Source: an uncultured Bacteroides sp.
GTDB taxonomy: Bacteria > Bacteroidota > Bacteroidia > Bacteroidales > Bacteroidaceae
Direction: 5' to 3'
Assembly (NCBI GenBank): GCA_947646015.1
Contig: CANSEY010000010.1
Span: forward strand, 1-64,000
Length of the DNA stretch: 64,000 nt
The position numbers and the translations under genes are program-made. Of this stretch, positions 1 through 64,000 are shown piece by piece; position 1 is the stretch's first letter; each line of letters begins with the position of its first letter. The notes below the pieces were generated by a model, which was not told the DNA's origin, did not search any database, and saw nothing but the letters and a program-made list of their open reading frames with translations.

Positions 1-493
1 TGAAGCATACGAAATCAGGTTCTCCGTAGTTAGCAAGTTCTTCAGCTGTCGGGCGGATGAACATGTTAGTTACGAAGTGTGCCTGCCAAGCTACTTCCAT
101 GATGAAACGTACTTTCATGCGAGTACCTTCGTTAGCACCACAGAAAGTATCAACAACGAACAGGCGTTTGTTAGAAAGTTCTTTAACGGCTTTAGCTTTC
201 AGGTCAGCCCAAGCTTCTTCTGAACAAGGTTTGTTGTCGTTCTTGTATTCTTCAGAAGTCCACCATACTGAATTTTCAGAAGCTTCATTCTTAACGAAGA
301 ATTTATCTTTAGGAGAACGGCCTGTGTAAACGCCAGTCATTACGTTTACAGCACCCAATTCTGTTACTTGACCTTTTTCAAAGCCTTCCAGACCTGGTTT
401 TGTTTCTTCAGCGAACAAAACATCGTAAGACGGGTTGTGCAGGATTTCAGTTACACCTGTAATACCGTACTTGCTTAAATCTAAATTTGCCAT
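1..493 (-). CDS. pckA: Phosphoenolpyruvate carboxykinase (ATP), N-terminal part
   Basis: Partial gene running off the left edge; the start codon is the complement of 491-493 and the frame is open to base 1 (about 164 residues). The product begins [14 protein letters not shown] and contains [16 protein letters not shown] and the [19 protein letters not shown] region, which match the N-terminal domain of ATP-type PEP carboxykinase. The enzyme interconverts oxaloacetate and PEP in the cytosol; in Bacteroides it works in the PEP-to-oxaloacetate direction on the fumarate/succinate branch (family knowledge). The nucleotide- and metal-binding residues lie beyond the window. It is transcribed away from upp. 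A TAnnTTTG-type -7 box on the minus strand (589-596) would give a leader of about 90 nt. Confidence 0.93.
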
Positions 494-588
494 TTTCTTT
501 TGAATTAATTAAAATTGGTATATTGTTTATTATCTCTTTCTGGCGTTCGGAATGGAATGTTTTTAAACATCCCCTTGTAAATCGACTA

Positions 589-596
589 CAAAAGTA
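589..596 (-). promoter_or_regulatory. Candidate pckA promoter -7 element
   Basis: On the minus strand this reads TACTTTTG, an exact match to the Bacteroides -7 consensus TAnnTTTG, about 95 nt upstream of the pckA start. A TTTG lies upstream but at a shorter spacing than the usual 19-20 nt. The interval 494-757 holds only the two divergent promoters and leaders. Confidence 0.5.
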
Positions 597-687
597 ATGC
601 TTTCTTTGGAAACAAAGAATATATTAGAGAAATTTTTCTTTAATAGAAACCGTTTTATGTTTACGTAACAATATCTGCAAACTGAAC

Positions 688-718
688 GTTGCAAATTGAA
701 AGATTATCACTTACTTTG
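688..718 (+). promoter_or_regulatory. Candidate upp promoter
   Basis: GTTG at 688-691, a 19-nt spacer, then TTACTTTG at 711-718. Each box has one mismatch to TTTG / TAnnTTTG. The spacing is exact and the upp start lies 39 nt downstream. Confidence 0.5.
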
Positions 719-757
719 CACCGTATAAAACCTGAATATTAAAACGCAGTTGAAAAG

Positions 758-1411
758 ATGAAGATTATTAATTTAAGTGAGACAGACTCAATATTGAATC
801 AGTATGTATCAGAGATAAGGAACGTTGAGGTTCAGAACGACCGTTTGCGTTTTCGTCGCAACATTGAACGTATCGGCGAGGTAATGGCTTATGAAATGAG
901 CAAGACGTTTGCTTATTCGGTGAAGGAGATACAAACTCCATTGGGGATAGCACCTGTCAGAACACCGGACAATCCATTGGTTATTAGTACGATTCTTCGT
1001 GCCGGGTTACCTTTCCACCAAGGATTCCTGAGCTATTTCGATTATGCCGAGAACGCTTTTGTTTCTGCTTATCGTAAGTACAAGGATACGTTGAAATTCG
1101 ACATACATATTGAATACATCGCTTCACCGCGTATCGACGGGAAAACTCTTATCATTACAGATCCGATGCTTGCCACCGGCGGAAGTATGGAACTGAGTTA
1201 TCAGGCCATGTTGACGAAGGGACATCCGTCTGAAATTCATGTTGCTTCGATTATTGCCAGCCAAAGGGCTGTCGATCATATAGCCAGTATTCTGCCGGAG
1301 GATAAAACTACAATCTGGTGTGCAGCTATTGATCCTGAGATAAATGAACACTCTTATATTGTTCCCGGATTGGGTGATGCGGGTGATCTTGCTTTTGGCG
1401 AGAAAGAATAA
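758..1411 (+). CDS. upp: Uracil phosphoribosyltransferase
   Basis: A 217-residue protein, the normal length for UPRT, which makes UMP from uracil and PRPP in pyrimidine salvage (cytosol). The PRPP-binding loop is visible as LIITDPMLATGGSM (about residues 130-143). The uracil-binding C-terminal motif is YIVPGLGDAGDLAFG (about residues 199-213). Residues near 74-84 (VISTILRAGLPF) match the conserved dimer and active-site segment. The gene is monocistronic: it has its own promoter-like element and is followed by a strong hairpin terminator. Confidence 0.95.
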   Translation: MKIINLSETDSILNQYVSEIRNVEVQNDRLRFRRNIERIGEVMAYEMSKTFAYSVKEIQTPLGIAPVRTPDNPLVISTILRAGLPFHQGFLSYFDYAENAFVSAYRKYKDTLKFDIHIEYIASPRIDGKTLIITDPMLATGGSMELSYQAMLTKGHPSEIHVASIIASQRAVDHIASILPEDKTTIWCAAIDPEINEHSYIVPGLGDAGDLAFGEKE

Positions 1412-1435
1412 ACCGGTCAGATAACTGATTGTAAG

Positions 1436-1496
1436 ACAACCTGTCTTTTTGCTCCCGGAATGTGGATTGGGGAGAAAAAAGGCAGGTTGTTTTTTA
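1436..1496 (+). terminator. Rho-independent terminator of upp
   Basis: ACAACCTG (1436-1443) pairs with CAGGTTGT (1483-1490), followed directly by a run of T. Inner C/T-rich and G/A-rich segments (CTCCC / GGGGAG) can extend the stem. Confidence 0.75.
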
Positions 1497-1538
1497 TAAA
1501 ATGCTTTCTGAAGGTAAACAAGCAAGGAGAGATTTGTG

Positions 1539-1546
1539 TATCTTTG
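1539..1546 (+). promoter_or_regulatory. Candidate promoter -7 element for the GDPD gene
   Basis: TATCTTTG matches TAnnTTTG exactly and lies 38 nt before the GTG start at 1585. No TTTG is seen at the -33 position. Confidence 0.5.
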
Positions 1547-1584
1547 CCGCTACTATTATAAAACATTGATAGAGTATAGTCAGA

Positions 1585-2406
1585 GTGGAAAAAAGATTTT
1601 CTAAGATATTTTCAATAGTCGTTTACGCATTCTTAGCTTTATGGATGGGAGCATGTAAGAGTGAACCTATCCGCTTGCCGGAACTGAGCGGACACCGGGG
1701 AGCGGACTGTATTGCTCCGGAGAATACGCTGGCTTCGGCGGATTCATGTATAAAGTATAAGATTGACTTCATGGAATGTGATGTTTGTATCAGTAAGGAC
1801 AGCGTATTCTATTTATTGCATGATTCTACCTTGGATCGTACGACGAATGGAACCGGGCTGATTAGAGAGTGGCTTTCGGCAGACATCGATACATTGGATG
1901 CAGGTTCATGGTTTGGCGAAAAGTTCAGCGGACAGTGTGTTCCCCGGTTGGACGTTTTATTGCGGAAGGCTAAACAGAACGGTCTGAAGCTGACGCTTGA
2001 TTATCGTACGGGAGACTTTGGACAGTTGCTGGATCTGGTTCGCAGGGAAGGAATGTTAGAGAATTGTACATTTACTTTCTGGTCGGACAAGGAGGCAAAG
2101 GCTTTTCGCCAAGTGGCTCCTGAAATTCGGACATTACAGGCGTATGTAGGAGGTGGTGCCGAACTTGATAAGGTTATAGCTGAAATAAATCCCAATATTG
2201 CGGTTATTCGGATCGATTCACTGGATAAGCTCCTGGTGGAACGGTGCCATAAGAAAGGATTGAAGGTGCTTGCATTGGCACTGGGTACTGACGATGTAGA
2301 AGAGTCTGACCGGAAAGCTATTGAACTCGGGGTGGATGTGCTGGCCACGGACAGACCGGAGCTGTTTGTAAAGAAATACAGACCAGAGCATACATGGACA
2401 AAATGA
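1585..2406 (+). CDS. Glycerophosphodiester phosphodiesterase family lipoprotein
   Basis: A 273-residue protein starting at GTG. The N-terminus is basic, then hydrophobic, and ends in LWMGAC, a lipobox, so it is probably a lipoprotein. The GDPD fold is evident: GHRGAD (about residue 36) supplies the catalytic His/Arg, NTLAS, then MECDVCISKD and LLHDSTLDRTTNGTG carry the metal-binding acids and second catalytic His. It ends with the family's ELGVDVLATDRPEL, where the last TIM-barrel strand sits. Expected reaction: hydrolysis of glycerophosphodiesters to glycerol-3-phosphate and an alcohol. It sits alone between upp and an unknown membrane protein. Confidence 0.88.
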   Translation: MEKRFSKIFSIVVYAFLALWMGACKSEPIRLPELSGHRGADCIAPENTLASADSCIKYKIDFMECDVCISKDSVFYLLHDSTLDRTTNGTGLIREWLSADIDTLDAGSWFGEKFSGQCVPRLDVLLRKAKQNGLKLTLDYRTGDFGQLLDLVRREGMLENCTFTFWSDKEAKAFRQVAPEIRTLQAYVGGGAELDKVIAEINPNIAVIRIDSLDKLLVERCHKKGLKVLALALGTDDVEESDRKAIELGVDVLATDRPELFVKKYRPEHTWTK

Positions 2407-2850
2407 TCCGGGTATTCCGGCATATACAGAATAGAAACAATGCGCTTCCCTTCTCTGATAATTGAAAAGGCGTCTTACTCTTTTGCGCATATCATTGGGG
2501 GGCTTGTCGTATTCATAAAGACCGAATGTGGAGTAATCTTGGATTTTGACAGTACTCCTTTTTTACAGGATGCTATCATGCGGAATCGGATTTTTCCGCC
2601 TCGATAAAGTGAGGCGTTTACTACAAAGCAGATCGGGCACCACCTTATATATCAACAACTTTATCCTAAGGCGGATAAGAATCATATCAAAGTTTGAAGA
2701 GAATCCGGATACTTTCTAAAATATAGATTAGCAGAAATATATTTCCCTGTTTATTTGTGTATCTTTGCTTCACTAACTTGTTACCTCAGTGAGACACTTT
2801 CTTTTTTGTTAATATGGTATGGGCGTTATATTTAAAGACAGAAAAATATC
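2407..2850. other. Intergenic stretch without a convincing gene
   Basis: Several short open frames exist on both strands, but none has a recognisable family or a good start. A small hairpin (GCCTC / GAGGC, minus strand) lies near 2600-2620. A perfect TAnnTTTG box (TATCTTTG, 2760-2767) in the right part is probably the promoter of the downstream membrane-protein gene. Confidence 0.4.
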
Positions 2851-4452
2851 ATGAATAATAAAAGAAAAAATATGAGTATATATATAACAGTCCTGTTATG
2901 GGTTTTGATTCCATTATTGATAATTAACGGGCTTATTTTCTTAACTAGTGATATGCTCAGTGTTTTTGTCGGGGGGATGTTATCCTTAAAGTTGCTATGT
3001 TATAGCCTTTTCTTTTCATATAGTTTCTTGCTTGGATATAAGGCACAAACAGGAGGTGGTATTATTATTCTTGTACTTTTGCTGATTTTAGGGCTTTTTT
3101 TATGGCAATCATTTATTAGTTGGGTTGAACCCGGGACGTTGTGGCGGGAAGCAGTGGGTGCCATTATATTCTTGGGAGTAATTTTTTCTGTCGGGATTTT
3201 ATGCCGCTATGGCATTAAAGCCGGTGGACTTCTTCGTTTAAGTTCGATTTTGGCATTTGCCATCGTAGCGTTTGTTTATATTACAGTCTGTTTGTCGACA
3301 GTATGTGGCGCTTATTCTCCTATACCTGAAGAACTCTTCTGGAAAGATGCGTATCCGGAGAAGGGGAAAAATGGTACTGTCTTTTTTCATCATTCGAAAC
3401 TGCATATAAATCCCTTCGATTCGAGAGTAATAGGTGTTTTTCGTTTCAATGATAAAAAAGAATATGTCGGTTATAGTGCCAGCATGTATGAGAGTCATGA
3501 AATAGTCAATTCGGGATTTAAAGTGGATGACACGATAAAAGCTTCAACATGTGACTTTATACACAGTAGTTATGAGCCATTATTGAGTAACTTTATGTCC
3601 GATTGCCAAGATGCACTCTATATGAAAGAAGGAGATTATTGCGTGTTTCTATATACTGAAAAAGGAGCGCTGTATAGAAAAGAGTTTGATTATCACCGAA
3701 ATGGGATTGTGAAACAAGCACGTACTTATACGTATGACCGGAAAACCGGATTTCATATTGAAAGAGAGAAAATAATAGAATTTGACGAATTAGGTTTCTG
3801 CGATAAATCAGGCCGGGTAAGATGGAATATAAAAGATTTCCATCAAACAGATACAGTGATAGATATGGAATCTCGTTATGGGCAGGCATACGATCCGGCG
3901 GTAAGAAATAGAAAATACGCTTTACCCCAACAACTCATAATAGACTCTTTTGTTACTGTTGAAAGTAAGACTGCTTCTCCCGATTCATTGAGAAAATATA
4001 GTAGCCTGGATTTTCCGCTGGATGAATACTATAAATTAGGTGGTGTGAATGGGCATGCAATATCGGTATATGTAAATACGGACGAATATAAATGGCGTAA
4101 GATATATTTGTCTGATTTTACTCAGTTAGGGAGCGTGGAGCAAATGTATTCTTTTATAGATGCTTTGGAATTGAGTTGTTTGGATACCGGGATGTGGGTG
4201 AGAATTGGCGAGCAATCAATGGTTGTGGGTGAAGACGATGAATGTTGCAGCTTTGTACTGAAAGAAGTTGTCAAAGGTGGCAAGGCTCTGGCATTGTATT
4301 TCTTTGATGACTATGCGGTTACGACAGATTCGAGATTCTGCTTTTATTTTAATCCCTCTATTCATAAAGACATGGAGATACAGAAAAGAGCCGGGGCGGC
4401 TTGGAATGAAATGAAAAAGATCTTTATGGAATATAAAGAAAAAGAGAATTAA
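2851..4452 (+). CDS. Unknown integral membrane protein with large soluble C-terminal domain
   Basis: 533 residues. The first ~155 contain about five hydrophobic segments (for example YITVLLWVLIPLLIINGLIF, IIILVLLLILGLFL, AIIFLGVIFSVGIL, ILAFAIVAFVYITVCL). The remaining ~370 residues are hydrophilic, with many aromatic residues and short beta-like stretches. I do not recognise the family. The alternative start at residue 8 (MSIYITV) is possible. A TATCTTTG -7 box lies about 85 nt upstream and nothing downstream appears co-transcribed. No enzymatic motif is visible. Confidence 0.75.
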   Translation: MNNKRKNMSIYITVLLWVLIPLLIINGLIFLTSDMLSVFVGGMLSLKLLCYSLFFSYSFLLGYKAQTGGGIIILVLLLILGLFLWQSFISWVEPGTLWREAVGAIIFLGVIFSVGILCRYGIKAGGLLRLSSILAFAIVAFVYITVCLSTVCGAYSPIPEELFWKDAYPEKGKNGTVFFHHSKLHINPFDSRVIGVFRFNDKKEYVGYSASMYESHEIVNSGFKVDDTIKASTCDFIHSSYEPLLSNFMSDCQDALYMKEGDYCVFLYTEKGALYRKEFDYHRNGIVKQARTYTYDRKTGFHIEREKIIEFDELGFCDKSGRVRWNIKDFHQTDTVIDMESRYGQAYDPAVRNRKYALPQQLIIDSFVTVESKTASPDSLRKYSSLDFPLDEYYKLGGVNGHAISVYVNTDEYKWRKIYLSDFTQLGSVEQMYSFIDALELSCLDTGMWVRIGEQSMVVGEDDECCSFVLKEVVKGGKALALYFFDDYAVTTDSRFCFYFNPSIHKDMEIQKRAGAAWNEMKKIFMEYKEKEN

Positions 4453-4617
4453 CTCTCTATTCTTCAATTGTAATCGCTTTTTCTGCCAATGTTGTAATGT
4501 GTTCATTTTCCTAATCCCAACGTAGCAAGATCATTCAGACAGGGGGTATCTGAGAAAGATTTTTGTCGAAGTTATTGTTAATTACCGGTCATTTTCCGCG
4601 ATACGGATTAGAGCTGA

Positions 4618-4659
4618 ATTAAAAAAGAAAGGAGTGCCACAAACGTTATATGACACTCC
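4618..4659 (-). terminator. Terminator of the korAB operon
   Basis: On the minus strand GGAGTGTCA pairs with TGGCACTCC (4631-4659, one G-U), followed by a T-rich tail (complement of 4618-4630). It lies 31 bp past the korB stop. Confidence 0.75.
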
Positions 4660-4690
4660 TTCTTACTTTATAGGGATTAACAGGGGGATT

Positions 4691-5701
4691 TTATTTTACT
4701 TCCCATGTTTCATTGGTCATCAGCAATTCCTGGAAGTTATGATACTTCTTTTTGGCTTTCACTTCATCAATCTGCTCGGCGACTGCATCGTTATAGGTCG
4801 GAGCTTCCACATCACGGATCACACCGAGTGCGATTGGGAAATCCGGTCCTTCCATTAATGCCAGTTTCAGTTGCAACGTATTATCCATGCTGTGAGCATT
4901 GTGGATAAGAATGTCTTTTTCTGTCACGCCGTTCTCACCTAATTTTACCACTTTCAAGCCGAAACCTTCCTGCATCAGGCCGAACTCTTTGTTTTCGCCG
5001 AATAACATCGGTTTGCCGTGTTCCAGATAGATTGCGTTTTTAGAACGTCCTTCTTTCGTTGCGACCGATTCGTGTGTGCCGTCATTAAAGATGACGCAGT
5101 TTTGCAGAACTTCCACAACCGATGCTCCTTTATGGTTGGCTGCGGCTTTCAATACTTCGACAGAAGCCGGTCCGTCTACCGCAACACAACGTGCGAAGAA
5201 ACGGCCACGCGCGCCGAAACAGAGTTCTGCCGGGTGGAATGGATCTTCTACGGTACCGTAAGGAGATGATTTGCTGACGAATCCACGGTCGGAAGTCGGG
5301 GAATACTGACCTTTGGTCAACCCGTAGATGCGGTTGTTCAATAAGATCATATTCAAGTCGATGTTACGGCGTACCGCATGGATGAAATGATTACCGCCAA
5401 TGGCCAGACCATCACCGTCACCGGAGATTTGCCAGATGGTTAAATCCGGATTAGCTACCTTGGCACCTGTCGCAACAGCGGCGGCACGCCCGTGGATGGT
5501 GTGGAAGCCGTATGTGTTGACATAATAAGGTAGGCGGGAAGAACAGCCGATACCGGAGATCACGGCAATGTTGTGCGGAGCTACTCCCAGTTCGGCCATA
5601 GCCTTGTGCAAGGAGTTCAGGAAAGCATGGTCACCGCATCCCGGACACCAGCGAGGCTGACCTGATTTATAATCTTTTGCTGTATATACTGTTTCGCTCA
5701 T
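4691..5701 (-). CDS. korB: 2-oxoacid (2-oxoglutarate):ferredoxin oxidoreductase, beta subunit
   Basis: 336 residues. Contains RWCPGCGDHAFL near the N-terminus and the thiamine-diphosphate/Mg motif GDGDGLAIGGNHF, with NNRIYGLTKGQYSPTS completing it about 30 residues later, typical of the beta subunit of 2-oxoacid:ferredoxin oxidoreductases. With the alpha/gamma subunit upstream it makes or uses succinyl-CoA (or a related acyl-CoA) and reduced ferredoxin. The start lies 3 bp after the korA stop, so the two are translated from one message. Substrate choice (2-oxoglutarate rather than another 2-oxoacid) is inferred from overall resemblance only. Confidence 0.9.
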   Translation of the reverse strand: MSETVYTAKDYKSGQPRWCPGCGDHAFLNSLHKAMAELGVAPHNIAVISGIGCSSRLPYYVNTYGFHTIHGRAAAVATGAKVANPDLTIWQISGDGDGLAIGGNHFIHAVRRNIDLNMILLNNRIYGLTKGQYSPTSDRGFVSKSSPYGTVEDPFHPAELCFGARGRFFARCVAVDGPASVEVLKAAANHKGASVVEVLQNCVIFNDGTHESVATKEGRSKNAIYLEHGKPMLFGENKEFGLMQEGFGLKVVKLGENGVTEKDILIHNAHSMDNTLQLKLALMEGPDFPIALGVIRDVEAPTYNDAVAEQIDEVKAKKKYHNFQELLMTNETWEVK

Positions 5702-5704
5702 CTC

Positions 5705-7555
5705 TTATTCCTCCAATAATTTAGTGAATGCTTCTACAAGTTCTCTCGTAACGAACGGCTGGCCTTTTACCTGGTTGAACTGGCTGATATTCAGTCCGGG
5801 TACTTTCATGCGCAGATATCCTGCGAATTGTCCCAAGTTCTGTTCGGCTACTACAATCTTTTTATACTTTTTCAGTATTTCGGCTGTGTTCTTAGGCAGC
5901 GGGTTGATGTACTGGAAGTGAGCGAGTGCCACTTTCTTTCCATTTTTGCGCATATGCTCTACAGCCGAATAAAGATGGCCGTAAGTACCACCCCAGCCTA
6001 CTACCAGCAGGTCGGCATCAGCATCGCCTTGTACTTCCTGTTCAGGAATACTGTCGGCTATCTTGTCGACTTTGGCCTGACGCAGAAGTGTCATTTTCTG
6101 GTGATTTTCCGGTTCTGTGGAAATAACGCCTGTTTCACTGCTCTTCTCGAGCCCACCTATACGATGCATGAATCCTTCGGTCCCGGGAACGGCCCAATAG
6201 CGTACGCCGGTCTTTTCGTTACGTTGGAACGGGGTCCATGTGCCAATCATATCCGGTGTTACATACGGCGGATTTATAGCCGGATACTCATCCATGTTGG
6301 GTAATTTCCATGCGGCAGAACCGTTTGCGATAAAGGCATCGGTCAGCAGTACTACCGGAGTCATGTGTTCAAGAGCTATTTTAGCAGCCATATAAGCAGC
6401 ATCAAAACAGTTGGTGGGTGAAGTAGCTGCAATGACAGGCATCGGACTTTCACCGTTACGTCCATAAAGGGCTTGCAACAGGTCTGTTTGTTCCGACTTG
6501 GTCGGCATACCGGTAGAAGGGCCTCCACGCTGTACGTTGACCACAACCAGTGGTAATTCGGCAATGACAGCCAGGTTCATGGCTTCACTTTTCAGGCAGA
6601 CACCCGGTCCTGAAGTAGTCGTTACAGCCAGATCGCCTGCAAATGCTGCACCTACAGCTGAAGCGCATCCGGCGATTTCATCTTCACATTGAACGGTTTT
6701 CACGCCCAGCGATTTATGTTTGGCGAGCTCGTGCAGGATATCGGTAGCCGGAGTGATGGGGTAAGATCCCAAATAAAGTTCCAATCCCGCTTTTTCGGCA
6801 GCGGCGATCAAACCGTATGAAGTGGCTTTGTTACCATTAATATCGGTATAGAGTCCTGCGGCTTTCGGCGTTTTACTTTCAATCTTGTAAGTGGAAGTAG
6901 AGGCATGTGTGTTGGCTCCATAGTTGTAGCCGTTATTTAGCACTTTGATGTTGGCAGCGGCAATTTCCGGTTTTTTTGCGAATTTCTCGTTCAGCATTTT
7001 TTCGGCAGCAGACAGGTTGCGGTTGAATAACCAGCATACTAAACCGAGAGCGAACATGTTTTTGCAACGCAACATGGCTTTGTTGTCCAGCCCTGAATCT
7101 TTGAGGCTTTCTTTACACATCGACGAGATGGGGACTTCAAGCACTTGCTGTGTGATTCCCATTTCTTCGAAAGGATTGCCTGTCTTGAACTGTGCTTTTT
7201 CCAAGTCTTTTTCTCCGAAAGAGTCGGAATCTGTGATGACCAGCCCCTGCGGTTTGCAGAATTTAATTTGTGTTTTCAGTGCGGCGGGATTCATAGCTAC
7301 CAATACGTGGCAATGATCACCCGGAGTGAATATCTTACTTGCACCGACGTGTACCTGAAAACCTGATACGCCCGTCAGTGACCCTTGCGGAGCACGGATA
7401 TCTGCCGGATAATCGGGAAATGTACAGATGTCATTTCCAACCGTAGCCGACACGTTCGAGAAGATGTTGCCGGCCAACTGCATACCGTCGCCGGAATCGC
7501 CGGAGAAGCGGACAACCACTTCTTCCAATTCTTTAACCATCATTTCGTCTGCCAT
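5705..7555 (-). CDS. korA: 2-oxoacid (2-oxoglutarate):ferredoxin oxidoreductase, fused gamma-alpha subunit
   Basis: 616 residues, the length of the fused form. The N-terminal ~200 residues are the gamma-type domain (VVRFSGDSGDGMQLAGNIFS). They are followed by the alpha-type pyrimidine-binding domain (YLGSYPITPATDILHELAK, CEDEIAGCASAVGAAFAG, TTSGPGVCLKSEAMNLA) and a C-terminal transketolase-like domain. First gene of a two-gene operon with korB. Cytosolic, oxygen-sensitive central metabolism in an anaerobe. No iron-sulfur ferredoxin subunit is seen next to the pair. Confidence 0.9.
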   Translation of the reverse strand: MADEMMVKELEEVVVRFSGDSGDGMQLAGNIFSNVSATVGNDICTFPDYPADIRAPQGSLTGVSGFQVHVGASKIFTPGDHCHVLVAMNPAALKTQIKFCKPQGLVITDSDSFGEKDLEKAQFKTGNPFEEMGITQQVLEVPISSMCKESLKDSGLDNKAMLRCKNMFALGLVCWLFNRNLSAAEKMLNEKFAKKPEIAAANIKVLNNGYNYGANTHASTSTYKIESKTPKAAGLYTDINGNKATSYGLIAAAEKAGLELYLGSYPITPATDILHELAKHKSLGVKTVQCEDEIAGCASAVGAAFAGDLAVTTTSGPGVCLKSEAMNLAVIAELPLVVVNVQRGGPSTGMPTKSEQTDLLQALYGRNGESPMPVIAATSPTNCFDAAYMAAKIALEHMTPVVLLTDAFIANGSAAWKLPNMDEYPAINPPYVTPDMIGTWTPFQRNEKTGVRYWAVPGTEGFMHRIGGLEKSSETGVISTEPENHQKMTLLRQAKVDKIADSIPEQEVQGDADADLLVVGWGGTYGHLYSAVEHMRKNGKKVALAHFQYINPLPKNTAEILKKYKKIVVAEQNLGQFAGYLRMKVPGLNISQFNQVKGQPFVTRELVEAFTKLLEE

Positions 7556-7679
7556 AATTCTATTTATATATTTAAATTTAGGATTAACATGAACCGGTGT
7601 TAGTGTGTTCTTTGAATATTAACCACCAGCGTGTCTTTTTTGTTTGTCACTTTCCTGTATATGTGGCAGGCAAAGTTCG

Positions 7680-7687
7680 CAAAGTTA
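7680..7687 (-). promoter_or_regulatory. Candidate korA promoter -7 element
   Basis: Reads TAACTTTG on the minus strand, an exact TAnnTTTG, about 125 nt upstream of korA. No TTTG is found at the standard -33 spacing. The rest of 7556-8013 is AT-rich and shows nothing else I can support. Confidence 0.4.
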
Positions 7688-8013
7688 AGTGACTTAACAA
7701 AATCTTTTCTGATTTATCTGTGGGGCTTTGTTAAAAGAGAGCTGTTTTATTGCAATTTTGTTCTCTGGAGTAAGCAAATTGTCTACATTTTGTTCAGATA
7801 TGGGCTCTGACTACAACAGTTTGATATCTCTGTTTAGATCGTTTTTTGACTTATTGCTTTCTAATTCGTTTAATAGATAGATATCTGTCTGTATTTTATT
7901 TGAATTTTCTTTCACTTTTGGCGTCTCTTACCCTATTCTACTATCTCTCTTCTATCTTATGGATTAAATGAATGTGTTTGCTTCTTCTTCTTTTATAAAT
8001 CTGTTCTTTCGGG

Positions 8014-8044
8014 TTTGCCAAATCAGGAGAATACGCTATCTTTG
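8014..8044 (+). promoter_or_regulatory. tRNA-Arg promoter
   Basis: TTTG at 8014-8017, exactly 19 nt, then TATCTTTG at 8037-8044: a perfect Bacteroides TTTG / TAnnTTTG promoter, 17 nt before the mature tRNA start. Confidence 0.8.
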
Positions 8045-8061
8045 CAACCGATATCTATCAT

Positions 8062-8133
8062 GGCCCTGTAGTTCAACGGATAGAATAGATGTTTCCTAAA
8101 CATTAGATAGGGGTTCGATTCTCCTCGGGGCTA
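8062..8133 (+). tRNA. tRNA-Arg (anticodon CCT)
   Basis: 72 nt without encoded CCA. Acceptor stem GGCCCTG / CGGGGCT (with G-U pairs), D-arm GTTC / GAAT, anticodon stem GATGT / ACATT around loop TTCCTAA (anticodon CCT), T-arm AGGGG-TTCGATT-CTCCT, discriminator A. Its 3' end is the left attachment site of an integrated element; the last ~14 nt of the gene recur at 16484. Confidence 0.9.
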
Positions 8134-8136
8134 CAA
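8120..8136 (+). repeat. attL: 17-bp direct repeat at the tRNA 3' end
   Basis: TCTCCTCGGGGCTACAA covers the tRNA T-arm/acceptor 3' strand and recurs exactly at 16484-16500. An intact tRNA on one side, with a 3'-end copy beside the integrase on the other, is the classic footprint of tyrosine-integrase insertion. Confidence 0.85.
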
Positions 8137-8141
8137 CAATA

Positions 8142-8180
8142 AAACGCAGTTGGCTGATAATAGGCCATCTGCGTTTTTTT
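8142..8180 (+). terminator. Terminator behind tRNA-Arg, supplied by the element
   Basis: AAACGCAG (8142-8149) pairs with CTGCGTTT (8169-8176), helped by TGGC / GCCA, then a T run. A related but not identical hairpin lies just beyond attR (16507-16543). Confidence 0.8.
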
Positions 8181-8274
8181 ATTTATTGTTGCGGTAAGAA
8201 TAGCGGTAAGAATTCCGCCCACATTTTATTTTTCTTACTCCTTGATAAACTTTTCTTGTTTTTCTTATACCTTA

Positions 8275-8799
8275 TTATATATGTTTCTCTATTGAAAACC
8301 GTCTAACCTCGTATCTTTCCTCCTGTACACATGCTTTTCCGGCCTTCATCTCACAGAATCGTTTAAACTCTTCTGTATATCCGCTCGACTGAATAAACTC
8401 GCAGGCCAACTCTTTTGCCTGCTGTTCTTGCCTCAACTTCCGGTGTAGTTGGTTTATTTCTCCCTGTTGCCCTACTACCTGATAAAATAGCGCCTGAGCC
8501 GCAAATGTATTGTTGTATGCTTGCATCAAAAGGTTATGTAGTTCATCGTATGGATTCTCAAACCCGGCTAACCTAATGGGGATTATATCGCTTGCGGCAC
8601 TCATGCATTCTGCGTAATGTTCTTGCCGATCTTTTTTTAGTAGTTCCGATTTCTGGGCTTGCAATGTATCAACGCTTTCCCGGGTGCAATTCATATACCC
8701 ACCATTAGCTTTGCCAAGATGGATGCAATCTCTATCAAATAAAATCTTCTTTGGATTTACGTTCTGCCCGTCGGCGTTCAAAATAATAAGTTCTTCCAT
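8275..8799 (-). CDS. Unknown protein of the integrated element
   Basis: 174 residues, no family recognised. The middle and C-terminal half are rich in Gln, Glu, Lys and Leu (GQQGEINQLHRKLRQEQQAKELA, a likely short coiled coil) with no membrane segment. It is the leftmost gene of the element. A tiny membrane-protein ORF (8804-8950) ends 5 bp before its start, suggesting co-transcription. Its ATG is the complement of 8797-8799. Confidence 0.6.
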   Translation of the reverse strand: MEELIILNADGQNVNPKKILFDRDCIHLGKANGGYMNCTRESVDTLQAQKSELLKKDRQEHYAECMSAASDIIPIRLAGFENPYDELHNLLMQAYNNTFAAQALFYQVVGQQGEINQLHRKLRQEQQAKELACEFIQSSGYTEEFKRFCEMKAGKACVQEERYEVRRFSIEKHI

Positions 8800-8803
8800 G
8801 ATG

Positions 8804-8950
8804 TTATAAATTAGATGTGAATAAATTCAGTTTATTTGCTGAGGCCACGCATAAAGCCAGCCCAATAATGTTTGGTGCGGTTGTCTCCGCCTCAATGCTA
8901 AATAGTAGGATAACGCCTACTATTAGCCCGGTCAAATAGATTGCTTTCAT
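8804..8950 (-). CDS. 48-residue putative membrane protein
   Basis: Starts at the complement of 8948-8950 and stops at 8804-8806. The product begins MKAIYLTGLIVGVILLFSIE and continues with a second hydrophobic stretch (NIIGLALCVASA), so one or two membrane passes are likely. It sits tightly between two element genes on the same strand, 5 bp before the next start, which supports it as real. Function unknown. It could still be a chance ORF. Confidence 0.45.
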   Translation of the reverse strand: MKAIYLTGLIVGVILLFSIEAETTAPNIIGLALCVASANKLNLFTSNL

Positions 8951-8996
8951 TATATATTGTTCTTGTGGGATGCGTTGACCGCACCCCGGTTAATAA

Positions 8997-9353
8997 TCAA
9001 TCACCGCAATAGTTACCCCAACCCGACCAATCGGAATAATGATTGCCCCGTCCATATCCATACGCTACACATTCAGCCTCAACACTGGCATACTTTTGTT
9101 CTTTCAGTTTAGCTAATCTTTCGGCACGCTCAGCATCAATACGAGCGGTTCGGGCTGCGACTTCTTGCGCTTCTCTCTTCTTTGCTTCATGGTAAGCAAT
9201 AGTTTCTGCCCGGTTAGCTTCGATCTGTTTGCGGAACTTTGCCATACTCCAAGAGGCTTTTAATGCCTGTGAAAAAGTGGAGAATCTCTCGGGGCTATTA
9301 CGACGGAGAGAGTGGGCGTCTTTCATTATTTGGGATAAATTGTAAGTTGTCAT
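8997..9353 (-). CDS. Unknown small alpha-helical protein of the integrated element
   Basis: 118 residues. The N-terminus (NLSQIMKDAHSLRRN) resembles short phage/plasmid accessory proteins seen in Bacteroidetes, with FSQALKASWSMAKF following. The centre (residues ~40-88) is a highly charged Ala/Glu/Lys/Arg helix, probably a coiled coil. The last ~25 residues are Tyr/Gly/Trp-rich. The gene is divergent from the XRE repressor; an exact TAnnTTTG box (9387-9394, minus) with CTTG 19 nt further upstream lies before it. Function unknown. Confidence 0.65.
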   Translation of the reverse strand: MTTYNLSQIMKDAHSLRRNSPERFSTFSQALKASWSMAKFRKQIEANRAETIAYHEAKKREAQEVAARTARIDAERAERLAKLKEQKYASVEAECVAYGYGRGNHYSDWSGWGNYCGD

Positions 9354-9386
9354 ATTATTATATCTTTTATGTTCTATTTTCTGCTA

Positions 9387-9417
9387 CAAATATAGCGTAT
9401 AAGATATAATTAGACAA
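9387..9417 (-). promoter_or_regulatory. Promoter of the left (minus) gene group of the element
   Basis: On the minus strand CTTG (9414-9417), 19 nt, then TATATTTG (9387-9394). Together with the plus-strand box at 9501 it makes 9354-9535 a divergent control region, the expected target of the XRE repressor. Confidence 0.6.
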
Positions 9418-9500
9418 GTAAAGCAATTATTTATATTACCTTTAATGCTATATTTAACTTTTATTTATATCGTAAATGGTATATGCTGCAAAAAACTCCC

Positions 9501-9508
9501 TATTTTTG
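9501..9508 (+). promoter_or_regulatory. Candidate promoter -7 element of the XRE repressor gene
   Basis: TATTTTTG, an exact TAnnTTTG, 27 nt before the ATG at 9536. Because it lies inside the longer open frame that begins at 9476, it argues for the 9536 start. Confidence 0.5.
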
Positions 9509-9535
9509 CGGTATAACTTAAAAGGTATAATCAGT

Positions 9536-9790
9536 ATGCGAACAAGAATTAAAGAATTATGCAGAGAAAAAGGGATGACCATCAGCGCAATAGCCGAACA
9601 GATAGGCACGACGCAAACAAGTCTTAGCCGCGCTTTAGGGGATAACGGAAATCCCACTCTTGAAACCCTCGATAAGATCGCCAACGCTTTAAATGTTCAT
9701 ATTACCGAACTGTTTGAGCAGCCCCAGAGTAACGAAGCCGGGATAACATGTCCGCATTGCGGAAAGTCGATCACTATTAAAGTAGAATAG
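9536..9790 (+). CDS. XRE-family (HTH_3) transcriptional regulator
   Basis: 84 residues from the ATG at 9536. Residues 1-60 form a Cro/C1-type helix-turn-helix (RIKELCREKGMTISAIAEQIGTTQTSLSRAL, then PTLETLDKIANALNVHITELF). The short tail has CPHCGK, a possible half zinc knuckle. I prefer 9536 to the upstream in-frame start at 9476 because the upstream 20 codons contain a promoter-like box and the HTH begins right after this Met. Probably the element's master repressor, acting on the divergent promoters at 9354-9535. The next gene starts 2 bp after the stop. Confidence 0.85.
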   Translation: MRTRIKELCREKGMTISAIAEQIGTTQTSLSRALGDNGNPTLETLDKIANALNVHITELFEQPQSNEAGITCPHCGKSITIKVE

Positions 9791-9791
9791 T

Positions 9792-10370
9792 ATGGGGCAA
9801 CTGGAACTTATTCAAAGTAAGATTTACGAGATTAGAGGGCAAAAGGTCATGTTAGACTTTGATTTGGCGGAAATGTACGGTATTGAAACGAGGGTATTAA
9901 AACAGGCAGTACGTCGCAACCTGAAACGCTTCGAAGGTGAGGACTTTATGTTTGAACTAACAAAGGAAGAACTTTCAAGATCACAAATTGTGACCTTGAA
10001 CAGAGGTAGAGGCGGAAATTTTAAATATATGCCCTTTGCTTTCACTGAGTTAGGTGTTGCAATGCTGAGCAGTGTTCTAAATTCTGATACTGCGATAGAA
10101 ATAAACAGGGGTATTATGCGCGCATTTGTAGCGGTTAGAAACCTTCTGCTTAATCCTCCTACTGATCCGGTATATGAACTACAAAACGAGATGAAGGAAC
10201 TCAAAACGTATATCGAAGAAGTGTTTGCCGACTATAACGACATAAACGACGACACCCGAGTACAACTGGAACTTATTAACCAGACGCTGGCCGAGTTACA
10301 GGCACAAAAGAAACTGGCTGATAAACCCCGCAACCCCATCGGCTTTGTTACTACGAAACCAAAAGAGTAA
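9792..10370 (+). CDS. ORF6N-domain DNA-binding protein
   Basis: 192 residues. The N-terminal ~95 residues are an ORF6N domain: IYEIRGQKVMLDFDLAEMYGIETRVLKQAVRRN, FEGEDFMFELTKEE, then KYMPFAFTELGVAMLSSVL. The C-terminal half (YELQNEMKELKTYIEEV onward) is a likely coiled coil. ORF6N proteins are phage- and element-associated regulators related to KilA-N/antirepressor families. It follows the XRE repressor by 2 bp, so the pair forms a repressor/regulator operon. The exact target is unknown. Confidence 0.85.
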   Translation: MGQLELIQSKIYEIRGQKVMLDFDLAEMYGIETRVLKQAVRRNLKRFEGEDFMFELTKEELSRSQIVTLNRGRGGNFKYMPFAFTELGVAMLSSVLNSDTAIEINRGIMRAFVAVRNLLLNPPTDPVYELQNEMKELKTYIEEVFADYNDINDDTRVQLELINQTLAELQAQKKLADKPRNPIGFVTTKPKE

Positions 10371-10867
10371 TACCAATTGTTAACTACTGGCAAAACGGCT
10401 GGCATATCTACTGGCGAAACTACCGTAAATTTTCCGGTAGTTATGTCAGTAGTCAGACTACCCGGCCGCTATGAAGCAACGTTTATTTGTTTCGATTCTG
10501 CATTATCATTTGCGTACCTATTTGCGTTCCTTCGCTGTTTCCTTGCGTATGGGAACTGTTTATTAACTTGCGGTTTATTAGATAGTTGAGGCAAGCAAAT
10601 TGTGTTTCCTTTTGCGTTCCTGTTCCTTTCTCGCTTGTTCTGCCATGGCTGCAACAAAGACTGATGATATGTTGCCCTTTACCCTGTCCCTTATGCTGTC
10701 TCTCTGTATATGTTGATTTGGGCGAGCGTATCAGAGTGAATGGGGCGGGCTTTTTTATACAATGGGGTAAGCCGCCCAAACCCACCTCACCCAGTTTTTT
10801 TACGCGCGAGGTGTTTTTATTCTGGGGGGGGATCGCTGGGGGTGATGCAATTTATCACTATTCATTT
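10371..10867. other. ~490-bp noncoding region of the element; candidate origin
   Basis: Lies between the convergent ends of the ORF6N gene and the antirepressor gene. A perfect hairpin, AACTACCG (10418-10425) / CGGTAGTT (10435-10442), sits just past the ORF6N stop. A second near-perfect one (CCGGTAGT / ACTACCCGG) overlaps it. Further right are reiterated TTGCGTTCCTT-like words and a G-run (10826-10832). Open frames here look like chance. The hairpins could be a terminator or part of a rolling-circle origin. Confidence 0.4.
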
Positions 10868-11650
10868 TCAATTCAGTAGTTTAAATGTTCCTGACTTATA
10901 TAATTTCATGATAAAATATTCGCCTGTTTCCGTCCAATACATGTGCTTTTCTGTTCTTGGCTCACCAGTATTGGGGTTGGTAAAGTGGAACGTCTTATAT
11001 CCTTCAAGCCCCTTTCCGCGCATGTCGCTGTATAACACATAGACCCCGTTAACTTTGTATTGTACCTTTGAATCACAAAGGAACTTATTGAGTTTACGGG
11101 CACTTATACCCAATTCAGCGGCGATGGAATCGGTTGCAATAAGCGATTTTGATTGTAACACCTTATCACAATATTCTGCTTTGGGCTTCATCGCTTCAAT
11201 TGCTTGCGTGTTAGCCACATTCTGCATACGGAGTGATACATTCTGCTTCTGTTCTGTTTTCAGGGCTGTAAGCAAACGAATCATATTATCAGGGTTTCGT
11301 ATCACCTGCTCAATAGTTTCCAACGTCATATATGCGCCATGCTTGCGGATGGATGGTAATACCTCGGACGTTACCCACTTGCGGAACGGTTTCGCCCTTT
11401 CTGAATCGCTACGAATAACGACATCATACAACCCGCTCTCAGTGACAAACGTAGCCTGCTGTCCATTTCTTAACCCTAAGTCTAACTTAGCCTTTAAATC
11501 ATCATCCAATCGACTCGCTACAGCCGTTGGGTTAGATAATCCAATCACGCCGCATACATCGGCCAAACAGAATAAAGGCTCTCCGCTTGCAGTTATTACG
11601 GTTCTAACCTGGCCCAAACTCTCATTGCTAAAAATCTTAATTTCGTTCAT
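10868..11650 (-). CDS. Phage-type antirepressor (BRO-N domain)
   Basis: 260 residues from the ATG at 11648-11650 (the frame extends 11 codons upstream, but MNEIKIFSNE matches usual BRO-N starts and avoids overlap with the next gene). Residues 1-105 form a Bro-N domain: GEPLFCLADVCGVIGLSNPTAVASRL, ESGLYDVVIRSDSERAKPFRKWVTSEVLPSIRKHG. The C-terminal part (YCDKVLQSKSLIATDSIAAELGISARKLNKFLCD) is the KilAC/ANT-type domain. Such proteins counteract repressors during induction. Here it is probably part of the same control circuit as the XRE repressor. Confidence 0.88.
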   Translation of the reverse strand: MNEIKIFSNESLGQVRTVITASGEPLFCLADVCGVIGLSNPTAVASRLDDDLKAKLDLGLRNGQQATFVTESGLYDVVIRSDSERAKPFRKWVTSEVLPSIRKHGAYMTLETIEQVIRNPDNMIRLLTALKTEQKQNVSLRMQNVANTQAIEAMKPKAEYCDKVLQSKSLIATDSIAAELGISARKLNKFLCDSKVQYKVNGVYVLYSDMRGKGLEGYKTFHFTNPNTGEPRTEKHMYWTETGEYFIMKLYKSGTFKLLN

Positions 11651-11663
11651 AATACTTTGGCTT

Positions 11664-12014
11664 TTAATTGTGTTTATTATCATTAAGTGACGTTTTGCCT
11701 GGTGATCGTTTCGGCTTTACAAATTCAAAATTTCTTTCGGCTTCTGAAAGATCACCGAACATCATTTCGATTTCATCCGGTACGGGATTCGGATTTTCTT
11801 CGTGTTCCGGATCGGCAACTCTCAGAAAACATCCCCATAAATATTGGTTCATCTCGTAGATACTTTTGAATCCGAATTTATCGCGTATCCGGCTTGCGCG
11901 CTCCCATTGTTTGTGATTAAGACGGGCTACAATCTTTTTAGGCGGGCCACCCAGTAATGCCAGCCTTTCCGCTTTCCTTGCCGCTCTTTTAGCGGCCTGT
12001 TCTTCTGGTAACAT
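11664..12014 (-). CDS. Unknown basic protein of the integrated element
   Basis: 116 residues. The N-terminus is rich in Ala, Lys, Arg (EEQAAKRAARKAERL), followed by KKIVARLNHKQWERASRIRDKFGFKSIYEMNQYLWG. That segment resembles ribbon-helix-helix/mobilisation accessory proteins only loosely, so I do not assign a family. The acidic C-terminus ends near the antirepressor start (13-bp gap). DNA binding is plausible from charge alone. Confidence 0.6.
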   Translation of the reverse strand: MLPEEQAAKRAARKAERLALLGGPPKKIVARLNHKQWERASRIRDKFGFKSIYEMNQYLWGCFLRVADPEHEENPNPVPDEIEMMFGDLSEAERNFEFVKPKRSPGKTSLNDNKHN

Positions 12015-12041
12015 AATGATCTGTTTTGTTGGGTTTGTAAA

Positions 12042-12368
12042 TTAGTGTCTATGATTCAGAGGGAAATCAATTTGATACATTGAAAGCACCTCCCGGGCAG
12101 CCTCAAATACTTCCTCCCTGAATTGGATTTTATTTTTCTTTATCCATCGCTTTATGCTTTTTACGTATGATTCTTCACGTAGATAGTCAAACGTGTACCT
12201 TTCGCATGCCAATGCACCCGTAGATAATTCAATAGCTCCGTATATTTGAGGGTCTACGCTGTTGGTAATGCAGAATTGCAAGCCGTGGGCTTCAAATAGT
12301 TCGCCCGTACATTGCGCTATTCCGAAAGCGGTTGCCCGGTTTATGGTGATATGTTTTGTTTTAGACAT
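12042..12368 (-). CDS. Unknown small protein of the integrated element
   Basis: 108 residues, soluble, no recognised domain. Starts MSKTKHITINRATAFG and ends in a mixed helical region with MYQIDFPLNHRH. It is in the minus-strand run between the replication-initiator-like gene (51 bp upstream) and the 116-residue protein (27 bp downstream), which supports it as a real gene of the operon. Confidence 0.6.
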   Translation of the reverse strand: MSKTKHITINRATAFGIAQCTGELFEAHGLQFCITNSVDPQIYGAIELSTGALACERYTFDYLREESYVKSIKRWIKKNKIQFREEVFEAAREVLSMYQIDFPLNHRH

Positions 12369-12419
12369 GGTTATTATAGTTTTTAATTGGGTTGTTATTA
12401 CAGTAGAGACCAGTCGGCC

Positions 12420-13595
12420 TCAGCCTGTGTTAAACTCTTCAATATCCGGAAGCTTTCCCCTACTTTTTATCTCACCTCTGGCAGTGTATGATAATTTCGC
12501 ATCCATATTAGGCGGTTTATCGAGGCTGTCAGGTGGTTGTGGTTCTGGGGTAATGTAGGCGATAAAGTCACCCCTTATCCAAGTATTGATTTTATCGCCT
12601 AAATGCCTTTTTTCTTTCTGTTCCAAAAACGTTGATTTTGCCGCCTCTTTTATTGTTTCCGTTTTAGATGGCTTGTTGCCTTCGTTTACTTTTACTACTT
12701 TCTGCAAATTTGCAAAAAAGTTGATTTTATCGCCTAAATGTCTCGGTTCGCAGTCTCTAAGATTTGCGCATTCTTGTTTAATCAATATTGCCAGTTCTTT
12801 TTTTATAGATGAAATCCCGGTACGCTCCGCCAAATCATTTAACTTTTGCTTTTTCTTATACAGATTACTCGCATTTAAGTTTTGCCAACCATCGCCAATG
12901 AATAGAGCTAATAAATCACGCTCTTTCTTGCTTAATCCTTCCAATGGTACAGCCTCAACAATTACAATATCTTCCAACGCTTTAAGCAAAAGAGCTTCAA
13001 ATCTTATCCAGACATCAGCACTAAGTAAGTCGCCCAATTTTGATACGGATATATGATTTCTTTTTAAAAATGAAACTTTCGCTCTTATTTCGATGCGTAG
13101 AATATTATCAAAGCCCAATACGCCACATTGTCGCCCCTTATCGTATATTTTTAGCTCGTACAAACTGGATTCATGTTTTAAACCCATGTTTCCCGTGTGA
13201 ACAAATTTATTTGCCTTATACATTTTTATAGCTTTCAGAACTCTTTGCGGATCATACGGAAGTCTTATATTTACTCCAAATTCAACCCTGCGTAACCTCG
13301 TTGCGCCTGGTTCAATCCCGTAGACTTCTTTCAATTCAGTGAACACACGGCACAAGTCAGACAGCCGGAAAGAATCGGCATTATGTAAACCACCGTTAGC
13401 GTACTTATGCAGGCTTCCGCGAAGCGTGCATACTTTGCGGATTTCTCCCGTATTTGTATCTACCCCGTCGAAATAGTCAAACTTTAGCCCGTTGGCGTTG
13501 ACGCAAACCGAATCACGGTATGTATCAACGCCTTGTTTATCGGCCAGTTTATACACGTCTAAGGGCAACCAACTTGTTGTTATACCGTCTATCAT
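12420..13595 (-). CDS. Replication-initiator-like protein (phage/plasmid Rep)
   Basis: 391 residues. The N-terminal half has features of rolling-circle initiators of the filamentous-phage gpII / Phage_CRI type: VCVNANGLKFDYFD, RLRRVEFGVNIRLPYDP and the SSLYELKIYDKGRQ segment (about residues 143-156), then ILRIEIRAKVSFLKR. The pattern 'KxYDKG...LRIE' is the best support. No clear HUH metal motif can be fixed by eye. The C-terminal half is charged and variable. It lies directly downstream of the excisionase-like gene (19-bp gap). It would let an excised circular form replicate. An alternative is a mobilisation relaxase, less likely. Confidence 0.6.
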   Translation of the reverse strand: MIDGITTSWLPLDVYKLADKQGVDTYRDSVCVNANGLKFDYFDGVDTNTGEIRKVCTLRGSLHKYANGGLHNADSFRLSDLCRVFTELKEVYGIEPGATRLRRVEFGVNIRLPYDPQRVLKAIKMYKANKFVHTGNMGLKHESSLYELKIYDKGRQCGVLGFDNILRIEIRAKVSFLKRNHISVSKLGDLLSADVWIRFEALLLKALEDIVIVEAVPLEGLSKKERDLLALFIGDGWQNLNASNLYKKKQKLNDLAERTGISSIKKELAILIKQECANLRDCEPRHLGDKINFFANLQKVVKVNEGNKPSKTETIKEAAKSTFLEQKEKRHLGDKINTWIRGDFIAYITPEPQPPDSLDKPPNMDAKLSYTARGEIKSRGKLPDIEEFNTG

Positions 13596-13614
13596 TGAAT
13601 AAGTAGATACGTAA

Positions 13615-13917
13615 TTAGTTTCTACGTGAATACTTAATGCTTGACATGTCTTTTATAGCTGCCTCGACATCGGTATAGATATAGCGTATACGCGTGCCTA
13701 TTCGCTTGGCTTTTATAAGTCCTGCGTTAGTCCAGTTATCCAGTGTTGGAAGTGAGATTTTTAATAATTTGGCGGTTTCTTGGCGCGTAAGTAATTTGCT
13801 TGCCACATTGGTAGGCGTAGGATTGATAGACTTTATTTTGTCATCAATCACTTTAGAAACTAACGCCTCAATGTCTGACAAAGAAACGTTTTGCAGAATA
13901 ATAGAATTTTGCGTCAT
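13615..13917 (-). CDS. MerR/excisionase-like helix-turn-helix protein
   Basis: 100 residues from the ATG at 13915-13917 (the open frame begins at 13998, but the first 27 codons cross a promoter-like, palindromic region). Residues ~42-95 are a winged HTH_17-type domain: LLTRQETAKLLKISLPTLDNWTNAGLIKAKRIGTRIRYIYTDVEAAIKD. Proteins of this size next to a tyrosine integrase commonly act as excisionases or as regulators of the replication gene. A perfect 10-bp inverted repeat covers the start codon. Confidence 0.75.
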   Translation of the reverse strand: MTQNSIILQNVSLSDIEALVSKVIDDKIKSINPTPTNVASKLLTRQETAKLLKISLPTLDNWTNAGLIKAKRIGTRIRYIYTDVEAAIKDMSSIKYSRRN

Positions 13918-13945
13918 AATATTTATTTTGGTTTGATTATGACGC
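13911..13945. repeat. Perfect 10-bp inverted repeat at the excisionase-like start
   Basis: GCGTCATAAT (13911-13920) and ATTATGACGC (13936-13945), separated by 15 bp. The left arm contains the start codon of the HTH gene. It could be an autoregulatory operator or a leader hairpin controlling translation. Confidence 0.65.
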
Positions 13946-14023
13946 AAATATGAATGATTTATTTTTGCTAAAAGTTCCCCAAGTTCCGAGCGGAACAAAA
14001 GGGAACAAAACGGAATTTTTATT

Positions 14024-15019
14024 TTATGTAAAATGTCGGTCTATCCATCTTTTAAAGATGCGATCAAACCGATTTTTTGTATCTGATTCTCCATCTGCTT
14101 TTCTAAGTGCTCTAATTGTGCAATACTCACCGTTTATAGTATTGTCCTTCCCTACTGTTAGCCCAAATTGATTATATAGCAAATTTAGCTGATTGGATTC
14201 GCTGTCCTGTGCTATTACTCCATGTTCTTTTAAGCAATAATAAAGCTCTGCTAACTCTGTCTTTTTTTTGCTTTCTCCTACCCATTGTCCGGTATTTATA
14301 TACCCATTGATTTCTAATATTCTTTCAAAATCCGCAGTATTTTCTTTCCACGGCGACCTAAATATTTCTTTGTATGATATATTTTGCTTATTAATATTTT
14401 GAGGTACAACGTTGTTGGCTTTAGGCTTATTTTGGTTTTCTTTTGCTAAATCATTATAGCGCGCATTTACCATCTCTATATCCTGTATAAATTCAAGTCT
14501 TGTATATATGTGGGTTACTTTACTACCCAGATGGTTTACGTATTCAACTTTTACACCGGAACTCTCCGAGGTGTATAAATCTGTTAATAACGCTATATAT
14601 ATCCAGTCTTTCGCTTTGCCAACCATTGTCTCTAATTTTATAACCTTTTCTTGCTCTGTTTTATCAGAGTTTATAAGAAAATACATCAATTCGGTAATAT
14701 TACCTTTGCCGCCTTCTACCTTTTTAAGTATCTCTTTAGTATTTCGAGATATATCTTCGCATCCTTTTAGAGTTTGTATTCGGGATGCATCGAACTGCAA
14801 CAATGTCTTTTTTGTATTTTCGTTCGCATCTTTTGCGATGTGTTCCATACATACCCGTACAAAGCTATTATCAAGCTGGGGTTTTATGCTTTCTAAGAAG
14901 TCAAATACTATTCTTACAACGGTTAGTTTGTCTTTGTTTTCTGAGATACAATATCTTTCTATATTGTCTAATATAGGTGTATTTCTGTCTGCAATGAATC
15001 GGTATAGTATGTTGTCCAT
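14024..15019 (-). CDS. Unknown protein of the integrated element
   Basis: 331 residues, soluble. Largely helical with a conserved-looking C-terminus (LYNQFGLTVGKDNTING, then CTIRALRKADGESDTKNRFDRIFKRWI) of the kind I associate with proteins next to integrases in Bacteroidales mobile elements. No enzymatic motif is visible. It follows the integrase by 11 bp on the same strand, so the two are probably co-transcribed. Function unknown. Confidence 0.65.
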   Translation of the reverse strand: MDNILYRFIADRNTPILDNIERYCISENKDKLTVVRIVFDFLESIKPQLDNSFVRVCMEHIAKDANENTKKTLLQFDASRIQTLKGCEDISRNTKEILKKVEGGKGNITELMYFLINSDKTEQEKVIKLETMVGKAKDWIYIALLTDLYTSESSGVKVEYVNHLGSKVTHIYTRLEFIQDIEMVNARYNDLAKENQNKPKANNVVPQNINKQNISYKEIFRSPWKENTADFERILEINGYINTGQWVGESKKKTELAELYYCLKEHGVIAQDSESNQLNLLYNQFGLTVGKDNTINGEYCTIRALRKADGESDTKNRFDRIFKRWIDRHFT

Positions 15020-15030
15020 GTGCTAATAAC

Positions 15031-16302
15031 CTATTTATTAATTACCATTTGATTAAAGAAACTGTGTGCCCGTAGTTGCAGGGCGTTTTCTTTGTCTGAA
15101 ATCTTAATGTATTTCATAAAAGAGGATTCTGTTTTGTGTCCGGTGATTTTCATTATACTAATGGCTGGCACACCTGCAATAAAAGCATTTGTTGCAAACG
15201 AGCGCCGGGCGGTGTGGCTTGTTACGAGTTCCCATTTTGGCAACGTCTTTTTGAATGATAGATCGCCCTTTTGCAGGTCTAAGCAAATTGGTTCGTTTAT
15301 CTTTGCCAGCTTGGCGACTTCTTTTATATAGTCGTTAAACTTTTGATTTGATGGGATTTTAGGCAAGTCATACCTGTATTTCTCCATTATTAACCGCACC
15401 CTTGTGTGGAGTGGTATTACTACAGTATGCCCGGTTTTAATGGTTTTTATTGTTATTGTTCCATCGCCACTGAAATTATCCGCACATAGCTGTGATAAAT
15501 CGCTAAAACGCAATCCAGTACAGCAGCCTATTATAAACAGATCGCGCACCCGGTCAAGCCGTTTAGCTAATGATAAATCAATATTGTATATCTGTGTTAA
15601 TTCCGAATCATTGAGATACACCGAAAAGGTTTCAGAACTTGGCTTTTTGAAACTTTTCTTTTTGAAATCTAAGTTTTTATGCAATCCCCTGTCATAAGAT
15701 TCGTTCATAAACGTTTTGACATCCTTTATACGAGTTCCTACAGTGTTGGGTGAATAGTTTTTTGATGTCAAAAACTCTACGAAATCTAAATGAAAGTCTA
15801 AATTTATTTCATCAAATCTTAGTCGTTTATTTTTTAATATTGAATAGTCTTTTAATTCTCTAAGCGTTTGTTTATAACCCTTTATAGTAAGTGGCTTTCT
15901 ATCACATATTTCTATAAAGTTTTCAATGAATGCAGGTAATGTGTCTATTATCGTTTCTTTTACTTGCTTGTGTGCTTTGTATATGCTATCCAGCTCTTTT
16001 GTTATTAGTTCATTTGTTGGCGCTATTCCGTCATTCTCCAATCTGCGTAGTATATCCATTGTCTTTGCCTCGATATTGGTTAATGACATTTTTAGTTCTT
16101 TGTATCTTTGAATGTTTTTAGGCTCACCTTTGGATTTGTCCCAGCCGTCTGGGTGTATTGTGTGCGTTGTATAGTACTTTAATGGTAGGTACTTCTTTTT
16201 GCCGTTTGGCAGGAGTTGAAATGCTCCGTAGCTAAACAGGAAATATATAGCCGTTTCGTCTTTAGATTTGGGACGTGTGAGATAGAATTTGATAGTAGCC
16301 AT
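15031..16302 (-). CDS. int: Tyrosine recombinase, integrase of the element
   Basis: 423 residues. The N-terminal arm-binding domain begins MATIKFYLTRPKSKDETAIYF. The SAM-like core-binding region covers residues ~120-215. The catalytic domain has all residues: Arg in CTGLRFSD, Lys in IKTIKTGHTV, HTARRSFAT (His-x-x-Arg), GHKTESS, and the nucleophile in FMKYIKIS. It is the last gene before attR, reads inward from it, and the attachment site is the tRNA-Arg 3' end. Expected role: integration and, with a directionality factor, excision. Confidence 0.93.
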   Translation of the reverse strand: MATIKFYLTRPKSKDETAIYFLFSYGAFQLLPNGKKKYLPLKYYTTHTIHPDGWDKSKGEPKNIQRYKELKMSLTNIEAKTMDILRRLENDGIAPTNELITKELDSIYKAHKQVKETIIDTLPAFIENFIEICDRKPLTIKGYKQTLRELKDYSILKNKRLRFDEINLDFHLDFVEFLTSKNYSPNTVGTRIKDVKTFMNESYDRGLHKNLDFKKKSFKKPSSETFSVYLNDSELTQIYNIDLSLAKRLDRVRDLFIIGCCTGLRFSDLSQLCADNFSGDGTITIKTIKTGHTVVIPLHTRVRLIMEKYRYDLPKIPSNQKFNDYIKEVAKLAKINEPICLDLQKGDLSFKKTLPKWELVTSHTARRSFATNAFIAGVPAISIMKITGHKTESSFMKYIKISDKENALQLRAHSFFNQMVINK

Positions 16303-16483
16303 ATTTGGGTATTTTATATACAGGCAAATATAATACTTTTTTCTCTGCGGTAAGAATTGCGGTAAGAATATCTTTTGTTTTTCTTATTTTTGCTTTGCTT
16401 CTCTTTCTTCTTTGTTTTTGTAAACTGCTTATTAATTGGGTGTTGTGGCAAAGTTTAGTATGTATCAGAAATATGTTTAGTAG

Positions 16484-16500
16484 TCTCCTCGGGGCTACAA
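16484..16500 (+). repeat. attR: second copy of the 17-bp tRNA 3'-end repeat
   Basis: Identical to 8120-8136. It lies about 180 bp outside the integrase start, as expected. Upstream bases do not match the tRNA, so this copy is only the 3' fragment displaced by integration. Confidence 0.85.
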
Positions 16501-16506
16501 TGATAG

Positions 16507-16543
16507 AAACGCAGTTAATCAATAGCGATTAACTGCGTTTTTT
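16507..16543 (+). terminator. Ancestral terminator of tRNA-Arg
   Basis: A perfect 14-bp stem, AAACGCAGTTAATC (16507-16520) / GATTAACTGCGTTT (16527-16540), followed by T's. It directly follows attR, so it should be the original downstream terminator, separated from the tRNA by the element. Confidence 0.8.
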
Positions 16544-16882
16544 GTTTGGATCCACTTTCCTTTTTGTGATGACGGACTGGATGTGATTTATACCTTATTA
16601 TATATATAGCCGATTTATATTGATGTGTGTCGTGTTCTACAATACAAGGGTATTCTCAGTTTGGAGATTTCTCAACTTTTCAAATGATAATAAGGATGAT
16701 ACATATCATTCCTTAGATTCGATACCCGATTATGATATGCTATTTATTCATTTTATGTTAATTCAGTTCTTATCTATAATTCTAATTCATCTATTTTCTT
16801 TTTTATTTGTTATAGGGACGTTGAGAATTTCTATTTTTGCATTTTATATTTAATATAATGAATCTATAAATAATAATTTATT
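16544..16882. other. Leader region of the Tsr-like recombinase gene
   Basis: AT-rich, about 340 bp. A 77-codon open frame (16620-16853) has low-complexity hydrophobic content, no family and no convincing start, so I do not call it a gene. I see no exact TTTG/TAnnTTTG pair. Confidence 0.4.
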
Positions 16883-18124
16883 TTGGAGAAGAAAATTGGA
16901 AAGTTAAGTATCAGGGTGTTGTTGAATACCCATCGTAGAAATGATTGTGAGATTTATCCTCTGATTATCCGTGTGGTTTATCACAGGCGTAAAAGTGAGT
17001 ATTCTCTTGGGTGGAAGATTCATACTTCTAATTTCTCTGCAGATCGTGAGCGTGTTGTCTATTCATCAACCGGTAATCTTAAGCGCAAGGATCTGGGACT
17101 TATCAATGATGCCATTTCTCAGGAGCGTGAACGATTGCTGAAGATTTTTGCTTTTCTTCAACAGAATATGCCGGGTTTCAGCTTATCTCAGTTGATGGAT
17201 AAGTATCGTATGGAGCGCAATTTGCGTTATGTCGATGCTTTTATTGTGCGTGAGATAGAGAGGCTTCGGCAGGAGGGGCGTTCCGGTACTGCCGGCCTGT
17301 ACCTTAGCGGATTGTACTCTTTACGACGTTTTTTGCGTGGTCAGAAGATTACGTTTCGCGAGTTGACTTATTGTTTTCTTACGGATTATATTCATTTTCT
17401 ACGTATGCGCGGTATCTCTGAAAATACTGTGAATATGTATATTCGCAATCTCCGGGCTGTCTATAACAAAGCCCAAAAGCAGGGGATAAATATGGGTTGT
17501 GAGTCTCCCTTCCGGGAGCTTAAGCTTCAAACTCAGGAGACTGCGAAGCGTGCGTTGTGTAAGCATGATATTGCCCGTATAGTATCTGTTGATCTTTCCT
17601 CCGAACCTTTATTGGATCGTGCCCGGGATCTTTTTATGTTTAGTTTCTATGCCCGTGGGATGCCTTTTGTCGATATTGTCTTTCTTAAACATGACTCGAT
17701 AATCAATGGAATCATTTATTATGAGCGTAATAAAACGGGGCAACGCATGCAAGTTCGTGTGATTCCTCCTCTCGCAGCTCTGATTGAGAAGTATCGGAGT
17801 TCTTATCCGTATGTATTGCCGTATATAACGTCTTTTTCGGACCGTACGTCTTATATGCAATATCGCTATGCATTGGGTAATGTTAACCGCCTACTCAAAC
17901 GGTTGGGCAGGCGATTGCACCTGCCTCTTGTACTGACTACCTATGTTGCTCGCCATAGCTGGGCGACTATTGCCAAAGAGGAGGGATTTTCTATCGCATC
18001 TATCAGCGAAGGGCTTGGGCATACTTCTGAGGCAACGACCCAGATTTATCTTCAGTCTTTTAATAGTGAGGTCATTGATAAGATTAACGAGCAAGTCGTA
18101 GCCTCTATAGGAAGGCATATCTGA
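16883..18124 (+). CDS. Tsr-like tyrosine site-specific recombinase (candidate DNA invertase)
   Basis: 413 residues from a TTG start (no nearby in-frame ATG; product begins MEKKIGKLSIRVLLNTHRRNDCEIYPLIIRV). The catalytic domain shows Arg in YARGMPFVDIVFL, Lys in YYERNKTGQRMQV, TYVARHSWAT (the first His of His-x-x-Arg is replaced by Tyr, as in many Bacteroides Tsr-type recombinases), GLGHTSEATTQ and nucleophile Tyr in IYLQSF. Bacteroides relatives invert promoters of surface-structure genes. It lies 76 bp from a 23-bp inverted repeat bounding a 1.28-kb segment, and upstream of a fimbrial operon, so I infer it flips that segment. Confidence 0.88.
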   Translation: MEKKIGKLSIRVLLNTHRRNDCEIYPLIIRVVYHRRKSEYSLGWKIHTSNFSADRERVVYSSTGNLKRKDLGLINDAISQERERLLKIFAFLQQNMPGFSLSQLMDKYRMERNLRYVDAFIVREIERLRQEGRSGTAGLYLSGLYSLRRFLRGQKITFRELTYCFLTDYIHFLRMRGISENTVNMYIRNLRAVYNKAQKQGINMGCESPFRELKLQTQETAKRALCKHDIARIVSVDLSSEPLLDRARDLFMFSFYARGMPFVDIVFLKHDSIINGIIYYERNKTGQRMQVRVIPPLAALIEKYRSSYPYVLPYITSFSDRTSYMQYRYALGNVNRLLKRLGRRLHLPLVLTTYVARHSWATIAKEEGFSIASISEGLGHTSEATTQIYLQSFNSEVIDKINEQVVASIGRHI

Positions 18125-18174
18125 TTGCTTTTTGAAAAGGTATATCGTGTGTAAGCAGGTATTTTAAATGATTT

Positions 18175-18188
18175 GTCCCGTTTGGGAC
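18175..18188 (+). terminator. Weak hairpin after the recombinase gene
   Basis: GTCCC (18175-18179) and GGGAC (18184-18188) with a GTTT loop, 50 bp past the stop and 12 bp before the left inversion repeat. There is no T-run, so its role as terminator is uncertain. Confidence 0.35.
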
Positions 18189-18199
18189 CTCTGCTGTTC

Positions 18200-18222
18200 C
18201 ATCTATCTCAATAGGATAGATA
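18200..18222 (+). repeat. Left inverted repeat of the invertible segment (IRL)
   Basis: The core is ATCTATC - TCAATAG - GATAGAT (18201-18221): two 7-bp inverted arms around a 7-bp asymmetric spacer, the architecture of a tyrosine-recombinase crossover site. The whole 23 bp recurs in reverse complement at 19456-19478. Outside, GTTC continues the match with one inserted C. Confidence 0.88.
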
Positions 18223-18282
18223 ACGAGGGTAAAACCCTGACAAAACATGCTTTCTGCTCTTTCAACTACAAAACTCTACTTT

Positions 18283-18334
18283 AGTGATTCTTGTTTGACA
18301 GGGCAAAGATAATGCACCTGCAAAAAGAATCACT
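18283..18334 (-). promoter_or_regulatory. Outward-facing promoter with flanking inverted repeat
   Basis: The minus strand reads TATCTTTG (18304-18311), a perfect -7 box, but no TTTG stands at the -33 position. Instead a perfect 10-bp inverted repeat flanks it: AGTGATTCTT on one side (complement of 18325-18334, overlapping the -33 region) and AAGAATCACT on the other (complement of 18283-18292). This suggests a regulated, activator- or repressor-dependent promoter, plausibly controlled by the AraC protein encoded in the same segment. Confidence 0.65.
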
Positions 18335-18370
18335 TATCCAAAGCAACCATTTACTTCACCTTTTCCGAGA

Positions 18371-19258
18371 TTATATTTTAAGATTCTGATTATCAATATG
18401 CTTGTCTTTGAGCTGCCTGACCAACTCTCTTGGGGAATTACCGAAATTCTTTTTGCAGTATTTATTGAAACTGGCCGCTGAAGAGAAGCCGAATTCATAC
18501 ACAATCTCTTTTACACTGGCTCCGGGTTGCGCCAACCGATAAATGATTTTCTTGTTTTTTTGTTTCAGCAACCATGAATATACTGATTCGCCAAATTCTA
18601 CCTTGAACTTTCTGGCAAGATCGGTAATACTCATTCCCATTGCCTGTGCTAATTCCTCACGATTGTTCACGCGATCAACATGCAGTAAAACAGCAGCTTT
18701 GAAGCTCATATTCGTTCCTATGATTTCATGAAATAAATTTACTATTTCCTGTTTGCTATAGCTTGTTCTCAAAATAATAAAGAGTTCTTTCTCCTTAATG
18801 GAGTGCAAATGCTTACAGTTGACTCCGGCTCTCAGGTAGGCATCCATTAATTCCAGAAATAAGTTCAGCGGGTGGCGTACCGATAGTATTCCGACCTCTT
18901 CAGATGCTTCTCTCACTTCTTTTAGATAGCTCTCTAACATGTGTTTCTCACATAGTTTAATGTCATTGTATAGGAAGCTCATATAAATGTAGCGTCCGGG
19001 GACTCGTACCTGTATCTCGTAAGTGGATAATGCCGAGATGAAAAAGAATTCTTGGGCTATTACCCTTTTTATTTTGCCTTCTTTGGGAATAATCTCCACT
19101 TCACCTTCAAGAATGAAGATCAGGAAATTAGTTTTAACAGATAAGGTCTGACTATTGAAGTTACTGCCGCTTGTAAGCGTTCCAATCCCGAATCCCTCAT
19201 ACGATTCACTTTTATAATTGGTGCATGAGATGTGCTCTTTTTTGTAATGTAGTTTCAT
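18371..19258 (-). CDS. AraC-family transcriptional regulator inside the invertible segment
   Basis: 295 residues. The C-terminal ~100 residues hold the two AraC helix-turn-helices: NREELAQAMGMSITDLARKFKVEFGESVYSWLLKQ and KKIIYRLAQPGASVKEIVYEFGFSSAASFNKYCKKNFGNSPRELVRQL (the second with the family signature). The N-terminal ~110 residues look like a cupin-type sensor (FLIFILEGEVEIIPKEGKIKRVIAQEFFFI). It lies alone within the 23-bp inverted repeats, its 3' end towards the recombinase. Likely activates or tunes the fimbrial operon or the segment's own promoter; the target is inference. Confidence 0.9.
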   Translation of the reverse strand: MKLHYKKEHISCTNYKSESYEGFGIGTLTSGSNFNSQTLSVKTNFLIFILEGEVEIIPKEGKIKRVIAQEFFFISALSTYEIQVRVPGRYIYMSFLYNDIKLCEKHMLESYLKEVREASEEVGILSVRHPLNLFLELMDAYLRAGVNCKHLHSIKEKELFIILRTSYSKQEIVNLFHEIIGTNMSFKAAVLLHVDRVNNREELAQAMGMSITDLARKFKVEFGESVYSWLLKQKNKKIIYRLAQPGASVKEIVYEFGFSSAASFNKYCKKNFGNSPRELVRQLKDKHIDNQNLKI

Positions 19259-19640
19259 TTTTAGTTTTGTAAATTATAGCTTGATATATTTATGTTTTTA
19301 TTAAAATGTTTCATAATATGTTTCGCCGGATTTTGATATAATATATTATTATACAGCGATCTATTTAAAATCGACATGTGCCTATCGCATAGAAAAACAT
19401 TTGCTGAAACAATATTATGTATATAACGCTGATAATCAGGAGTACTTTCTATCACTATCTATCCTATTGAGATAGATGAACTTGATCTGTGTAAGAAGAT
19501 TAAAATAGATGTTCTATGGTTTTTGTAACCGTAACAATTGAATCTTGATGTGGTTCGGTGGAGGAGTATAAGATATTGCGGATTTTATGTATCCGATAAG
19601 TTTAATGTTTTTTTTAAGCAAAACAAGTTGAATAATAGTT
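19259..19640. other. Right end of invertible segment and leader of the fimbrial operon
   Basis: 19259-19455 is the AraC leader and carries its presumed promoter (no exact TAnnTTTG on the minus strand). IRR lies at 19456-19478. 19479-19640 is an AT-rich leader with no exact TAnnTTTG box on the plus strand, so the fimbrial operon seems to lack a fixed canonical promoter of its own. A short minus-strand open frame over 19261-19455 is probably chance. Confidence 0.5.
19456..19478 (-). repeat. Right inverted repeat of the invertible segment (IRR)
   Basis: Exact reverse complement of 18200-18222. The core reads ATCTATC - CTATTGA - GATAGAT on the plus strand. Its spacer is the reverse complement of the left one, fixing the inverted orientation of the two sites. 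It lies 162 bp before the DUF3575 gene. Confidence 0.88.
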
Positions 19641-20201
19641 ATGGCGTTTAAGCGATCTGTGTTTCTCTTTCTGTTGGTTGTTTCTTCTACGTTTTTAGGG
19701 GTCGAAATAGCTCGTGGGCAGGTTTATTCTTTGCAAACTAATGTTTTGGGTTGGGGTACTACCAATATGAATCTTGAGTTCGGGCTGAAGTTTTCCCATC
19801 GTTGGACCTTCCACTTTCCTCTTCAATATAATCCCTTCTCTTTTGGAGATGCGAGGCTTCGCAATTTGTCTGCTTCTCCCGGAGTGCGTTATTGGATCCG
19901 TGAATCTTATGGGCGTTCTTATTTCCTTGGAATTCACGGAGTGAGCACCATGTATAATGTCGGTGGAGTTTTTGGCGATAAATATCGTTACGAAGGCTAC
20001 GGTTTTGGAGGCGGACTTTCTTTGGGGTACAATCGTCCTCTTTCTCCTCATTGGAATTTAGAGTTTGAGGCAGGTCTTGGGGTCTTGTGGACCCATTATG
20101 ATAAATATGTTTGTAAGGCATGCGGGCAGAAAGTGGCTACTTTTAAGGGAGCACGTCTGATTCCGACCAAGTTGGCAGTGAATATAGTCTATTTATTCTA
20201 A
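19641..20201 (+). CDS. DUF3575-family outer-membrane protein, first gene of fimbrial operon
   Basis: 186 residues with a signal peptide (SVFLFLLVVSSTFLGVEIARGQ; cleavage near residue 28). The mature part is a small beta-barrel-like protein: YSLQTNVLGWGTTNMNLEFG, HFPLQYNPFSF, PGVRYWIRESYGRSYFLGIH, YGFGGGLSLGYNRPLSPHWNLEFEAGLGVLW, ending in an aromatic strand (VNIVYLF) as outer-membrane barrels do. DUF3575 genes commonly precede FimA/Mfa fimbrial subunits in Bacteroidales. It is followed by the TPR-like lipoprotein after 33 bp. The role in export or anchoring of fimbriae is inferred from context. Confidence 0.8.
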   Translation: MAFKRSVFLFLLVVSSTFLGVEIARGQVYSLQTNVLGWGTTNMNLEFGLKFSHRWTFHFPLQYNPFSFGDARLRNLSASPGVRYWIRESYGRSYFLGIHGVSTMYNVGGVFGDKYRYEGYGFGGGLSLGYNRPLSPHWNLEFEAGLGVLWTHYDKYVCKACGQKVATFKGARLIPTKLAVNIVYLF

Positions 20202-20234
20202 TTCTATTAATCTCATTTCTTATTCTGTTGTAAG

Positions 20235-21950
20235 ATGATACATCAAAAAAAGTTCGTCACTATATCGATAGGGTATCGTATCTATAAAATGTTAGGGATG
20301 CTCTGTCTCTGTGTGCTGGTATATTCATGCGGTTCAAAATCTCCTTTGACTATGCGTTTGTTTATGCAGGCTGGCGGAGCTACTGTCGAGCTGCCGAATA
20401 CTTCTTCTGCGGATAGCGTTTTTACAGTCTCCGAAACTGTCGGTTTCCGGGATAGTGTGGTTGTTGACAATCCCGTTTCTTCGGTTGATTCTCTTGAAGA
20501 AGATATCTGGAAATCAATTGATATGGATCGCATTGATATTGTTGCTCAGCGTAAAAGTATAGAGCGAATCTTGGAACGTAATGGCGAGGTCACCCTGATG
20601 TTTTATGTAAAAGCTCCTAAAGTCCTATTGGACAGTTGCTGGAAGTTGACAATGTACCCGGAACTGATAGAAAAAGACTCTTCTGTTTTGCTGTCTCCTG
20701 TTATTCTGCGGGGAAAAGAATTTATCCGTACACAGGAAAGCCAGTATAAAGCATACGATGATTTCCTAAGGGGTATTATACCGGAGAGTAAATATGACAG
20801 TGCTTTTGTGGATCGTGAAGGTATCCGCAAAGATATTTTTGCACGGCAGAGACTTTTCTGGAAGGTCTATGAAGCAGAGCGACGTAGACGTCTGGCTTAT
20901 CTGAGGTGGAAGGCACTTATGGATAAGCGTCATGGATGGATCAGTACGAAAGCAGAGGGAAACCGTAATACTTTGAAGCAACGTATGCAGCGTAATGTCT
21001 TGGAACGCAGCGTGGAAAAATTCATCGCCGGTTATGATACGGTTGGTATACGTGCTTCGTACCAGAAAAAATACGATCGCCGTACGGATTTTTGGCCGGC
21101 TTACCGTTTGCCTCGTGCAATGACAGTTAAAGATGTTCCTTCCCGCTTTCAGGAACTTTATCTGTCCGGTGGGCGTCTTGAGGATATTCGTAACTACAGT
21201 TTCACTCGCCGGGATTCTATTGAGATCGCTTCCCATCGCTACTTCCGAAAAGCGATTGCAGAGAATGAATATAACCGGGATCATCAGGATTTGATTCGTG
21301 ACCGTATTATCCGCTTCCCTTATGCTGACAGTGCAATGGTCAATCAAACAGCTGATCCTTCGGAAGACTTCTCCTATCTGTATATGTATCGCATCCCGGT
21401 ACGTGAGGGAATGAAGAAATTACATATAACTCTTCGGGGAAACGTGCTCGCTACGGACCATAGCGTATGGAGTCTTCCTCCGGCGGATACATTGACATTC
21501 GTAATTGCGTCTGTTGCCGACTTGGCTGATGCTACTCTGGCGCGTCGTTTTGATATAGCGGGTGACAGTGTGAACCATCTTACTCCTGAGCGTGAGGAGT
21601 ATGCCCAAGGACTTGAGGCCCTGTCCAATCGTGAATATCAGAGAGCTTTGGGTATCCTGGAGAAATATCCGGACTACAATACAGCTGTTGCCTTGACTTG
21701 TTTGGGCTATCATGCAAAGTCGGAAGATTTGTTAAAGCAACTGCCTCAAACAGCTGCGGTTGAATATCTCCGAGCGATTGTGAATGTGCGCTTGGAAGAC
21801 TACCAAGCGGCAGCAGAACTTCTGTTGGAGGCATGCCGTAAAGATACTAAATATGTATACCGTACAGAAATGGACTCTGATATTGCAGCACTTCTTCCCA
21901 GATTTATGGGCCTGAAGGAGGAGCTGGAGCGAATAGCTTCTGAAGAGTAA
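20235..21950 (+). CDS. Fimbrial-operon lipoprotein with C-terminal TPR-like repeats (DUF3868-like)
   Basis: 571 residues; the hydrophobic segment MLGMLCLCVLVYSC ends in a lipobox, so Met at 20289 is an alternative start. The middle is rich in Arg, Tyr and Asp, with charged helices. The last ~110 residues (LEALSNREYQRALGILEKYPDYNTAVALTCLGYHAKSEDLLKQL, then YLRAIVNVRLEDYQAAAELLLEACRKD) look like TPR repeats. Proteins of this kind travel with DUF3575 proteins ahead of fimbrillins. Family naming is tentative. Probably a periplasm- or surface-exposed assembly factor. Confidence 0.65.
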   Translation: MIHQKKFVTISIGYRIYKMLGMLCLCVLVYSCGSKSPLTMRLFMQAGGATVELPNTSSADSVFTVSETVGFRDSVVVDNPVSSVDSLEEDIWKSIDMDRIDIVAQRKSIERILERNGEVTLMFYVKAPKVLLDSCWKLTMYPELIEKDSSVLLSPVILRGKEFIRTQESQYKAYDDFLRGIIPESKYDSAFVDREGIRKDIFARQRLFWKVYEAERRRRLAYLRWKALMDKRHGWISTKAEGNRNTLKQRMQRNVLERSVEKFIAGYDTVGIRASYQKKYDRRTDFWPAYRLPRAMTVKDVPSRFQELYLSGGRLEDIRNYSFTRRDSIEIASHRYFRKAIAENEYNRDHQDLIRDRIIRFPYADSAMVNQTADPSEDFSYLYMYRIPVREGMKKLHITLRGNVLATDHSVWSLPPADTLTFVIASVADLADATLARRFDIAGDSVNHLTPEREEYAQGLEALSNREYQRALGILEKYPDYNTAVALTCLGYHAKSEDLLKQLPQTAAVEYLRAIVNVRLEDYQAAAELLLEACRKDTKYVYRTEMDSDIAALLPRFMGLKEELERIASEE

Positions 21951-22029
21951 AGTACACTATACTTATACCTTAATACTATAAGAAGTTTAATGATTCTTTA
22001 TTTATTGTTGAATTTAAATTTTTATTAAA

Positions 22030-23094
22030 ATGAGAATTACAAAATCGATTCTGGCCTTAATGGCTGCAACCATGACGTTCGCTGCATGTAGCAACGATGA
22101 GAAAATTACGGAGAGTACTCCTAAGACGGTAGCTTTGACTGTGAAGCTGCCAGAGTTCGGCGGAGCTTCGAGTAGAGCTATTGATCCTGAGACTACTACA
22201 GGGAATAAAGTGACTATTAATGGACCTGTAAAAATTATCGCACGTGTTTCACAAGGTGGTGCTATTACCAATACAATTAGTGAAAACATTACAGCTGGTT
22301 CAATGTCCACTATTACAGTTTCTGGTGCGGCACAGTGGATTGAGGTAGAGGCTAATGGTGATAATAGTGCTGAAACTGATAATGTAAACACTCGTCAAGG
22401 ATCAGCTACATCAAGTAAAGTGCGTTTGTTTGGAGGAGCAGCGATAAATCCAGGAAGTGGTGGAAATGCAACTTGCACTCCGACAATAAACCCTGATATG
22501 GCGCGTGTGGAAGTAAAGGGTAGTCTGGCCGGCCCCTGGACGCATCTGAATGATTTAAAGATAAAGGGGATTTACATTAATAATGTTAAGCTTACCAGAG
22601 GTGCTTCTTCATTGACCAGAATTGCGTCGGCTGCCTGGGGTACGGATTATGCTCCATCCGGTCAGTTTGAGAAAATGTTTAATACTGATTTAGGAGCAGG
22701 TGTAGGAACTGGAGTGGCTCAGATTGCGGGTGGACAAGCCGATGGATATAACTTCTTCCCTCAGCAAGATCTTTCTTCTCCTACCACAAAGGAAGATGTT
22801 ATGAAGAAATCGATCCATGTTATCATGGAAGTTGAGTTTGATAAGAAAGTTGGTGGCTCAGGTCCGGAAACCGGCTGGCTTAATGTGGTTGCTTTAAAGG
22901 ATAATACAGCTACTAACTATATTACAGACTTTGAAGCCGGTAAGGTATACTTTATTAACCTTGCCGATATCAAGGATATTATGGATGTTCCGGTTCCTCC
23001 TGTAACTCCGGACCCCGATCCGGAAACTGTTTCTGTAGATCTTACTGTAAACATAGGTCAGTGGACTGTAGTTCAGGTTAAGCCTGAAGTTTAA
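22030..23094 (+). CDS. Fimbrillin (Mfa1/FimA-family major subunit candidate)
   Basis: 354 residues. Signal ITKSILALMAATMTFAAC ends in a lipobox, typical of type V pilins, which are exported as lipoproteins. An N-terminal extension contains TPKTVALTVKLPEFGGASSRAID, with an Arg near residue 54 that could be the processing site used before polymerisation (by analogy with Porphyromonas fimbrillins; inference). The C-terminal PVPPVTPDPDPETVSVDLTVNIGQWTVVQV fits the final strand exchanged between subunits. It lies between the TPR-like lipoprotein and the Mfa2/FimB-like anchor. It has a long leader of 79 bp, so extra regulation or separate expression is possible. Confidence 0.8.
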   Translation: MRITKSILALMAATMTFAACSNDEKITESTPKTVALTVKLPEFGGASSRAIDPETTTGNKVTINGPVKIIARVSQGGAITNTISENITAGSMSTITVSGAAQWIEVEANGDNSAETDNVNTRQGSATSSKVRLFGGAAINPGSGGNATCTPTINPDMARVEVKGSLAGPWTHLNDLKIKGIYINNVKLTRGASSLTRIASAAWGTDYAPSGQFEKMFNTDLGAGVGTGVAQIAGGQADGYNFFPQQDLSSPTTKEDVMKKSIHVIMEVEFDKKVGGSGPETGWLNVVALKDNTATNYITDFEAGKVYFINLADIKDIMDVPVPPVTPDPDPETVSVDLTVNIGQWTVVQVKPEV

Positions 23095-23176
23095 CTTTAC
23101 TCTGTCTTTTTCCGGTGCGGGAAATACCCCGTACCGGATACAATTTGAATGTTTCTTATTTTATATTAGTTGATAT

Positions 23177-24160
23177 ATGATATTTGTCGGGAAGAAAAAC
23201 AGCACTTCGTTTTTTCTGCTTATTTCACTCATTTTAGGACTGGCTCTCTATACAGCCTTATTTAGCAGTTGTGTTTACGAGGACTTGAGTAAATGTTCAC
23301 GGATGTTTATGTTACAGCCACGTTATCTTTTGCATACGGGTGAAGGCGATCGTTTTGGAGAAGCTGTCCACCATATAGATGTGTATGCGTTCGACTCCCT
23401 CGGCATTTATCGCAAAATGTTTCGGGACAAAGGAGCACATTTGAAGAATGGCTACCGGATGCCTATTGACCTTCCTGAGGGGAAATGGACCTTTTTATGC
23501 TTGGGAGGTAAGGTTGGTGATTACGAGATTGGCATTTTTAAGACAGGTATTCCTCAACAGTTTAGCCCGGCTGTCTCTCCGGGGATTACCACTCTTTCGG
23601 ATTTTCGTGTAAAAGCGTATTTTGAGCAGAAAGAAAATTTAGAATACTCATTTGGTGAGTTGTTCTTTGGGCGTCTGGACTCCGTGGAGATCACAGCTGA
23701 TAACGGTGGGACAGGTGTAGTAGACTTAATGAAAAACACGAATAAGATAGAAGTCCGTGTGAAGGGAATCGCTGATGGTTCATCAGCCCGTATCACCTCT
23801 GATAACGGACGCTTTAACTCAGAAAATGTTACGCCGGCCGATGCCGGTACGATTATATATGTTCCTTATTATAGCGCATCTCAAGCGGATGATACCCGTG
23901 TTTTCCAGTTTGATGTATTGCGCCTGTATACTGACGGGCATCTGTTCCTTAAATTGCTGAATCCCGATGGAACAGATGTTATTCCGGGATTTACAAAAGA
24001 TTTAATCAATGCTATTATGTCCTCTCCCGCATACCATACTCAGGAGGATTTGGATAGAGAGGATACCTATCTGATTGAATTGGTGCTTTCTAAAGACGGA
24101 GTCATTATCTCTTTGCGGGTAAATGGCTGGGAAACTGTCAGTACTACTCCGGAGGTCTGA
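23177..24160 (+). CDS. FimB/Mfa2-family fimbrial anchor subunit
   Basis: 327 residues with a lipoprotein signal (FLLISLILGLALYTALFSSC), followed by VYEDLSKCSR, the Cys/DL motif typical of Mfa2/FimB proteins. The body contains HIDVYAFDSLGIYRKMF and YRMPIDLPEGKWTFLCLGG, matching this family's first beta-sandwich domain. Such proteins cap the fimbrial base and limit length (established for Porphyromonas Mfa2/FimB). It follows the fimbrillin by 82 bp in the same orientation. Confidence 0.85.
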   Translation: MIFVGKKNSTSFFLLISLILGLALYTALFSSCVYEDLSKCSRMFMLQPRYLLHTGEGDRFGEAVHHIDVYAFDSLGIYRKMFRDKGAHLKNGYRMPIDLPEGKWTFLCLGGKVGDYEIGIFKTGIPQQFSPAVSPGITTLSDFRVKAYFEQKENLEYSFGELFFGRLDSVEITADNGGTGVVDLMKNTNKIEVRVKGIADGSSARITSDNGRFNSENVTPADAGTIIYVPYYSASQADDTRVFQFDVLRLYTDGHLFLKLLNPDGTDVIPGFTKDLINAIMSSPAYHTQEDLDREDTYLIELVLSKDGVIISLRVNGWETVSTTPEV

Positions 24161-24407
24161 CAAGGAAAGTGAGAATTCAAACGGAGTGGCTACGGATGTT
24201 TTTATGGGTAAATAGAATTTGTTTTTTAGAGTGAATTCGTGCCTCTCTCGTGTTGGAAGGTTGTTTTGTCGTCGGGATGAAGCTACTTTGTCAGGACAAG
24301 GTAGGCGTAGGCCGGCACAAAACACCTTCTTTTGAGAGTGTATAAAGTTTTAAAAGTAGAGGGCGGAGTATACTATTAATGAACTGAATCTAAATTGATT
24401 GCATAAA
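24161..24407. other. Intergenic stretch within the fimbrial operon
   Basis: About 245 bp between the anchor gene and the first large lipoprotein. It has no convincing ORF or perfect hairpin. GACAAGGTAGGCGTAGGCCGG-like G-rich words near 24295-24315 suggest structured RNA or an eroded gene end. Confidence 0.3.
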
Positions 24408-27400
24408 ATGAGCTTATTAAAGAAAAAGTATATGAGATGTGTAAAAGGAATATATATATTCTTTTTGCTACTGTCTTTTATCTCTTGTGAACTGGAAGAT
24501 AAAATAGGAAGATATACTTCGGGAGACAATCCGGTAGAAGTAGAACTTATGACTCGTAATGTCACTTTAGGAGGAAGTGAATCCGGAGTGACTCTGAAGC
24601 GCTTGCGTGTAATTGCTGTGGCGAAAAACAGTGGAAAGGTGGAAATGAATCGCCGTGCCGATTTAAGTGATCCTTCATCATCCGGTTTAGAGCATACAGG
24701 GGGAGTGTTTAAACTCTATCTTCGTCCGGGTGATTACGATTTGTTTGTGATCGGTAATGAAACGACGGGCATGAATTCCGCATTAACCGGAGAGCCATCT
24801 TTATCAGAAATTAAAAGTGTACCGGTTACTCTACCTGTAGATACGGCAGAGTTTGTGGTATGCAAGCATCTGGATATCCGGATAAGAAATGCAGCCTCTT
24901 CAACTCCGGTCACAGGGGAAGTCAGTGTGGATGAAGGATTAACCTGGAATTCAGCGTTCTCGGTTGAGTTGGAGCGCATTGCTTCAAAGGCGAGTCTGGA
25001 GATACGAAAAAATACGGATGAAGATATAAAGATCAGGCAGGTCACTGTTAAACAGTTACCTTCGTTCTCTTTTCTTTCCCCCTCTGCTTATCCGCTTTCC
25101 GGCGGGCTTACGGTTACTGATACGCGTTCGTTTTCTACACCTGTTTCTATCGCCGGAGAGAAAGATGTTCCCTCAGGATATCCGTATACATCTGTTGTAC
25201 AGGGAAAGAATAGCTTTATCTTGCCGGAGTACATTTGGGATAATACGGCAGGGAAGGGGCGTGCTTCTTTTATGGAAATAGAGGCTGAACGTAATGGAGC
25301 GTCAGAAACATGGCAAATATTATTGGGAAAGAGTACGGATATTCCGGCTGACTACTCACTTGGGCGTAACACTTACTATCGATATATGCTGACCGTGAAT
25401 CCGCTGAATGTCGATGTAAATGTAAGTGTAGAACCATGGCAGAATACGGCTGCTTATGATACGATTCCCGGAGCAAAGATCGTTTTCTCACGGGTCAATG
25501 TCGGTTATTCGTATGCTTCTGAGAGTGTTGTTACGTTTACAACCAAAAACTTGCCTCCTGTATCTGTCAGCCTATCTCCTGTACTATATACTTATAATTC
25601 TACAGGTGATCCTGTGAGTTCTAAATTTGATATGACACGGACTAAGATCAATTACAGCTATGACCAGGATACAGGAACAGGCATGGGAACTCTTACCATA
25701 AAACGGAACAAAGTTTCTCTTGCGGATACTTTGCTATTGATGGCAGGAGGATTTGCGCATACAATCGCTGTGGAAGGAGTGGAGTTTGCTGGTTCTAATA
25801 TCTATTTTGATAGGGTTCTCGAGAAGTTTACCTTTGATGATACTCCTGCACCGGGATGCAGAGCGGAACATGAGAAATTTCAGGGGGCGTCTTTTTATTG
25901 GGGTTCTTTACAAGGGTATAACACCGGATATAATTTTCTGGCCACACGTAAGAGTGATAGAAAATGGGGTTATATTTCTGCTCCGGTCTGGATCTCTGCA
26001 TTTTCTGTTGTTGGGGGAGATGATGAGAATCTGATTCTTCAGAAGGGATTACATGATCCTAAAAATCTGAAAGGTGACATCTGTCGCTTTATAACGCAAA
26101 GAGAATGGGGACCCGGAAATAAGAAGTGGCGGATGCCTACTTTAGATGAACTGAAGCTTTTGGGAGATGGGGTTCGGGAAACTACTGCTTCTACTCCGAA
26201 TTGGGGTTATATTTCTGGCAGTTCGAGTGGGGGTAGCACTGTTATTGGCAATGGAATTCGTACAAATAACCGCTATTATCTTCCAGCTAATGATAATGGG
26301 CTTAGAGGGAGATATTGGTCTGCTTCCGCTGCAATCAGTGCTTCAGCCCGGGGACTTTACTTTGAATATCTAAGCACTTCTGTGCAAGATTGGAATACTT
26401 CATCGGCGGTTGGAGTCATTCGTTGCGTTGTTGATTCTGAGAATAATTATTCAAAAGTTTATCGTGTTGTTTATTCGAATACCGATCCTCTGAATCAAGA
26501 AAGTCACTTGTATACTGTTTCGCCACCGGCATTGTTGAACGAGGGGGAAACGATAGTATTGCCAGCGCTGTCTACAAAATTCAATGATTACGAAGTACGT
26601 GAAGGGAATAAAGTGGTAACAAAGTATTTTCATTCCGGATGGCTTGTAAATGGACGGCATTTTGATTTTGGTGATTCATATGTGGCCGGTGCTGATGGGG
26701 TAGGAAGCACTGAAGTGGAGATTATACCTGAATGGACTAAATTTTGTAAAATAGAGTATGTTTGTACCCCTCCATATCCCGGAGCTGTTTTTTATTCGGC
26801 TTTTCCTTCGTTTCCCAATAATATTCACTTCGTGAAGCCAGGGGAACGTTATTCTTTACCAAATGTTCAGGTAGCGGTTATGTCTTCACCGGTTAAGATA
26901 GCTGTCGGACTTTTGGTGAATGGTATTCGTTATAATTGGGGGGACGAAATGCCTGTTTTCAGCGATATTAAAGTAGAACCCTGTTGGGCAAATGTACCTG
27001 AGAGTTCATTTGCATCAACTAATCTGAAACTTTCTAATTCTGGTGCAATTGATGCAACTCTCATTTTTGCATCTGAAGGTGAAACAGGAACCTTATTTCT
27101 CTGGGATATATTGAGGTGCAATTCTGTTACTTTACCTGGATTTACTGTGAATGGAGTGAGTATAGCATCACCCACCGTAGCAGATTATGATAGAGGACGT
27201 GTGATACATAGTGTAAGTGGATTAAAACGGGGGGTGGGTGATATATGTCGTTTAGTAGGTATTCCTCTAAATGAAATAAATGCAAAATTAGCCGCCGGAA
27301 TATTGCCGGACAATGGGACATGGCGATTACCTACTGCCAACGAACTGGCTGCTCTATTACATCCATTTCAAGATAGTTCACAAGGAAGAGTTTACTCTAT

Positions 27401-27593
27401 TTTAAATAATACTTTCTTTCCATATAATGCGAAGTATGGTACAAAGGATATTACATATCCCACCGCTGAAATTAGTATTCCACATTTGCCAAGTATATAT
27501 GCATGGGGAGGGCTTATAAGGTTAGGCTCGAGAATTGCTATAAGACCGTATGCTAGCACTGCTGAAACTGCCATTCGTTGCATCCGCCAATAG
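24408..27593 (+). CDS. Large fimbria-associated lipoprotein (DUF4906-like, FISUMP-like domains, two Listeria-Bacteroides-type repeats)
   Basis: 1061 residues from ATG 24408 (a TTG lies three codons upstream). Signal YIFFLLLSFISC ends in a lipobox. The N-terminal half is fimbrillin-like (DUF4906 type) with YRYMLTVNPLNVDVNVSVEPW. From ~residue 555 there is a FISUMP-like lectin-type module (GDICRFITQREWGPGNKKWRMPTLDE ... YWSASAA ... IRCVVD). Then come two ~85-residue beta-grasp repeats of the Listeria-Bacteroides type (each ending HSGWLVNGR...PEWT or similar), then a second FISUMP-like module (GDICRLVGIP ... WRLPTANE ... AIRCIRQ). This suits an accessory or tip adhesin. Confidence 0.75.
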   Translation: MSLLKKKYMRCVKGIYIFFLLLSFISCELEDKIGRYTSGDNPVEVELMTRNVTLGGSESGVTLKRLRVIAVAKNSGKVEMNRRADLSDPSSSGLEHTGGVFKLYLRPGDYDLFVIGNETTGMNSALTGEPSLSEIKSVPVTLPVDTAEFVVCKHLDIRIRNAASSTPVTGEVSVDEGLTWNSAFSVELERIASKASLEIRKNTDEDIKIRQVTVKQLPSFSFLSPSAYPLSGGLTVTDTRSFSTPVSIAGEKDVPSGYPYTSVVQGKNSFILPEYIWDNTAGKGRASFMEIEAERNGASETWQILLGKSTDIPADYSLGRNTYYRYMLTVNPLNVDVNVSVEPWQNTAAYDTIPGAKIVFSRVNVGYSYASESVVTFTTKNLPPVSVSLSPVLYTYNSTGDPVSSKFDMTRTKINYSYDQDTGTGMGTLTIKRNKVSLADTLLLMAGGFAHTIAVEGVEFAGSNIYFDRVLEKFTFDDTPAPGCRAEHEKFQGASFYWGSLQGYNTGYNFLATRKSDRKWGYISAPVWISAFSVVGGDDENLILQKGLHDPKNLKGDICRFITQREWGPGNKKWRMPTLDELKLLGDGVRETTASTPNWGYISGSSSGGSTVIGNGIRTNNRYYLPANDNGLRGRYWSASAAISASARGLYFEYLSTSVQDWNTSSAVGVIRCVVDSENNYSKVYRVVYSNTDPLNQESHLYTVSPPALLNEGETIVLPALSTKFNDYEVREGNKVVTKYFHSGWLVNGRHFDFGDSYVAGADGVGSTEVEIIPEWTKFCKIEYVCTPPYPGAVFYSAFPSFPNNIHFVKPGERYSLPNVQVAVMSSPVKIAVGLLVNGIRYNWGDEMPVFSDIKVEPCWANVPESSFASTNLKLSNSGAIDATLIFASEGETGTLFLWDILRCNSVTLPGFTVNGVSIASPTVADYDRGRVIHSVSGLKRGVGDICRLVGIPLNEINAKLAAGILPDNGTWRLPTANELAALLHPFQDSSQGRVYSILNNTFFPYNAKYGTKDITYPTAEISIPHLPSIYAWGGLIRLGSRIAIRPYASTAETAIRCIRQ

Positions 27594-27629
27594 TAATGGA
27601 AAATCTGTCACTTAAAATAGTAAGATACA

Positions 27630-30600
27630 ATGTGTTTGAATAAAAATATTAAATCCTTTCTTGGGATACTTATGTGTGGGATATTGGCTTTTCTGCCGGT
27701 ATCCTGTTCAGATGATTCTCCGGTAACAGGTTCACCCTTGCTTCCGGAGGCTCCTGAAGGTAAAGTGAACGTATTTCTTTCTCTTCATAAAGGGAGTGAT
27801 TATGAATCTCCTGCCACACGTTCGGGGACAGCGGCCGATGAAACTATTATGGGACCTCCCTGGGTGTTGGTTTTTTTGGGGAATGATAAAGATGCGACTT
27901 TCTTGGAAGCCGTACAAGCCGATATGACCTCGGTCGGAGAGCTTTATGCACAATTAAGTGCCTGCAATTCTTCAGTGGTTTTGCTGTTGATTTCAAATGC
28001 CGATGAATTGATACAGGCGAAGTTAGGAGGTCTTACGACTACGACAACTTTATCCGATGCAGTTACCAATCTTCTTCTGTATGGCGATCCGTCGGATTCT
28101 CCTGTGGGGGGTAACTCTGCATTAGCAATTCCGCAAGCGACAGTTCCTTTTACAGGGAAGAAGATCCCGATGTCGGCCTATTGTCCATTGCCACAGATTA
28201 TTACAGGTACTACTGTAGGAACTGTCGGTACCCCTTTTCGCCTAAAACGGATCGTATCTAAATTATACGTAGATGCTTCCGGTGCACATGCTTCCGATGG
28301 TTTTATTTTGACAGGAGTATCTGTTATTAACGTACCGGTACAAGGAGCACTTGCTTTTGAATATGGAAATGCGAATGAAACTTTACCTATTACGGCTCAA
28401 TTTACCGATTATGGTCATAAATCGGGTAGTACTTCCCGGTTGGACAATCCGATTATAGCCTCTTCAACAGGATTCGCCGGGCATACAACCGCAGGTATGG
28501 GAAGTGAAGACTATCCTGTTTATGTATATGAAACGGCAGGTGGCCCGGCTGACCGTTCGGATGTTATTCTTGCCGGTAAGTTTGATAACGGACCGGTTCG
28601 TTATTATCGCGCGAGTCTGAAAAACAGTAAAGGAGAAAAGCTGGCATTTAAAAGAAACTATCTTTATACGCTAAATCTGGTACGTGTGGAAGGAGGAGGC
28701 TATTCTACGATGGATGAGGCGATTGCTGCTCCTTCGGGTAGTAGCGGAATTCTTTGCAATGTTACGGTGGTAGACGATTCGCATGAAATAACAGGTAATG
28801 GTGTTTATTATTTGGGGCTGACGAATTCTTCTTATGTGCTTTATACGGATGAAGAACAGAAGGATGTTACGGTATGTGTGATAGGGACCAATGCGTACAG
28901 CCGTCCGGGAAGTACGGTTACTCCGGGAGTGGTAAGCATGTCGTCCGGGATAGCCGGTGTGACTCTTAAAACTACTTCGATCTCCGCAGACTCGACTGCC
29001 ATTAAGTTGGATTTTGCCAAGGGGGCGCAGGGAGAAACGACCCTTGATGTTCAGGTTGGAGGATTGCGTAGGGAAATAAAGCTGAAAGCTGCCGGTATGG
29101 GTGTTTCCGGCAATTATGCTTCAGGTTATCAAGGACTCTTGTTGGGAGATTTCAACCAGATCCGTATTCTTGAAAGTACGTCTAAGTCTGGACTGGCAAT
29201 ATCTCCCGCATCTCCGGACCGGGATAGCGAGGTCATCTCTTCCGTTACTTCTCCTTCTGTCCCTGTTTACTTCTTTGTCGAGGAGGCTGCGGGCCCACAA
29301 AGTGCTAAATTGTCGGGCCTTGCGGGAGAATCCGTCGTTGTTATAGAGAATCGGGTGTATAACGATCTCCCTGCCGCATCTAATATTTATTGGGACGCGG
29401 CACAAGGCAGATTGACGTTCGATGATGTTCCGTCGTATGTTCCTGCTGCCCGAAACCAAAAACAGGGAGTGTATTTTCTGTATGGTTCCTTAATTGCACT
29501 GCAAGGAGGAAGCAGCGCAACTGATGTGCGTCAGCTCGATGCAGCAGAAGTGAATCCTGTATGGAAAACCAATCAGTCTCCGAACATTCCTAAGTTTAAT
29601 CCCGCCTCTTTAGCTCCCGGAGCAGATCTGGAGAATGTATTGACACATATTCATAATCCGGGTAATCGTATTGGTGATATCTGCCGTTATCTTACGCAGC
29701 GCGGATGGGCTCCTCCGGGAAAGAAATGGAAGATGCCTGTGAAAGAACGTTTGGAAGCTGTCTTGAACAGTATATATAGAACTGAAGGATCTTGGTTACC
29801 GATAGGGGGACTTGCGACAGACGGTACTGGTGAAGTTGTTCACGGGAGATTGATAAAGGATCGATTTTACTTTCCGGCATCGGGTTCACGCAAAGAAGAT
29901 GGAACCTTTATCGAGCAACCGGGTGTCTCCGGACACTACTGGAGTTCTTCTGTCATTTCCGGCAGTATCGGATGGCAACCTGCTTCGCTGTGGTTTCAGG
30001 GAGGGGATGCTGCAATACAGGCAACTGCTTTGGACGTGGCTCTTCCGGTTCGTTGTGTCGTAGATAATACGTCTACCGATTGGCCGGAATTAGCTACTGT
30101 CGCTTATTATGCTTCTCCGCCGGGAGGAGCAACATTAACCTCGGAACTGCCGGCCAATCATTTTGTGGAGCAACGCAAACCTTTTGCGCTGCCCTCTACC
30201 CCTTTGACTTTCAGTGATCCGTCTGTGACTCATACCGGCTGGGGCAATAATCTTGGATTGGGAGAAAATACTACTATAAACACTAGTGTTGGCAGTTTTC
30301 ATGCGACTTTTAGCCAAGGTGCTTCTCTAGAGTATGACTCTAATCTTCCTGCAGGTACGGCTTTAGTGTCCGGAACGGTTCCGGGAGTCTATGTTGCTGC
30401 CGGAGGTACGAGTATCAAACTTTCGACGAACCAGTTGGTATGTAGTAATCCAGGTTATGTGCATACCGGATGGAGCATCGATGGAGTTTATCATGGATTG
30501 GGCGCAAACTATGTGATGCATGCATCCGGTTCCAGGAAGGCTTTTGCCGTATGGTCACGTGACTGCTGGGTTGAGTATCTGGCAAAGGCGCCTGCGGGTG

Positions 30601-32153
30601 CCCCTGCCGGTGTTACTGTCACCGGTACCTTGCCGTCTCCTGTGAAAGTAGCCCAGAATTCATCGGTTACTTTAGCAACGGAAGCCCAAGGTTTACAGGT
30701 TTGCAGTGATCCGAGGTGGAAACACACTGCATGGACGGCAGGCGCTTTTGGCGGAAATACGATCGTGACAAATGACCTTAAAATATATCCCGAATGGACG
30801 CGGTATTATCAAGTAACTTACTCACCGCAGCCACCGTCCGGAACAGTACCCGGCTATCCGCGTTCTGAAATTGTGGCGCCGGGAAGTAGCGTGATGTTGC
30901 CGGTTCAACTGCATAGCAGTGATCCTTTGCAGGTACATCAGGCGTGGCTGGTAGGTGGACAAGAGAAGGCACCGGGAACATCGGTCATTGTCAATGGGGA
31001 TATGACCATAACTGCTAAGTGGCTGCTTTATGAAGTAAGCTATCTGGCAAATGCTCCGGTAGGGACCACTTCGGTAACTCCTTTACCCGCTTTACAGAAG
31101 ATAGCTCCGGGCAAGATGGTGACTTTATCCGCTACCCGTTTGGTATGCAGTGATCCGGCGTGGATACATACCGGCTGGAGCGTCGGAGGGGTGCATTACA
31201 TTTTGGGGGCCAATATACCCGTTCTAAGTAACATGCAGGTATCTGCCGAATGGACAAAAAGATTTAAGATCAAGTATCATCTGAACTTGCCTTCAGGAAC
31301 CGGTCATGCTGGTGATATGCTACCTGAGGATGAATATGTGATGCCTGGACAGAACGTGACTCTGGCAGTCCCCAGGCTCAAATGCAGCAATGCGGATTTC
31401 TTCTTTACCGGTTGGATGATTAATGGGCAGTTCTATGGTTTAGGTTCAAGTTACACACCGCTACCCGGCCAAGATACAGATGTCTATGCAGTATGGAAAT
31501 ATGCTCGAGCTATGGAATTCAATGTAACCGTATCTAATTCAGGTCGTGGAACCGATAATGCCACATTGGTATTTACGGACAGTAAAGAAGAGACCGGAGC
31601 GTTCTTTCAAAGTCGCGGAGTCGTTGCATGGAGCAATACGGGAAGTCCCGTTACCTGGTTTGATCCGGTAAGCACCGGGCGTACATGGTCTTCCAATTGG
31701 ATGGCTTTCGCGTCGGAGGAGTTGCATACTTATGCTAACCTCAGAAATGGCGGCGGGGACCCGTGCCGCTTGATTGGGTATTCACAGAAGTATGTAAGTA
31801 CGCAGATCTCCAAAGGGGAACTACCTGATAATAGAACGTGGAGACTGCCTAAAGGACGGGAGTATATGCAGTATGGATTTACACCGGACAATAAAGTTGG
31901 CAGTTGGGCTAATGGCTGGAACTTTAACAATGGTAAATTTCTTCCGGCTTCAGGAATGCGTAGTGTTGCTGACGGTCAACTCCGTGAATCAGGCGTCGGA
32001 TATTATTGGTTGAGTGATTACTTTACGATTATCGATGATTTTGGTAAGCAGTATATGGGTAGAGGAAGTAAAGTTTCATCGGAGAAGGTGATAGAAGAAG
32101 GTGTTGTATATCATTCTGCAGCCGGCTTCCAGATTCGATGTGTGAGACAGTAG
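27630..32153 (+). CDS. Giant fimbria-associated lipoprotein (candidate tip adhesin) with six tandem repeats
   Basis: 1507 residues. Signal FLGILMCGILAFLPVSC ends in a lipobox. The N-terminal ~350 residues resemble fimbrillin-type domains (RIVSKLYVDASGAHASDGFILTGVSV, FKRNYLYTLNLVRVEGGGYSTM). A FISUMP-like module spans ~682-812 (GDICRYLTQRGWAPPGKKWKMP ... HYWSSSV ... PVRCVVD). Six ~78-residue repeats span ~821-1291, each with a HTGWSVGGVHYxLG-like core and a terminal VWT/EWT. A second FISUMP-like module closes the protein (GDPCRLIGYS ... WRLPKGRE ... QIRCVRQ). Same plan as the preceding protein but longer; 36-bp gap, so co-transcribed. Confidence 0.78.
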   Translation: MCLNKNIKSFLGILMCGILAFLPVSCSDDSPVTGSPLLPEAPEGKVNVFLSLHKGSDYESPATRSGTAADETIMGPPWVLVFLGNDKDATFLEAVQADMTSVGELYAQLSACNSSVVLLLISNADELIQAKLGGLTTTTTLSDAVTNLLLYGDPSDSPVGGNSALAIPQATVPFTGKKIPMSAYCPLPQIITGTTVGTVGTPFRLKRIVSKLYVDASGAHASDGFILTGVSVINVPVQGALAFEYGNANETLPITAQFTDYGHKSGSTSRLDNPIIASSTGFAGHTTAGMGSEDYPVYVYETAGGPADRSDVILAGKFDNGPVRYYRASLKNSKGEKLAFKRNYLYTLNLVRVEGGGYSTMDEAIAAPSGSSGILCNVTVVDDSHEITGNGVYYLGLTNSSYVLYTDEEQKDVTVCVIGTNAYSRPGSTVTPGVVSMSSGIAGVTLKTTSISADSTAIKLDFAKGAQGETTLDVQVGGLRREIKLKAAGMGVSGNYASGYQGLLLGDFNQIRILESTSKSGLAISPASPDRDSEVISSVTSPSVPVYFFVEEAAGPQSAKLSGLAGESVVVIENRVYNDLPAASNIYWDAAQGRLTFDDVPSYVPAARNQKQGVYFLYGSLIALQGGSSATDVRQLDAAEVNPVWKTNQSPNIPKFNPASLAPGADLENVLTHIHNPGNRIGDICRYLTQRGWAPPGKKWKMPVKERLEAVLNSIYRTEGSWLPIGGLATDGTGEVVHGRLIKDRFYFPASGSRKEDGTFIEQPGVSGHYWSSSVISGSIGWQPASLWFQGGDAAIQATALDVALPVRCVVDNTSTDWPELATVAYYASPPGGATLTSELPANHFVEQRKPFALPSTPLTFSDPSVTHTGWGNNLGLGENTTINTSVGSFHATFSQGASLEYDSNLPAGTALVSGTVPGVYVAAGGTSIKLSTNQLVCSNPGYVHTGWSIDGVYHGLGANYVMHASGSRKAFAVWSRDCWVEYLAKAPAGAPAGVTVTGTLPSPVKVAQNSSVTLATEAQGLQVCSDPRWKHTAWTAGAFGGNTIVTNDLKIYPEWTRYYQVTYSPQPPSGTVPGYPRSEIVAPGSSVMLPVQLHSSDPLQVHQAWLVGGQEKAPGTSVIVNGDMTITAKWLLYEVSYLANAPVGTTSVTPLPALQKIAPGKMVTLSATRLVCSDPAWIHTGWSVGGVHYILGANIPVLSNMQVSAEWTKRFKIKYHLNLPSGTGHAGDMLPEDEYVMPGQNVTLAVPRLKCSNADFFFTGWMINGQFYGLGSSYTPLPGQDTDVYAVWKYARAMEFNVTVSNSGRGTDNATLVFTDSKEETGAFFQSRGVVAWSNTGSPVTWFDPVSTGRTWSSNWMAFASEELHTYANLRNGGGDPCRLIGYSQKYVSTQISKGELPDNRTWRLPKGREYMQYGFTPDNKVGSWANGWNFNNGKFLPASGMRSVADGQLRESGVGYYWLSDYFTIIDDFGKQYMGRGSKVSSEKVIEEGVVYHSAAGFQIRCVRQ
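30090..31503 (+). repeat. Six in-frame ~235-bp repeats in the giant lipoprotein gene
   Basis: Each unit encodes about 78 residues with the order: VxY-xxxPxG, LP, V-xPG-x-VTL, a CSDPxWxHTGW core, LGxN, then xxxAxWT. They resemble the Listeria-Bacteroides repeat family (beta-grasp). Protein-level similarity is clear while DNA identity is modest, so the array is old rather than a fresh duplication. Confidence 0.7.
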
Positions 32154-32193
32154 TTTTTGAAACGTTTATTTAATAATTGATAAAAAGCTAAAC

Positions 32194-32484
32194 ATGAAGA
32201 AGATTGATTTAATTAGAAGTATTGCTGTTAAAAGCAATTTAAAGAAAGAGCAGATTGCCATTGTGGTGGAAGGTGTGATGGAGGCTATTGCCGAGGCGCT
32301 ACATCAGGGAGAATCCGTCACATTGGTAGGTTTCGGAACCTTTGAAGTAAAAGAGCGCAAAGCCCGTAAAGGTTATAATCTGTCTACGGGAGAGATAATG
32401 ACTATTCCGGGAAAAAAGACGGTGAGATTCAAACCGGGTGCAAAGATGAATCTTGAGAAGAAGCATCAGGATACCTCCCGGTGA
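32194..32484 (+). CDS. HU-family DNA-binding protein, end of fimbrial operon
   Basis: 96 residues, typical HU/IHF length. MKKIDLIRSIAVKSNLKKEQIAIVVEGVMEAIAEAL is the helical dimerisation part; GESVTLVGFGTFEVKERKARKGYN is the conserved beta segment, and IPGKKTVRFKPGAKM forms the DNA-binding arm and C-terminus. It starts 40 bp after the giant lipoprotein gene and has its own terminator, so it may be the last gene of the operon. Bacteroidales code for several HU paralogs; a role in local DNA bending (for example for inversion) is speculation. A second HU gene is at 39523. Confidence 0.9.
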   Translation: MKKIDLIRSIAVKSNLKKEQIAIVVEGVMEAIAEALHQGESVTLVGFGTFEVKERKARKGYNLSTGEIMTIPGKKTVRFKPGAKMNLEKKHQDTSR

Positions 32485-32557
32485 GATTGTGAAAGTTCTA
32501 ATTAAGGCCAATGCCCATCTGTGACAGATCGGCTTATTGTTTGTTTTGTTTGTGTGC

Positions 32558-32600
32558 AAGTGCATTCTTCCCGGCGGGGCAAGAATGCACTTACTTTTTG
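32558..32600 (+). terminator. Terminator after the fimbrial-operon HU gene
   Basis: Perfect 12-bp stem, AAGTGCATTCTT (32558-32569) / AAGAATGCACTT (32581-32592), followed by ACTTTTTG. Confidence 0.75.
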
Positions 32601-32730
32601 TATGCGATGTGATCACCTTGGTCAAATGACCATGAGGAAGATTGAGTAAACTGCACCTGTATTCACGCCCCTTTATTTCTTTTTCATTCGATCGTGTCTC
32701 TGTGAAGGGAAGGTCTGTCAGAAAATAAAA

Positions 32731-32766
32731 AGCCTCCTCCGCAATTACGCGGAGGAGGCTTTTTTA
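32731..32766. terminator. Strong bidirectional terminator between HU and secDF
   Basis: Perfect 12-bp stem, AGCCTCCTCCGC (32731-32742) / GCGGAGGAGGCT (32749-32760), with T's after and A's before it, so it can stop transcription on both strands. It closes secDF (minus) and backs up the HU terminator. Confidence 0.85.
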
Positions 32767-32784
32767 TACCTTATATATTAGGCT

Positions 32785-35700
32785 TTATTCTTCTGTAGTA
32801 GTTGCAGGTGCCGAACCTTTTTTGTTTTTCAGCATCATATATGCAATCGGAGAAGCTACGAACAGAGATGACAGTGTACCGATGACAACACCCAGGATCA
32901 TTGCGAAGGCGAAGCTGCGGATAGAGTCACCACCCAGGATGAAGATACACAGCAACACGATCAATGTACTCAAAGAGGTGTTGATGGTACGTGCCAGAGT
33001 TGTGTTCAGAGAGTCATCAAACAACTGTTTTACGTTGCGTTTCGGATACAGGCCGAAGAATTCACGCACACGGTCGAAGATTACCACCTTATCGTTGATT
33101 GAGTAACCGATAGCAGTCAGGATAGCGCCGATGAAAGTCTGGTCGATCTCCAGAGAGAACGGCATCCAGCCCCAGCACAGTGAGTAAGCACCTAAGATCA
33201 TCAGTGTATCACTGGTCAGTGCTGCTACAGAACCCGCACTGTAAGCGATGTTACGGAAGCGGATCAGGATATAAAGACCGATAGCAACCAGAGCGAATAC
33301 AACCGACCAGATGGCTGAAGTCTTGATATCGTCAGCGATACTCGGACCTACTTTCTGTGAACTGATGATACTGCCGCCCGTATGGTTATCGCGGTCGATG
33401 AATGTAGCCAGTGTGATGTTCTGAGTCAGCATCGGTTTCAATGCTTCGTACAGGTAAGATTCGATTTCAGAGTCTACATTGTTACCTTCGTCCTGAATAC
33501 GGTAGTTGGTACTGATACGTACAGTCTTCTTATCGGTACCGATAGAGATAACGCTTACGTTGGCATCACCGAACTTGTTAGAGATCAGCTCACGTACCTG
33601 TTCCGGTTCGATCGGATTTTCGAACTGAACCTTGAAGTTACGTCCACCGGTGAAGTCGATACTCTGGCTCAAACCGCGGGTTACCAGCGAACCGATACAG
33701 ATCAGCAAAATCACGCCTGTGATAGTCAGCCATTTCTTGTTGCCACCCATAAAGTCGAAGTGTGTATTTACCAGCATCTTCTTAGAGATAGGTGAAGTAA
33801 ATGTCAGATTCAGCAGTTTGTCTTTGCTCATGAAGTGTTCGTAAACCAGACGGGTCATGAACACGGCTGTAAAGAATGAACAGAGGATACCGATGATCAG
33901 AGTCGTGGCGAAACCACGGATCGGACCTGTACCGAAATAGAACAGGATGATACCGGTGATGATAGAAGTCAAGTTGGAGTCGAAGATAGCAGAGAAGGCA
34001 TTTGAGTAACCGTCCGCCAATGCTTTCTTCACGCCTTTGCCGCTACGAAGCTCTTCTTTGGTACGTTCGTAGATCAACACATTCGCATCCACCGCCATAC
34101 CGAGTGACAACACCATACCGGCAATACCTGACATGGTCAGCGCAGCCTGGAAAGATGAAAGGATACCCAGTGTGAAGAAGAAGTTCAGTACCAAAGCGCC
34201 GTTGGCAATCATACCCGGGATGAATCCGTACATAGAGCACATATAGATCATCAACAGGATCAGAGCGACAACGAATGAGAAGATACCTGCATTGATAGAT
34301 TCCTGACCCAGTGACGGACCGACGATGTCTTCCTGAACGATGTGTGCAGGAGCCGGCATCTTACCGGACTTCAATACGTTAGCCAAGTCCTTTGCCTGTT
34401 CCGGAGTAAAGTGGCCGGTGATCTGTGAGTTACCACCTGTAATCTCGTTACTTACGTTCGGAGCGGAATATACATAATTATCCAATACGATGGCGATGGA
34501 CTTATTGATGTTCTGCTTGGTCAGCAATGCCCAGCGACGTGCGCCGTCAGAGTTCATCGACATGCTTACAGACGGTTTGCCGTATTGGTCATAGTCGTCT
34601 TTGGCATCGGTTACAACGTCACCTTCGAGCGGTGCTTTACCGTTACGTTCGGTTGATTTGATGGCATACAATTCAAAAGTCTGTCCTTTCGGATCGTATT
34701 CGAACGGAGAAACACCCCATTTCAGGCGAAGATCTTTCGGCAACTCGGCAGCCACTTCTTTCATAGCGAGGTATGAATTGACAGTCGCTGTATCTTTATA
34801 GTTTGCATAACCTACCACAGGGCCTCCGTTCGGATTTACACTCAGGATAGCCAGTAGCGGATGCTCTTTCTTCAGTTGTTCCAGATCGGCAGAAGAAGCC
34901 TGCTGTTTCTTTTCTCCGCCTTTCAGTGCGGCAGCAAGGCTGTCGGCAGCGCTGACTGCTTTATCGGGAGTAGCTTCTGCTGCAGCCAAGGCGGTTGAAT
35001 CTACTGCGGCAACTGTATCGTTGACGGTAGCTTCGTGTGCCAGGACTGCGCGGAGTTTAGAGTCGGCAGCTTGCAAGTAAGGAGCTACTTCCTTGGCGTT
35101 GTATGTTTCCCAGAATTCGAGGTTAGCCGATCCCTGAAGCAGCTTTCTTACACGTTCGGGTTCTTTGATACCCGGAAGTTCCACCATGATACGTCCCATT
35201 TTGTCTTCGAGGCTCTGGATGTTGGGCTGAACCACACCAAAGCGGTCGATACGTGTACGAAGCACGTTGTATGAGTTCGTTACGGCAGCTTTTACTTCTT
35301 CTCTCAGCACCTTTTCAACTTCGGCGTCTGATGATTTCTGGTTTACTTTGTCTTTGAGCTGTTGTGTCGCGAAGAGTTCAGAGAGTTTGGCACCCGGTGC
35401 AACTTTGTGATACTCTTTAATAAACAGTGTGATCACGTCGTCCTGGCTGGTGGTTGCCTGTTTGGCAGCTTCGGCCAGTGCTTTGTTGAAAGCTTCGTCG
35501 GGCTTGTTGTCAGCCAATGCTTTGATAACATCGGGTACAGACACTTCGAGGATAACGTTCATACCTCCCTTAAGGTCCAGACCTAAACTGATTTCCATTT
35601 CACGACACTGTTTCAGCGTATAGTTACCCAACCATACTTTCTCGTTGGAGAGAGAGTCGAGGTAATCCTGCTCTACCTTCACGTCGCCTTTCGCAAACTC

Positions 35701-35808
35701 TTTTGCCTTATTGGTATAATGGCGAGTCACGAAGGAGAAAGAGAGGTAGAACACGCATACCAGCGTGAGTAATACCGCAAAAACCTTTACAAATCCTTTG
35801 TTTTGCAT
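32785..35808 (-). CDS. secDF: Protein translocase SecDF fusion
   Basis: 1007 residues, the Bacteroidetes single-chain form. The SecD half has GLDLKGGMNVILEV, TRIDRFGVVQPNIQ, a large periplasmic domain, and SLGMAVDANVLIYERTKEEL in its membrane part. The SecF half begins with a new membrane segment and SQSIDFTGGRNFKVQFE, and ends with AIGYSINDKVVIFDRVREFF. About 12 membrane spans in total. A low-complexity Ala/Asp-rich insert (near residues 260-305) lies in the periplasmic region. It uses the proton-motive force to aid late steps of Sec export. Monocistronic; an exact TATATTTG box (minus, 35866-35873) lies before it. Confidence 0.95.
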   Translation of the reverse strand: MQNKGFVKVFAVLLTLVCVFYLSFSFVTRHYTNKAKEFAKGDVKVEQDYLDSLSNEKVWLGNYTLKQCREMEISLGLDLKGGMNVILEVSVPDVIKALADNKPDEAFNKALAEAAKQATTSQDDVITLFIKEYHKVAPGAKLSELFATQQLKDKVNQKSSDAEVEKVLREEVKAAVTNSYNVLRTRIDRFGVVQPNIQSLEDKMGRIMVELPGIKEPERVRKLLQGSANLEFWETYNAKEVAPYLQAADSKLRAVLAHEATVNDTVAAVDSTALAAAEATPDKAVSAADSLAAALKGGEKKQQASSADLEQLKKEHPLLAILSVNPNGGPVVGYANYKDTATVNSYLAMKEVAAELPKDLRLKWGVSPFEYDPKGQTFELYAIKSTERNGKAPLEGDVVTDAKDDYDQYGKPSVSMSMNSDGARRWALLTKQNINKSIAIVLDNYVYSAPNVSNEITGGNSQITGHFTPEQAKDLANVLKSGKMPAPAHIVQEDIVGPSLGQESINAGIFSFVVALILLMIYMCSMYGFIPGMIANGALVLNFFFTLGILSSFQAALTMSGIAGMVLSLGMAVDANVLIYERTKEELRSGKGVKKALADGYSNAFSAIFDSNLTSIITGIILFYFGTGPIRGFATTLIIGILCSFFTAVFMTRLVYEHFMSKDKLLNLTFTSPISKKMLVNTHFDFMGGNKKWLTITGVILLICIGSLVTRGLSQSIDFTGGRNFKVQFENPIEPEQVRELISNKFGDANVSVISIGTDKKTVRISTNYRIQDEGNNVDSEIESYLYEALKPMLTQNITLATFIDRDNHTGGSIISSQKVGPSIADDIKTSAIWSVVFALVAIGLYILIRFRNIAYSAGSVAALTSDTLMILGAYSLCWGWMPFSLEIDQTFIGAILTAIGYSINDKVVIFDRVREFFGLYPKRNVKQLFDDSLNTTLARTINTSLSTLIVLLCIFILGGDSIRSFAFAMILGVVIGTLSSLFVASPIAYMMLKNKKGSAPATTTEE

Positions 35809-36619
35809 TTTACTTTTAATTTATTATGATTACATTTTAATTGATTTCTGTCGCATACAAGGCTGCAAATATAGTTTTTTTTTCACATTCAGAAGTAATT
35901 AGGAGGCAAATATTTGAATGTGAAGGGGATTTTTGGGACGCTTCGACAGATATTGGCGGAAGTATCGTTTGTCTTTTTGGCAATATGTCAAATGAAACCT
36001 CCCAGTTTTCTTTTTTTCGACTCTCGGAACAGGCGGGGCCGGAAAAACGTCTCTATTTCGTTTCCCGGTTTATCGTTTTGTTTTGTCCGGCTTTTATTTT
36101 CCGTCAGAAAGAAAGCGATCTGGAAGTAAATATTCCCGGTGCTCTTCAGGGAGGGGAATTTTAGGCTTTTTGATACTCCGGTAGGTGATTCGGAGAGCAA
36201 CCGGTTAGAGAATGAAGAGCCGGAATAAGTCGTGTTTTCCGGAGCAGTAAACGTAGTTTTCAAAACGTATGGAGATGTCAGTGCAAAGAAGTAAGCGTTT
36301 TTAGAAAATGTAACCGTCTTTTGAAGGAAATGCTTACTTCTTTTTCGGAAAACGAAGAGGCTTTTGGTATCGAATCCGGACTTATTCTTACTTAATCCCC
36401 GGCTTTGACCCTTCAATGACCCGGTTTTCTTCCTGTTCGGCCTCCGGTTGGGCATTCTTTTTGTAAAGACGAGTTAGCGGATCGGTCTTTTTCCTGTCTT
36501 TTTGCTTGCAAGGCTGATGAATCATGAACAAAAGAACAATTCTTCCTTTGCGTGCTTTGGGGAAGAGCCGTAACGGACGAAGCTATTCAGATTCTTCTGA
36601 AAGGGATTGTCGTTTGCGA
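35809..36619. other. Intergenic stretch without a supported gene
   Basis: About 810 bp. Holds the secDF -7 box TATATTTG (complement of 35866-35873). Long open frames exist on both strands (155 codons minus, 107 plus) but they are Ser/Lys/Arg/Phe-rich and family-less, so I treat them as chance. An inverted repeat, AAGTAAGC (36289-36296) / GCTTACTT (36332-36339), followed by CTTTTTC, could be a terminator-like structure. Confidence 0.4.
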
Positions 36620-37717
36620 TTAATCGGGGAGCGTAATATAGCACCAGATGGGATAATGGTCTGAGTCTTTGATGGAATTGTCCACCGTGCATCCGGACGC
36701 TTTCAGGTTTTTACTGACCAAAATATTGTCAATCCGGAAATAGAATTTATTCTGGTTGTATGAGATGCCCAGCCCGCATCCCGATTCGGTAAAAGCATCG
36801 TCCATATCTTGCGAGATGACCCGGTGGGCATACGAAATCGGGGAGTCGTTAAAGTCGCCGCAAACGATGACCGACGGATAAGGTGAATGGGCTATTTCCT
36901 GAGCGATGGTGCGCGCCTGTGCCGAGCGGATGGCCGAAGCTTCTGCCAGTTTATTGACGAGTTGCCGTACACCGCTTTTCACTTTTCCCGCCTTCGGATC
37001 TTTCAGCATGTCTTCATACACCACTTTGTCTTCTCGGGTAAGTTTATTCGACTCAAGGTGATTGTTTATCAGCAGCACGGTGTCTTTTCCTATCTTGATC
37101 TCGTAAACCATGCTGCCGTTGTAGTTGCTCCGGTAGTCGAGCATGCGTGCCGATAGAATCGGAAACTTCGAGTAACAGGCCAGTTGACTGCCTGCTCCGG
37201 TTTTTCCCACTTGCTTGATGTTGTGATACGGATAATCCTTTAATGCCTGCCTGATCTCTTTATTGCTGAGATGTATCTTGGCGGTTTCGGAGCCGGCATA
37301 CTCCTGCATGCAGACGATGTCGGCGTTGCTGTTTTTTATATAATTCAGGATGGGGTTTTGTCCGTTCTCTTTCTTCATGTTCCCAAAGGACATGATGTTG
37401 TACGAAAGGAGTTTGATGCTGTTTTCCGGTTGTCCGGCCGTTCCCGGGTTGACAGGCATATAGGTGCGCAACTGCGGATAGCAAAGGAGGAATCCCAGTA
37501 GGGGTGCCAGTGCGAAACGGTAACGCACGATGAGCCAAAAGATCAGAAAGCAGAAGTTGATGACGAGAAAAATGGGAAAAGTCAGTCCCAGGCATGACTG
37601 CACCGGATGCACTTCGGGATTGATATACGGGCTGTAAGCTGTCAACAGTAACATTCCGATGAAGAATGCGTTGACAGCCAGACATAAGAATAGGGCTAAT
37701 CTGCCTATATGCTTCAT
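36620..37717 (-). CDS. Membrane-anchored endonuclease/exonuclease/phosphatase-family protein
   Basis: 365 residues. The first ~95 contain three hydrophobic segments (RLALFLCLAVNAFFIGMLLL, SCLGLTFPIFLVINFCFLIFWLIV, FALAPLLGFLLC), then a metal-dependent EEP domain: SIKLLSYNIMSFG, DIVCMQEYAG (catalytic Glu), LLINNHLES, VIVCGDFNDSP (Asn/Asp) and DSDHYPIW (catalytic His). The catalytic domain should face the periplasm. The substrate is not predictable. It ends a minus-strand run; the rhomboid gene upstream stops 3 bp before it starts, so the genes are likely co-transcribed. Confidence 0.85.
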   Translation of the reverse strand: MKHIGRLALFLCLAVNAFFIGMLLLTAYSPYINPEVHPVQSCLGLTFPIFLVINFCFLIFWLIVRYRFALAPLLGFLLCYPQLRTYMPVNPGTAGQPENSIKLLSYNIMSFGNMKKENGQNPILNYIKNSNADIVCMQEYAGSETAKIHLSNKEIRQALKDYPYHNIKQVGKTGAGSQLACYSKFPILSARMLDYRSNYNGSMVYEIKIGKDTVLLINNHLESNKLTREDKVVYEDMLKDPKAGKVKSGVRQLVNKLAEASAIRSAQARTIAQEIAHSPYPSVIVCGDFNDSPISYAHRVISQDMDDAFTESGCGLGISYNQNKFYFRIDNILVSKNLKASGCTVDNSIKDSDHYPIWCYITLPD

Positions 37718-37720
37718 GTG

Positions 37721-38620
37721 CTATCTTTTGCTTGCGTCGAACAAGCTCTTTTTTTCTTCTGTTGTCAGACTCTCGTATCCCGACTTCTTCAGCTTGTCGA
37801 GAATCCGGTCTATCTCGTCCGATTGTGCCTTCTTGCGGGCGTTGTAATCGTAGTCGTTCTGACGGGTATTGTTTCCGTAATGCACCTTCATCTTGGGTTT
37901 CCGCTTCCAGGTTTTGGCGCTGAACAGGGCGGCGATGGCATCGAGCGCCTTGTTGACCCATGAAGTGATGTCTTTCCCTTTGTTCAGGCTTGCCGCAAAC
38001 CAGAGTCCTGCCAGTGCTCCGCCCAGGTGGGCGATGTGTCCGCCCGCATTGCTCGATGTGATGAACAGCAGATCGGTCAGCACCACGATCAGGGCCAGAT
38101 ATTTCAACCGTACATTGCCGAAGAAGAGAAGGCGTACGGGATAGTTCGGCTCCCGGTAGGCTGTTGCCACGACGATAGCCAGCACCGAAGCCGATGCGCC
38201 TACCATGGTGGAGTAGGCGGTCATGGGACGGAAATACGGGAAAACATTATAAGAAATCATATAAAGCAGTCCGCCGCAGATTCCTCCTACTATATAAAGG
38301 CCTCTCAGGTGCTTGCCCGAGAAGAAATACAGAAACAGCGCCCCGAACCAATAGAGCCATAGCATGTTGAACAGGATGTGCAGAAATCCCGCATGCATGA
38401 ACATGTAGGTGAAGATAGACCATGGCTGCCATGCAAATCGGGTAAAAGAAGCCGGCAAAGCCAGCAGCTCGAAGATACCGGCGGCACTCCGGTTGAACAA
38501 CTGCAGTAAGATACCGATCAGCGTTGTAATGACAAATACTCCAACGTTGATGAATATCAGTTGAATATAGACGTTCCCTCTACGAAACGCTTCTTTCAGG
38601 TCAGTTATAATATGTCCCAT
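37721..38620 (-). CDS. Rhomboid-family intramembrane serine protease
   Basis: 299 residues with six or so membrane segments. Catalytic serine in MVGASASVLAIVVA (GxSx signature) and histidine in AGGHIAHLGGALAGLWFA. HILFNMLWLYWFGALF carries the conserved N-terminal Asn/His segment. A hydrophilic tail (~residues 215-299, KTWKRKPKMKVHYGNNTRQNDYDYNARKK ... ) is unusual and cytoplasmic by prediction. Its start overlaps the end of the other rhomboid gene by 20 bp, so translation is coupled. Confidence 0.88.
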   Translation of the reverse strand: MGHIITDLKEAFRRGNVYIQLIFINVGVFVITTLIGILLQLFNRSAAGIFELLALPASFTRFAWQPWSIFTYMFMHAGFLHILFNMLWLYWFGALFLYFFSGKHLRGLYIVGGICGGLLYMISYNVFPYFRPMTAYSTMVGASASVLAIVVATAYREPNYPVRLLFFGNVRLKYLALIVVLTDLLFITSSNAGGHIAHLGGALAGLWFAASLNKGKDITSWVNKALDAIAALFSAKTWKRKPKMKVHYGNNTRQNDYDYNARKKAQSDEIDRILDKLKKSGYESLTTEEKKSLFDASKR

Positions 38621-39275
38621 TGTTTCTGTTCTTTTTTCTCCAGTACATGATCAGGATGAATCCGAATATCATTCCTCCGAGATGCGCGAAGTGCGCCACG
38701 TTGTCGCCCGGATTATTGGCAAAACCTGCATACAGTTCTATCAGGGCATATCCGATAACGAAGAATTTTGCCTTGATAGGGAAAGGCAGCGGGAAGATGA
38801 ACAACTGCTGGTTGGGGAACAGCATTCCGAAAGCCAGCAAGATGGCGTACACGGCTCCCGAAGCTCCCACTGTAGTCATCATGTTCAGGTATTCACTCAT
38901 AGGGATGATACCCGTACCGATGTTTACACTGGTATATTGCGACAGTTCGGTCACGTATTGTATGTATTGTACTCCTTCCTGAAGTAAGCCTGCGCCCACG
39001 CCGCAGAGGATATAATAAAATAAAAAACGTTTCGGGCCCCATACTTGTTCGAGAATCCGTCCGAACATCCATACCGCAAACATATTAAAGAAGATGTGGG
39101 TGAATCCCCCGTGCATAAACATGTAAGTGAATAGCTGTGCCGGATTAAAATTGTCGGCAAGGAAAAAGTGCAGACCCAGATAGTCGGATAAGTTGATCCC
39201 ATAGCTTTGTGCTACAAATTGTGCGAGGAACAGGAGAACATTGATAATTATCAGGTTTTTTGTTACAGTAGGCAT
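38601..39275 (-). CDS. Rhomboid-family intramembrane serine protease
   Basis: 224 residues, compact six-TM form. MFMHGGFTHIFFNMFAVWMFG is the conserved helix-2 region; the catalytic serine is in TTVGASGAVYAILLAFG and the catalytic histidine in NVAHFAHLGGMIFGF. First gene of a three-gene run (rhomboid, rhomboid, EEP protein). Substrates unknown. The two proteases differ enough to be an old duplication, and the longer partner has an extra soluble tail. Confidence 0.9.
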   Translation of the reverse strand: MPTVTKNLIIINVLLFLAQFVAQSYGINLSDYLGLHFFLADNFNPAQLFTYMFMHGGFTHIFFNMFAVWMFGRILEQVWGPKRFLFYYILCGVGAGLLQEGVQYIQYVTELSQYTSVNIGTGIIPMSEYLNMMTTVGASGAVYAILLAFGMLFPNQQLFIFPLPFPIKAKFFVIGYALIELYAGFANNPGDNVAHFAHLGGMIFGFILIMYWRKKNRNNGTYYN

Positions 39276-39435
39276 CCTTCTTATTTGTTAATGTAATTAA
39301 TGTGATAATGTGCGTATTAGCTTCTTCGCGCATCATAATGAACGCAAAAATACGAATAAATTCTGTTCTACAGCAGAAAAATAATCTACTATTAGTTCTT
39401 TTTCAACAATTTGATGTGTTTTTTTGATGTTTTTA

Positions 39436-39466
39436 TTTGATATATTGTTTTGTTACTTTATATTTG
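39436..39466 (+). promoter_or_regulatory. Promoter of the HU gene
   Basis: TTTG at 39436-39439, exactly 19 nt, then TATATTTG at 39459-39466: a perfect Bacteroides promoter, 56 nt before the HU start. Confidence 0.8.
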
Positions 39467-39522
39467 TGAGGATTTTAAGGATATCTTTTGTGTAACATAT
39501 ATTAATTAATCATTTACGTATT

Positions 39523-39795
39523 ATGAATAAGGCTGAACTTATTAATGCAATGGCAGCGGAATCCGGCTTGAGTAAAGTGGATTCTAAGAAAGCGCTTGAA
39601 GCTTTCTTTTCTTCGGTTACAAAAGCTTTGTCGGCTGGTGACAAAATTTCCTTGGTTGGATTTGGTACATTCTCTGTAGCTGAAAGATCAGCAAGAATGG
39701 GAATCAATCCTTCTACCAAGAAGGCAATTGAGATTCCTGCAAAGAAAGTTGCTAAATTTAAACCGGGTGCTGAGCTGACAGATGCTATAAAATAA
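39523..39795 (+). CDS. HU-family DNA-binding protein
   Basis: 90 residues, canonical HU length. MNKAELINAMAAESGLSKVDSKKALEAFFSSVTKALSAGDKISLVGFGTFSVAERSARMGINPSTKKAIEIPAKKVAKFKPGAEL shows the helical dimer core, the GFGTF turn and the NPxT arm motif with KPGAEL at the C-terminus. A more canonical HU than the 32194 gene. Nucleoid-associated and probably abundant, consistent with its perfect promoter. Followed by a terminator and the argS gene. Confidence 0.93.
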   Translation: MNKAELINAMAAESGLSKVDSKKALEAFFSSVTKALSAGDKISLVGFGTFSVAERSARMGINPSTKKAIEIPAKKVAKFKPGAELTDAIK

Positions 39796-39820
39796 GCATT
39801 TATAGTTGAAAAGAAATTAA

Positions 39821-39852
39821 GAGAGGAGGCGCTTTGGCGTCTCCTTTTTTTG
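39821..39852 (+). terminator. Terminator of the HU gene
   Basis: GGAGGCGC (39825-39832) pairs with GCGTCTCC (39837-39844) with one G-U, followed by a T-run. The argS -7 box TATCTTTG (39853-39860) starts at once after it. Confidence 0.75.
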
Positions 39853-39860
39853 TATCTTTG
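39853..39860 (+). promoter_or_regulatory. Candidate argS promoter -7 element
   Basis: TATCTTTG, exact TAnnTTTG, 22 nt before the ATG at 39883. Its position supports the 39883 start over the in-frame Met at 39850, which would lie upstream of the promoter. Confidence 0.55.
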
Positions 39861-39882
39861 CGCGCAGAATAATAACTTGGAT

Positions 39883-41676
39883 ATGAAGATAGAAGATAAA
39901 CTTGTGACGTCCGTAATCAGCGGACTCAAAGCACTTTACGGACAGGATGTACCTGCCGCGCAGGTGCAGCTGCAAAAGACGAAAAAAGAGTTTGAAGGAC
40001 ACCTCACCCTTGTGGTATTCCCCTTCCTGAAAATGTCGAAGAAGGGCCCGGAGCAAACCGCACAGGAAATCGGTGAGTATCTGAAAGCCAATGAACCGGC
40101 TGTGGCAGCTTTTAATGTGATCAAAGGTTTCCTGAATCTGACCGTTGCGTCGGCTACGTGGATCGAACTGCTTAATGAAATTCATGCCGATGCGCAATAT
40201 GGCATTGTATCGGCAGATGAAAATGCCCCGCTGGTGATGATTGAGTACTCTTCTCCCAACACCAATAAACCCCTTCACTTGGGCCACGTTCGTAATAACC
40301 TGTTGGGTAATGCGTTGGCCAATATCGTCATGGCGAACGGCAATAAGGTGGTTAAAACCAATATTGTCAACGATCGCGGTATCCATATCTGTAAGTCGAT
40401 GCTGGCATGGCAAAAGTATGGCAAGGGTGAAACTCCCGAATCATCAGGCAAAAAAGGCGATCATCTGGTAGGTGATTATTATGTCGCTTTCGATAAGCAT
40501 TACAAAGCTGAAGTAGCTGAACTGATGGAGAAAGGCATGTCGAAGGAAGAGGCGGAAGCTGCCTCCCCGTTGATGAATGAAGCGCGTGAGATGTTGGTGA
40601 AATGGGAAGCCGGTGATCCGGAAGTGCGTGCGCTTTGGCAGATGATGAATAACTGGGTATACGCCGGTTTTGATGAAACGTACCGTAAGATGGGAGTCGG
40701 TTTCGATAAAATCTATTATGAATCCAATACATACCTGGAAGGTAAAGAGAAAGTGATGGAAGGCCTTGAGAAAGGTTTCTTCTTCAAGAAGGAAGACGGT
40801 TCTGTCTGGGCTGACCTGACAGCCGAAGGATTGGATCACAAACTGTTGCTTCGCGGCGATGGAACTTCGGTATACATGACTCAGGACATCGGTACGGCTA
40901 AGCTGCGTTTTGCCGATTATCCCATCGATAAAATGATCTACGTGGTAGGTAACGAGCAAAACTATCACTTCCAGGTATTGTCTATCTTGCTGGATAAACT
41001 CGGATTTGAGTGGGGCAAGAGCCTGGTGCATTTCTCTTATGGTATGGTCGAACTGCCTGAAGGCAAGATGAAGTCACGTGAAGGTACGGTGGTGGATGCT
41101 GATGACCTGATGGCCGAAATGATTGCGACAGCCAAAGAAACCTCTCAGGAATTGGGCAAACTGGACGGCTTGACACAAGAAGAGGCGGACGATATTGCAC
41201 GTATCGTTGGATTGGGTGCACTGAAATACTTTATCCTGAAAGTGGATGCCCGTAAAAATATGACTTTCAATCCGAAAGAGTCTATCGACTTTAACGGTAA
41301 TACAGGACCTTTTATCCAGTATACGTATGCACGTATCCGGTCTGTGTTGCGCAAAGCCGCCGAAGCGGGTATCGTGATTCCGGAAGTACTTCCGGCCAAT
41401 ATCGAACTCAGCGAGAAGGAAGAGGGATTGATTCAGATGGTTGCCGATTTTGCTGCGGTAGTGCGCCAGGCAGGTGAAGATTATAGCCCGTCGGGTATCG
41501 CCAACTACGTTTACGACCTGGTGAAAGAGTACAATCAGTTCTATCATGATTTCAGTATCTTGCGTGAAGAAAATGAAGACGTGAAGTTATTCCGTATTGC
41601 TCTGTCTGCCAATATTGCCAAGGTTGTCCGTTTAGGTATGGGATTGCTGGGCATTGAGGTGCCGGATAGAATGTAA
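39883..41676 (+). CDS. argS: Arginyl-tRNA synthetase
   Basis: 597 residues from ATG 39883. Class I synthetase: the HIGH-type motif is HLGHVRNN in EYSSPNTNKPLHLGHVRNN (about residue 120); the KMSK-type motif appears as GKMKSREGTVV (about residue 395). The N-terminal Add-1-like domain and the C-terminal DALR anticodon-binding domain (FNGNTGPFIQYTYARIRSVLRKA ... ) are present. Charges tRNA-Arg with arginine, including the CCT isoacceptor encoded at 8062. Monocistronic, flanked by hairpins. Confidence 0.95.
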   Translation: MKIEDKLVTSVISGLKALYGQDVPAAQVQLQKTKKEFEGHLTLVVFPFLKMSKKGPEQTAQEIGEYLKANEPAVAAFNVIKGFLNLTVASATWIELLNEIHADAQYGIVSADENAPLVMIEYSSPNTNKPLHLGHVRNNLLGNALANIVMANGNKVVKTNIVNDRGIHICKSMLAWQKYGKGETPESSGKKGDHLVGDYYVAFDKHYKAEVAELMEKGMSKEEAEAASPLMNEAREMLVKWEAGDPEVRALWQMMNNWVYAGFDETYRKMGVGFDKIYYESNTYLEGKEKVMEGLEKGFFFKKEDGSVWADLTAEGLDHKLLLRGDGTSVYMTQDIGTAKLRFADYPIDKMIYVVGNEQNYHFQVLSILLDKLGFEWGKSLVHFSYGMVELPEGKMKSREGTVVDADDLMAEMIATAKETSQELGKLDGLTQEEADDIARIVGLGALKYFILKVDARKNMTFNPKESIDFNGNTGPFIQYTYARIRSVLRKAAEAGIVIPEVLPANIELSEKEEGLIQMVADFAAVVRQAGEDYSPSGIANYVYDLVKEYNQFYHDFSILREENEDVKLFRIALSANIAKVVRLGMGLLGIEVPDRM

Positions 41677-41702
41677 GAAGTTCTTTGAACAAAAATAGAA
41701 AC

Positions 41703-41752
41703 TACGGGGTTTCTTTAGCCGGGACACAACTGCTAAAGAGATTCCGTATGTT
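41703..41752 (+). terminator. Candidate argS terminator hairpin
   Basis: An imperfect stem: ACGGGGTTTCTTTAGC pairs with GCTAAAGAGATTCCGT through two internal mismatches. It lies about 25 bp past the argS stop. No clean T-run. Confidence 0.4.
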
Positions 41753-41795
41753 GTATTACGGGGGAGTCTTGCCATAAGGTAGGGGATAAAACAGA

Positions 41796-41837
41796 CAGTG
41801 GCGATCCAAGCACTTTTTATGCCATGGATCGCCACTG
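41796..41837. terminator. Bidirectional terminator between argS and the LruC-type gene
   Basis: Perfect 13-bp stem, CAGTGGCGATCCA (41796-41808) / TGGATCGCCACTG (41825-41837), with a T-rich loop. It separates the convergent argS and minus-strand lipoprotein genes. Confidence 0.65.
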
Positions 41838-41861
41838 CCAATAATGACCGGTTATTTCAGG

Positions 41862-42836
41862 TTAGTTTAAATCCAGATAATCCCAGATCTTATGTGATTT
41901 ACCGTCTTCGCCGATAATGCCGCCGGAGCAATATTTGTAGACAAGTTCTTTTTGGAAACTGCCGATGGAGCTTACTTTACCGTTGATCCAATCGCTAAAG
42001 CCCGGATAAGTCTCAAAAAGACTGTTCTTTTCTTGTGGATAGCTGAACGTGCCATTATTATTCGAAACGGCCAGGCCATAAGGCATATTTTCCTTATTTA
42101 CCATATCGTAGGATTTGTAATCGATGTCTGAGCTGGCAGCGTACATCCGTTTTCCGTCTACCTCAATGAACCAGGCTACCCACGCTGCTTTTTTCTCAGT
42201 TCTGGGGATGGCATAGTTTTTTATATTGGTTGAAGCCAGTTTGTAACGTATCGGGTCATTGTCATTGACCGTATTGATGAATCCCTGTCTTCCGCCGAAT
42301 AAATCGGTTCTGACGTCATCGCTGATCATATGCGTTGAGCCATCGGATAGGATACATCCCAGTTTGATCGTCTTGGTACTTCCCAATGCAATAGGTTGTA
42401 TCTCTATTGTTTCAAGGCTTTCCTCTTTAGCCCAAGGGAGATCAGTCTGATGTTTCACGTGAATGATTAAGTCGTTGTAATCGTAATCACCGTTTTGCGT
42501 ATCTTCAAACATGACTGCCTGCCAGGTTTTGGCGTAAGTGGTCTCGGCACCTTCTTTTAGAACATCATAACTGATGTTGATACCGTCTCCTTCGGCACGA
42601 GTCGATATTGTGGCGTTTTTGGGGATACGGATGGTGATAGGTTCATTAGCCATTGCCAGGGTATCTTCTCCGGAGGTGACAAAGGTGGTATACCCCTCTT
42701 TGACAGGTACGCTGAAATCTTTGGATGTTTCGCAATTTGCTACACGTGTTTCGATAATCTGAGAATAATCTTTCTCATCCTCGATACAAGAAGCCCACAA
42801 TGCAATGGAGGCGACTGCTAAAATGACTTTCTTCAT
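41862..42836 (-). CDS. LruC-domain lipoprotein
   Basis: 324 residues. Signal VILAVASIALWASC ends in a lipobox. The C-terminal half carries the LruC (DUF4842) signature WQAVMFEDTQNGDYDYNDLIIHV, with the acidic Asp-rich loop typical of this family, and ends in LRTDLF-like and DYLDLN segments. N-terminal ~90 residues are a short beta domain (FVTSGEDTLAMANEPITIRIP). Surface/outer-membrane lipoprotein of unknown function. An exact TATCTTTG box (minus, 42861-42868) lies 25 bp before the start. Terminates at the shared hairpin with argS. Confidence 0.8.
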   Translation of the reverse strand: MKKVILAVASIALWASCIEDEKDYSQIIETRVANCETSKDFSVPVKEGYTTFVTSGEDTLAMANEPITIRIPKNATISTRAEGDGINISYDVLKEGAETTYAKTWQAVMFEDTQNGDYDYNDLIIHVKHQTDLPWAKEESLETIEIQPIALGSTKTIKLGCILSDGSTHMISDDVRTDLFGGRQGFINTVNDNDPIRYKLASTNIKNYAIPRTEKKAAWVAWFIEVDGKRMYAASSDIDYKSYDMVNKENMPYGLAVSNNNGTFSYPQEKNSLFETYPGFSDWINGKVSSIGSFQKELVYKYCSGGIIGEDGKSHKIWDYLDLN

Positions 42837-42860
42837 AGACTGTTCGTTTTGTTTGTTCTA

Positions 42861-42868
42861 CAAAGATA
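42861..42868 (-). promoter_or_regulatory. Candidate promoter -7 element of the LruC-type gene
   Basis: Reads TATCTTTG on the minus strand, exact TAnnTTTG. No TTTG at the -33 spacing. Confidence 0.45.
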
Positions 42869-42913
42869 AACAATTAAAATGATAACTTGCTGAATAATAG
42901 TTTGAAAAACAAA

Positions 42914-42985
42914 AAAAGTACAAACAATACAGACCTTATCTACTTTTTAGAGGAAGTAAGTATAATCTGTATTATTTGTACTTTT
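42914..42985 (-). terminator. Terminator of topA
   Basis: A 20-bp stem with one mismatch: AAAAGTACAAACAATACAGA (42914-42933) pairs with the segment at 42966-42985. In the minus orientation a T-rich tail follows (complement of 42901-42913). The lower stem is unusually long for a terminator. Confidence 0.65.
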
Positions 42986-43007
42986 CAGTCGGGATGCCCG
43001 AATGTGG

Positions 43008-45353
43008 CTATTTTTTCTTAGCGTAGCGTCCGCGTTTCGGAGCGTTTTCTGCTTTTTCGCTTTGCAGTTTTATGATTTCCAGGCAGGTCTGGTAATTCAG
43101 ATCGACCGGTACCACATCTTTGGGAATTTTGTAGTTACTTCCTTTGTAAGCGATGTAAGGTCCGTATCTGCCGTTGAGGATTTCCATTTCTGCATCTTCA
43201 TCAAACTTCTTGATGTGCTTTTTCGCTTCCGCTTCACGTTTAGCCAGGATTAGCTCGATAGCTTCGTCCAGTGTGACTTCCAGCGGGTCATAAGTTTTGG
43301 GCAAAGACACATATTTAGAATTATGATATACATAAGGTCCGAAGCGTCCGGTACCGATTGTTACGGTTTTATCTTCAAATTCTCCGACTTTGCGCGGCAG
43401 TTTGAATAAGTCCAGTGCCTCTTCCAGAGTGATGGTCTCCATAGACTGTCCTTTCTTCATCTGTGCAAAGCGTGGCTTGTCTGTGTCATCGGCCGTACCG
43501 ATCTGTACTACCGGGCCGAAACGTCCGATCTTCACCGATACGGGCTTTCCGGTTTTAGGTTCCTCTCCCAGAATCCGTTCACCTACTTTGTGTTCGGTTT
43601 TGGTAGCCAGTGTCGTTTCTACTGAAGGATGGAAGTCCTTATAGAAATCCTTCATGATGCTTGTCCATTTCTTATCGCCTTCAGCTATCTCGTCGAATTG
43701 TTTTTCAACGTTTGCCGTAAAGTTATAATCCAGGATATTGGGGAAGTATTCGGTCAGGAAGTCATTGACTACAGTGCCGATGTCCGTTGGCAATAGTTTT
43801 GATTTCTCTGCTCCGACAATTTCCGTATGTTTGATATCCGTAATCTGATTATCTTTCAAGGTCAGTATATCGAACGAGCGCTCTTCTCCCGGTTTATCCC
43901 CCTTCTCCACATATTCGCGTTGCTGGATGGTAGAGATGGTCGGTGCGTAGGTTGACGGACGTCCGATTCCCAGTTCCTCCAGCTTGCGCACCAGGCTGGC
44001 TTCGGTATAGCGTGACGGACGTTGTGTGAAACGTTCGGTAGCTACGATTCCCTGATGTTCCAGCATTTGTCCTTTCTTCAGGGGTGGCAGCAGGTGGCTT
44101 TCGTCTTCTTGTTCATTGTCGTCATCATACGATTCTTTGTATACACGCAGAAAACCATCGAATTTGATCACCTCTCCGGTAGCGGTAAATTTATCGTTAC
44201 CGTTGCTGATACCGATGGTTGCCGTTGTCTTTTCCAGTTCGGCGTCTGCCATTTGTGAGGCTATGGTACGTTTCCAAACCAGGTCGTATAGTTTTCTTTC
44301 TTGAGCCGATCCTTCGATGGTCTGGTTTTCCATGTAAGTCGGGCGGATAGCTTCGTGCGCTTCCTGAGCTCCTTTGGTCTTCGTAGCGAAATGGCGTGGA
44401 TGCACATATTGGTCGCCCATCATCTGTGCGATGGCAACTTTGCTTCCCTCTGTGGCGTATTCAGACAGATTCACCGAGTCGGTACGCATATAGGTGATTA
44501 ATCCCGATTCGTAAAGCTTCTGTGCAACCATCATGGTTTGCGCTACAGTGAAGCCGAGTTTGCGGGCAGCTTCCTGTTGTAGGGTTGAGGTGGTAAATGG
44601 GGCTGCCGGGCTTTTCTTTACCGGGCGGGTTACGATATCTTCGATAGAGAATGTGGCTGCCTTGCATGATTCAAGGAATTTTTGGGCTTCCTTCTTTGTC
44701 TTCAGGCGGCGTGCCAGTTCTGCTTTCATCTCTACCAGCTTGCCGTCAGCATCCGGTACGAGGAAAACAGCTGTGACACGATAAGAAGCTTCGCTCTTGA
44801 AAGCCTGTATCTCACGTTCGCGTTCTACGATCAGACGTACGGCAACCGATTGTACCCGACCGGCAGAAAGTGCAGGTTTTACCTTTTTCCACAAAACAGG
44901 TGAAAGTTCGAAACCCACGATACGGTCTAAGATACGGCGTGCCTGCTGAGCATTCACCAGGTTGATGTCAATGTCGCGTGGCTGTTCGATAGCCTTCAGT
45001 ATAGCTGTTTTGGTGATTTCGTGAAAAACGATACGTTTCGTATTTTCAGGTTTTAATTTCAGGACTTCGTAAAGGTGCCATGAAATGGCTTCTCCCTCCC
45101 GGTCCTCATCGGATGCGAGCCATACGGTTTCTGCTTTGCTTGCTTCTTCTTTCAGTTTATCAACCAGCTCTTGTTTCTCTGCGGGTATTTCGTATTTGGG
45201 TTTGAAATTCTTTTCTATATCGATAGAAAATTCTTTTTTCTTCAGGTCGCGAATATGTCCGTAACTTGAGAGGACTTTAAAATCTTTCCCAAGAAACTTT
45301 TCAATCGTTTTTGCTTTTGCTGGAGATTCGACAATGACAAGGTTTTTCTGCAT
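43008..45353 (-). CDS. topA: DNA topoisomerase I (type IA)
   Basis: 781 residues. The Toprim domain begins NLVIVESPAKAKTIEKFLG and has DEDREGEAISWHL (catalytic acids). The active-site tyrosine is in GLITYMRTDSVNLS (about residue 290). EAHEAIRPT and RPSTYAPTISTIQQREYVEK are further signature segments. Instead of classic zinc fingers the C-terminus has repeats of the GRFGPxVQxG / GRFGPYVYHNSKYVSLPK / GRYGPYIAYKGSNYKIPK type (three copies), common in Bacteroidetes. Relaxes negative supercoils. Monocistronic with a TACTTTTG -7 box (complement of 45385-45392). Confidence 0.95.
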   Translation of the reverse strand: MQKNLVIVESPAKAKTIEKFLGKDFKVLSSYGHIRDLKKKEFSIDIEKNFKPKYEIPAEKQELVDKLKEEASKAETVWLASDEDREGEAISWHLYEVLKLKPENTKRIVFHEITKTAILKAIEQPRDIDINLVNAQQARRILDRIVGFELSPVLWKKVKPALSAGRVQSVAVRLIVEREREIQAFKSEASYRVTAVFLVPDADGKLVEMKAELARRLKTKKEAQKFLESCKAATFSIEDIVTRPVKKSPAAPFTTSTLQQEAARKLGFTVAQTMMVAQKLYESGLITYMRTDSVNLSEYATEGSKVAIAQMMGDQYVHPRHFATKTKGAQEAHEAIRPTYMENQTIEGSAQERKLYDLVWKRTIASQMADAELEKTTATIGISNGNDKFTATGEVIKFDGFLRVYKESYDDDNEQEDESHLLPPLKKGQMLEHQGIVATERFTQRPSRYTEASLVRKLEELGIGRPSTYAPTISTIQQREYVEKGDKPGEERSFDILTLKDNQITDIKHTEIVGAEKSKLLPTDIGTVVNDFLTEYFPNILDYNFTANVEKQFDEIAEGDKKWTSIMKDFYKDFHPSVETTLATKTEHKVGERILGEEPKTGKPVSVKIGRFGPVVQIGTADDTDKPRFAQMKKGQSMETITLEEALDLFKLPRKVGEFEDKTVTIGTGRFGPYVYHNSKYVSLPKTYDPLEVTLDEAIELILAKREAEAKKHIKKFDEDAEMEILNGRYGPYIAYKGSNYKIPKDVVPVDLNYQTCLEIIKLQSEKAENAPKRGRYAKKK

Positions 45354-45384
45354 ATCTGTGATATTAAAACATATAAATTGCCCG

Positions 45385-45392
45385 CAAAAGTA
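45385..45392 (-). promoter_or_regulatory. Candidate topA promoter -7 element
   Basis: Reads TACTTTTG on the minus strand, an exact TAnnTTTG, 32 nt before the topA start. Confidence 0.5.
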
Positions 45393-45486
45393 GAAAAAAA
45401 CGTTTTCTTTACCTTATAATATAGAGAGAATCTGATTTTTTTTGCAAAAAAAGACCTTTTTTATAAGAATCTTTTAAATTTTTTGT

Positions 45487-45596
45487 ACTCAGGAGTTAGA
45501 GGAGTGAAAGCCTTTAATCGGAAGTAAATTCCCGGTAATAATTCACTTCGGCCTTTTTACCTCCGGTCAGACCGATGACTTCTTTAACTCCTGAGT
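45487..45596 (-). terminator. Long hairpin downstream of the barrel gene
   Basis: ACTCAGGAGTTAGAGGAGT (45487-45505) pairs with ACTTCTTTAACTCCTGAGT (45578-45596) through 19 bp with two mismatches, and inner complementary stretches exist. In the minus direction it is followed by A/T-rich sequence with T's. Probably the operon terminator, longer than usual. Confidence 0.55.
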
Positions 45597-45631
45597 TTTA
45601 CTAAATAACCGGATCTGGTTTTGAGGATCTT

Positions 45632-47335
45632 TTAAAACCGGAAGCTCAGTCCTCCCACAAAATTGATTCCTTCAACCGGATAGTATAAGTAGTACTGATA
45701 TTTCTTATTCAGCAGATTGTCAGCCTTTACATATGCCGAAATTCCTTTAAAGATTCTGTATGTGGCTCCCAAGCTCAGGTTGCTGACGGCAGGAATACTT
45801 TTCGCGTAAAGTCCGGTATAACGTTCGGCCCTGCGGGTATATTGGTAGCCTGCGTTTAGCCAAAGCGCGGCTATCGGATGAATTTCCGTGTGAATTCCGA
45901 GGTCAAACTCCGGTTTCATCAGTAACGCTTCATTATAATCGGAGGATTTTGAACCGGTTGTTTGAGCGTCCGCATTCCAATGATAATAAGTTCCGCCTGC
46001 TGAAATAGCAAATAAGTCTTTGTACTCATAGCTGGCTTTGATACCTGCGTAAAAGTTATCCGTATGGGTCTGTCCCAAACCAATGTAGTTTGCTCCGTCT
46101 CCACCGTCCCAGGCGTCTGCCGATTGGTATAAATCATCTTTCAGATTTTGGTATCCGCCGAAGATGTCGAACCAAAGTCCGGGTGTCGGACTGGCTTTGA
46201 ATCCCAGTCCGGCATTCAGTTGTTCATAAGTGTCTTTTACCTCCTGTCCCGGATCGAGGTACGGATTATAAGTTTCCAGCCGGCGGAAGTCGTTTAATTG
46301 TCTGCCTCCTGTTGCTTTGGCATATAGTACGTAACTGTCCGAGAATACATATTGAGCTTTCACGTCCGGAGACACGCGGACAGCTTTCCCGTTTCCGAAA
46401 GAGAGGTCTACGTTGGCGCCTACATGTACTCTCCAACTGTCATTATTCAATTCGTAGTAAGGATTCAGATCAAGTGTTGTACGGTTTTTGAAAATATCCT
46501 TTATCCGGTCTTTATTTTCTTTCAGTTCGTTCCCGTAGATCAGGTTGTTCATGGCAAATCCGATAGCTACTGTCTGCTCGTCACTGACTGAACCGCTTAC
46601 GGTTGCCAGAGTACGTACCATTGTTTCGTTTACCCCTCCGAAGAGTTGGCATTGCTGCCGTCCGTATAGCATCAGATTGGTTTCCGCCCGGTATTGCAAG
46701 GGCAGGGTTTCGTCTGTTGATTTTACTCCGAAGTGTACGTCACCGGAGGTGAATTTCTGCTTTTTGAATCCGTAAGGTTCATAATTGAAATTGCTCAGGC
46801 CGAAATTACCGGCTACGTTCAAATCCAGTTTTGCAAACTGGTGTACATAGTCTGCATTGGCCCGTGTACGGTAATAGAAAGCGTTCCATTTTCGGGTATC
46901 ACCGAAGGGCATATCTAGCGTACCGTCCATTCCGTCCATTTTGAAGTTCACGTTCAGTTTGTCCCTGTCCGAGAGACGGAACAGATAATTGGCTAAAACG
47001 TCCAGGTTACCGTAATTGCCATATCCCAGGCGAACATAACCCGGGATGAATCCCGGTTGTGTCTCTTTGCCGGTGTAAGCGCCTATAGTCCCTGCCGGAA
47101 TCGAAGTGGCGGGAGTTGTGAATGTAGCGTACTCCACCTCCTTTTTGCTTACGGAGGGCTCTTCAACTTTGGGGAGGACATTTACCTTGGCAGCATCCAT
47201 TATGTCCGGATTATATTGCTGCTCCACTATTACGGTGCGGTTTACAGTCGTATCTTTGGGCTGCGTCTGAGCCTGTATCGAAACGGGCAGTGCAGTAAAA
47301 GCAATTCCTAAAAGGATATAATTATTATATTTCAT
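45632..47335 (-). CDS. Outer-membrane beta-barrel protein (TonB-dependent-receptor-like)
   Basis: 567 residues with a signal peptide (YILLGIAFTALPVSIQAQ). After a short N-terminal linker rich in Val, Glu and Pro the protein is a continuous barrel with alternating strands: PGYVRLGYGNYGNLDVLANYLF, DFRRLETYNPYLDPGQEVKDTYEQLNAGLGFKASP, and a C-terminus ending in GLSFRF, the aromatic end recognised by the BAM machinery. No plug domain or TonB box is clear, so receptor function is doubtful. It follows a TPR gene by 6 bp, so they are one operon and probably one complex. Confidence 0.75.
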   Translation of the reverse strand: MKYNNYILLGIAFTALPVSIQAQTQPKDTTVNRTVIVEQQYNPDIMDAAKVNVLPKVEEPSVSKKEVEYATFTTPATSIPAGTIGAYTGKETQPGFIPGYVRLGYGNYGNLDVLANYLFRLSDRDKLNVNFKMDGMDGTLDMPFGDTRKWNAFYYRTRANADYVHQFAKLDLNVAGNFGLSNFNYEPYGFKKQKFTSGDVHFGVKSTDETLPLQYRAETNLMLYGRQQCQLFGGVNETMVRTLATVSGSVSDEQTVAIGFAMNNLIYGNELKENKDRIKDIFKNRTTLDLNPYYELNNDSWRVHVGANVDLSFGNGKAVRVSPDVKAQYVFSDSYVLYAKATGGRQLNDFRRLETYNPYLDPGQEVKDTYEQLNAGLGFKASPTPGLWFDIFGGYQNLKDDLYQSADAWDGGDGANYIGLGQTHTDNFYAGIKASYEYKDLFAISAGGTYYHWNADAQTTGSKSSDYNEALLMKPEFDLGIHTEIHPIAALWLNAGYQYTRRAERYTGLYAKSIPAVSNLSLGATYRIFKGISAYVKADNLLNKKYQYYLYYPVEGINFVGGLSFRF

Positions 47336-47341
47336 ACTCTG

Positions 47342-50300
47342 TTACTTATTAAGGTTGTTCAGTCTGCTTTCAATCATACTCTCAATGTCATCGTCAGCAT
47401 GGTAGTTTTGTTGCAGGCTCAGCAGATACTGGCGGGCATCCAACTTTTTATCCATAGCCACATATACATCGGACAGGAGGATGAAGCCACGCGCCAGCCA
47501 GTAGGCATGCGGTGTGCTTTGATCGATGAAGTTCAGCAACTCTTTCTCGGCAGCGGCATAGTTCTGTGAGTTATACAGTTCCTGGGCTACCAGGAATTTT
47601 GCTTCTGCACCGTATAGGTTACGTGTATCCTTGGCCAGTTCTTTCAAGTCGCCCATGGCGGCTTTGTCTGCTTTCTGATTCAGATAAGCTTTGGCACGGT
47701 AATACAGGGCTTCGTTCTTAAGTTCCGGGCTTAGTTTGGCTTCCGATAATAAGGCAGTTGCCGCATGAATGGTTTCCGTATCGTCTTTTAGCAGATAAGC
47801 CGCACGGAGCATACCGGTTTCGGCCAGCAGTCTGCGTTCGGCGGTAGTTGCTTTTTCTTTCAGCATTTTGTAGCTTGCCAGTGCATCGGCAAACTGTACT
47901 TTATTGAATTGTACTTCCGCACGCATAATCAATGCCTCTTCCGAGAAAGGATTGTCCGGATACTCAAGCAACTTGCCCGAATGTTCCAGAATCATGTCGT
48001 AGTTCTTTTGTTCTTTGCCTATCAGGCAGAGATAATAGTGTGCGTTCAGTCCGAATGCTCCATCCGGGAAAGTTTGCAGGTACTTTCCGAAGCTCTCTTT
48101 GGCCTGCTCCACTCGTCCCCGGATGTAAATCTTCTCAGCTGCCATATAAGTCAGTGAGTCCTGCTCGCTCGCATCGAAGCGGATGTTGCCCGGCATAGCC
48201 GAAGCCAGCGCCGCAAATTCATCGATACGGTTCATATCCACATAGATCGACTTCAGGTCACGCATGGCCAGACGCGCTTCGTCGCTTCCCGGATATTTTT
48301 GTACGACTTGCTTGTAAGCGTTAATAGCCTGGTCGTAGTCCTCGTTTTGGTAATAGAGCAATCCGATCTCTGCCGCTGCTTTGCGGCTGACAGGACTTTC
48401 GGGATATTTAGCCAATAGTTCCTTGAACGAAGCGATGGCCTGTTGATTGTTGTCCATCAATACATAAGAACGGCCTTTTTCGTACAGGGCGCTGATGGCA
48501 TAGGGGGAAGCGGGATATTTACCTGCCAGGCGATTCAACAAAGTGATTTTGCCTGAATAATCTTTTTGCAGGCCCGATACAAGTGCGAGTTGATAGAATG
48601 AATAGTCTCCCGAAGGAGTATTCATCGCTTCTGCCTGTGAGTAATAATGTTTGGCTTCGTCAAAGTTGCGCACATCCAGATAACAGTCTCCGATGCGGTT
48701 ATAAGCATCGGCCAGTGCCGTTTTGTTTTCCCCTTTTTCCAGGCTGATATATTTCCGGAACCAGTTTTGTGCCTGTGTATAGTCTTTCTGGTGAAATGCG
48801 ATATAGCCTAAGTTATAATGTGCCAGGGCATACATCTCGTTATGGGTCTGCTGGGTCAATTGCAGATAATCGGTGAAGTTCCGTTTAGCTTCCTCCATAC
48901 GGTTCAAGCGGTAATAAGCTTCGCCTCTCCAGTAGAGGGCGTCGGCTTTGGTCTGGCGGTTGTATTGTCCGAGTCCGAGCGAGCGGTCGAAATAACCGAT
49001 GGCTTGTTCGAATTGTGTATTGGCGAATGCTTGTGTGCCCAGTTGGAATAAGATACGTTGCTTTGCTTCCAGAATGCGTTTACCGGGATGTGCGATGCGG
49101 TCGATTGACTTCAGGGCCGCCTCATAGCTCCGTGTGTTCATATACACTTCTACCAGATAGCTACTTACCATCTCCGCATATTCTGAGTTCGGGAATTCAT
49201 TGAGGAATTTTTCAAAAACAGTTACCGACTCGCCGAAAGCCGAATAAGATGTTTCGTGGATGCACAATGCATAGTTGTAGGCGGCCTGTTCTTTAATTTT
49301 CAGGTTTGCGTTCGAGGCGGCAGCCTGCTCGAATGCCATGCGGGCTTTGTTTTTTTCAGCCAGATGCAGATAGGCGAGTCCCATGTGCAGGTATGCGTTT
49401 TGAGTGAGTGCATCGCTCTCGGTAGTGACCTCTCCGAGTGTTTCGGCAGCTTTGGAAAATACGCCGGTCTGAAAGTAAGACAGTCCCAGCATATAAAGTG
49501 CGTCTCTTCGTGGAGTATTTTCCTTTTCCAGATAATTCCGGAAAGAGGCGACCGCCTTGTGATAATCTCCAAAATGATAATAGGCATCTCCCAGAATCCG
49601 ATACATTTCCGCGGCGTGTTCGTTTTGCGGATAGGCAGACAGATAATTTTGTGCTACGATCTGTGCCTTGTCATAATTCTTTTTGACGGCGTAAATCTCG
49701 GCGATATAATAGGGCACCAATGCCTTGTATTTTGCGTCATCCTGCAGGGGGAGAAAGCCTTTCAGTGCTTCGTCATACCGTTTCTGCGTATAACGTATGT
49801 ATGAGATATAGTAAGAACAGTCATTCGCATATTTGGGACTGCTTGCTTTCAGGGTTTCGAACCAGATGGCGGCCTCTTTGACATTGCCGACTTTCAGGTA
49901 GCAGGTAGCCAATTGATAGGTCATGTCATCCCGTTCCTCGTTGCCCAGCAAATCAAGGCGGGAAGAGTTGAACAAGGCGAGAGCTTCATCATAGTTGCCC
50001 TGATAAAAATAAGCAGAGGCAATCAGTGCATAAATACGGTTTGCGTGAGGAGTATCCGGATAGGTGTCCAGATAGTTGCGTAGTTGCGCGATGGCATTAC
50101 GGTCTTTCAATTCATACGCCGAACATACCAACATGTATTCAGCCTCTTCTTTCAGGTTCACGTCCGCTTTCTGGCGGACAAATGTGCGCAGGGGAGGCAT
50201 TGCGGCTGCATAGTTCTTTTGCAGGAACAACTCTTTCCCTTCTTTATACAGATTTACGGGAGACGTTATTTTCTCGCTGGTTTGTGCCTGCAAGGCGACA

Positions 50301-50350
50301 GGCACACAACATGCCACGGCACATATCAATCGTGATATCTTTTTTTTCAT
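47342..50350 (-). CDS. Large TPR-repeat periplasmic protein
   Basis: 1002 residues with a signal peptide (RLICAVACCVPVALQAQ). Nearly the whole mature protein is TPR solenoid (at least 15 units), for example YMLVCSAYELKDRNAIAQLRNYLDTYPDTPHANRIYALIASAYFYQGNYDEAL and YNLGYIAFHQKDYTQAQNWFRKYISLEKGENKTALADAYNRIGDCYLDVRNFDEA. It begins the two-gene operon with the barrel protein (6-bp gap). The arrangement suggests a periplasmic scaffold docking to an outer-membrane barrel. Function unassigned. A TACTTTTG box (complement of 50366-50373) precedes it. Confidence 0.85.
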   Translation of the reverse strand: MKKKISRLICAVACCVPVALQAQTSEKITSPVNLYKEGKELFLQKNYAAAMPPLRTFVRQKADVNLKEEAEYMLVCSAYELKDRNAIAQLRNYLDTYPDTPHANRIYALIASAYFYQGNYDEALALFNSSRLDLLGNEERDDMTYQLATCYLKVGNVKEAAIWFETLKASSPKYANDCSYYISYIRYTQKRYDEALKGFLPLQDDAKYKALVPYYIAEIYAVKKNYDKAQIVAQNYLSAYPQNEHAAEMYRILGDAYYHFGDYHKAVASFRNYLEKENTPRRDALYMLGLSYFQTGVFSKAAETLGEVTTESDALTQNAYLHMGLAYLHLAEKNKARMAFEQAAASNANLKIKEQAAYNYALCIHETSYSAFGESVTVFEKFLNEFPNSEYAEMVSSYLVEVYMNTRSYEAALKSIDRIAHPGKRILEAKQRILFQLGTQAFANTQFEQAIGYFDRSLGLGQYNRQTKADALYWRGEAYYRLNRMEEAKRNFTDYLQLTQQTHNEMYALAHYNLGYIAFHQKDYTQAQNWFRKYISLEKGENKTALADAYNRIGDCYLDVRNFDEAKHYYSQAEAMNTPSGDYSFYQLALVSGLQKDYSGKITLLNRLAGKYPASPYAISALYEKGRSYVLMDNNQQAIASFKELLAKYPESPVSRKAAAEIGLLYYQNEDYDQAINAYKQVVQKYPGSDEARLAMRDLKSIYVDMNRIDEFAALASAMPGNIRFDASEQDSLTYMAAEKIYIRGRVEQAKESFGKYLQTFPDGAFGLNAHYYLCLIGKEQKNYDMILEHSGKLLEYPDNPFSEEALIMRAEVQFNKVQFADALASYKMLKEKATTAERRLLAETGMLRAAYLLKDDTETIHAATALLSEAKLSPELKNEALYYRAKAYLNQKADKAAMGDLKELAKDTRNLYGAEAKFLVAQELYNSQNYAAAEKELLNFIDQSTPHAYWLARGFILLSDVYVAMDKKLDARQYLLSLQQNYHADDDIESMIESRLNNLNK

Positions 50351-50365
50351 AATTCAGAGTTTTGA

Positions 50366-50373
50366 CAAAAGTA
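50366..50373 (-). promoter_or_regulatory. Candidate promoter -7 element of the TPR/barrel operon
   Basis: TACTTTTG on the minus strand, exact TAnnTTTG, 16 nt before the TPR gene start. Confidence 0.5.
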
Positions 50374-50389
50374 CTTGTTTTTATGTATT

Positions 50390-50914
50390 TTACCTCTCTT
50401 TCAGGAATCTTTTTAACCCTTTTTTGATAGAGCCCAGTCCGAACTCTTCGGGATTAATTTGGCACAATGGGACGAAAAACGAGTCCGCCACATCATCCAT
50501 TGCTTCAAAGTGACTTGTATCTTCCACTTGGCAAAGGAAAAACATGTCGAGCGTATGTACAGGAAACCCGGAATAGATATAAATGTTCGGAAGGGAAAAC
50601 AGGTAGGTTGCCTTTTTCACTTTTAGTCCGGTCTCCTCTTCTACTTCCCGGCTTACTCCTTCTTCACCCGTTTCGTTCATGTCGATGAAGCCACCCGGAA
50701 GGTCCAGCGTCCCTTTCGCCGGCTCTTTGGCACGGCGGCATACCAGTAACTCGTCTTTTTCGTTTAAGATCAGTGCCACTGTAGCCGATGACGGGTTGAA
50801 ATAATAAACGAACCCGCAATCGGTACATTGTTTAGACTTCTCGTTGTGAATCTCAAAAGCGGCAGAACCGCATTTCGGACAGTATTTAAATTGATTAAGT
50901 GGATGTTCCATCAT
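50390..50914 (-). CDS. Nudix hydrolase with N-terminal zinc ribbon
   Basis: 174 residues. The N-terminus has a zinc ribbon CPKCGSAAFEIHNEKSKQCTDCG (four Cys). The Nudix box follows as GGFIDMNETGEEGVSREVEEETGL (GX5EX7REUXEEXGU), preceded by AKGTLDLPGG. Layout is like NudC-type pyrophosphatases, but the protein is shorter and lacks the full NudC domain, so the nucleotide substrate is not assigned. A TATTTTTG -7 box (complement of 50935-50942) lies upstream. Monocistronic. Confidence 0.88.
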   Translation of the reverse strand: MMEHPLNQFKYCPKCGSAAFEIHNEKSKQCTDCGFVYYFNPSSATVALILNEKDELLVCRRAKEPAKGTLDLPGGFIDMNETGEEGVSREVEEETGLKVKKATYLFSLPNIYIYSGFPVHTLDMFFLCQVEDTSHFEAMDDVADSFFVPLCQINPEEFGLGSIKKGLKRFLKER

Positions 50915-50934
50915 TCTATTTGTTTTTGTGCAGG

Positions 50935-50942
50935 CAAAAATA
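50935..50942 (-). promoter_or_regulatory. Candidate promoter -7 element of the Nudix gene
   Basis: TATTTTTG on the minus strand, exact TAnnTTTG, 21 nt before the start. Confidence 0.45.
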
Positions 50943-51073
50943 ACGAAAAAGAAGCAGTTTCAGGTGATATGTCCGCCAGTATTGTATGTTTGATAATATA
51001 AAGTGTTGATAAAGAATGGGAAATGACTACTGTAATGTCCGCTTCCTTTTTCTTCTTTTCCTTTTTCTTTCTC

Positions 51074-51081
51074 TACCTTTG
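51074..51081 (+). promoter_or_regulatory. Candidate promoter -7 element of the propeller/TonB-C gene
   Basis: TACCTTTG, exact TAnnTTTG, 30 nt before the start at 51111. Confidence 0.45.
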
Positions 51082-51110
51082 CCATTGATTTATTTATTAA
51101 TACACAAACT

Positions 51111-52769
51111 ATGAAATCACTTCATTCTCTTTTATTTTGCGGAGTACTTCTTTTGCATGCTTCTTGTTCGGGAATAAAAACATCAGATGAGAAATCTTTG
51201 GATGATTGCCCTTTGGTAGCGACCTGGAAACAGGCCGGTACTGACAGTATAGTGGTATTGGACGTCGGGTTGATAAAAGATACCATGCAGATACGGCTCA
51301 GCCAGTTGGTAGACGACCTGGAGATTATCAAGCTTGAAACCCGGGATACGGCATTAGTCAAGTCCGGATATATGGCGGTCTCTGACCGGTACATGCTTTT
51401 GGGAAGTTATTTAATGCCTTGTAAGTTATTTGATAAGAATGGGACTTTCCTGCGTCAGATTGGCGGGCTTGGGCAAGGTCCCGGTGAGTATACCAATATT
51501 TATGATGCTCAGATCGATGAAGTGAATAATCGGATTTATATGCTTCCGTGGACTTCAAATCAACTATTGGTTTTTGACTTGGATGGAAATATACTTCCTC
51601 CGATACCTTTGCCGGCCCGAGTTCCTAAAGGAGTGTTCCGGGTAGATACGAAAAAGAATCTATTGACTATGGGCATCTTGCCTTTCCAGGATTTAGAAAA
51701 TAAGTTTGTGCTTTGGCAACAAGATCTCAAAGGAAATGTGTTTCAATCCATCAGTTCGACTCCTTATTATACTTATGATGATTACAGCAATGAAGTGAGC
51801 AGTAACCGGAATGCCGGTTCTTTTGACTTCTTCATCTTTAATTGGTCTGCCGTACAAGATTCCTTGTATCACTATGATGCGAAAGAGAATCGTTTGGTTC
51901 CTGTTTTTACCGCCAATTTCGGGACTCAGGATATTCCCAAGCATACGTATACGGAGTTTCCCGGACATTATTGGGTCAACATCATAACAGAGGTTGTTAA
52001 TGGGCAGGGTATGCCTCCAATGAATGTTTTGATAGATAAGCATAGCCTGAAAGGGACCTATTGTACATTGGTGATTGATGAACTTGGGGGTATTCCGGTC
52101 GAGTATCCGTACGACTGTTTTCAGGACGGACGTTTTCTGATGAATCTCGATCCGGGAGATTTGATTGATGAATTGGAAAAAGTCCTTGCTAGACCCGAAC
52201 GTTTTTCTAAAGAAGAATCAGATCGACTTACAAAATTAAAGAATTCGATTTCCGTTGACGATAATAACTATATTCTGGTCGGTAAGCTTAAGTCAAAAGG
52301 AGAAAGTCTGATACTTTCTGCTAATCCGGTTCAGAAAATAACGGAGCAGGAACAACAACCGGCAAAAGAGGAACCGGTAAAGACTGCCGTTCAGTCCGAA
52401 GTAGCATCGGAGGCGGATACAGTGTGGAGTGTATCTCCATATTCAGCTATACTTCCTGATGCCATTGATTATTTCCGTACTCATAATAAATATAAAGATT
52501 GGAATCCGAAAAAGGGCAAGCGCGTCCTTGTGCGTGGCATCGCAGAAAAAGACGGAACAATTACAGGTGTAGGCATCAGTTATGGATGGGATCTCGATCC
52601 TCAGAGCGGGGCTATGAAGAATAAGAGCGAGGGAACTTGTGGGCTGAAAGAGTTGGATGAAGAAGCCTTAAGGCTGATCCGGCAGGCTAAACTTTTACCC
52701 GGAATGACAGATAAGAAAATACCGGTCAGAAGTAAATTCGTTATTGTAGTCGATTTCCCTCCTAAATGA
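51111..52769 (+). CDS. 6-bladed beta-propeller lipoprotein fused to a TonB-C-like domain
   Basis: 552 residues. Signal LHSLLFCGVLLLHASC ends in a lipobox. Residues ~55-410 are a 6-bladed propeller of the family that fills 55-63.9 kb: the blade motif FDKNGTFLRQIGGLGQGPGEYTNIYDAQID is the clearest. After a linker rich in Glu/Gln (EQEQQPAKEEPVKTAVQSE), residues ~462-552 have the TonB C-terminal pattern: VLVRGIAEKDGTITGVGISYGW, KELDEEALRLIRQAKLLPG, KIPVRSKFVIVVDFP. A fusion of these two is unusual and the Cys-anchored form has no membrane span. Role unknown; perhaps a surface or periplasmic coupling factor. Confidence 0.75.
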   Translation: MKSLHSLLFCGVLLLHASCSGIKTSDEKSLDDCPLVATWKQAGTDSIVVLDVGLIKDTMQIRLSQLVDDLEIIKLETRDTALVKSGYMAVSDRYMLLGSYLMPCKLFDKNGTFLRQIGGLGQGPGEYTNIYDAQIDEVNNRIYMLPWTSNQLLVFDLDGNILPPIPLPARVPKGVFRVDTKKNLLTMGILPFQDLENKFVLWQQDLKGNVFQSISSTPYYTYDDYSNEVSSNRNAGSFDFFIFNWSAVQDSLYHYDAKENRLVPVFTANFGTQDIPKHTYTEFPGHYWVNIITEVVNGQGMPPMNVLIDKHSLKGTYCTLVIDELGGIPVEYPYDCFQDGRFLMNLDPGDLIDELEKVLARPERFSKEESDRLTKLKNSISVDDNNYILVGKLKSKGESLILSANPVQKITEQEQQPAKEEPVKTAVQSEVASEADTVWSVSPYSAILPDAIDYFRTHNKYKDWNPKKGKRVLVRGIAEKDGTITGVGISYGWDLDPQSGAMKNKSEGTCGLKELDEEALRLIRQAKLLPGMTDKKIPVRSKFVIVVDFPPK

Positions 52770-52848
52770 CGAGTTAATTTCATTTTGTCAAATTTACAAT
52801 TTGTCCGGTAAGCTCTGTCTGTAACCGGATAAATTCGGATGAAGATTC

Positions 52849-52873
52849 ATGCAGCGCAAAAAATGCGCTGCAT
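52849..52873 (+). terminator. Hairpin after the propeller/TonB-C gene
   Basis: Perfect 10-bp stem, ATGCAGCGCA / TGCGCTGCAT, with an AAAAA loop. No strong T-run follows (TTTGG). Confidence 0.5.
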
Positions 52874-53070
52874 TTGGCTTCTGTGTTTGTCTATATTGTA
52901 GCTGTTTTGCTGATTGGCGGATGTTTGGATATGCTATTCCTTGATCCGTCTGTCTACTTGTCTCCTGTGCTTGCTGTTTGCTTTCTTTCTTCTATCGGTG
53001 GTTTTTCTTTTTCAGTATGCAACCAGCCTCTTTCTTCCCCAATTGGGTCACTGATTTATCCTCCGTTTTT

Positions 53071-53151
53071 AGTAAGTTAACATCCTGTTGGCAAAGAATT
53101 AGTTTTCTACCGACAGGAAGTTAACTTACTCCTTTCATGAAGTTAACTTAC
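53071..53151. repeat. Triple GTTAAC-centred repeat with 21-bp inverted arms
   Basis: AGTAAGTTAACATCCTGT (53071-53088) and ACAGGAAGTTAACTTACT (53113-53130) are inverted with one mismatch, and TTGG / CCGA extend the stem with one wobble. A third copy of GAAGTTAACTTAC follows at 53139-53151 as a direct repeat. This could be a regulator operator array or a mobile-element end. Confidence 0.55.
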
Positions 53152-53490
53152 CATATTCTGTTTATTCATATCCTGCTTGCATGATTATGCCATTTCTCTG
53201 GATTTATTCGCTTTTGTTGTATATCATTGCTTTTTTTATTCATTTTCATTTCTATTTCTTGCCGATTCTACCAATGTTCGGTTAGCTGGGAACGGTATAT
53301 TGCAACTATTTGTCATAGAAACACTCTGTTTCCTTACGTTTCTCTATTTCTTTGGTCGAGCTTTGTCTATTGAGTGTGTGGTCGTCTCTATGATTTGTTT
53401 AATACCCGCCTGATTATCAACACCGAATTACGATATGTTCGTATTTTATTGATTCGCAAATAAATATATGTATTGTTTCTCGCTGAAAAG

Positions 53491-53522
53491 TTTGCTTTTA
53501 TTAAATGCAATCCTTATTTTTG
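53491..53522 (+). promoter_or_regulatory. Candidate promoter of the DUF4221-like gene
   Basis: TTTG (53491-53494), 20-nt spacer, TATTTTTG (53515-53522): both boxes exact, spacing one over the optimum. It lies about 140 nt before the ATG at 53663. Confidence 0.6.
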
Positions 53523-53662
53523 GAGAAATAATTTTAAGCCTTATTTTTTGATAAACAGGCAGAAGAATGAAGCGGAATATATGTTTTTACTTGATGCCTT
53601 AGGGGATTGATACGTTGCCCATGAACCCAAAGCTTTGTTGCAAAACGACTAAAACGACTAAT

Positions 53663-54805
53663 ATGAAACAGAACACCTTTTTTGTTAATGTATGGACCTT
53701 GATGCTGATTCTGGGTCTTATTGCTTGTGGAGAGAAAAAAGCGCAGGTGAAAACAGAACTTCAGAGAATAGAAGCTTTTGCATTTGATGTTAATGATGAT
53801 TATTTACAAAGCTATGCCGGTACTTTTTGCTATTCTACTTCAGCCCGGATCGATGGTAAAGAGTGTCTGATTGTTTATAATGGAAAACTTCATTCCATTG
53901 ACATCCTGAATCTGGCTGATCGCCGGCCATTAAAGCAAATAGCTCTGGCTAAGGATGGTCCGGATCAGATACTTGCTCCCAAAGGGATCGGCTATTATAA
54001 AGATTCGTTTATCATACTGAATACCGGTGGTTTGTATCGGGTTGGTCAGGATGGAAAAGTGGTGTCTAAGAAACTTCTCAATGATTTTCCGCAGATTAAG
54101 GAAGAAGGGTATGGAATAGCCGTTCCCGATCTTACTGTTTACTTTAGCGTGTATAGCTTCTTCGGATTTGATGCTGCGAATGGAAGAGTGGCTTTACCCC
54201 TCTACTTTTATGAGAAAGATACTACGGGAGAATATCCGAAGAAAGTGCTGATTGTTTCGTGTGACGATTGGAATATACGGGATGAAGTGGAGATACATTG
54301 TCCTGATGTGATAAGGAAAGAGGGAGATATGCAATTACTGGGTTGTGTCAACGTGCTTCCCTACGGTGACCGGTTGATTTATAATTTCCCTGCGTCTTCC
54401 AAAGTTTATGTTTACGATCTGTCTGCAAAAAAGAGTAAAGAATATGATTTTCCTTCTACCTTTACAGATCCTTTTTTCCATTTACCGGATATAAATGGGT
54501 CGGAGCCCGGTTTCGGATGCCTCAAAACCGGTTATTATTTCCCATTGTGTTACGATGCCTATCATAATGTGTTCTGGCGTATTCAACAGGGGCCTTTAGA
54601 TGGTCATGGAGTGGGAGGAAAGCCCTTTTCCGTCATGTGTATATCACCTGATTTTTTGAATAGTGCAGAGTATGTGATTCCTGCCGGTGCATCTATCTAT
54701 CCCGATTTGGCTTTTACAGATTCTTTGATCTTGTTGCCGTATACGGGAGGTGATAAAATCGATGAAAACAATATGTGCTTTTATGGACTGCAATATAGAG
54801 AATAG
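53663..54805 (+). CDS. DUF4221-like beta-propeller lipoprotein
   Basis: 380 residues from ATG 53663 (the frame is open 16 codons further back, but the signal peptide starts here). FFVNVWTLMLILGLIAC ends in a lipobox. Pattern of DUF4221 proteins: CLIVYNGKLHSIDILNLADRRPLKQIALAKDGPDQI, then YKDSFIILNTGGLYRVGQDGKVV, later VYVYDLSAKKSKEYDFP. Propeller-like surface lipoprotein. These often cluster with 6-bladed propeller lipoproteins in Bacteroides. The next gene is 167 bp downstream. No function is known to me. Confidence 0.75.
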   Translation: MKQNTFFVNVWTLMLILGLIACGEKKAQVKTELQRIEAFAFDVNDDYLQSYAGTFCYSTSARIDGKECLIVYNGKLHSIDILNLADRRPLKQIALAKDGPDQILAPKGIGYYKDSFIILNTGGLYRVGQDGKVVSKKLLNDFPQIKEEGYGIAVPDLTVYFSVYSFFGFDAANGRVALPLYFYEKDTTGEYPKKVLIVSCDDWNIRDEVEIHCPDVIRKEGDMQLLGCVNVLPYGDRLIYNFPASSKVYVYDLSAKKSKEYDFPSTFTDPFFHLPDINGSEPGFGCLKTGYYFPLCYDAYHNVFWRIQQGPLDGHGVGGKPFSVMCISPDFLNSAEYVIPAGASIYPDLAFTDSLILLPYTGGDKIDENNMCFYGLQYRE

Positions 54806-54972
54806 TAGTTGTGGAAAGGACTGCTTGGAGGCGCTCCCGTTAATTAATTTAATTTCATAGGGTATGAAACTGTTTATTTCGTCATTGTACTTTATGTGGT
54901 CTGCTGAATTTGATCTGTATAATACAGATCAAAGGTTGTGATATAATAATGACATCTTAAAATGAATTCTGT

Positions 54973-56166
54973 ATGAAAGTTTTGTATGTAATTTTTATAT
55001 GTGTTTTGTATTCATGTATGCAAAATGTTGAGCCGGATAATAAGATAAGTGTGGGTGCAGCAATGAATGCTTTGGGAAAGATAACGGCACAGACAATATC
55101 TTCTAATGTGAGATATGTAGCATTGGAAACAAATGATAGTAGCCTTGTGGGAGAAATGCCGGATATGCGGGTGTTAGAGCATGCCATACTTGTATCTTCC
55201 GTAAATCAATGCCTGAAACTTTTTGATCGATCTACCGGTAAATTTATTCGGGATATAGGTCATGTCGGAACAGACCCGCAGGGATATGCTAAAGATGCTT
55301 GGGGAAAAGTGAACTATTGGGTTGATTATGACCAAAACATAATATATGTTTTAGGTTGGGGTAATGATTTAATATTGTATGATTTAGCTGGTAATTATAA
55401 AGATAGAATTTGTATAGATGATAATGTACGCTATAATTTGCAGCAAAGCTATCTATATGTTACTTATGGTAAACTATGGGGACATAATAAACTTGATATT
55501 TCCAATCGGACGTCACCCTTGTTTTGTATAGACGAAAACTCTAATCACATTACAGATATAGTAGGTTTACCGGTAGATTTACTTCCTATGGATGATTTGC
55601 AATCTGTATCGGAACTTTTAGGGGATTATGTATCTTATGGCGGTGATTTGACAATGGCTTCATTTGCCAATGGTGGAAAGTTTTACACAGCCATTAATAG
55701 TCCTTCCTTATGGCGGTTTGAGAATGATATTAGATTAAAACAAACATTCAACGATACGATCTATACGCTGTCGGATAGTAAAATTAAACCTTATTTAATT
55801 TTCGAGCTAGGGGATTGGGCTTGGCAATATCAAGATCGGTTGGAAGAAGGTGGATGTGAAAAGAAAATCATGATTGATTATGCTTTGGAAAATGAGAGAT
55901 GTATTTATTTTCATTTTCATACAGGGTTCTATACTAAAAATAGGCAGGCTTTTTGTGGACTATATTATAAAGCTGATCATAGAGTTGTGTTGATGTGCGG
56001 AGATAGACTGTTGGATACAGTTAATAGACAATCTCTCAGAGTTAGGGGAGTAAGTTCTGATGGCTGTTTTATAGCTCTGCTGCAACCTGATGAGTTGTGT
56101 GATGAAGTGAAAAAGAAAACGGGAAGTAAAGAAGAAGACAATCCTATAGTGGTAATATTGGAGTAA
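54973..56166 (+). CDS. 6-bladed beta-propeller lipoprotein
   Basis: 397 residues. A short signal YVIFICVLYSC ends in a lipobox. Propeller blades: YVALETNDSSLVGEMPDMRVLEHAILVSS, LFDRSTGKFIRDIGHVGTDPQGYAK (a family blade motif with GQGPxEY replaced by GTDPQGY), NYWVDYDQNIIYVLGWGNDLILYDLAGNYK, then the C-terminal DNPIVVILE, matching the family's closing strand (DNPxLxIAxLK). Diverged from the tandem trio downstream. Probably outer-membrane surface or periplasmic. Confidence 0.8.
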   Translation: MKVLYVIFICVLYSCMQNVEPDNKISVGAAMNALGKITAQTISSNVRYVALETNDSSLVGEMPDMRVLEHAILVSSVNQCLKLFDRSTGKFIRDIGHVGTDPQGYAKDAWGKVNYWVDYDQNIIYVLGWGNDLILYDLAGNYKDRICIDDNVRYNLQQSYLYVTYGKLWGHNKLDISNRTSPLFCIDENSNHITDIVGLPVDLLPMDDLQSVSELLGDYVSYGGDLTMASFANGGKFYTAINSPSLWRFENDIRLKQTFNDTIYTLSDSKIKPYLIFELGDWAWQYQDRLEEGGCEKKIMIDYALENERCIYFHFHTGFYTKNRQAFCGLYYKADHRVVLMCGDRLLDTVNRQSLRVRGVSSDGCFIALLQPDELCDEVKKKTGSKEEDNPIVVILE

Positions 56167-56522
56167 AAGAACAAATGTTTTTTTATAAAATTCAAAAGAA
56201 GGTATAGACTAAATATTGTCTTTTATAGGAGTGGACCATAAGAAGGTTTTTGGAAGAACTGTTGGCGTTATATTGGGGGATATAGAGGGCAAAAGTAGGT
56301 ATAATGGTAAAATTGACTTGTATTACAAACTTGTAACTGTCCGGGTATTTAGGGTTAAAATCGTGCGCTTTATGTCTATTGTGTTTATATACAGTGGTTT
56401 ATATCGCATTATTTTTCATGAATTTGTCCGGGTAGATAATTTGCGAATTGGTTCAACATGATTTAACTTTGAACCAAGGAGGGAGGTCCCTTTTTGAGTG
56501 ATGTAATTCAAATCTGTTAGCC
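56167..56522. other. Intergenic region before the LytTR gene
   Basis: About 355 bp. An 81-codon open frame (56216-56461) has no family and looks like chance. The sequence just before the LytTR start has AACCAAGGAGGGAGGTCCC, GC-rich compared with the surroundings, perhaps a leader structure. Confidence 0.35.
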
Positions 56523-56882
56523 ATGGATAAAATAGAGTTTAGAGAAGATAAGATAACGTTTTCATATAAGAAATCTTATGGAGAATGTTTGTATCAGGAT
56601 TTAATTGCTGTGGAATATAGCAAGCCTTACTGTATATTACAAATAGGAGGTAGGAACAGTATTCTGTTTTTAATAAGCCTACGTGTGATTCTGGAAAAAT
56701 TGCCTGCCGATTTTCTGCTGATAAATAGAGGAATTATAGTAAATAAAGAGCGTATTGTAGATTGTGTACTTCAGGACGGGGCATATCATATAAAGATGGA
56801 TAATAATAAAATTTATAGGATTAGCACTCGTAAGCTGGCTACAGTTAAGAAATATTTTATGGTACAAAATGATACTATTTAG
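56523..56882 (+). CDS. Orphan LytTR-type DNA-binding regulator
   Basis: 119 residues, essentially one LytTR domain with no receiver domain. Signature segments: YQDLIAVEYSKPYCILQIGG, ILEKLPADFLLINRGIIVNKERI (the usual 'F-x-HRxxxVN' recognition region, here with INRG) and YHIKMDNNKIYRISTRKLATVKKYF. Domain-only LytTR proteins act as DNA-binding regulators, normally of nearby genes. It sits between the upstream propeller genes and the tandem trio, with a perfect inverted repeat just downstream (56932-56955). Likely controls the propeller array; target is inference. Confidence 0.8.
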   Translation: MDKIEFREDKITFSYKKSYGECLYQDLIAVEYSKPYCILQIGGRNSILFLISLRVILEKLPADFLLINRGIIVNKERIVDCVLQDGAYHIKMDNNKIYRISTRKLATVKKYFMVQNDTI

Positions 56883-56931
56883 GTTTAGGTCATAAAAGAT
56901 GTATAGGAGAAAAAAACTGCAAAAAAAGATT

Positions 56932-56955
56932 ATATACTACGAAAATGTAGTATAT
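56932..56955. repeat. Perfect 9-bp inverted repeat between LytTR and the propeller array
   Basis: ATATACTAC (56932-56940) / GTAGTATAT (56947-56955) with a GAAAAT loop. No T-run, so more like an operator than a terminator. A TTTG (56972-56975) and TAATATTG (56994-57001) promoter-like pair (18-nt spacer) lies just downstream. Confidence 0.6.
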
Positions 56956-56971
56956 TGTAGCCGTGAAAACA

Positions 56972-57001
56972 TTTGCAGGGAGATTCTCGTCTCTAATATT
57001 G
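56972..57001 (+). promoter_or_regulatory. Candidate promoter of the propeller trio
   Basis: TTTG then 18 nt then TAATATTG (one mismatch in TAnnTTTG). It sits 50 bp before the first gene of the trio and next to the inverted repeat at 56932. Confidence 0.45.
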
Positions 57002-57051
57002 GATAGTGGGGACCTTATGCACAAACAATAAATCTTAATTCAATTGTGGCT

Positions 57052-58359
57052 ATGAAACACATGTCCTTATTGCTAATCGGTGTATTTGTATTATTGGGAT
57101 GCAGTTCCAATAAGAAGCAAGAACCTATATCCAAGTCAGGAATACCTGTCATTAATCTTTCTGAGGATGTATCGATTGTACCTTCACTTCTTTTGAGTGA
57201 GGCTGCCTCAAAGGTCGATATAGTACCGTTAGAAGTGACGGATGAATCTCTATTGGGGGAAATCTATCATCTTCAAATAACCGAGAACGATATATGGGTA
57301 CACCATTATAAAGATAAATGTATTTGCCGTTTTTCCCGTTCCGGAAAATTTCTGAATAAAGTCGGAAAAATAGGTCAAGGGCCTGGTGAATTTATTCAAT
57401 TATCTGATTTTTTTATAGATGAGAAACATAGAGAAATCTATATTGTATCTGCATCAAGAGGCATTTTCGTATATGATTTTGATGGTAATTTCAAGAGGCA
57501 GCCTACCAGAACAATAGTAGAAACTATGTTCGGTTCTATTTTTAATCAATTTATGATATACAATAATCACTTTTTTATTCTTCAAAATTTACCTTTATAC
57601 CGAGAAATACCTAAAGATTCGTTATGGTCTCTTGCCTTGGTTGATAGTTCTTACAAGAAAAAAAAGATATTTAAAAACCCAGTACATATAGGTAAAGAAG
57701 ATCAAATTATAAAGAATCGTGTCCAGATGAATTATATGTTTAATTATTGGCTGGAATCTTCTACTAACATCGATACATATAATAATCAACTAACTCTTAA
57801 GTTTCCTGACACTGATACAATTTATAGCTATGACAGTATTAAAGAGGAATTAGTGCCTCAGTATGCAATTTTTGTAGACGAAGAAAAAGGAGATTACGAA
57901 TATACACATTTATGGTTTCGTGACAGGAAAGCTTTTGATTATTTTTCGATACACTCTTACTACTCTACTAAAGAAAATATTTATTTGGTAGGCAGTAAAG
58001 GAGAGGAGGTATATATATATTGTTACAATAAACAAGAAAAGAATGTAAGGTTGCAAAAACAACAAGGAGAGATAACCGAGCGTGATGTGTCTTGGTTTAG
58101 TATTCCTTTCCGTCGAATGGAATGTCCGTTTGTCCTAAGCAATGATCTATGTGGCGGCGATTTTATTATAGATTTTCGCTCTTCTGGTAAATACTGGGTA
58201 GATGTATTATATCTTGGCAATGATGGAAATAGGGTTGATTTGAATCAAATAAAATCATCTACTGTAATAGATGAATCCAAGAAAAAGGAGCTAATCCGAG
58301 TTTTGGAAAGTGCGACTGAGGATAGCAATCCGATTTTGATGATTGCAACTTTAAAATAA
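57052..58359 (+). CDS. 6-bladed beta-propeller lipoprotein, tandem paralog A
   Basis: 435 residues from ATG 57052 (an in-frame GTG lies six bases earlier). MSLLLIGVFVLLGC gives a lipobox. The family motif CRFSRSGKFLNKVGKIGQGPGEF and YVFDFDGNFK-like blades follow. It ends in the shared tail (SSTVIDESKKKELIRVLESATEDSNPILMIATLK). First ~45 residues and the last ~35 are almost the same as in paralogs B and C; the rest is clearly diverged. Separated from B by 50 bp. Confidence 0.85.
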   Translation: MKHMSLLLIGVFVLLGCSSNKKQEPISKSGIPVINLSEDVSIVPSLLLSEAASKVDIVPLEVTDESLLGEIYHLQITENDIWVHHYKDKCICRFSRSGKFLNKVGKIGQGPGEFIQLSDFFIDEKHREIYIVSASRGIFVYDFDGNFKRQPTRTIVETMFGSIFNQFMIYNNHFFILQNLPLYREIPKDSLWSLALVDSSYKKKKIFKNPVHIGKEDQIIKNRVQMNYMFNYWLESSTNIDTYNNQLTLKFPDTDTIYSYDSIKEELVPQYAIFVDEEKGDYEYTHLWFRDRKAFDYFSIHSYYSTKENIYLVGSKGEEVYIYCYNKQEKNVRLQKQQGEITERDVSWFSIPFRRMECPFVLSNDLCGGDFIIDFRSSGKYWVDVLYLGNDGNRVDLNQIKSSTVIDESKKKELIRVLESATEDSNPILMIATLK

Positions 58360-58544
58360 TAGAGTAGGTTCCTATGATGGAAAAATATGTTGTTTCTAAT
58401 AAATAAATTGTGATGAAGTCTATATTATTATTACTAATAATTACGCTATTGGGATGCAGTTCCAATATGAAGCAAGAGCCTATATCCAAGTCAGGAATAC
58501 CTGTCATTAATCTTTCTGAGGATGTATCGACTGTACCTTCACTT
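58263..58544 (+). repeat. Direct repeat: A/B junction unit (identical copy at 59621-59902)
   Basis: About 282 bp, covering the last ~97 bp of A, the 50-bp spacer and the first ~130 bp of B. It is the same at 59621-59902 (offset 1358 bp), covering the B end, spacer and C start. The T-to-C change just upstream at 58262 is the nearest difference. It is long enough for homologous recombination. Confidence 0.85.
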
Positions 58545-59717
58545 CTTTTGAGTGAGGCGGCGGAGAAATTGGAAATTGTTCCTTTGGAAATGACAGATGA
58601 ATCTGTATTGAGTGATATTACGGAAATGCAAGTAACTGATCATAATATATGGATAGATCATGGACGCGAATTCTACATTTATCGTTTTTCCCGTACGGGA
58701 AAATTTCTGAATAGAATAGGGAGTATAGGCCAAGGGCCGGGAGAATATGTCAATTATTTAACTTTTCTTGTCGATGAAGATAAAAAAGAAGTATATATTT
58801 TTTCCACTAATAACGGTGTTTTAGTATATGATTTTGAAGGTGGGTTTAAAAAGCAAATTTCAGATTTCCAAACTATGGTTGGAATGTTTTCGTCTATATA
58901 TAAGCAATATATCTTAAATGACCATAAATTTTTTGCTATCCAGAATTTTGGTTTATATAGATCTGTGGATAAAGATTCATTGTGGTCTTTTGTTTCTTTG
59001 GACGATAACTTTCAGAAAAAGAGACTATTTAAAAATCCGGTTCATGTGGGTAAAGAAGAGCAGATTATAGCTAACCGTGCCAATATGGATCGGATGGTTA
59101 ATTATTGGATGGAGTATCTAACCAGTGTAGATATTTACAATGGTCAATTGACCCTTAAATATCCGGATACTGATACTATTTATTGTTATGATGATGCGAC
59201 AAACCAACTTTTGCCTCAATATGCAATCTTTACAGATGAAGAAAAAGGGGATTATGAAGCTACTCATTTATGGTTTAAAGACAGAAAGGCTTTCGATTAT
59301 TTTTCCATTTTTTCTTATTACCCGACTAAGGATTTTGTTTATCTGATTGGTAGTAAAGGCGAGGAGGTATATACCTATTGCTATAATAAAAAAGATGGAA
59401 GTGTTAGATTGCAGAAACGACAAAGCGCAATAACCGAGCGTGATGTGCCCTGGTTCAGCTTTCCTTTGCGCCAAATGAAACGTGATTTTGTGTTAGATAA
59501 TGATTTAGGTGGAGGTGATTTTACTGTTGACAGCCGTTCTTCCGGTAAATACTGGATAGATATATTAGAACCTGGCGGTGATGAAAACTGGATTGATATA
59601 GACCAAATAAAATCATCTACCGTAATAGATGAATCCAAGAAAAAGGAGCTAATCCGAGTTTTGGAAAGTGCGACTGAGGATAGCAATCCGATTTTGATGA
59701 TTGCAACTTTAAAATAA
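58413..59717 (+). CDS. 6-bladed beta-propeller lipoprotein, tandem paralog B
   Basis: 434 residues from ATG 58413 (GTG at 58410 also in frame). SILLLLIITLLGC is the signal with lipobox. Blade motif YRFSRTGKFLNRIGSIGQGPGEY. Its first ~130 coding bases and preceding spacer match paralog C exactly, and its last 261 coding bases (from 59457) also match C; the middle blades differ. Same DNA-level tail and spacer as A. Likely co-transcribed with A and C. Confidence 0.87.
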   Translation: MKSILLLLIITLLGCSSNMKQEPISKSGIPVINLSEDVSTVPSLLLSEAAEKLEIVPLEMTDESVLSDITEMQVTDHNIWIDHGREFYIYRFSRTGKFLNRIGSIGQGPGEYVNYLTFLVDEDKKEVYIFSTNNGVLVYDFEGGFKKQISDFQTMVGMFSSIYKQYILNDHKFFAIQNFGLYRSVDKDSLWSFVSLDDNFQKKRLFKNPVHVGKEEQIIANRANMDRMVNYWMEYLTSVDIYNGQLTLKYPDTDTIYCYDDATNQLLPQYAIFTDEEKGDYEATHLWFKDRKAFDYFSIFSYYPTKDFVYLIGSKGEEVYTYCYNKKDGSVRLQKRQSAITERDVPWFSFPLRQMKRDFVLDNDLGGGDFTVDSRSSGKYWIDILEPGGDENWIDIDQIKSSTVIDESKKKELIRVLESATEDSNPILMIATLK

Positions 59718-59770
59718 TAGAGTAGGTTCCTATGATGGAAAAATATGTTGTTTCTAATAAATAAATTGTG

Positions 59771-61075
59771 ATGAAGTCTATATTATTATTACTAATAATT
59801 ACGCTATTGGGATGCAGTTCCAATATGAAGCAAGAGCCTATATCCAAGTCAGGAATACCTGTCATTAATCTTTCTGAGGATGTATCGACTGTACCTTCAC
59901 TTTTGCTGAGTGAATCTGCTGAAAAACTAGAAATTGTTCCTTTGGAAATGACAGATCAATCTATGTTAGGTGAAATAAGACGAATACAAGTGACAGAACA
60001 TGATATATGGATTCATGATTTTAATAAATTTTATATTTATCGTTTTTCCCGAACGGGGAAATTTTTGAATAGAATTGGCAGTATAGGGCAAGCTCCAGGA
60101 GAATATGTCAATTTTTCAACCTTTCTCGTTGATGAATATAAAAAGGAGGTCTATATTATTTCTAATAACAATGGTATTTTGGTATATAATTTCAAGGGAG
60201 AGTTTAAAAAGAAAATAGTTGATCAGCAGACAATCAATAATCTATTCTCATCTGTATATAGTCAATATATCTTATATAATGGAAATTTCTTTGCTGCTCA
60301 GAATATAGCTTTATATAAATTAATAGATAAAGATTCATTGTGGTCTTTTGCTTTTTTGGACACGGCTTTTCAAGAAAAAAAATTATTTAAGAATCCAGCA
60401 CATATGGGTAGAGAAGAGCAAATTATAGCTAACTGTGTCGATAAAGGTAGAATGATTAATCTTTGGATGGAATATCAAACCAGTATAGATACTTACAATA
60501 ATCAACTGACCCTTAAATATCCAGATACTGATACAATTTATTGCTATGACGATGCGACGAATGACCTCTTGTCTCAATATGTAATTTGTACAAGAGAAGA
60601 GAAAGGAGACTATGAGGTTACTCACTTATGGTTTAAAGATAGAAAGGCTTTCGATTATTTTTCGATCAAGTCCTACTATCCGACTAAAGCTTTCATTTAT
60701 TTGGTGGGTAGTAAAGGCGAGGAGGTATATACCTATTGCTATAATAAAAAAGATGGAAATGTTAGACTGCAGAAGCGACAAAGTGCAATAACCGAGCGTG
60801 ATGTCCCCTGGTTTAGCTTTCCTTTGCGCCAAATGAAACGTGATTTTGTGTTAGATAATGATTTAGGTGGAGGTGATTTTACTGTTGACAGCCGTTCTTC
60901 CGGTAAATACTGGATAGATATATTAGAACCTGGCGGTGATGAAAACTGGATTGATATAGACCAAATAAAATCATCTACCGTAATAGATGAATCCAAGAAA
61001 AAGGAGCTAATCCGAGTTTTGGAAAGTGCGACTGAGGATAGCAATCCGATTTTGATGATTGCAACTTTAAAATAG
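59771..61075 (+). CDS. 6-bladed beta-propeller lipoprotein, tandem paralog C
   Basis: 434 residues from ATG 59771. Same signal peptide as B. The blade motif has GSIGQAPGEY (Gly to Ala), otherwise the same plan. The middle is diverged in a patchwork manner relative to B (for example YLIDKDSLWSFAFLDTAFQEKKLFKNPAHMG against the B equivalent), while 5' and 3' ends are the same. Its 3' spacer differs from that of A and B: a remnant of another paralog begins about 25-50 bp later. Confidence 0.87.
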   Translation: MKSILLLLIITLLGCSSNMKQEPISKSGIPVINLSEDVSTVPSLLLSESAEKLEIVPLEMTDQSMLGEIRRIQVTEHDIWIHDFNKFYIYRFSRTGKFLNRIGSIGQAPGEYVNFSTFLVDEYKKEVYIISNNNGILVYNFKGEFKKKIVDQQTINNLFSSVYSQYILYNGNFFAAQNIALYKLIDKDSLWSFAFLDTAFQEKKLFKNPAHMGREEQIIANCVDKGRMINLWMEYQTSIDTYNNQLTLKYPDTDTIYCYDDATNDLLSQYVICTREEKGDYEVTHLWFKDRKAFDYFSIKSYYPTKAFIYLVGSKGEEVYTYCYNKKDGNVRLQKRQSAITERDVPWFSFPLRQMKRDFVLDNDLGGGDFTVDSRSSGKYWIDILEPGGDENWIDIDQIKSSTVIDESKKKELIRVLESATEDSNPILMIATLK

Positions 61076-61098
61076 AAGAATTATTATTTTGAATCTAA

Positions 61099-61284
61099 AG
61101 TTTTTTTTCTTCGGTTTGGCCGTTTGAGTTGAAGGAATATATTCAAGAGAAGAAAGAAAAGGGAGGAATTGTGAGTGAGCGTTTGGTTATGCTTACCGAT
61201 TCACTGGATGAGGAGCAAAATCCGGTTCTTGTAATTGCTAATTTAAAGAATAGGTGGATATGGAATTTTTTATGCGAATGATAT
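61099..61284 (+). pseudogene. 3' remnant of a further propeller paralog
   Basis: In the frame that reads SSVWPFELKEYIQEKKEKGG then RLVMLTDSLDEEQNPVLVIANLK, this is the end of a 6-bladed propeller protein (compare the 61260 gene: IWPYKLKEFIEEEQ ... DNPVLIIAHLKK). The upstream body is missing; in frame, a TAA stop lies at about 61099. The original stop has been lost and the frame runs into the start of the next gene. Left behind by deletion or recombination. Confidence 0.7.
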
Positions 61285-62522
61285 TGATACTGGGTGTTAT
61301 GGTATTGGGCTTCACGGCTTGTAGTAACAAAAAAACAGTGGATACTAATCCTGTTGTTCGAGATAATATTATTCATTTGTCAACTGCGATAAAGAATGTT
61401 CGAGAGGAAATGATGCTTTCGGAGCTGGTGGATAGTGTCAGTTATATTCCTTTGGAAACGAATCCGAATTGTATGTTAGGTAATTATCAGCGTTTGACCT
61501 TTTCTCCCCAATACATATTTTACTCAAACTATTGTTTTGATTGGAATGGGCAGTTCTTGTTCCGTATTGGGAGCCAGGGTCAAGGGGCTTGTGAAGATAT
61601 CTATGTGCATGTGGCTGATATAGTGTATTTGAATAATCATTTCTATGGGAATGCCTCTAAAATAATAGAATATGATGACCGGGGGAAGTGTACAGGGAAA
61701 GAGCTTAGCTGGTTTACCCAGAAAACAATGGACACTGCGCCGGTTGGGCGTATGGTCAATAAGGTCTGCTTTGCTCCGGCAGGAGAAAACCTGATGTTTT
61801 ATAATTCTCCGGATACGGTTTATTTCATAAATACGGATTACGAGTTTGTAGCCAAACGCAGTATGATGCCGTGGGGCAGGAAAGGGGGCGTTCCGTCCAT
61901 GAGTGGCGGAGATCCTCGTTTTAAGTACACGAGTTACTATAAAGATACGACCTTATTTTATAATTTTTATACGGATACAGTTTTTACTGTTACCCCCACT
62001 TCCCTGATGCCTCGCTGGGTGGTGGAGTTAGATGAAGAATTACGGTTTCCTACCCGGTATCTATATGAAGATGGATTGTTGTCTGAAGCTTTTAAATGTT
62101 GGGAATCGGGCAACTTGGAAAATGCAAAAATGATTAAAATGCTGGATCACAAATATATAGTATCCGGTGTTTTTGAAACAGAGCGTTTTGTTTTTTTATC
62201 TGTCTATGAATGCATGCCATTCAGGGAGCTGCGTAAACTGCCTGAGACTCCTCCATTAACAGCCATTTACAATAAACGTACGGGTGAGACATTTGCAGTG
62301 AAACAGATTATAGATGATCTGGGTGGTATGAAGACCTTCTTTCCTTCTTGGGGGGCGTATAATGAAAAGCTTTTAGCTACCATCTGGCCTTATAAGTTGA
62401 AAGAATTTATAGAAGAGGAACAGTCTGCCGGACGGGCTGTGGCTCCGCAAATACTGAACTTGATGCAGCGCGTGCGAGAAGATGATAATCCGGTTCTTAT
62501 AATAGCTCATTTGAAAAAATAG
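61260..62522 (+). CDS. 6-bladed beta-propeller lipoprotein
   Basis: 420 residues from ATG 61260 (GTG at 61254 and ATG at 61272 also in frame; the latter begins the signal MRMILILGVMVLGFTAC directly, with lipobox). Blades: YIPLETNPNCMLGNYQRLTFSPQYIFYS, FDWNGQFLFRIGSQGQGACEDIY (the QGPGEY motif changed to QGACEDIY), then LPETPPLTAIYNKRTGETFAVKQIIDD. Closing strand DDNPVLIIAHLKK. Sequence is unlike the A-B-C trio, so an older paralog. Confidence 0.83.
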   Translation: MEFFMRMILILGVMVLGFTACSNKKTVDTNPVVRDNIIHLSTAIKNVREEMMLSELVDSVSYIPLETNPNCMLGNYQRLTFSPQYIFYSNYCFDWNGQFLFRIGSQGQGACEDIYVHVADIVYLNNHFYGNASKIIEYDDRGKCTGKELSWFTQKTMDTAPVGRMVNKVCFAPAGENLMFYNSPDTVYFINTDYEFVAKRSMMPWGRKGGVPSMSGGDPRFKYTSYYKDTTLFYNFYTDTVFTVTPTSLMPRWVVELDEELRFPTRYLYEDGLLSEAFKCWESGNLENAKMIKMLDHKYIVSGVFETERFVFLSVYECMPFRELRKLPETPPLTAIYNKRTGETFAVKQIIDDLGGMKTFFPSWGAYNEKLLATIWPYKLKEFIEEEQSAGRAVAPQILNLMQRVREDDNPVLIIAHLKK

Positions 62523-62579
62523 ATTTGTCTGTTTATCGAAATCTAGAATGTTGGATTGTTGTTTTAAATATAAATTGGT

Positions 62580-62726
62580 ATGAATAAAGTTCGATTGGCC
62601 TTGTATTTGGGTATATTGGTGCATCTGATCGGTTGCTCTTCTTTTCATTCAGAGAAGATTGATTTGTTAGCTCAGGTGCCATCTGATTGTCCGATTGTTC
62701 GGTTCTATATCACATTAATCATTTAA
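62580..62726 (+). CDS. 48-residue putative lipoprotein
   Basis: ATG 62580 to TAA 62726. The product starts MNKVRLALYLGILVHLIGCS, a complete lipoprotein signal with lipobox LIGC, followed by only 29 residues (SFHSEKIDLLAQVPSDCPIV...). Too short for a propeller. It could be a small lipoprotein or the 5' stub of a deleted gene; it lies between two propeller genes and ends 13 bp before the next. Confidence 0.45.
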   Translation: MNKVRLALYLGILVHLIGCSSFHSEKIDLLAQVPSDCPIVRFYITLII

Positions 62727-62739
62727 AGTTACCGATATT

Positions 62740-63855
62740 ATGAAATCACTTTTATTTTTTTGTTTAAGTACATTTCTCTTTTACTCGTGTAGTAAGAAAG
62801 AAAATAGTCTTTATCCTGTAATAGACTTAGCCGATGCTATCGAGAATCCGGTGGAGAAATCTGTATATGATATTGCGGAAAGTGTAGAGGTCGTGCAATT
62901 AGAGACGAATGATTCGTTACTGATTCCATACGTGAGCCAGTTAATAATGACCGATCAGTATTTTATCATAGGATATGGTAAGAAGTGCTCTCTTTTTTCT
63001 CATTCCGGAAAATTTGTTTGTGATATAGCTCAGAAAGGAAGTGGTCCGGAGGAATATACAATGTTGATGAATTTGCTTTATATAAACAATCGTGTTTTGA
63101 TTACAGACTTAAATAATAAAGTTAATGTTTACTCCTTAAATGGGAAGTTTATTGAATCCTATCAGGCACTTCCGGACATGTTTTCTGCCATTTATCCAAT
63201 GTCGGACAAGAACTTTATAGGTTTTAAAGCTCAGAGTGGAGGAGATGAAAAAGAACGTCTTGTGTTCTATCGACGGGATGAAAAGAGGGGGGCTATTCCA
63301 TATCAACAAAACTATCAGGCAAAAAAAGTTTGTTTCTTCCCTCATGAAGCCCAATTTTCATCTTTACATGATAAGTTGTACTTTAAGCAGTTGCTTAATG
63401 ACACTATTTTCTCTGTGGATACGGTAAAGCACTCTCTTTCTCCTGAATATATAATCGACTGGGGAAAGCTGAGATCTAACGATAGATTGCGCTACTCTTT
63501 GGAAAATCCGGACGAAGAATTGTTTTTGCACATGCCATACGTTCCTTTGTTCAGTATGACTGCTAATGGATTAGTCTTAGGGGCTATTACAGTAGACATA
63601 GATCAGAAGAAGCAATATTACTTAACTGCATTCTATGATAAGGCAAATCATCAGGCGGATCTTTTCGAACTAAAATTATCAAAAAAAGAGATGGATTATT
63701 TTGGTGAACCTACAGGTAAGCTTCCTCCTTATCTGGAGGGTGATACTTTTTTCCCGGAGTATATTTCCCAAGATGGCAATTATTTGATTTCTGTCAGAAC
63801 TCAACCTTTAAAAGAAGAATTGAATCCTGCGTTGATTGTAGTGAAGCTGAAATAA
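62740..63855 (+). CDS. 6-bladed beta-propeller lipoprotein
   Basis: 371 residues. Signal LLFFCLSTFLFYSC ends in a lipobox. Blades: VVQLETNDSLLIPYVSQLIMTDQYFIIGY, LFSHSGKFVCDIAQKGSGPEEY (family motif with GSGPEEY), LLYINNRVLITDLNNKVNVYSLNGKFIESY. Closing strand NPALIVVKLK. Last gene of the array in this window; a short hairpin follows. Confidence 0.83.
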   Translation: MKSLLFFCLSTFLFYSCSKKENSLYPVIDLADAIENPVEKSVYDIAESVEVVQLETNDSLLIPYVSQLIMTDQYFIIGYGKKCSLFSHSGKFVCDIAQKGSGPEEYTMLMNLLYINNRVLITDLNNKVNVYSLNGKFIESYQALPDMFSAIYPMSDKNFIGFKAQSGGDEKERLVFYRRDEKRGAIPYQQNYQAKKVCFFPHEAQFSSLHDKLYFKQLLNDTIFSVDTVKHSLSPEYIIDWGKLRSNDRLRYSLENPDEELFLHMPYVPLFSMTANGLVLGAITVDIDQKKQYYLTAFYDKANHQADLFELKLSKKEMDYFGEPTGKLPPYLEGDTFFPEYISQDGNYLISVRTQPLKEELNPALIVVKLK

Positions 63856-63919
63856 TGAATATGGCCAGACACTGATAGATTTCTGATTTTTATATAAGTA
63901 TTAGTGGCTGCGGAACTAA

Positions 63920-63943
63920 TAGCCTGTTATTTGGGACAGGCTA
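63920..63943 (+). terminator. Hairpin after the last propeller gene
   Basis: TAGCCTGT (63920-63927) / ACAGGCTA (63936-63943), 8-bp perfect stem. ACAGGCTA recurs at 63993-64000 at the window edge, so a larger structure may continue. Confidence 0.55.
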
Positions 63944-64000
63944 TTGCGCATTAATGTCTCTATTGGTGCTTGAGGGATGTTTAGTTCGTGTAACAGGCTA

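Follow-up and report, generated by a model that had tools for sequence, protein, structure and literature searches.

A probable Tsr-type inversion switch that carries an araC-family gene next to a Bacteroides fimbrial operon

The locus and its inverted repeats

The window analysed here is a 64,000-nucleotide stretch of DNA from an uncultured Bacteroides sp., in which a gene for a tyrosine recombinase (tsr), a segment bounded by inverted repeats and a fimbrial operon follow one another. The features are listed with the basis of each assignment in brackets.

16883–18124, plus strand: tsr, tyrosine recombinase of 413 aa, probable cognate invertase (Pfam Arm-DNA-bind_5, Phage_int_SAM_5 and Phage_integrase)
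18200–18222, plus strand: inverted repeat on the tsr side, a probable recombination site (two 7-bp arms around the spacer TCAATAG)
18304–18311, minus strand: putative promoter element P_out, TATCTTTG, fitting the Bacteroides −7 consensus TAnnTTTG (sequence match)
18334–18342, minus strand: candidate site for an activator, TTTGGATAA, upstream of the −7 element at a fixed spacing (motif conservation)
18371–19258, minus strand: araC, AraC-family regulator of 295 aa, antiparallel to tsr and the operon (Pfam HTH_18, E = 7e-19; HTH_AraC, E = 2e-6)
19456–19478, minus strand: inverted repeat on the fimbria side, a probable recombination site (two 7-bp arms around a 7-bp spacer)
19641–20201, plus strand: DUF3575 gene, first of the operon, 186 aa (Pfam, E = 9e-52)
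20235–21950, plus strand: operon gene for a 571-aa protein (no Pfam family exceeded its cut-off)
22030–23094, plus strand: operon gene for a 354-aa protein (46% identity to a gene between DUF3575 and Mfa2 in locus L066; no Pfam match)
23177–24160, plus strand: Mfa2-family anchor protein of Bacteroidales fimbriae (Pfam, E = 2.1e-54)
24399–27593, plus strand: operon gene, 1064 aa (Lcl_C just below the cut-off)
27630–32153, plus strand: operon gene for a 1507-aa protein that is related to the one of 1064 aa (no Pfam match)

The repeats form a perfect 23-bp pair in inverted orientation, separated by 1233 nt, and each consists of a 7-bp arm, the 7-bp spacer TCAATAG and a second 7-bp arm. When the bases of the surrounding 5 kb were shuffled 100 times, no shuffle gave a perfect inverted repeat at least 18 bp long with a spacing of 300–3500 bp. 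A search of the assembly to which the window belongs (4.9 Mb, 74.7% complete) with the 21-bp core of the repeat, allowing up to three mismatches, returned the two sites in the window only. The araC open reading frame lies entirely within the segment and is the sole gene enclosed; its product has a C-terminal AraC-type helix-turn-helix. A reading of this DNA made earlier from the sequence alone had described the perfect repeats with their arms and spacer, a whole AraC regulator gene between recombinase and fimbrial operon, and a distance of 162 bp from the repeat to the first fimbrial gene, all of which we confirmed; the 76 bp that it gave between the other repeat and the recombinase gene is 75 bp, tsr ending at position 18124.

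Two features known from Tsr-type invertible promoters are present, namely a tyrosine recombinase gene beside the segment, as assigned by Pfam, and repeats of the inverted type with inner arms and equal spacers. The residues K284, R357, H380 and Y389 of Tsr, which we take to be catalytic, are invariant in the 13 aligned relatives. A second tyrosine recombinase (15031–16302, minus strand), with about 27% identity to the first across 255 aa, is divergently oriented; it is missing from the 20-kb counterpart of the locus in B. fragilis NCTC 9343, where colinearity begins at position 16484.

As to the parts of a type V (Mfa/Fim) fimbrial operon, the anchor (Mfa2) was found and no stalk or tip pilins were identified in the window. 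The 1064-aa protein is a probable structural or tip component. The DUF3575 protein, the 571-aa protein and Mfa2 are 99.6–100% identical to their NCTC 9343 counterparts, and the 354-aa (22030–23094) and 1064-aa (24399–27593) proteins are 88% and 82% identical to theirs. These two proteins may be fast-diverging surface parts.

A family of tsr-linked cassettes in the genus

Relatives of Tsr were sought with an alignment of 13 recombinases in 158 genomes from the genus, each representing a different species. With at most 11 candidates scored per genome, which makes the count a lower bound, at least 20 close Tsr genes (over 530 bits; 539–657 bits) were present in 14 of the 158 genomes, and all 20 loci, including that of the window, were read. 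A repeat-flanked araC gene adjoins tsr in 19 of the 20 (18 by a common repeat criterion and L059 by 93% identity over 28 nt). The module thus occurs in at least 13 of the 158 genomes; the fourteenth, G065, holds an orphan tsr alone. This exception, L077 (7760–8980), is a close Tsr relative near which no araC was found, and neither DUF3575 nor Mfa2 was found in its 18-kb locus; it is possibly a relic.

The order tsr, araC, fimbrial-operon gene is kept in 18 of the 19 loci. Past the segment, the next gene encodes DUF3575 in 14 loci, 12 of them recognised by their similarity to the gene in the window and two, L065 and L079, by Pfam. In four others (L062, L064, L073 and L080) it encodes a FimA/fimbrillin major subunit; in L081, 3,317 N bases follow the segment, and no target could be read there. 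B. fragilis NCTC 9343 (as which we take genome G072) has two such loci, L056 and L073; its counterpart of the window locus is 97% identical to it, colinear with it and in the same orientation. L062, L064 and L073 have a second, more distant araC-family gene behind tsr, in the same direction as tsr. Genome G074 has two very similar module copies with identical sites, L065 and L079, between which recombination could rearrange the chromosome.

In family-wide searches, each covering 399 genomes taken from a larger group and scoring few candidates in each genome, the matches listed included no close Tsr outside the genus (best 436 bits, L095), and the best AraC outside it reached 296 bits. Searches of viral contigs (with the AraC alignment and the 21-bp site) and of plasmids returned neither flipped copies nor relatives, and genome contigs gave one remote AraC-type match.

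Comparison of the putative recombination sites between loci supports inversion of the segment. After the sites had been put in register, the central 7 bp were equal between the two copies in all 19 loci, among which the window and L056, as well as L065 and L079, are near-duplicates; across these loci, 13 different spacer 7-mers occur. The within-locus mismatches number 22 over 399 positions, and 21 of them lie at positions 1–3 or 21 of the 21-mer, the remaining one at position 7. The two spacer copies, 1.2 kb apart, change together exactly where the strands must match, so that recombination between the sites is the best explanation. Such concerted change is the pattern expected of real strand-exchange sites, from which we infer inversion itself. 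In L058 (8768–8796) and L059 (10373–10400), the repeat on the tsr side extends into the end of the recombinase gene, and inversion could alter the last few residues of the recombinase.

The repeats could instead be operators for Tsr or AraC, or relics, with no inversion now or with inversion on an evolutionary time scale alone. This would agree with the single orientation of all 19 loci, described below. It is nevertheless improbable, given the joint change of both spacer copies through 13 different 7-mers and the distribution of the repeats. When we applied the same repeat criterion to the 17 araC relatives without tsr pairing in the fetched loci, 16 had no repeats and one had a 14-nt match, whereas among 14 loci in which a Tsr relative has no araC partner, seven had a repeat-bounded segment that contains no whole gene (L085, L086, L095, L096, L098, L099 and L100; those without repeats are L077, L082, L083, L084, L087, L097 and L103). 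It is thus the recombinase, and not AraC, that the repeats accompany.

In a tree of 35 AraC proteins, the members without tsr require four label changes, three of them forced by well-supported branches. Paired and unpaired araC genes thus appear to be interleaved, with long branches leaving the details unsure. AraC and Tsr identities are correlated (Spearman 0.73, for pairs that are not independent). L088, an araC without tsr nested among the paired ones, was considered as a possible locked derivative; inspection revealed no remnants of the site arms that such a derivative might retain, and its surroundings were uninformative.

The putative outward promoter element and the present orientation

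Between the 3′ end of araC and the tsr-side repeat lies P_out, which is now aimed at the tsr end and would be aimed at the fimbrial operon if the segment were inverted. The accessible text of PMC4747536 and PMC3090145 gives TAnnTTTG as the −7 consensus of Bacteroides. An outward TWnnTTTGC (T[A/T]nnTTTGC), a pattern chosen after the sequences had been seen, occurs between the araC stop codon and the tsr-side repeat in 18 of the 19 loci (0.47 of 19 expected from base shuffling); by this sequence match, these 18 segments have a putative outward promoter of the Bacteroides type. The single locus without it, L073, has TACTTTTGTAGC in that place. Elsewhere the pattern is rare: inward on the tsr side in 1 of 19, and on the araC 5′ side outward in 1 and inward in 2. 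The strict TAnnTTTG gives a less sharp contrast, with 12, 6, 2 and 2 of 19 for the same four positions and 1.8 expected for the first. The stretch from the other repeat to the operon has no such element in 17 of the 19 loci (one of these, L081, has the N run there), and in L065 and L079 an outward element lies outside the segment, between the repeat and the operon. The sequence-only reading had supposed that inversion changes the direction of a promoter, which it did not locate; the conserved outward element at the araC 3′ end supplies a candidate. Matches to E. coli-type promoters (19 found, 13.2 expected) were disregarded.

By eye, a canonical −33 TTTG is not found at its usual distance from the −7 element in the window. 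The motif TTTGGAYAA stands at a constant distance upstream of the −7 element in the clade of the window and is absent from the araC 5′ side there. L059 has three copies of this type, at positions 19, 40 and 61, a period of 21 bp; AraC half-sites typically lie about 21 bp apart. AraC may bind the candidate site of the TTTGGATAA type. As a point against the proposed switch, P_out in L057 is separated from the repeat by a strong hairpin with a T-run (z −5.1), and a similar hairpin was seen by eye in L070. Folding of L058, L059 and the window revealed nothing comparable at that place, where the window has a weak terminator-like match (two in the region, 3.2 expected). A hairpin after P_out fits attenuation and plain araC termination alike.

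Since P_out points to the recombinase end, we read the orientation in the window as OFF, which it probably is. Relatives without tsr and repeats are in line with this reading. In all seven of those with DUF3575 no more than 842 nt downstream of araC (L066, L070, L075 and L091–L094), the two genes are co-directional, and three (L091–L093, two of which are close relatives) have an exact TAnnTTTG between araC and DUF3575, about 40 nt from the start codon. This fixed layout is what inversion of the window segment would be predicted to create. The exact element is absent before DUF3575 in L066, L070, L075 and L094, and another ORF intervenes in L075 and L094.

All 19 loci share one orientation, araC being antiparallel to tsr in each, and the reverse was seen in none (0 of 19 loci, at one orientation per assembly). 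The reversed copies in related genomes that the earlier reading had called for as a check were therefore not forthcoming, an unfavourable outcome. Its central proposal, that the recombinase flips a cassette including a whole regulator gene, gains from the 19 tsr-paired loci with spacers changing in concert and loses by the lack of any reversed locus. Nineteen loci alike would be very unlikely were the orientations equally common; hence OFF must be strongly favoured in the sequenced cells, or inversion must be rare. The three sister segments without araC (L085, L086 and L096, two of them 97% identical) also have one orientation, OFF by the same reasoning. As a control, we compared two short repeat-bounded segments, situated beside other recombinases, that are common to the genome of the window and NCTC 9343; five other fetched loci had no counterpart among those compared. 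Both were colinear, so that the shared orientation of the window genome and NCTC 9343 says little. An OFF bias has a precedent in the IVp-I promoter driven by Tsr19, which all three B. fragilis genome sequences show in the OFF state (accessible text of PMC3090145) and mostly OFF in culture (accessible text of PMC3090145 and PMC4747536).

If the segment inverts, the present orientation might alternatively be ON, with araC and the operon expressed divergently from the araC 5′ side and separated by inversion. Divergent regulator–target pairs are a common AraC layout, and the araC 5′ side, 133–265 bp long in the 19 loci, has room for a promoter; an outward TAGTTTTG occurs there in the window and in L056, although just 4 nt from the araC start codon. 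We regard this arrangement as unlikely, because the outward TWnnTTTGC occurs in 1 of 19 loci on that side against 18 of 19 on the other, and because the seven relatives without tsr and repeats have araC co-directional with DUF3575. For the non-inverting repeats considered above, which we hold to be a shade less credible than this, the OFF precedent of IVp-I in the same three genomes (accessible text of PMC3090145) weakens the argument from uniform orientation. That a small araC-carrying mobile element uses the repeats as its attachment sites is very hard to credit: Tsr falls within the phage-integrase superfamily and L057 has a third repeat copy, direct to one other and bounding an AAA_14 gene, but the sites flanking araC are inverted, so that recombination inverts and does not excise, tsr lies outside the segment, and the gene order is kept in all loci except L081 with its N run.

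The third site copy of L057 (genome G066) is 93% identical to the other sites (repeats at 10279–10305 and 11745–11771). With its directly oriented neighbour it bounds a gene at 10454–11632 (minus strand) that has an AAA_14 domain and, below the cut-off, DUF4143; excision of this gene between the direct copies is conceivable.

The proposed switch and its relation to known inversion systems

We consider it likely that the locus is a Tsr-type site-specific inversion switch, whose segment of about 1.26 kb carries the gene of an AraC activator together with P_out beyond the araC 3′ end and which at present is OFF. Tsr would recombine the two sites and invert the segment, and AraC would bind the site of the TTTGGATAA type and activate P_out. 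In the present orientation, P_out would fire toward the tsr 3′ end, leaving the operon OFF; in the inverted one, P_out and araC would read into the DUF3575/Mfa2 operon and turn it ON, with a leader of about 270 nt by arithmetic. The araC gene would travel with the promoter that it probably controls.

A further step would couple the packaging of an activator with its own target promoter to feedback from orientation. In the OFF state, antisense transcription from P_out would restrain tsr; in the ON state the antisense would be lost, read-through from tsr would make araC sense RNA, and more recombinase would bring about reversion. The tsr stop codon lies 75 bp beyond the repeat, and the repeat and the end of tsr overlap in L058 and L059. 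If this feedback operated, it would explain why all 19 loci are OFF. That antisense transcription into tsr favours OFF is speculative, and the scheme as a whole is doubtful.

Whatever its regulation, the proposed switch would work like the known Bacteroides promoter inversions, as a larger unit that carries a regulator; in holding a whole araC-family gene, the segment differs from the Tsr-driven invertible promoters of B. fragilis. A B. fragilis Tsr locus for outer-surface proteins, possibly fimbrial, was reportedly described by Weinacht et al. in 2004, and it might be the locus of the window. The sister segments L085, L086 and L096, the last from NCTC 9343, resemble that of the window in their related Tsr and inverted repeats, and in all three the promoter element lies at the tsr end and points toward tsr, away from the next genes (DUF3575 in L085 and L086). 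They are unlike it in being about 530 bp long and without an araC gene.

In the flagellar switch of Salmonella, the invertible segment also contains a gene and an outward promoter; the serine recombinase Hin is encoded inside its own segment, whereas the segment of the window encloses a regulator and has its tyrosine recombinase beyond its borders. E. coli fimS, unlike the window cassette, is a short segment without a gene and belongs to another type of fimbria. The resemblance lies in the inversion, by FimB/FimE, upstream of a fimbrial operon (accessible text of PMC9820224). Inversion of the fin region Q of B. fragilis alters the direction of the enclosed genes (accessible text of PMC3090145), as it would in the window, but these are two hypothetical genes and not a regulator with a promoter. 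The Tsr19/BF2766 system with IVp-I is alike, as far as the accessible text of PMC4747536 and PMC3090145 goes, in its adjacent tyrosine recombinase, inverted repeats, TAnnTTTG promoter, downstream surface structures and OFF state in three genomes. In the titles and opening lines of abstracts of the literature found, with key older papers beyond reach, no araC gene inside an invertible segment was described.

Surveys by reads aimed at short invertible promoters may miss segments of more than 1 kb; the default of PhaseFinder is 750 bp. Short reads may overlook long alterations, according to the accessible text of PMC10939037. With L056 and L073, B. fragilis NCTC 9343 makes both the flip and the OFF bias directly testable. 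If the proposed switch is real, phase variation of Bacteroides fimbriae would involve more than the flipping of a promoter, in that the regulator would move together with the promoter.
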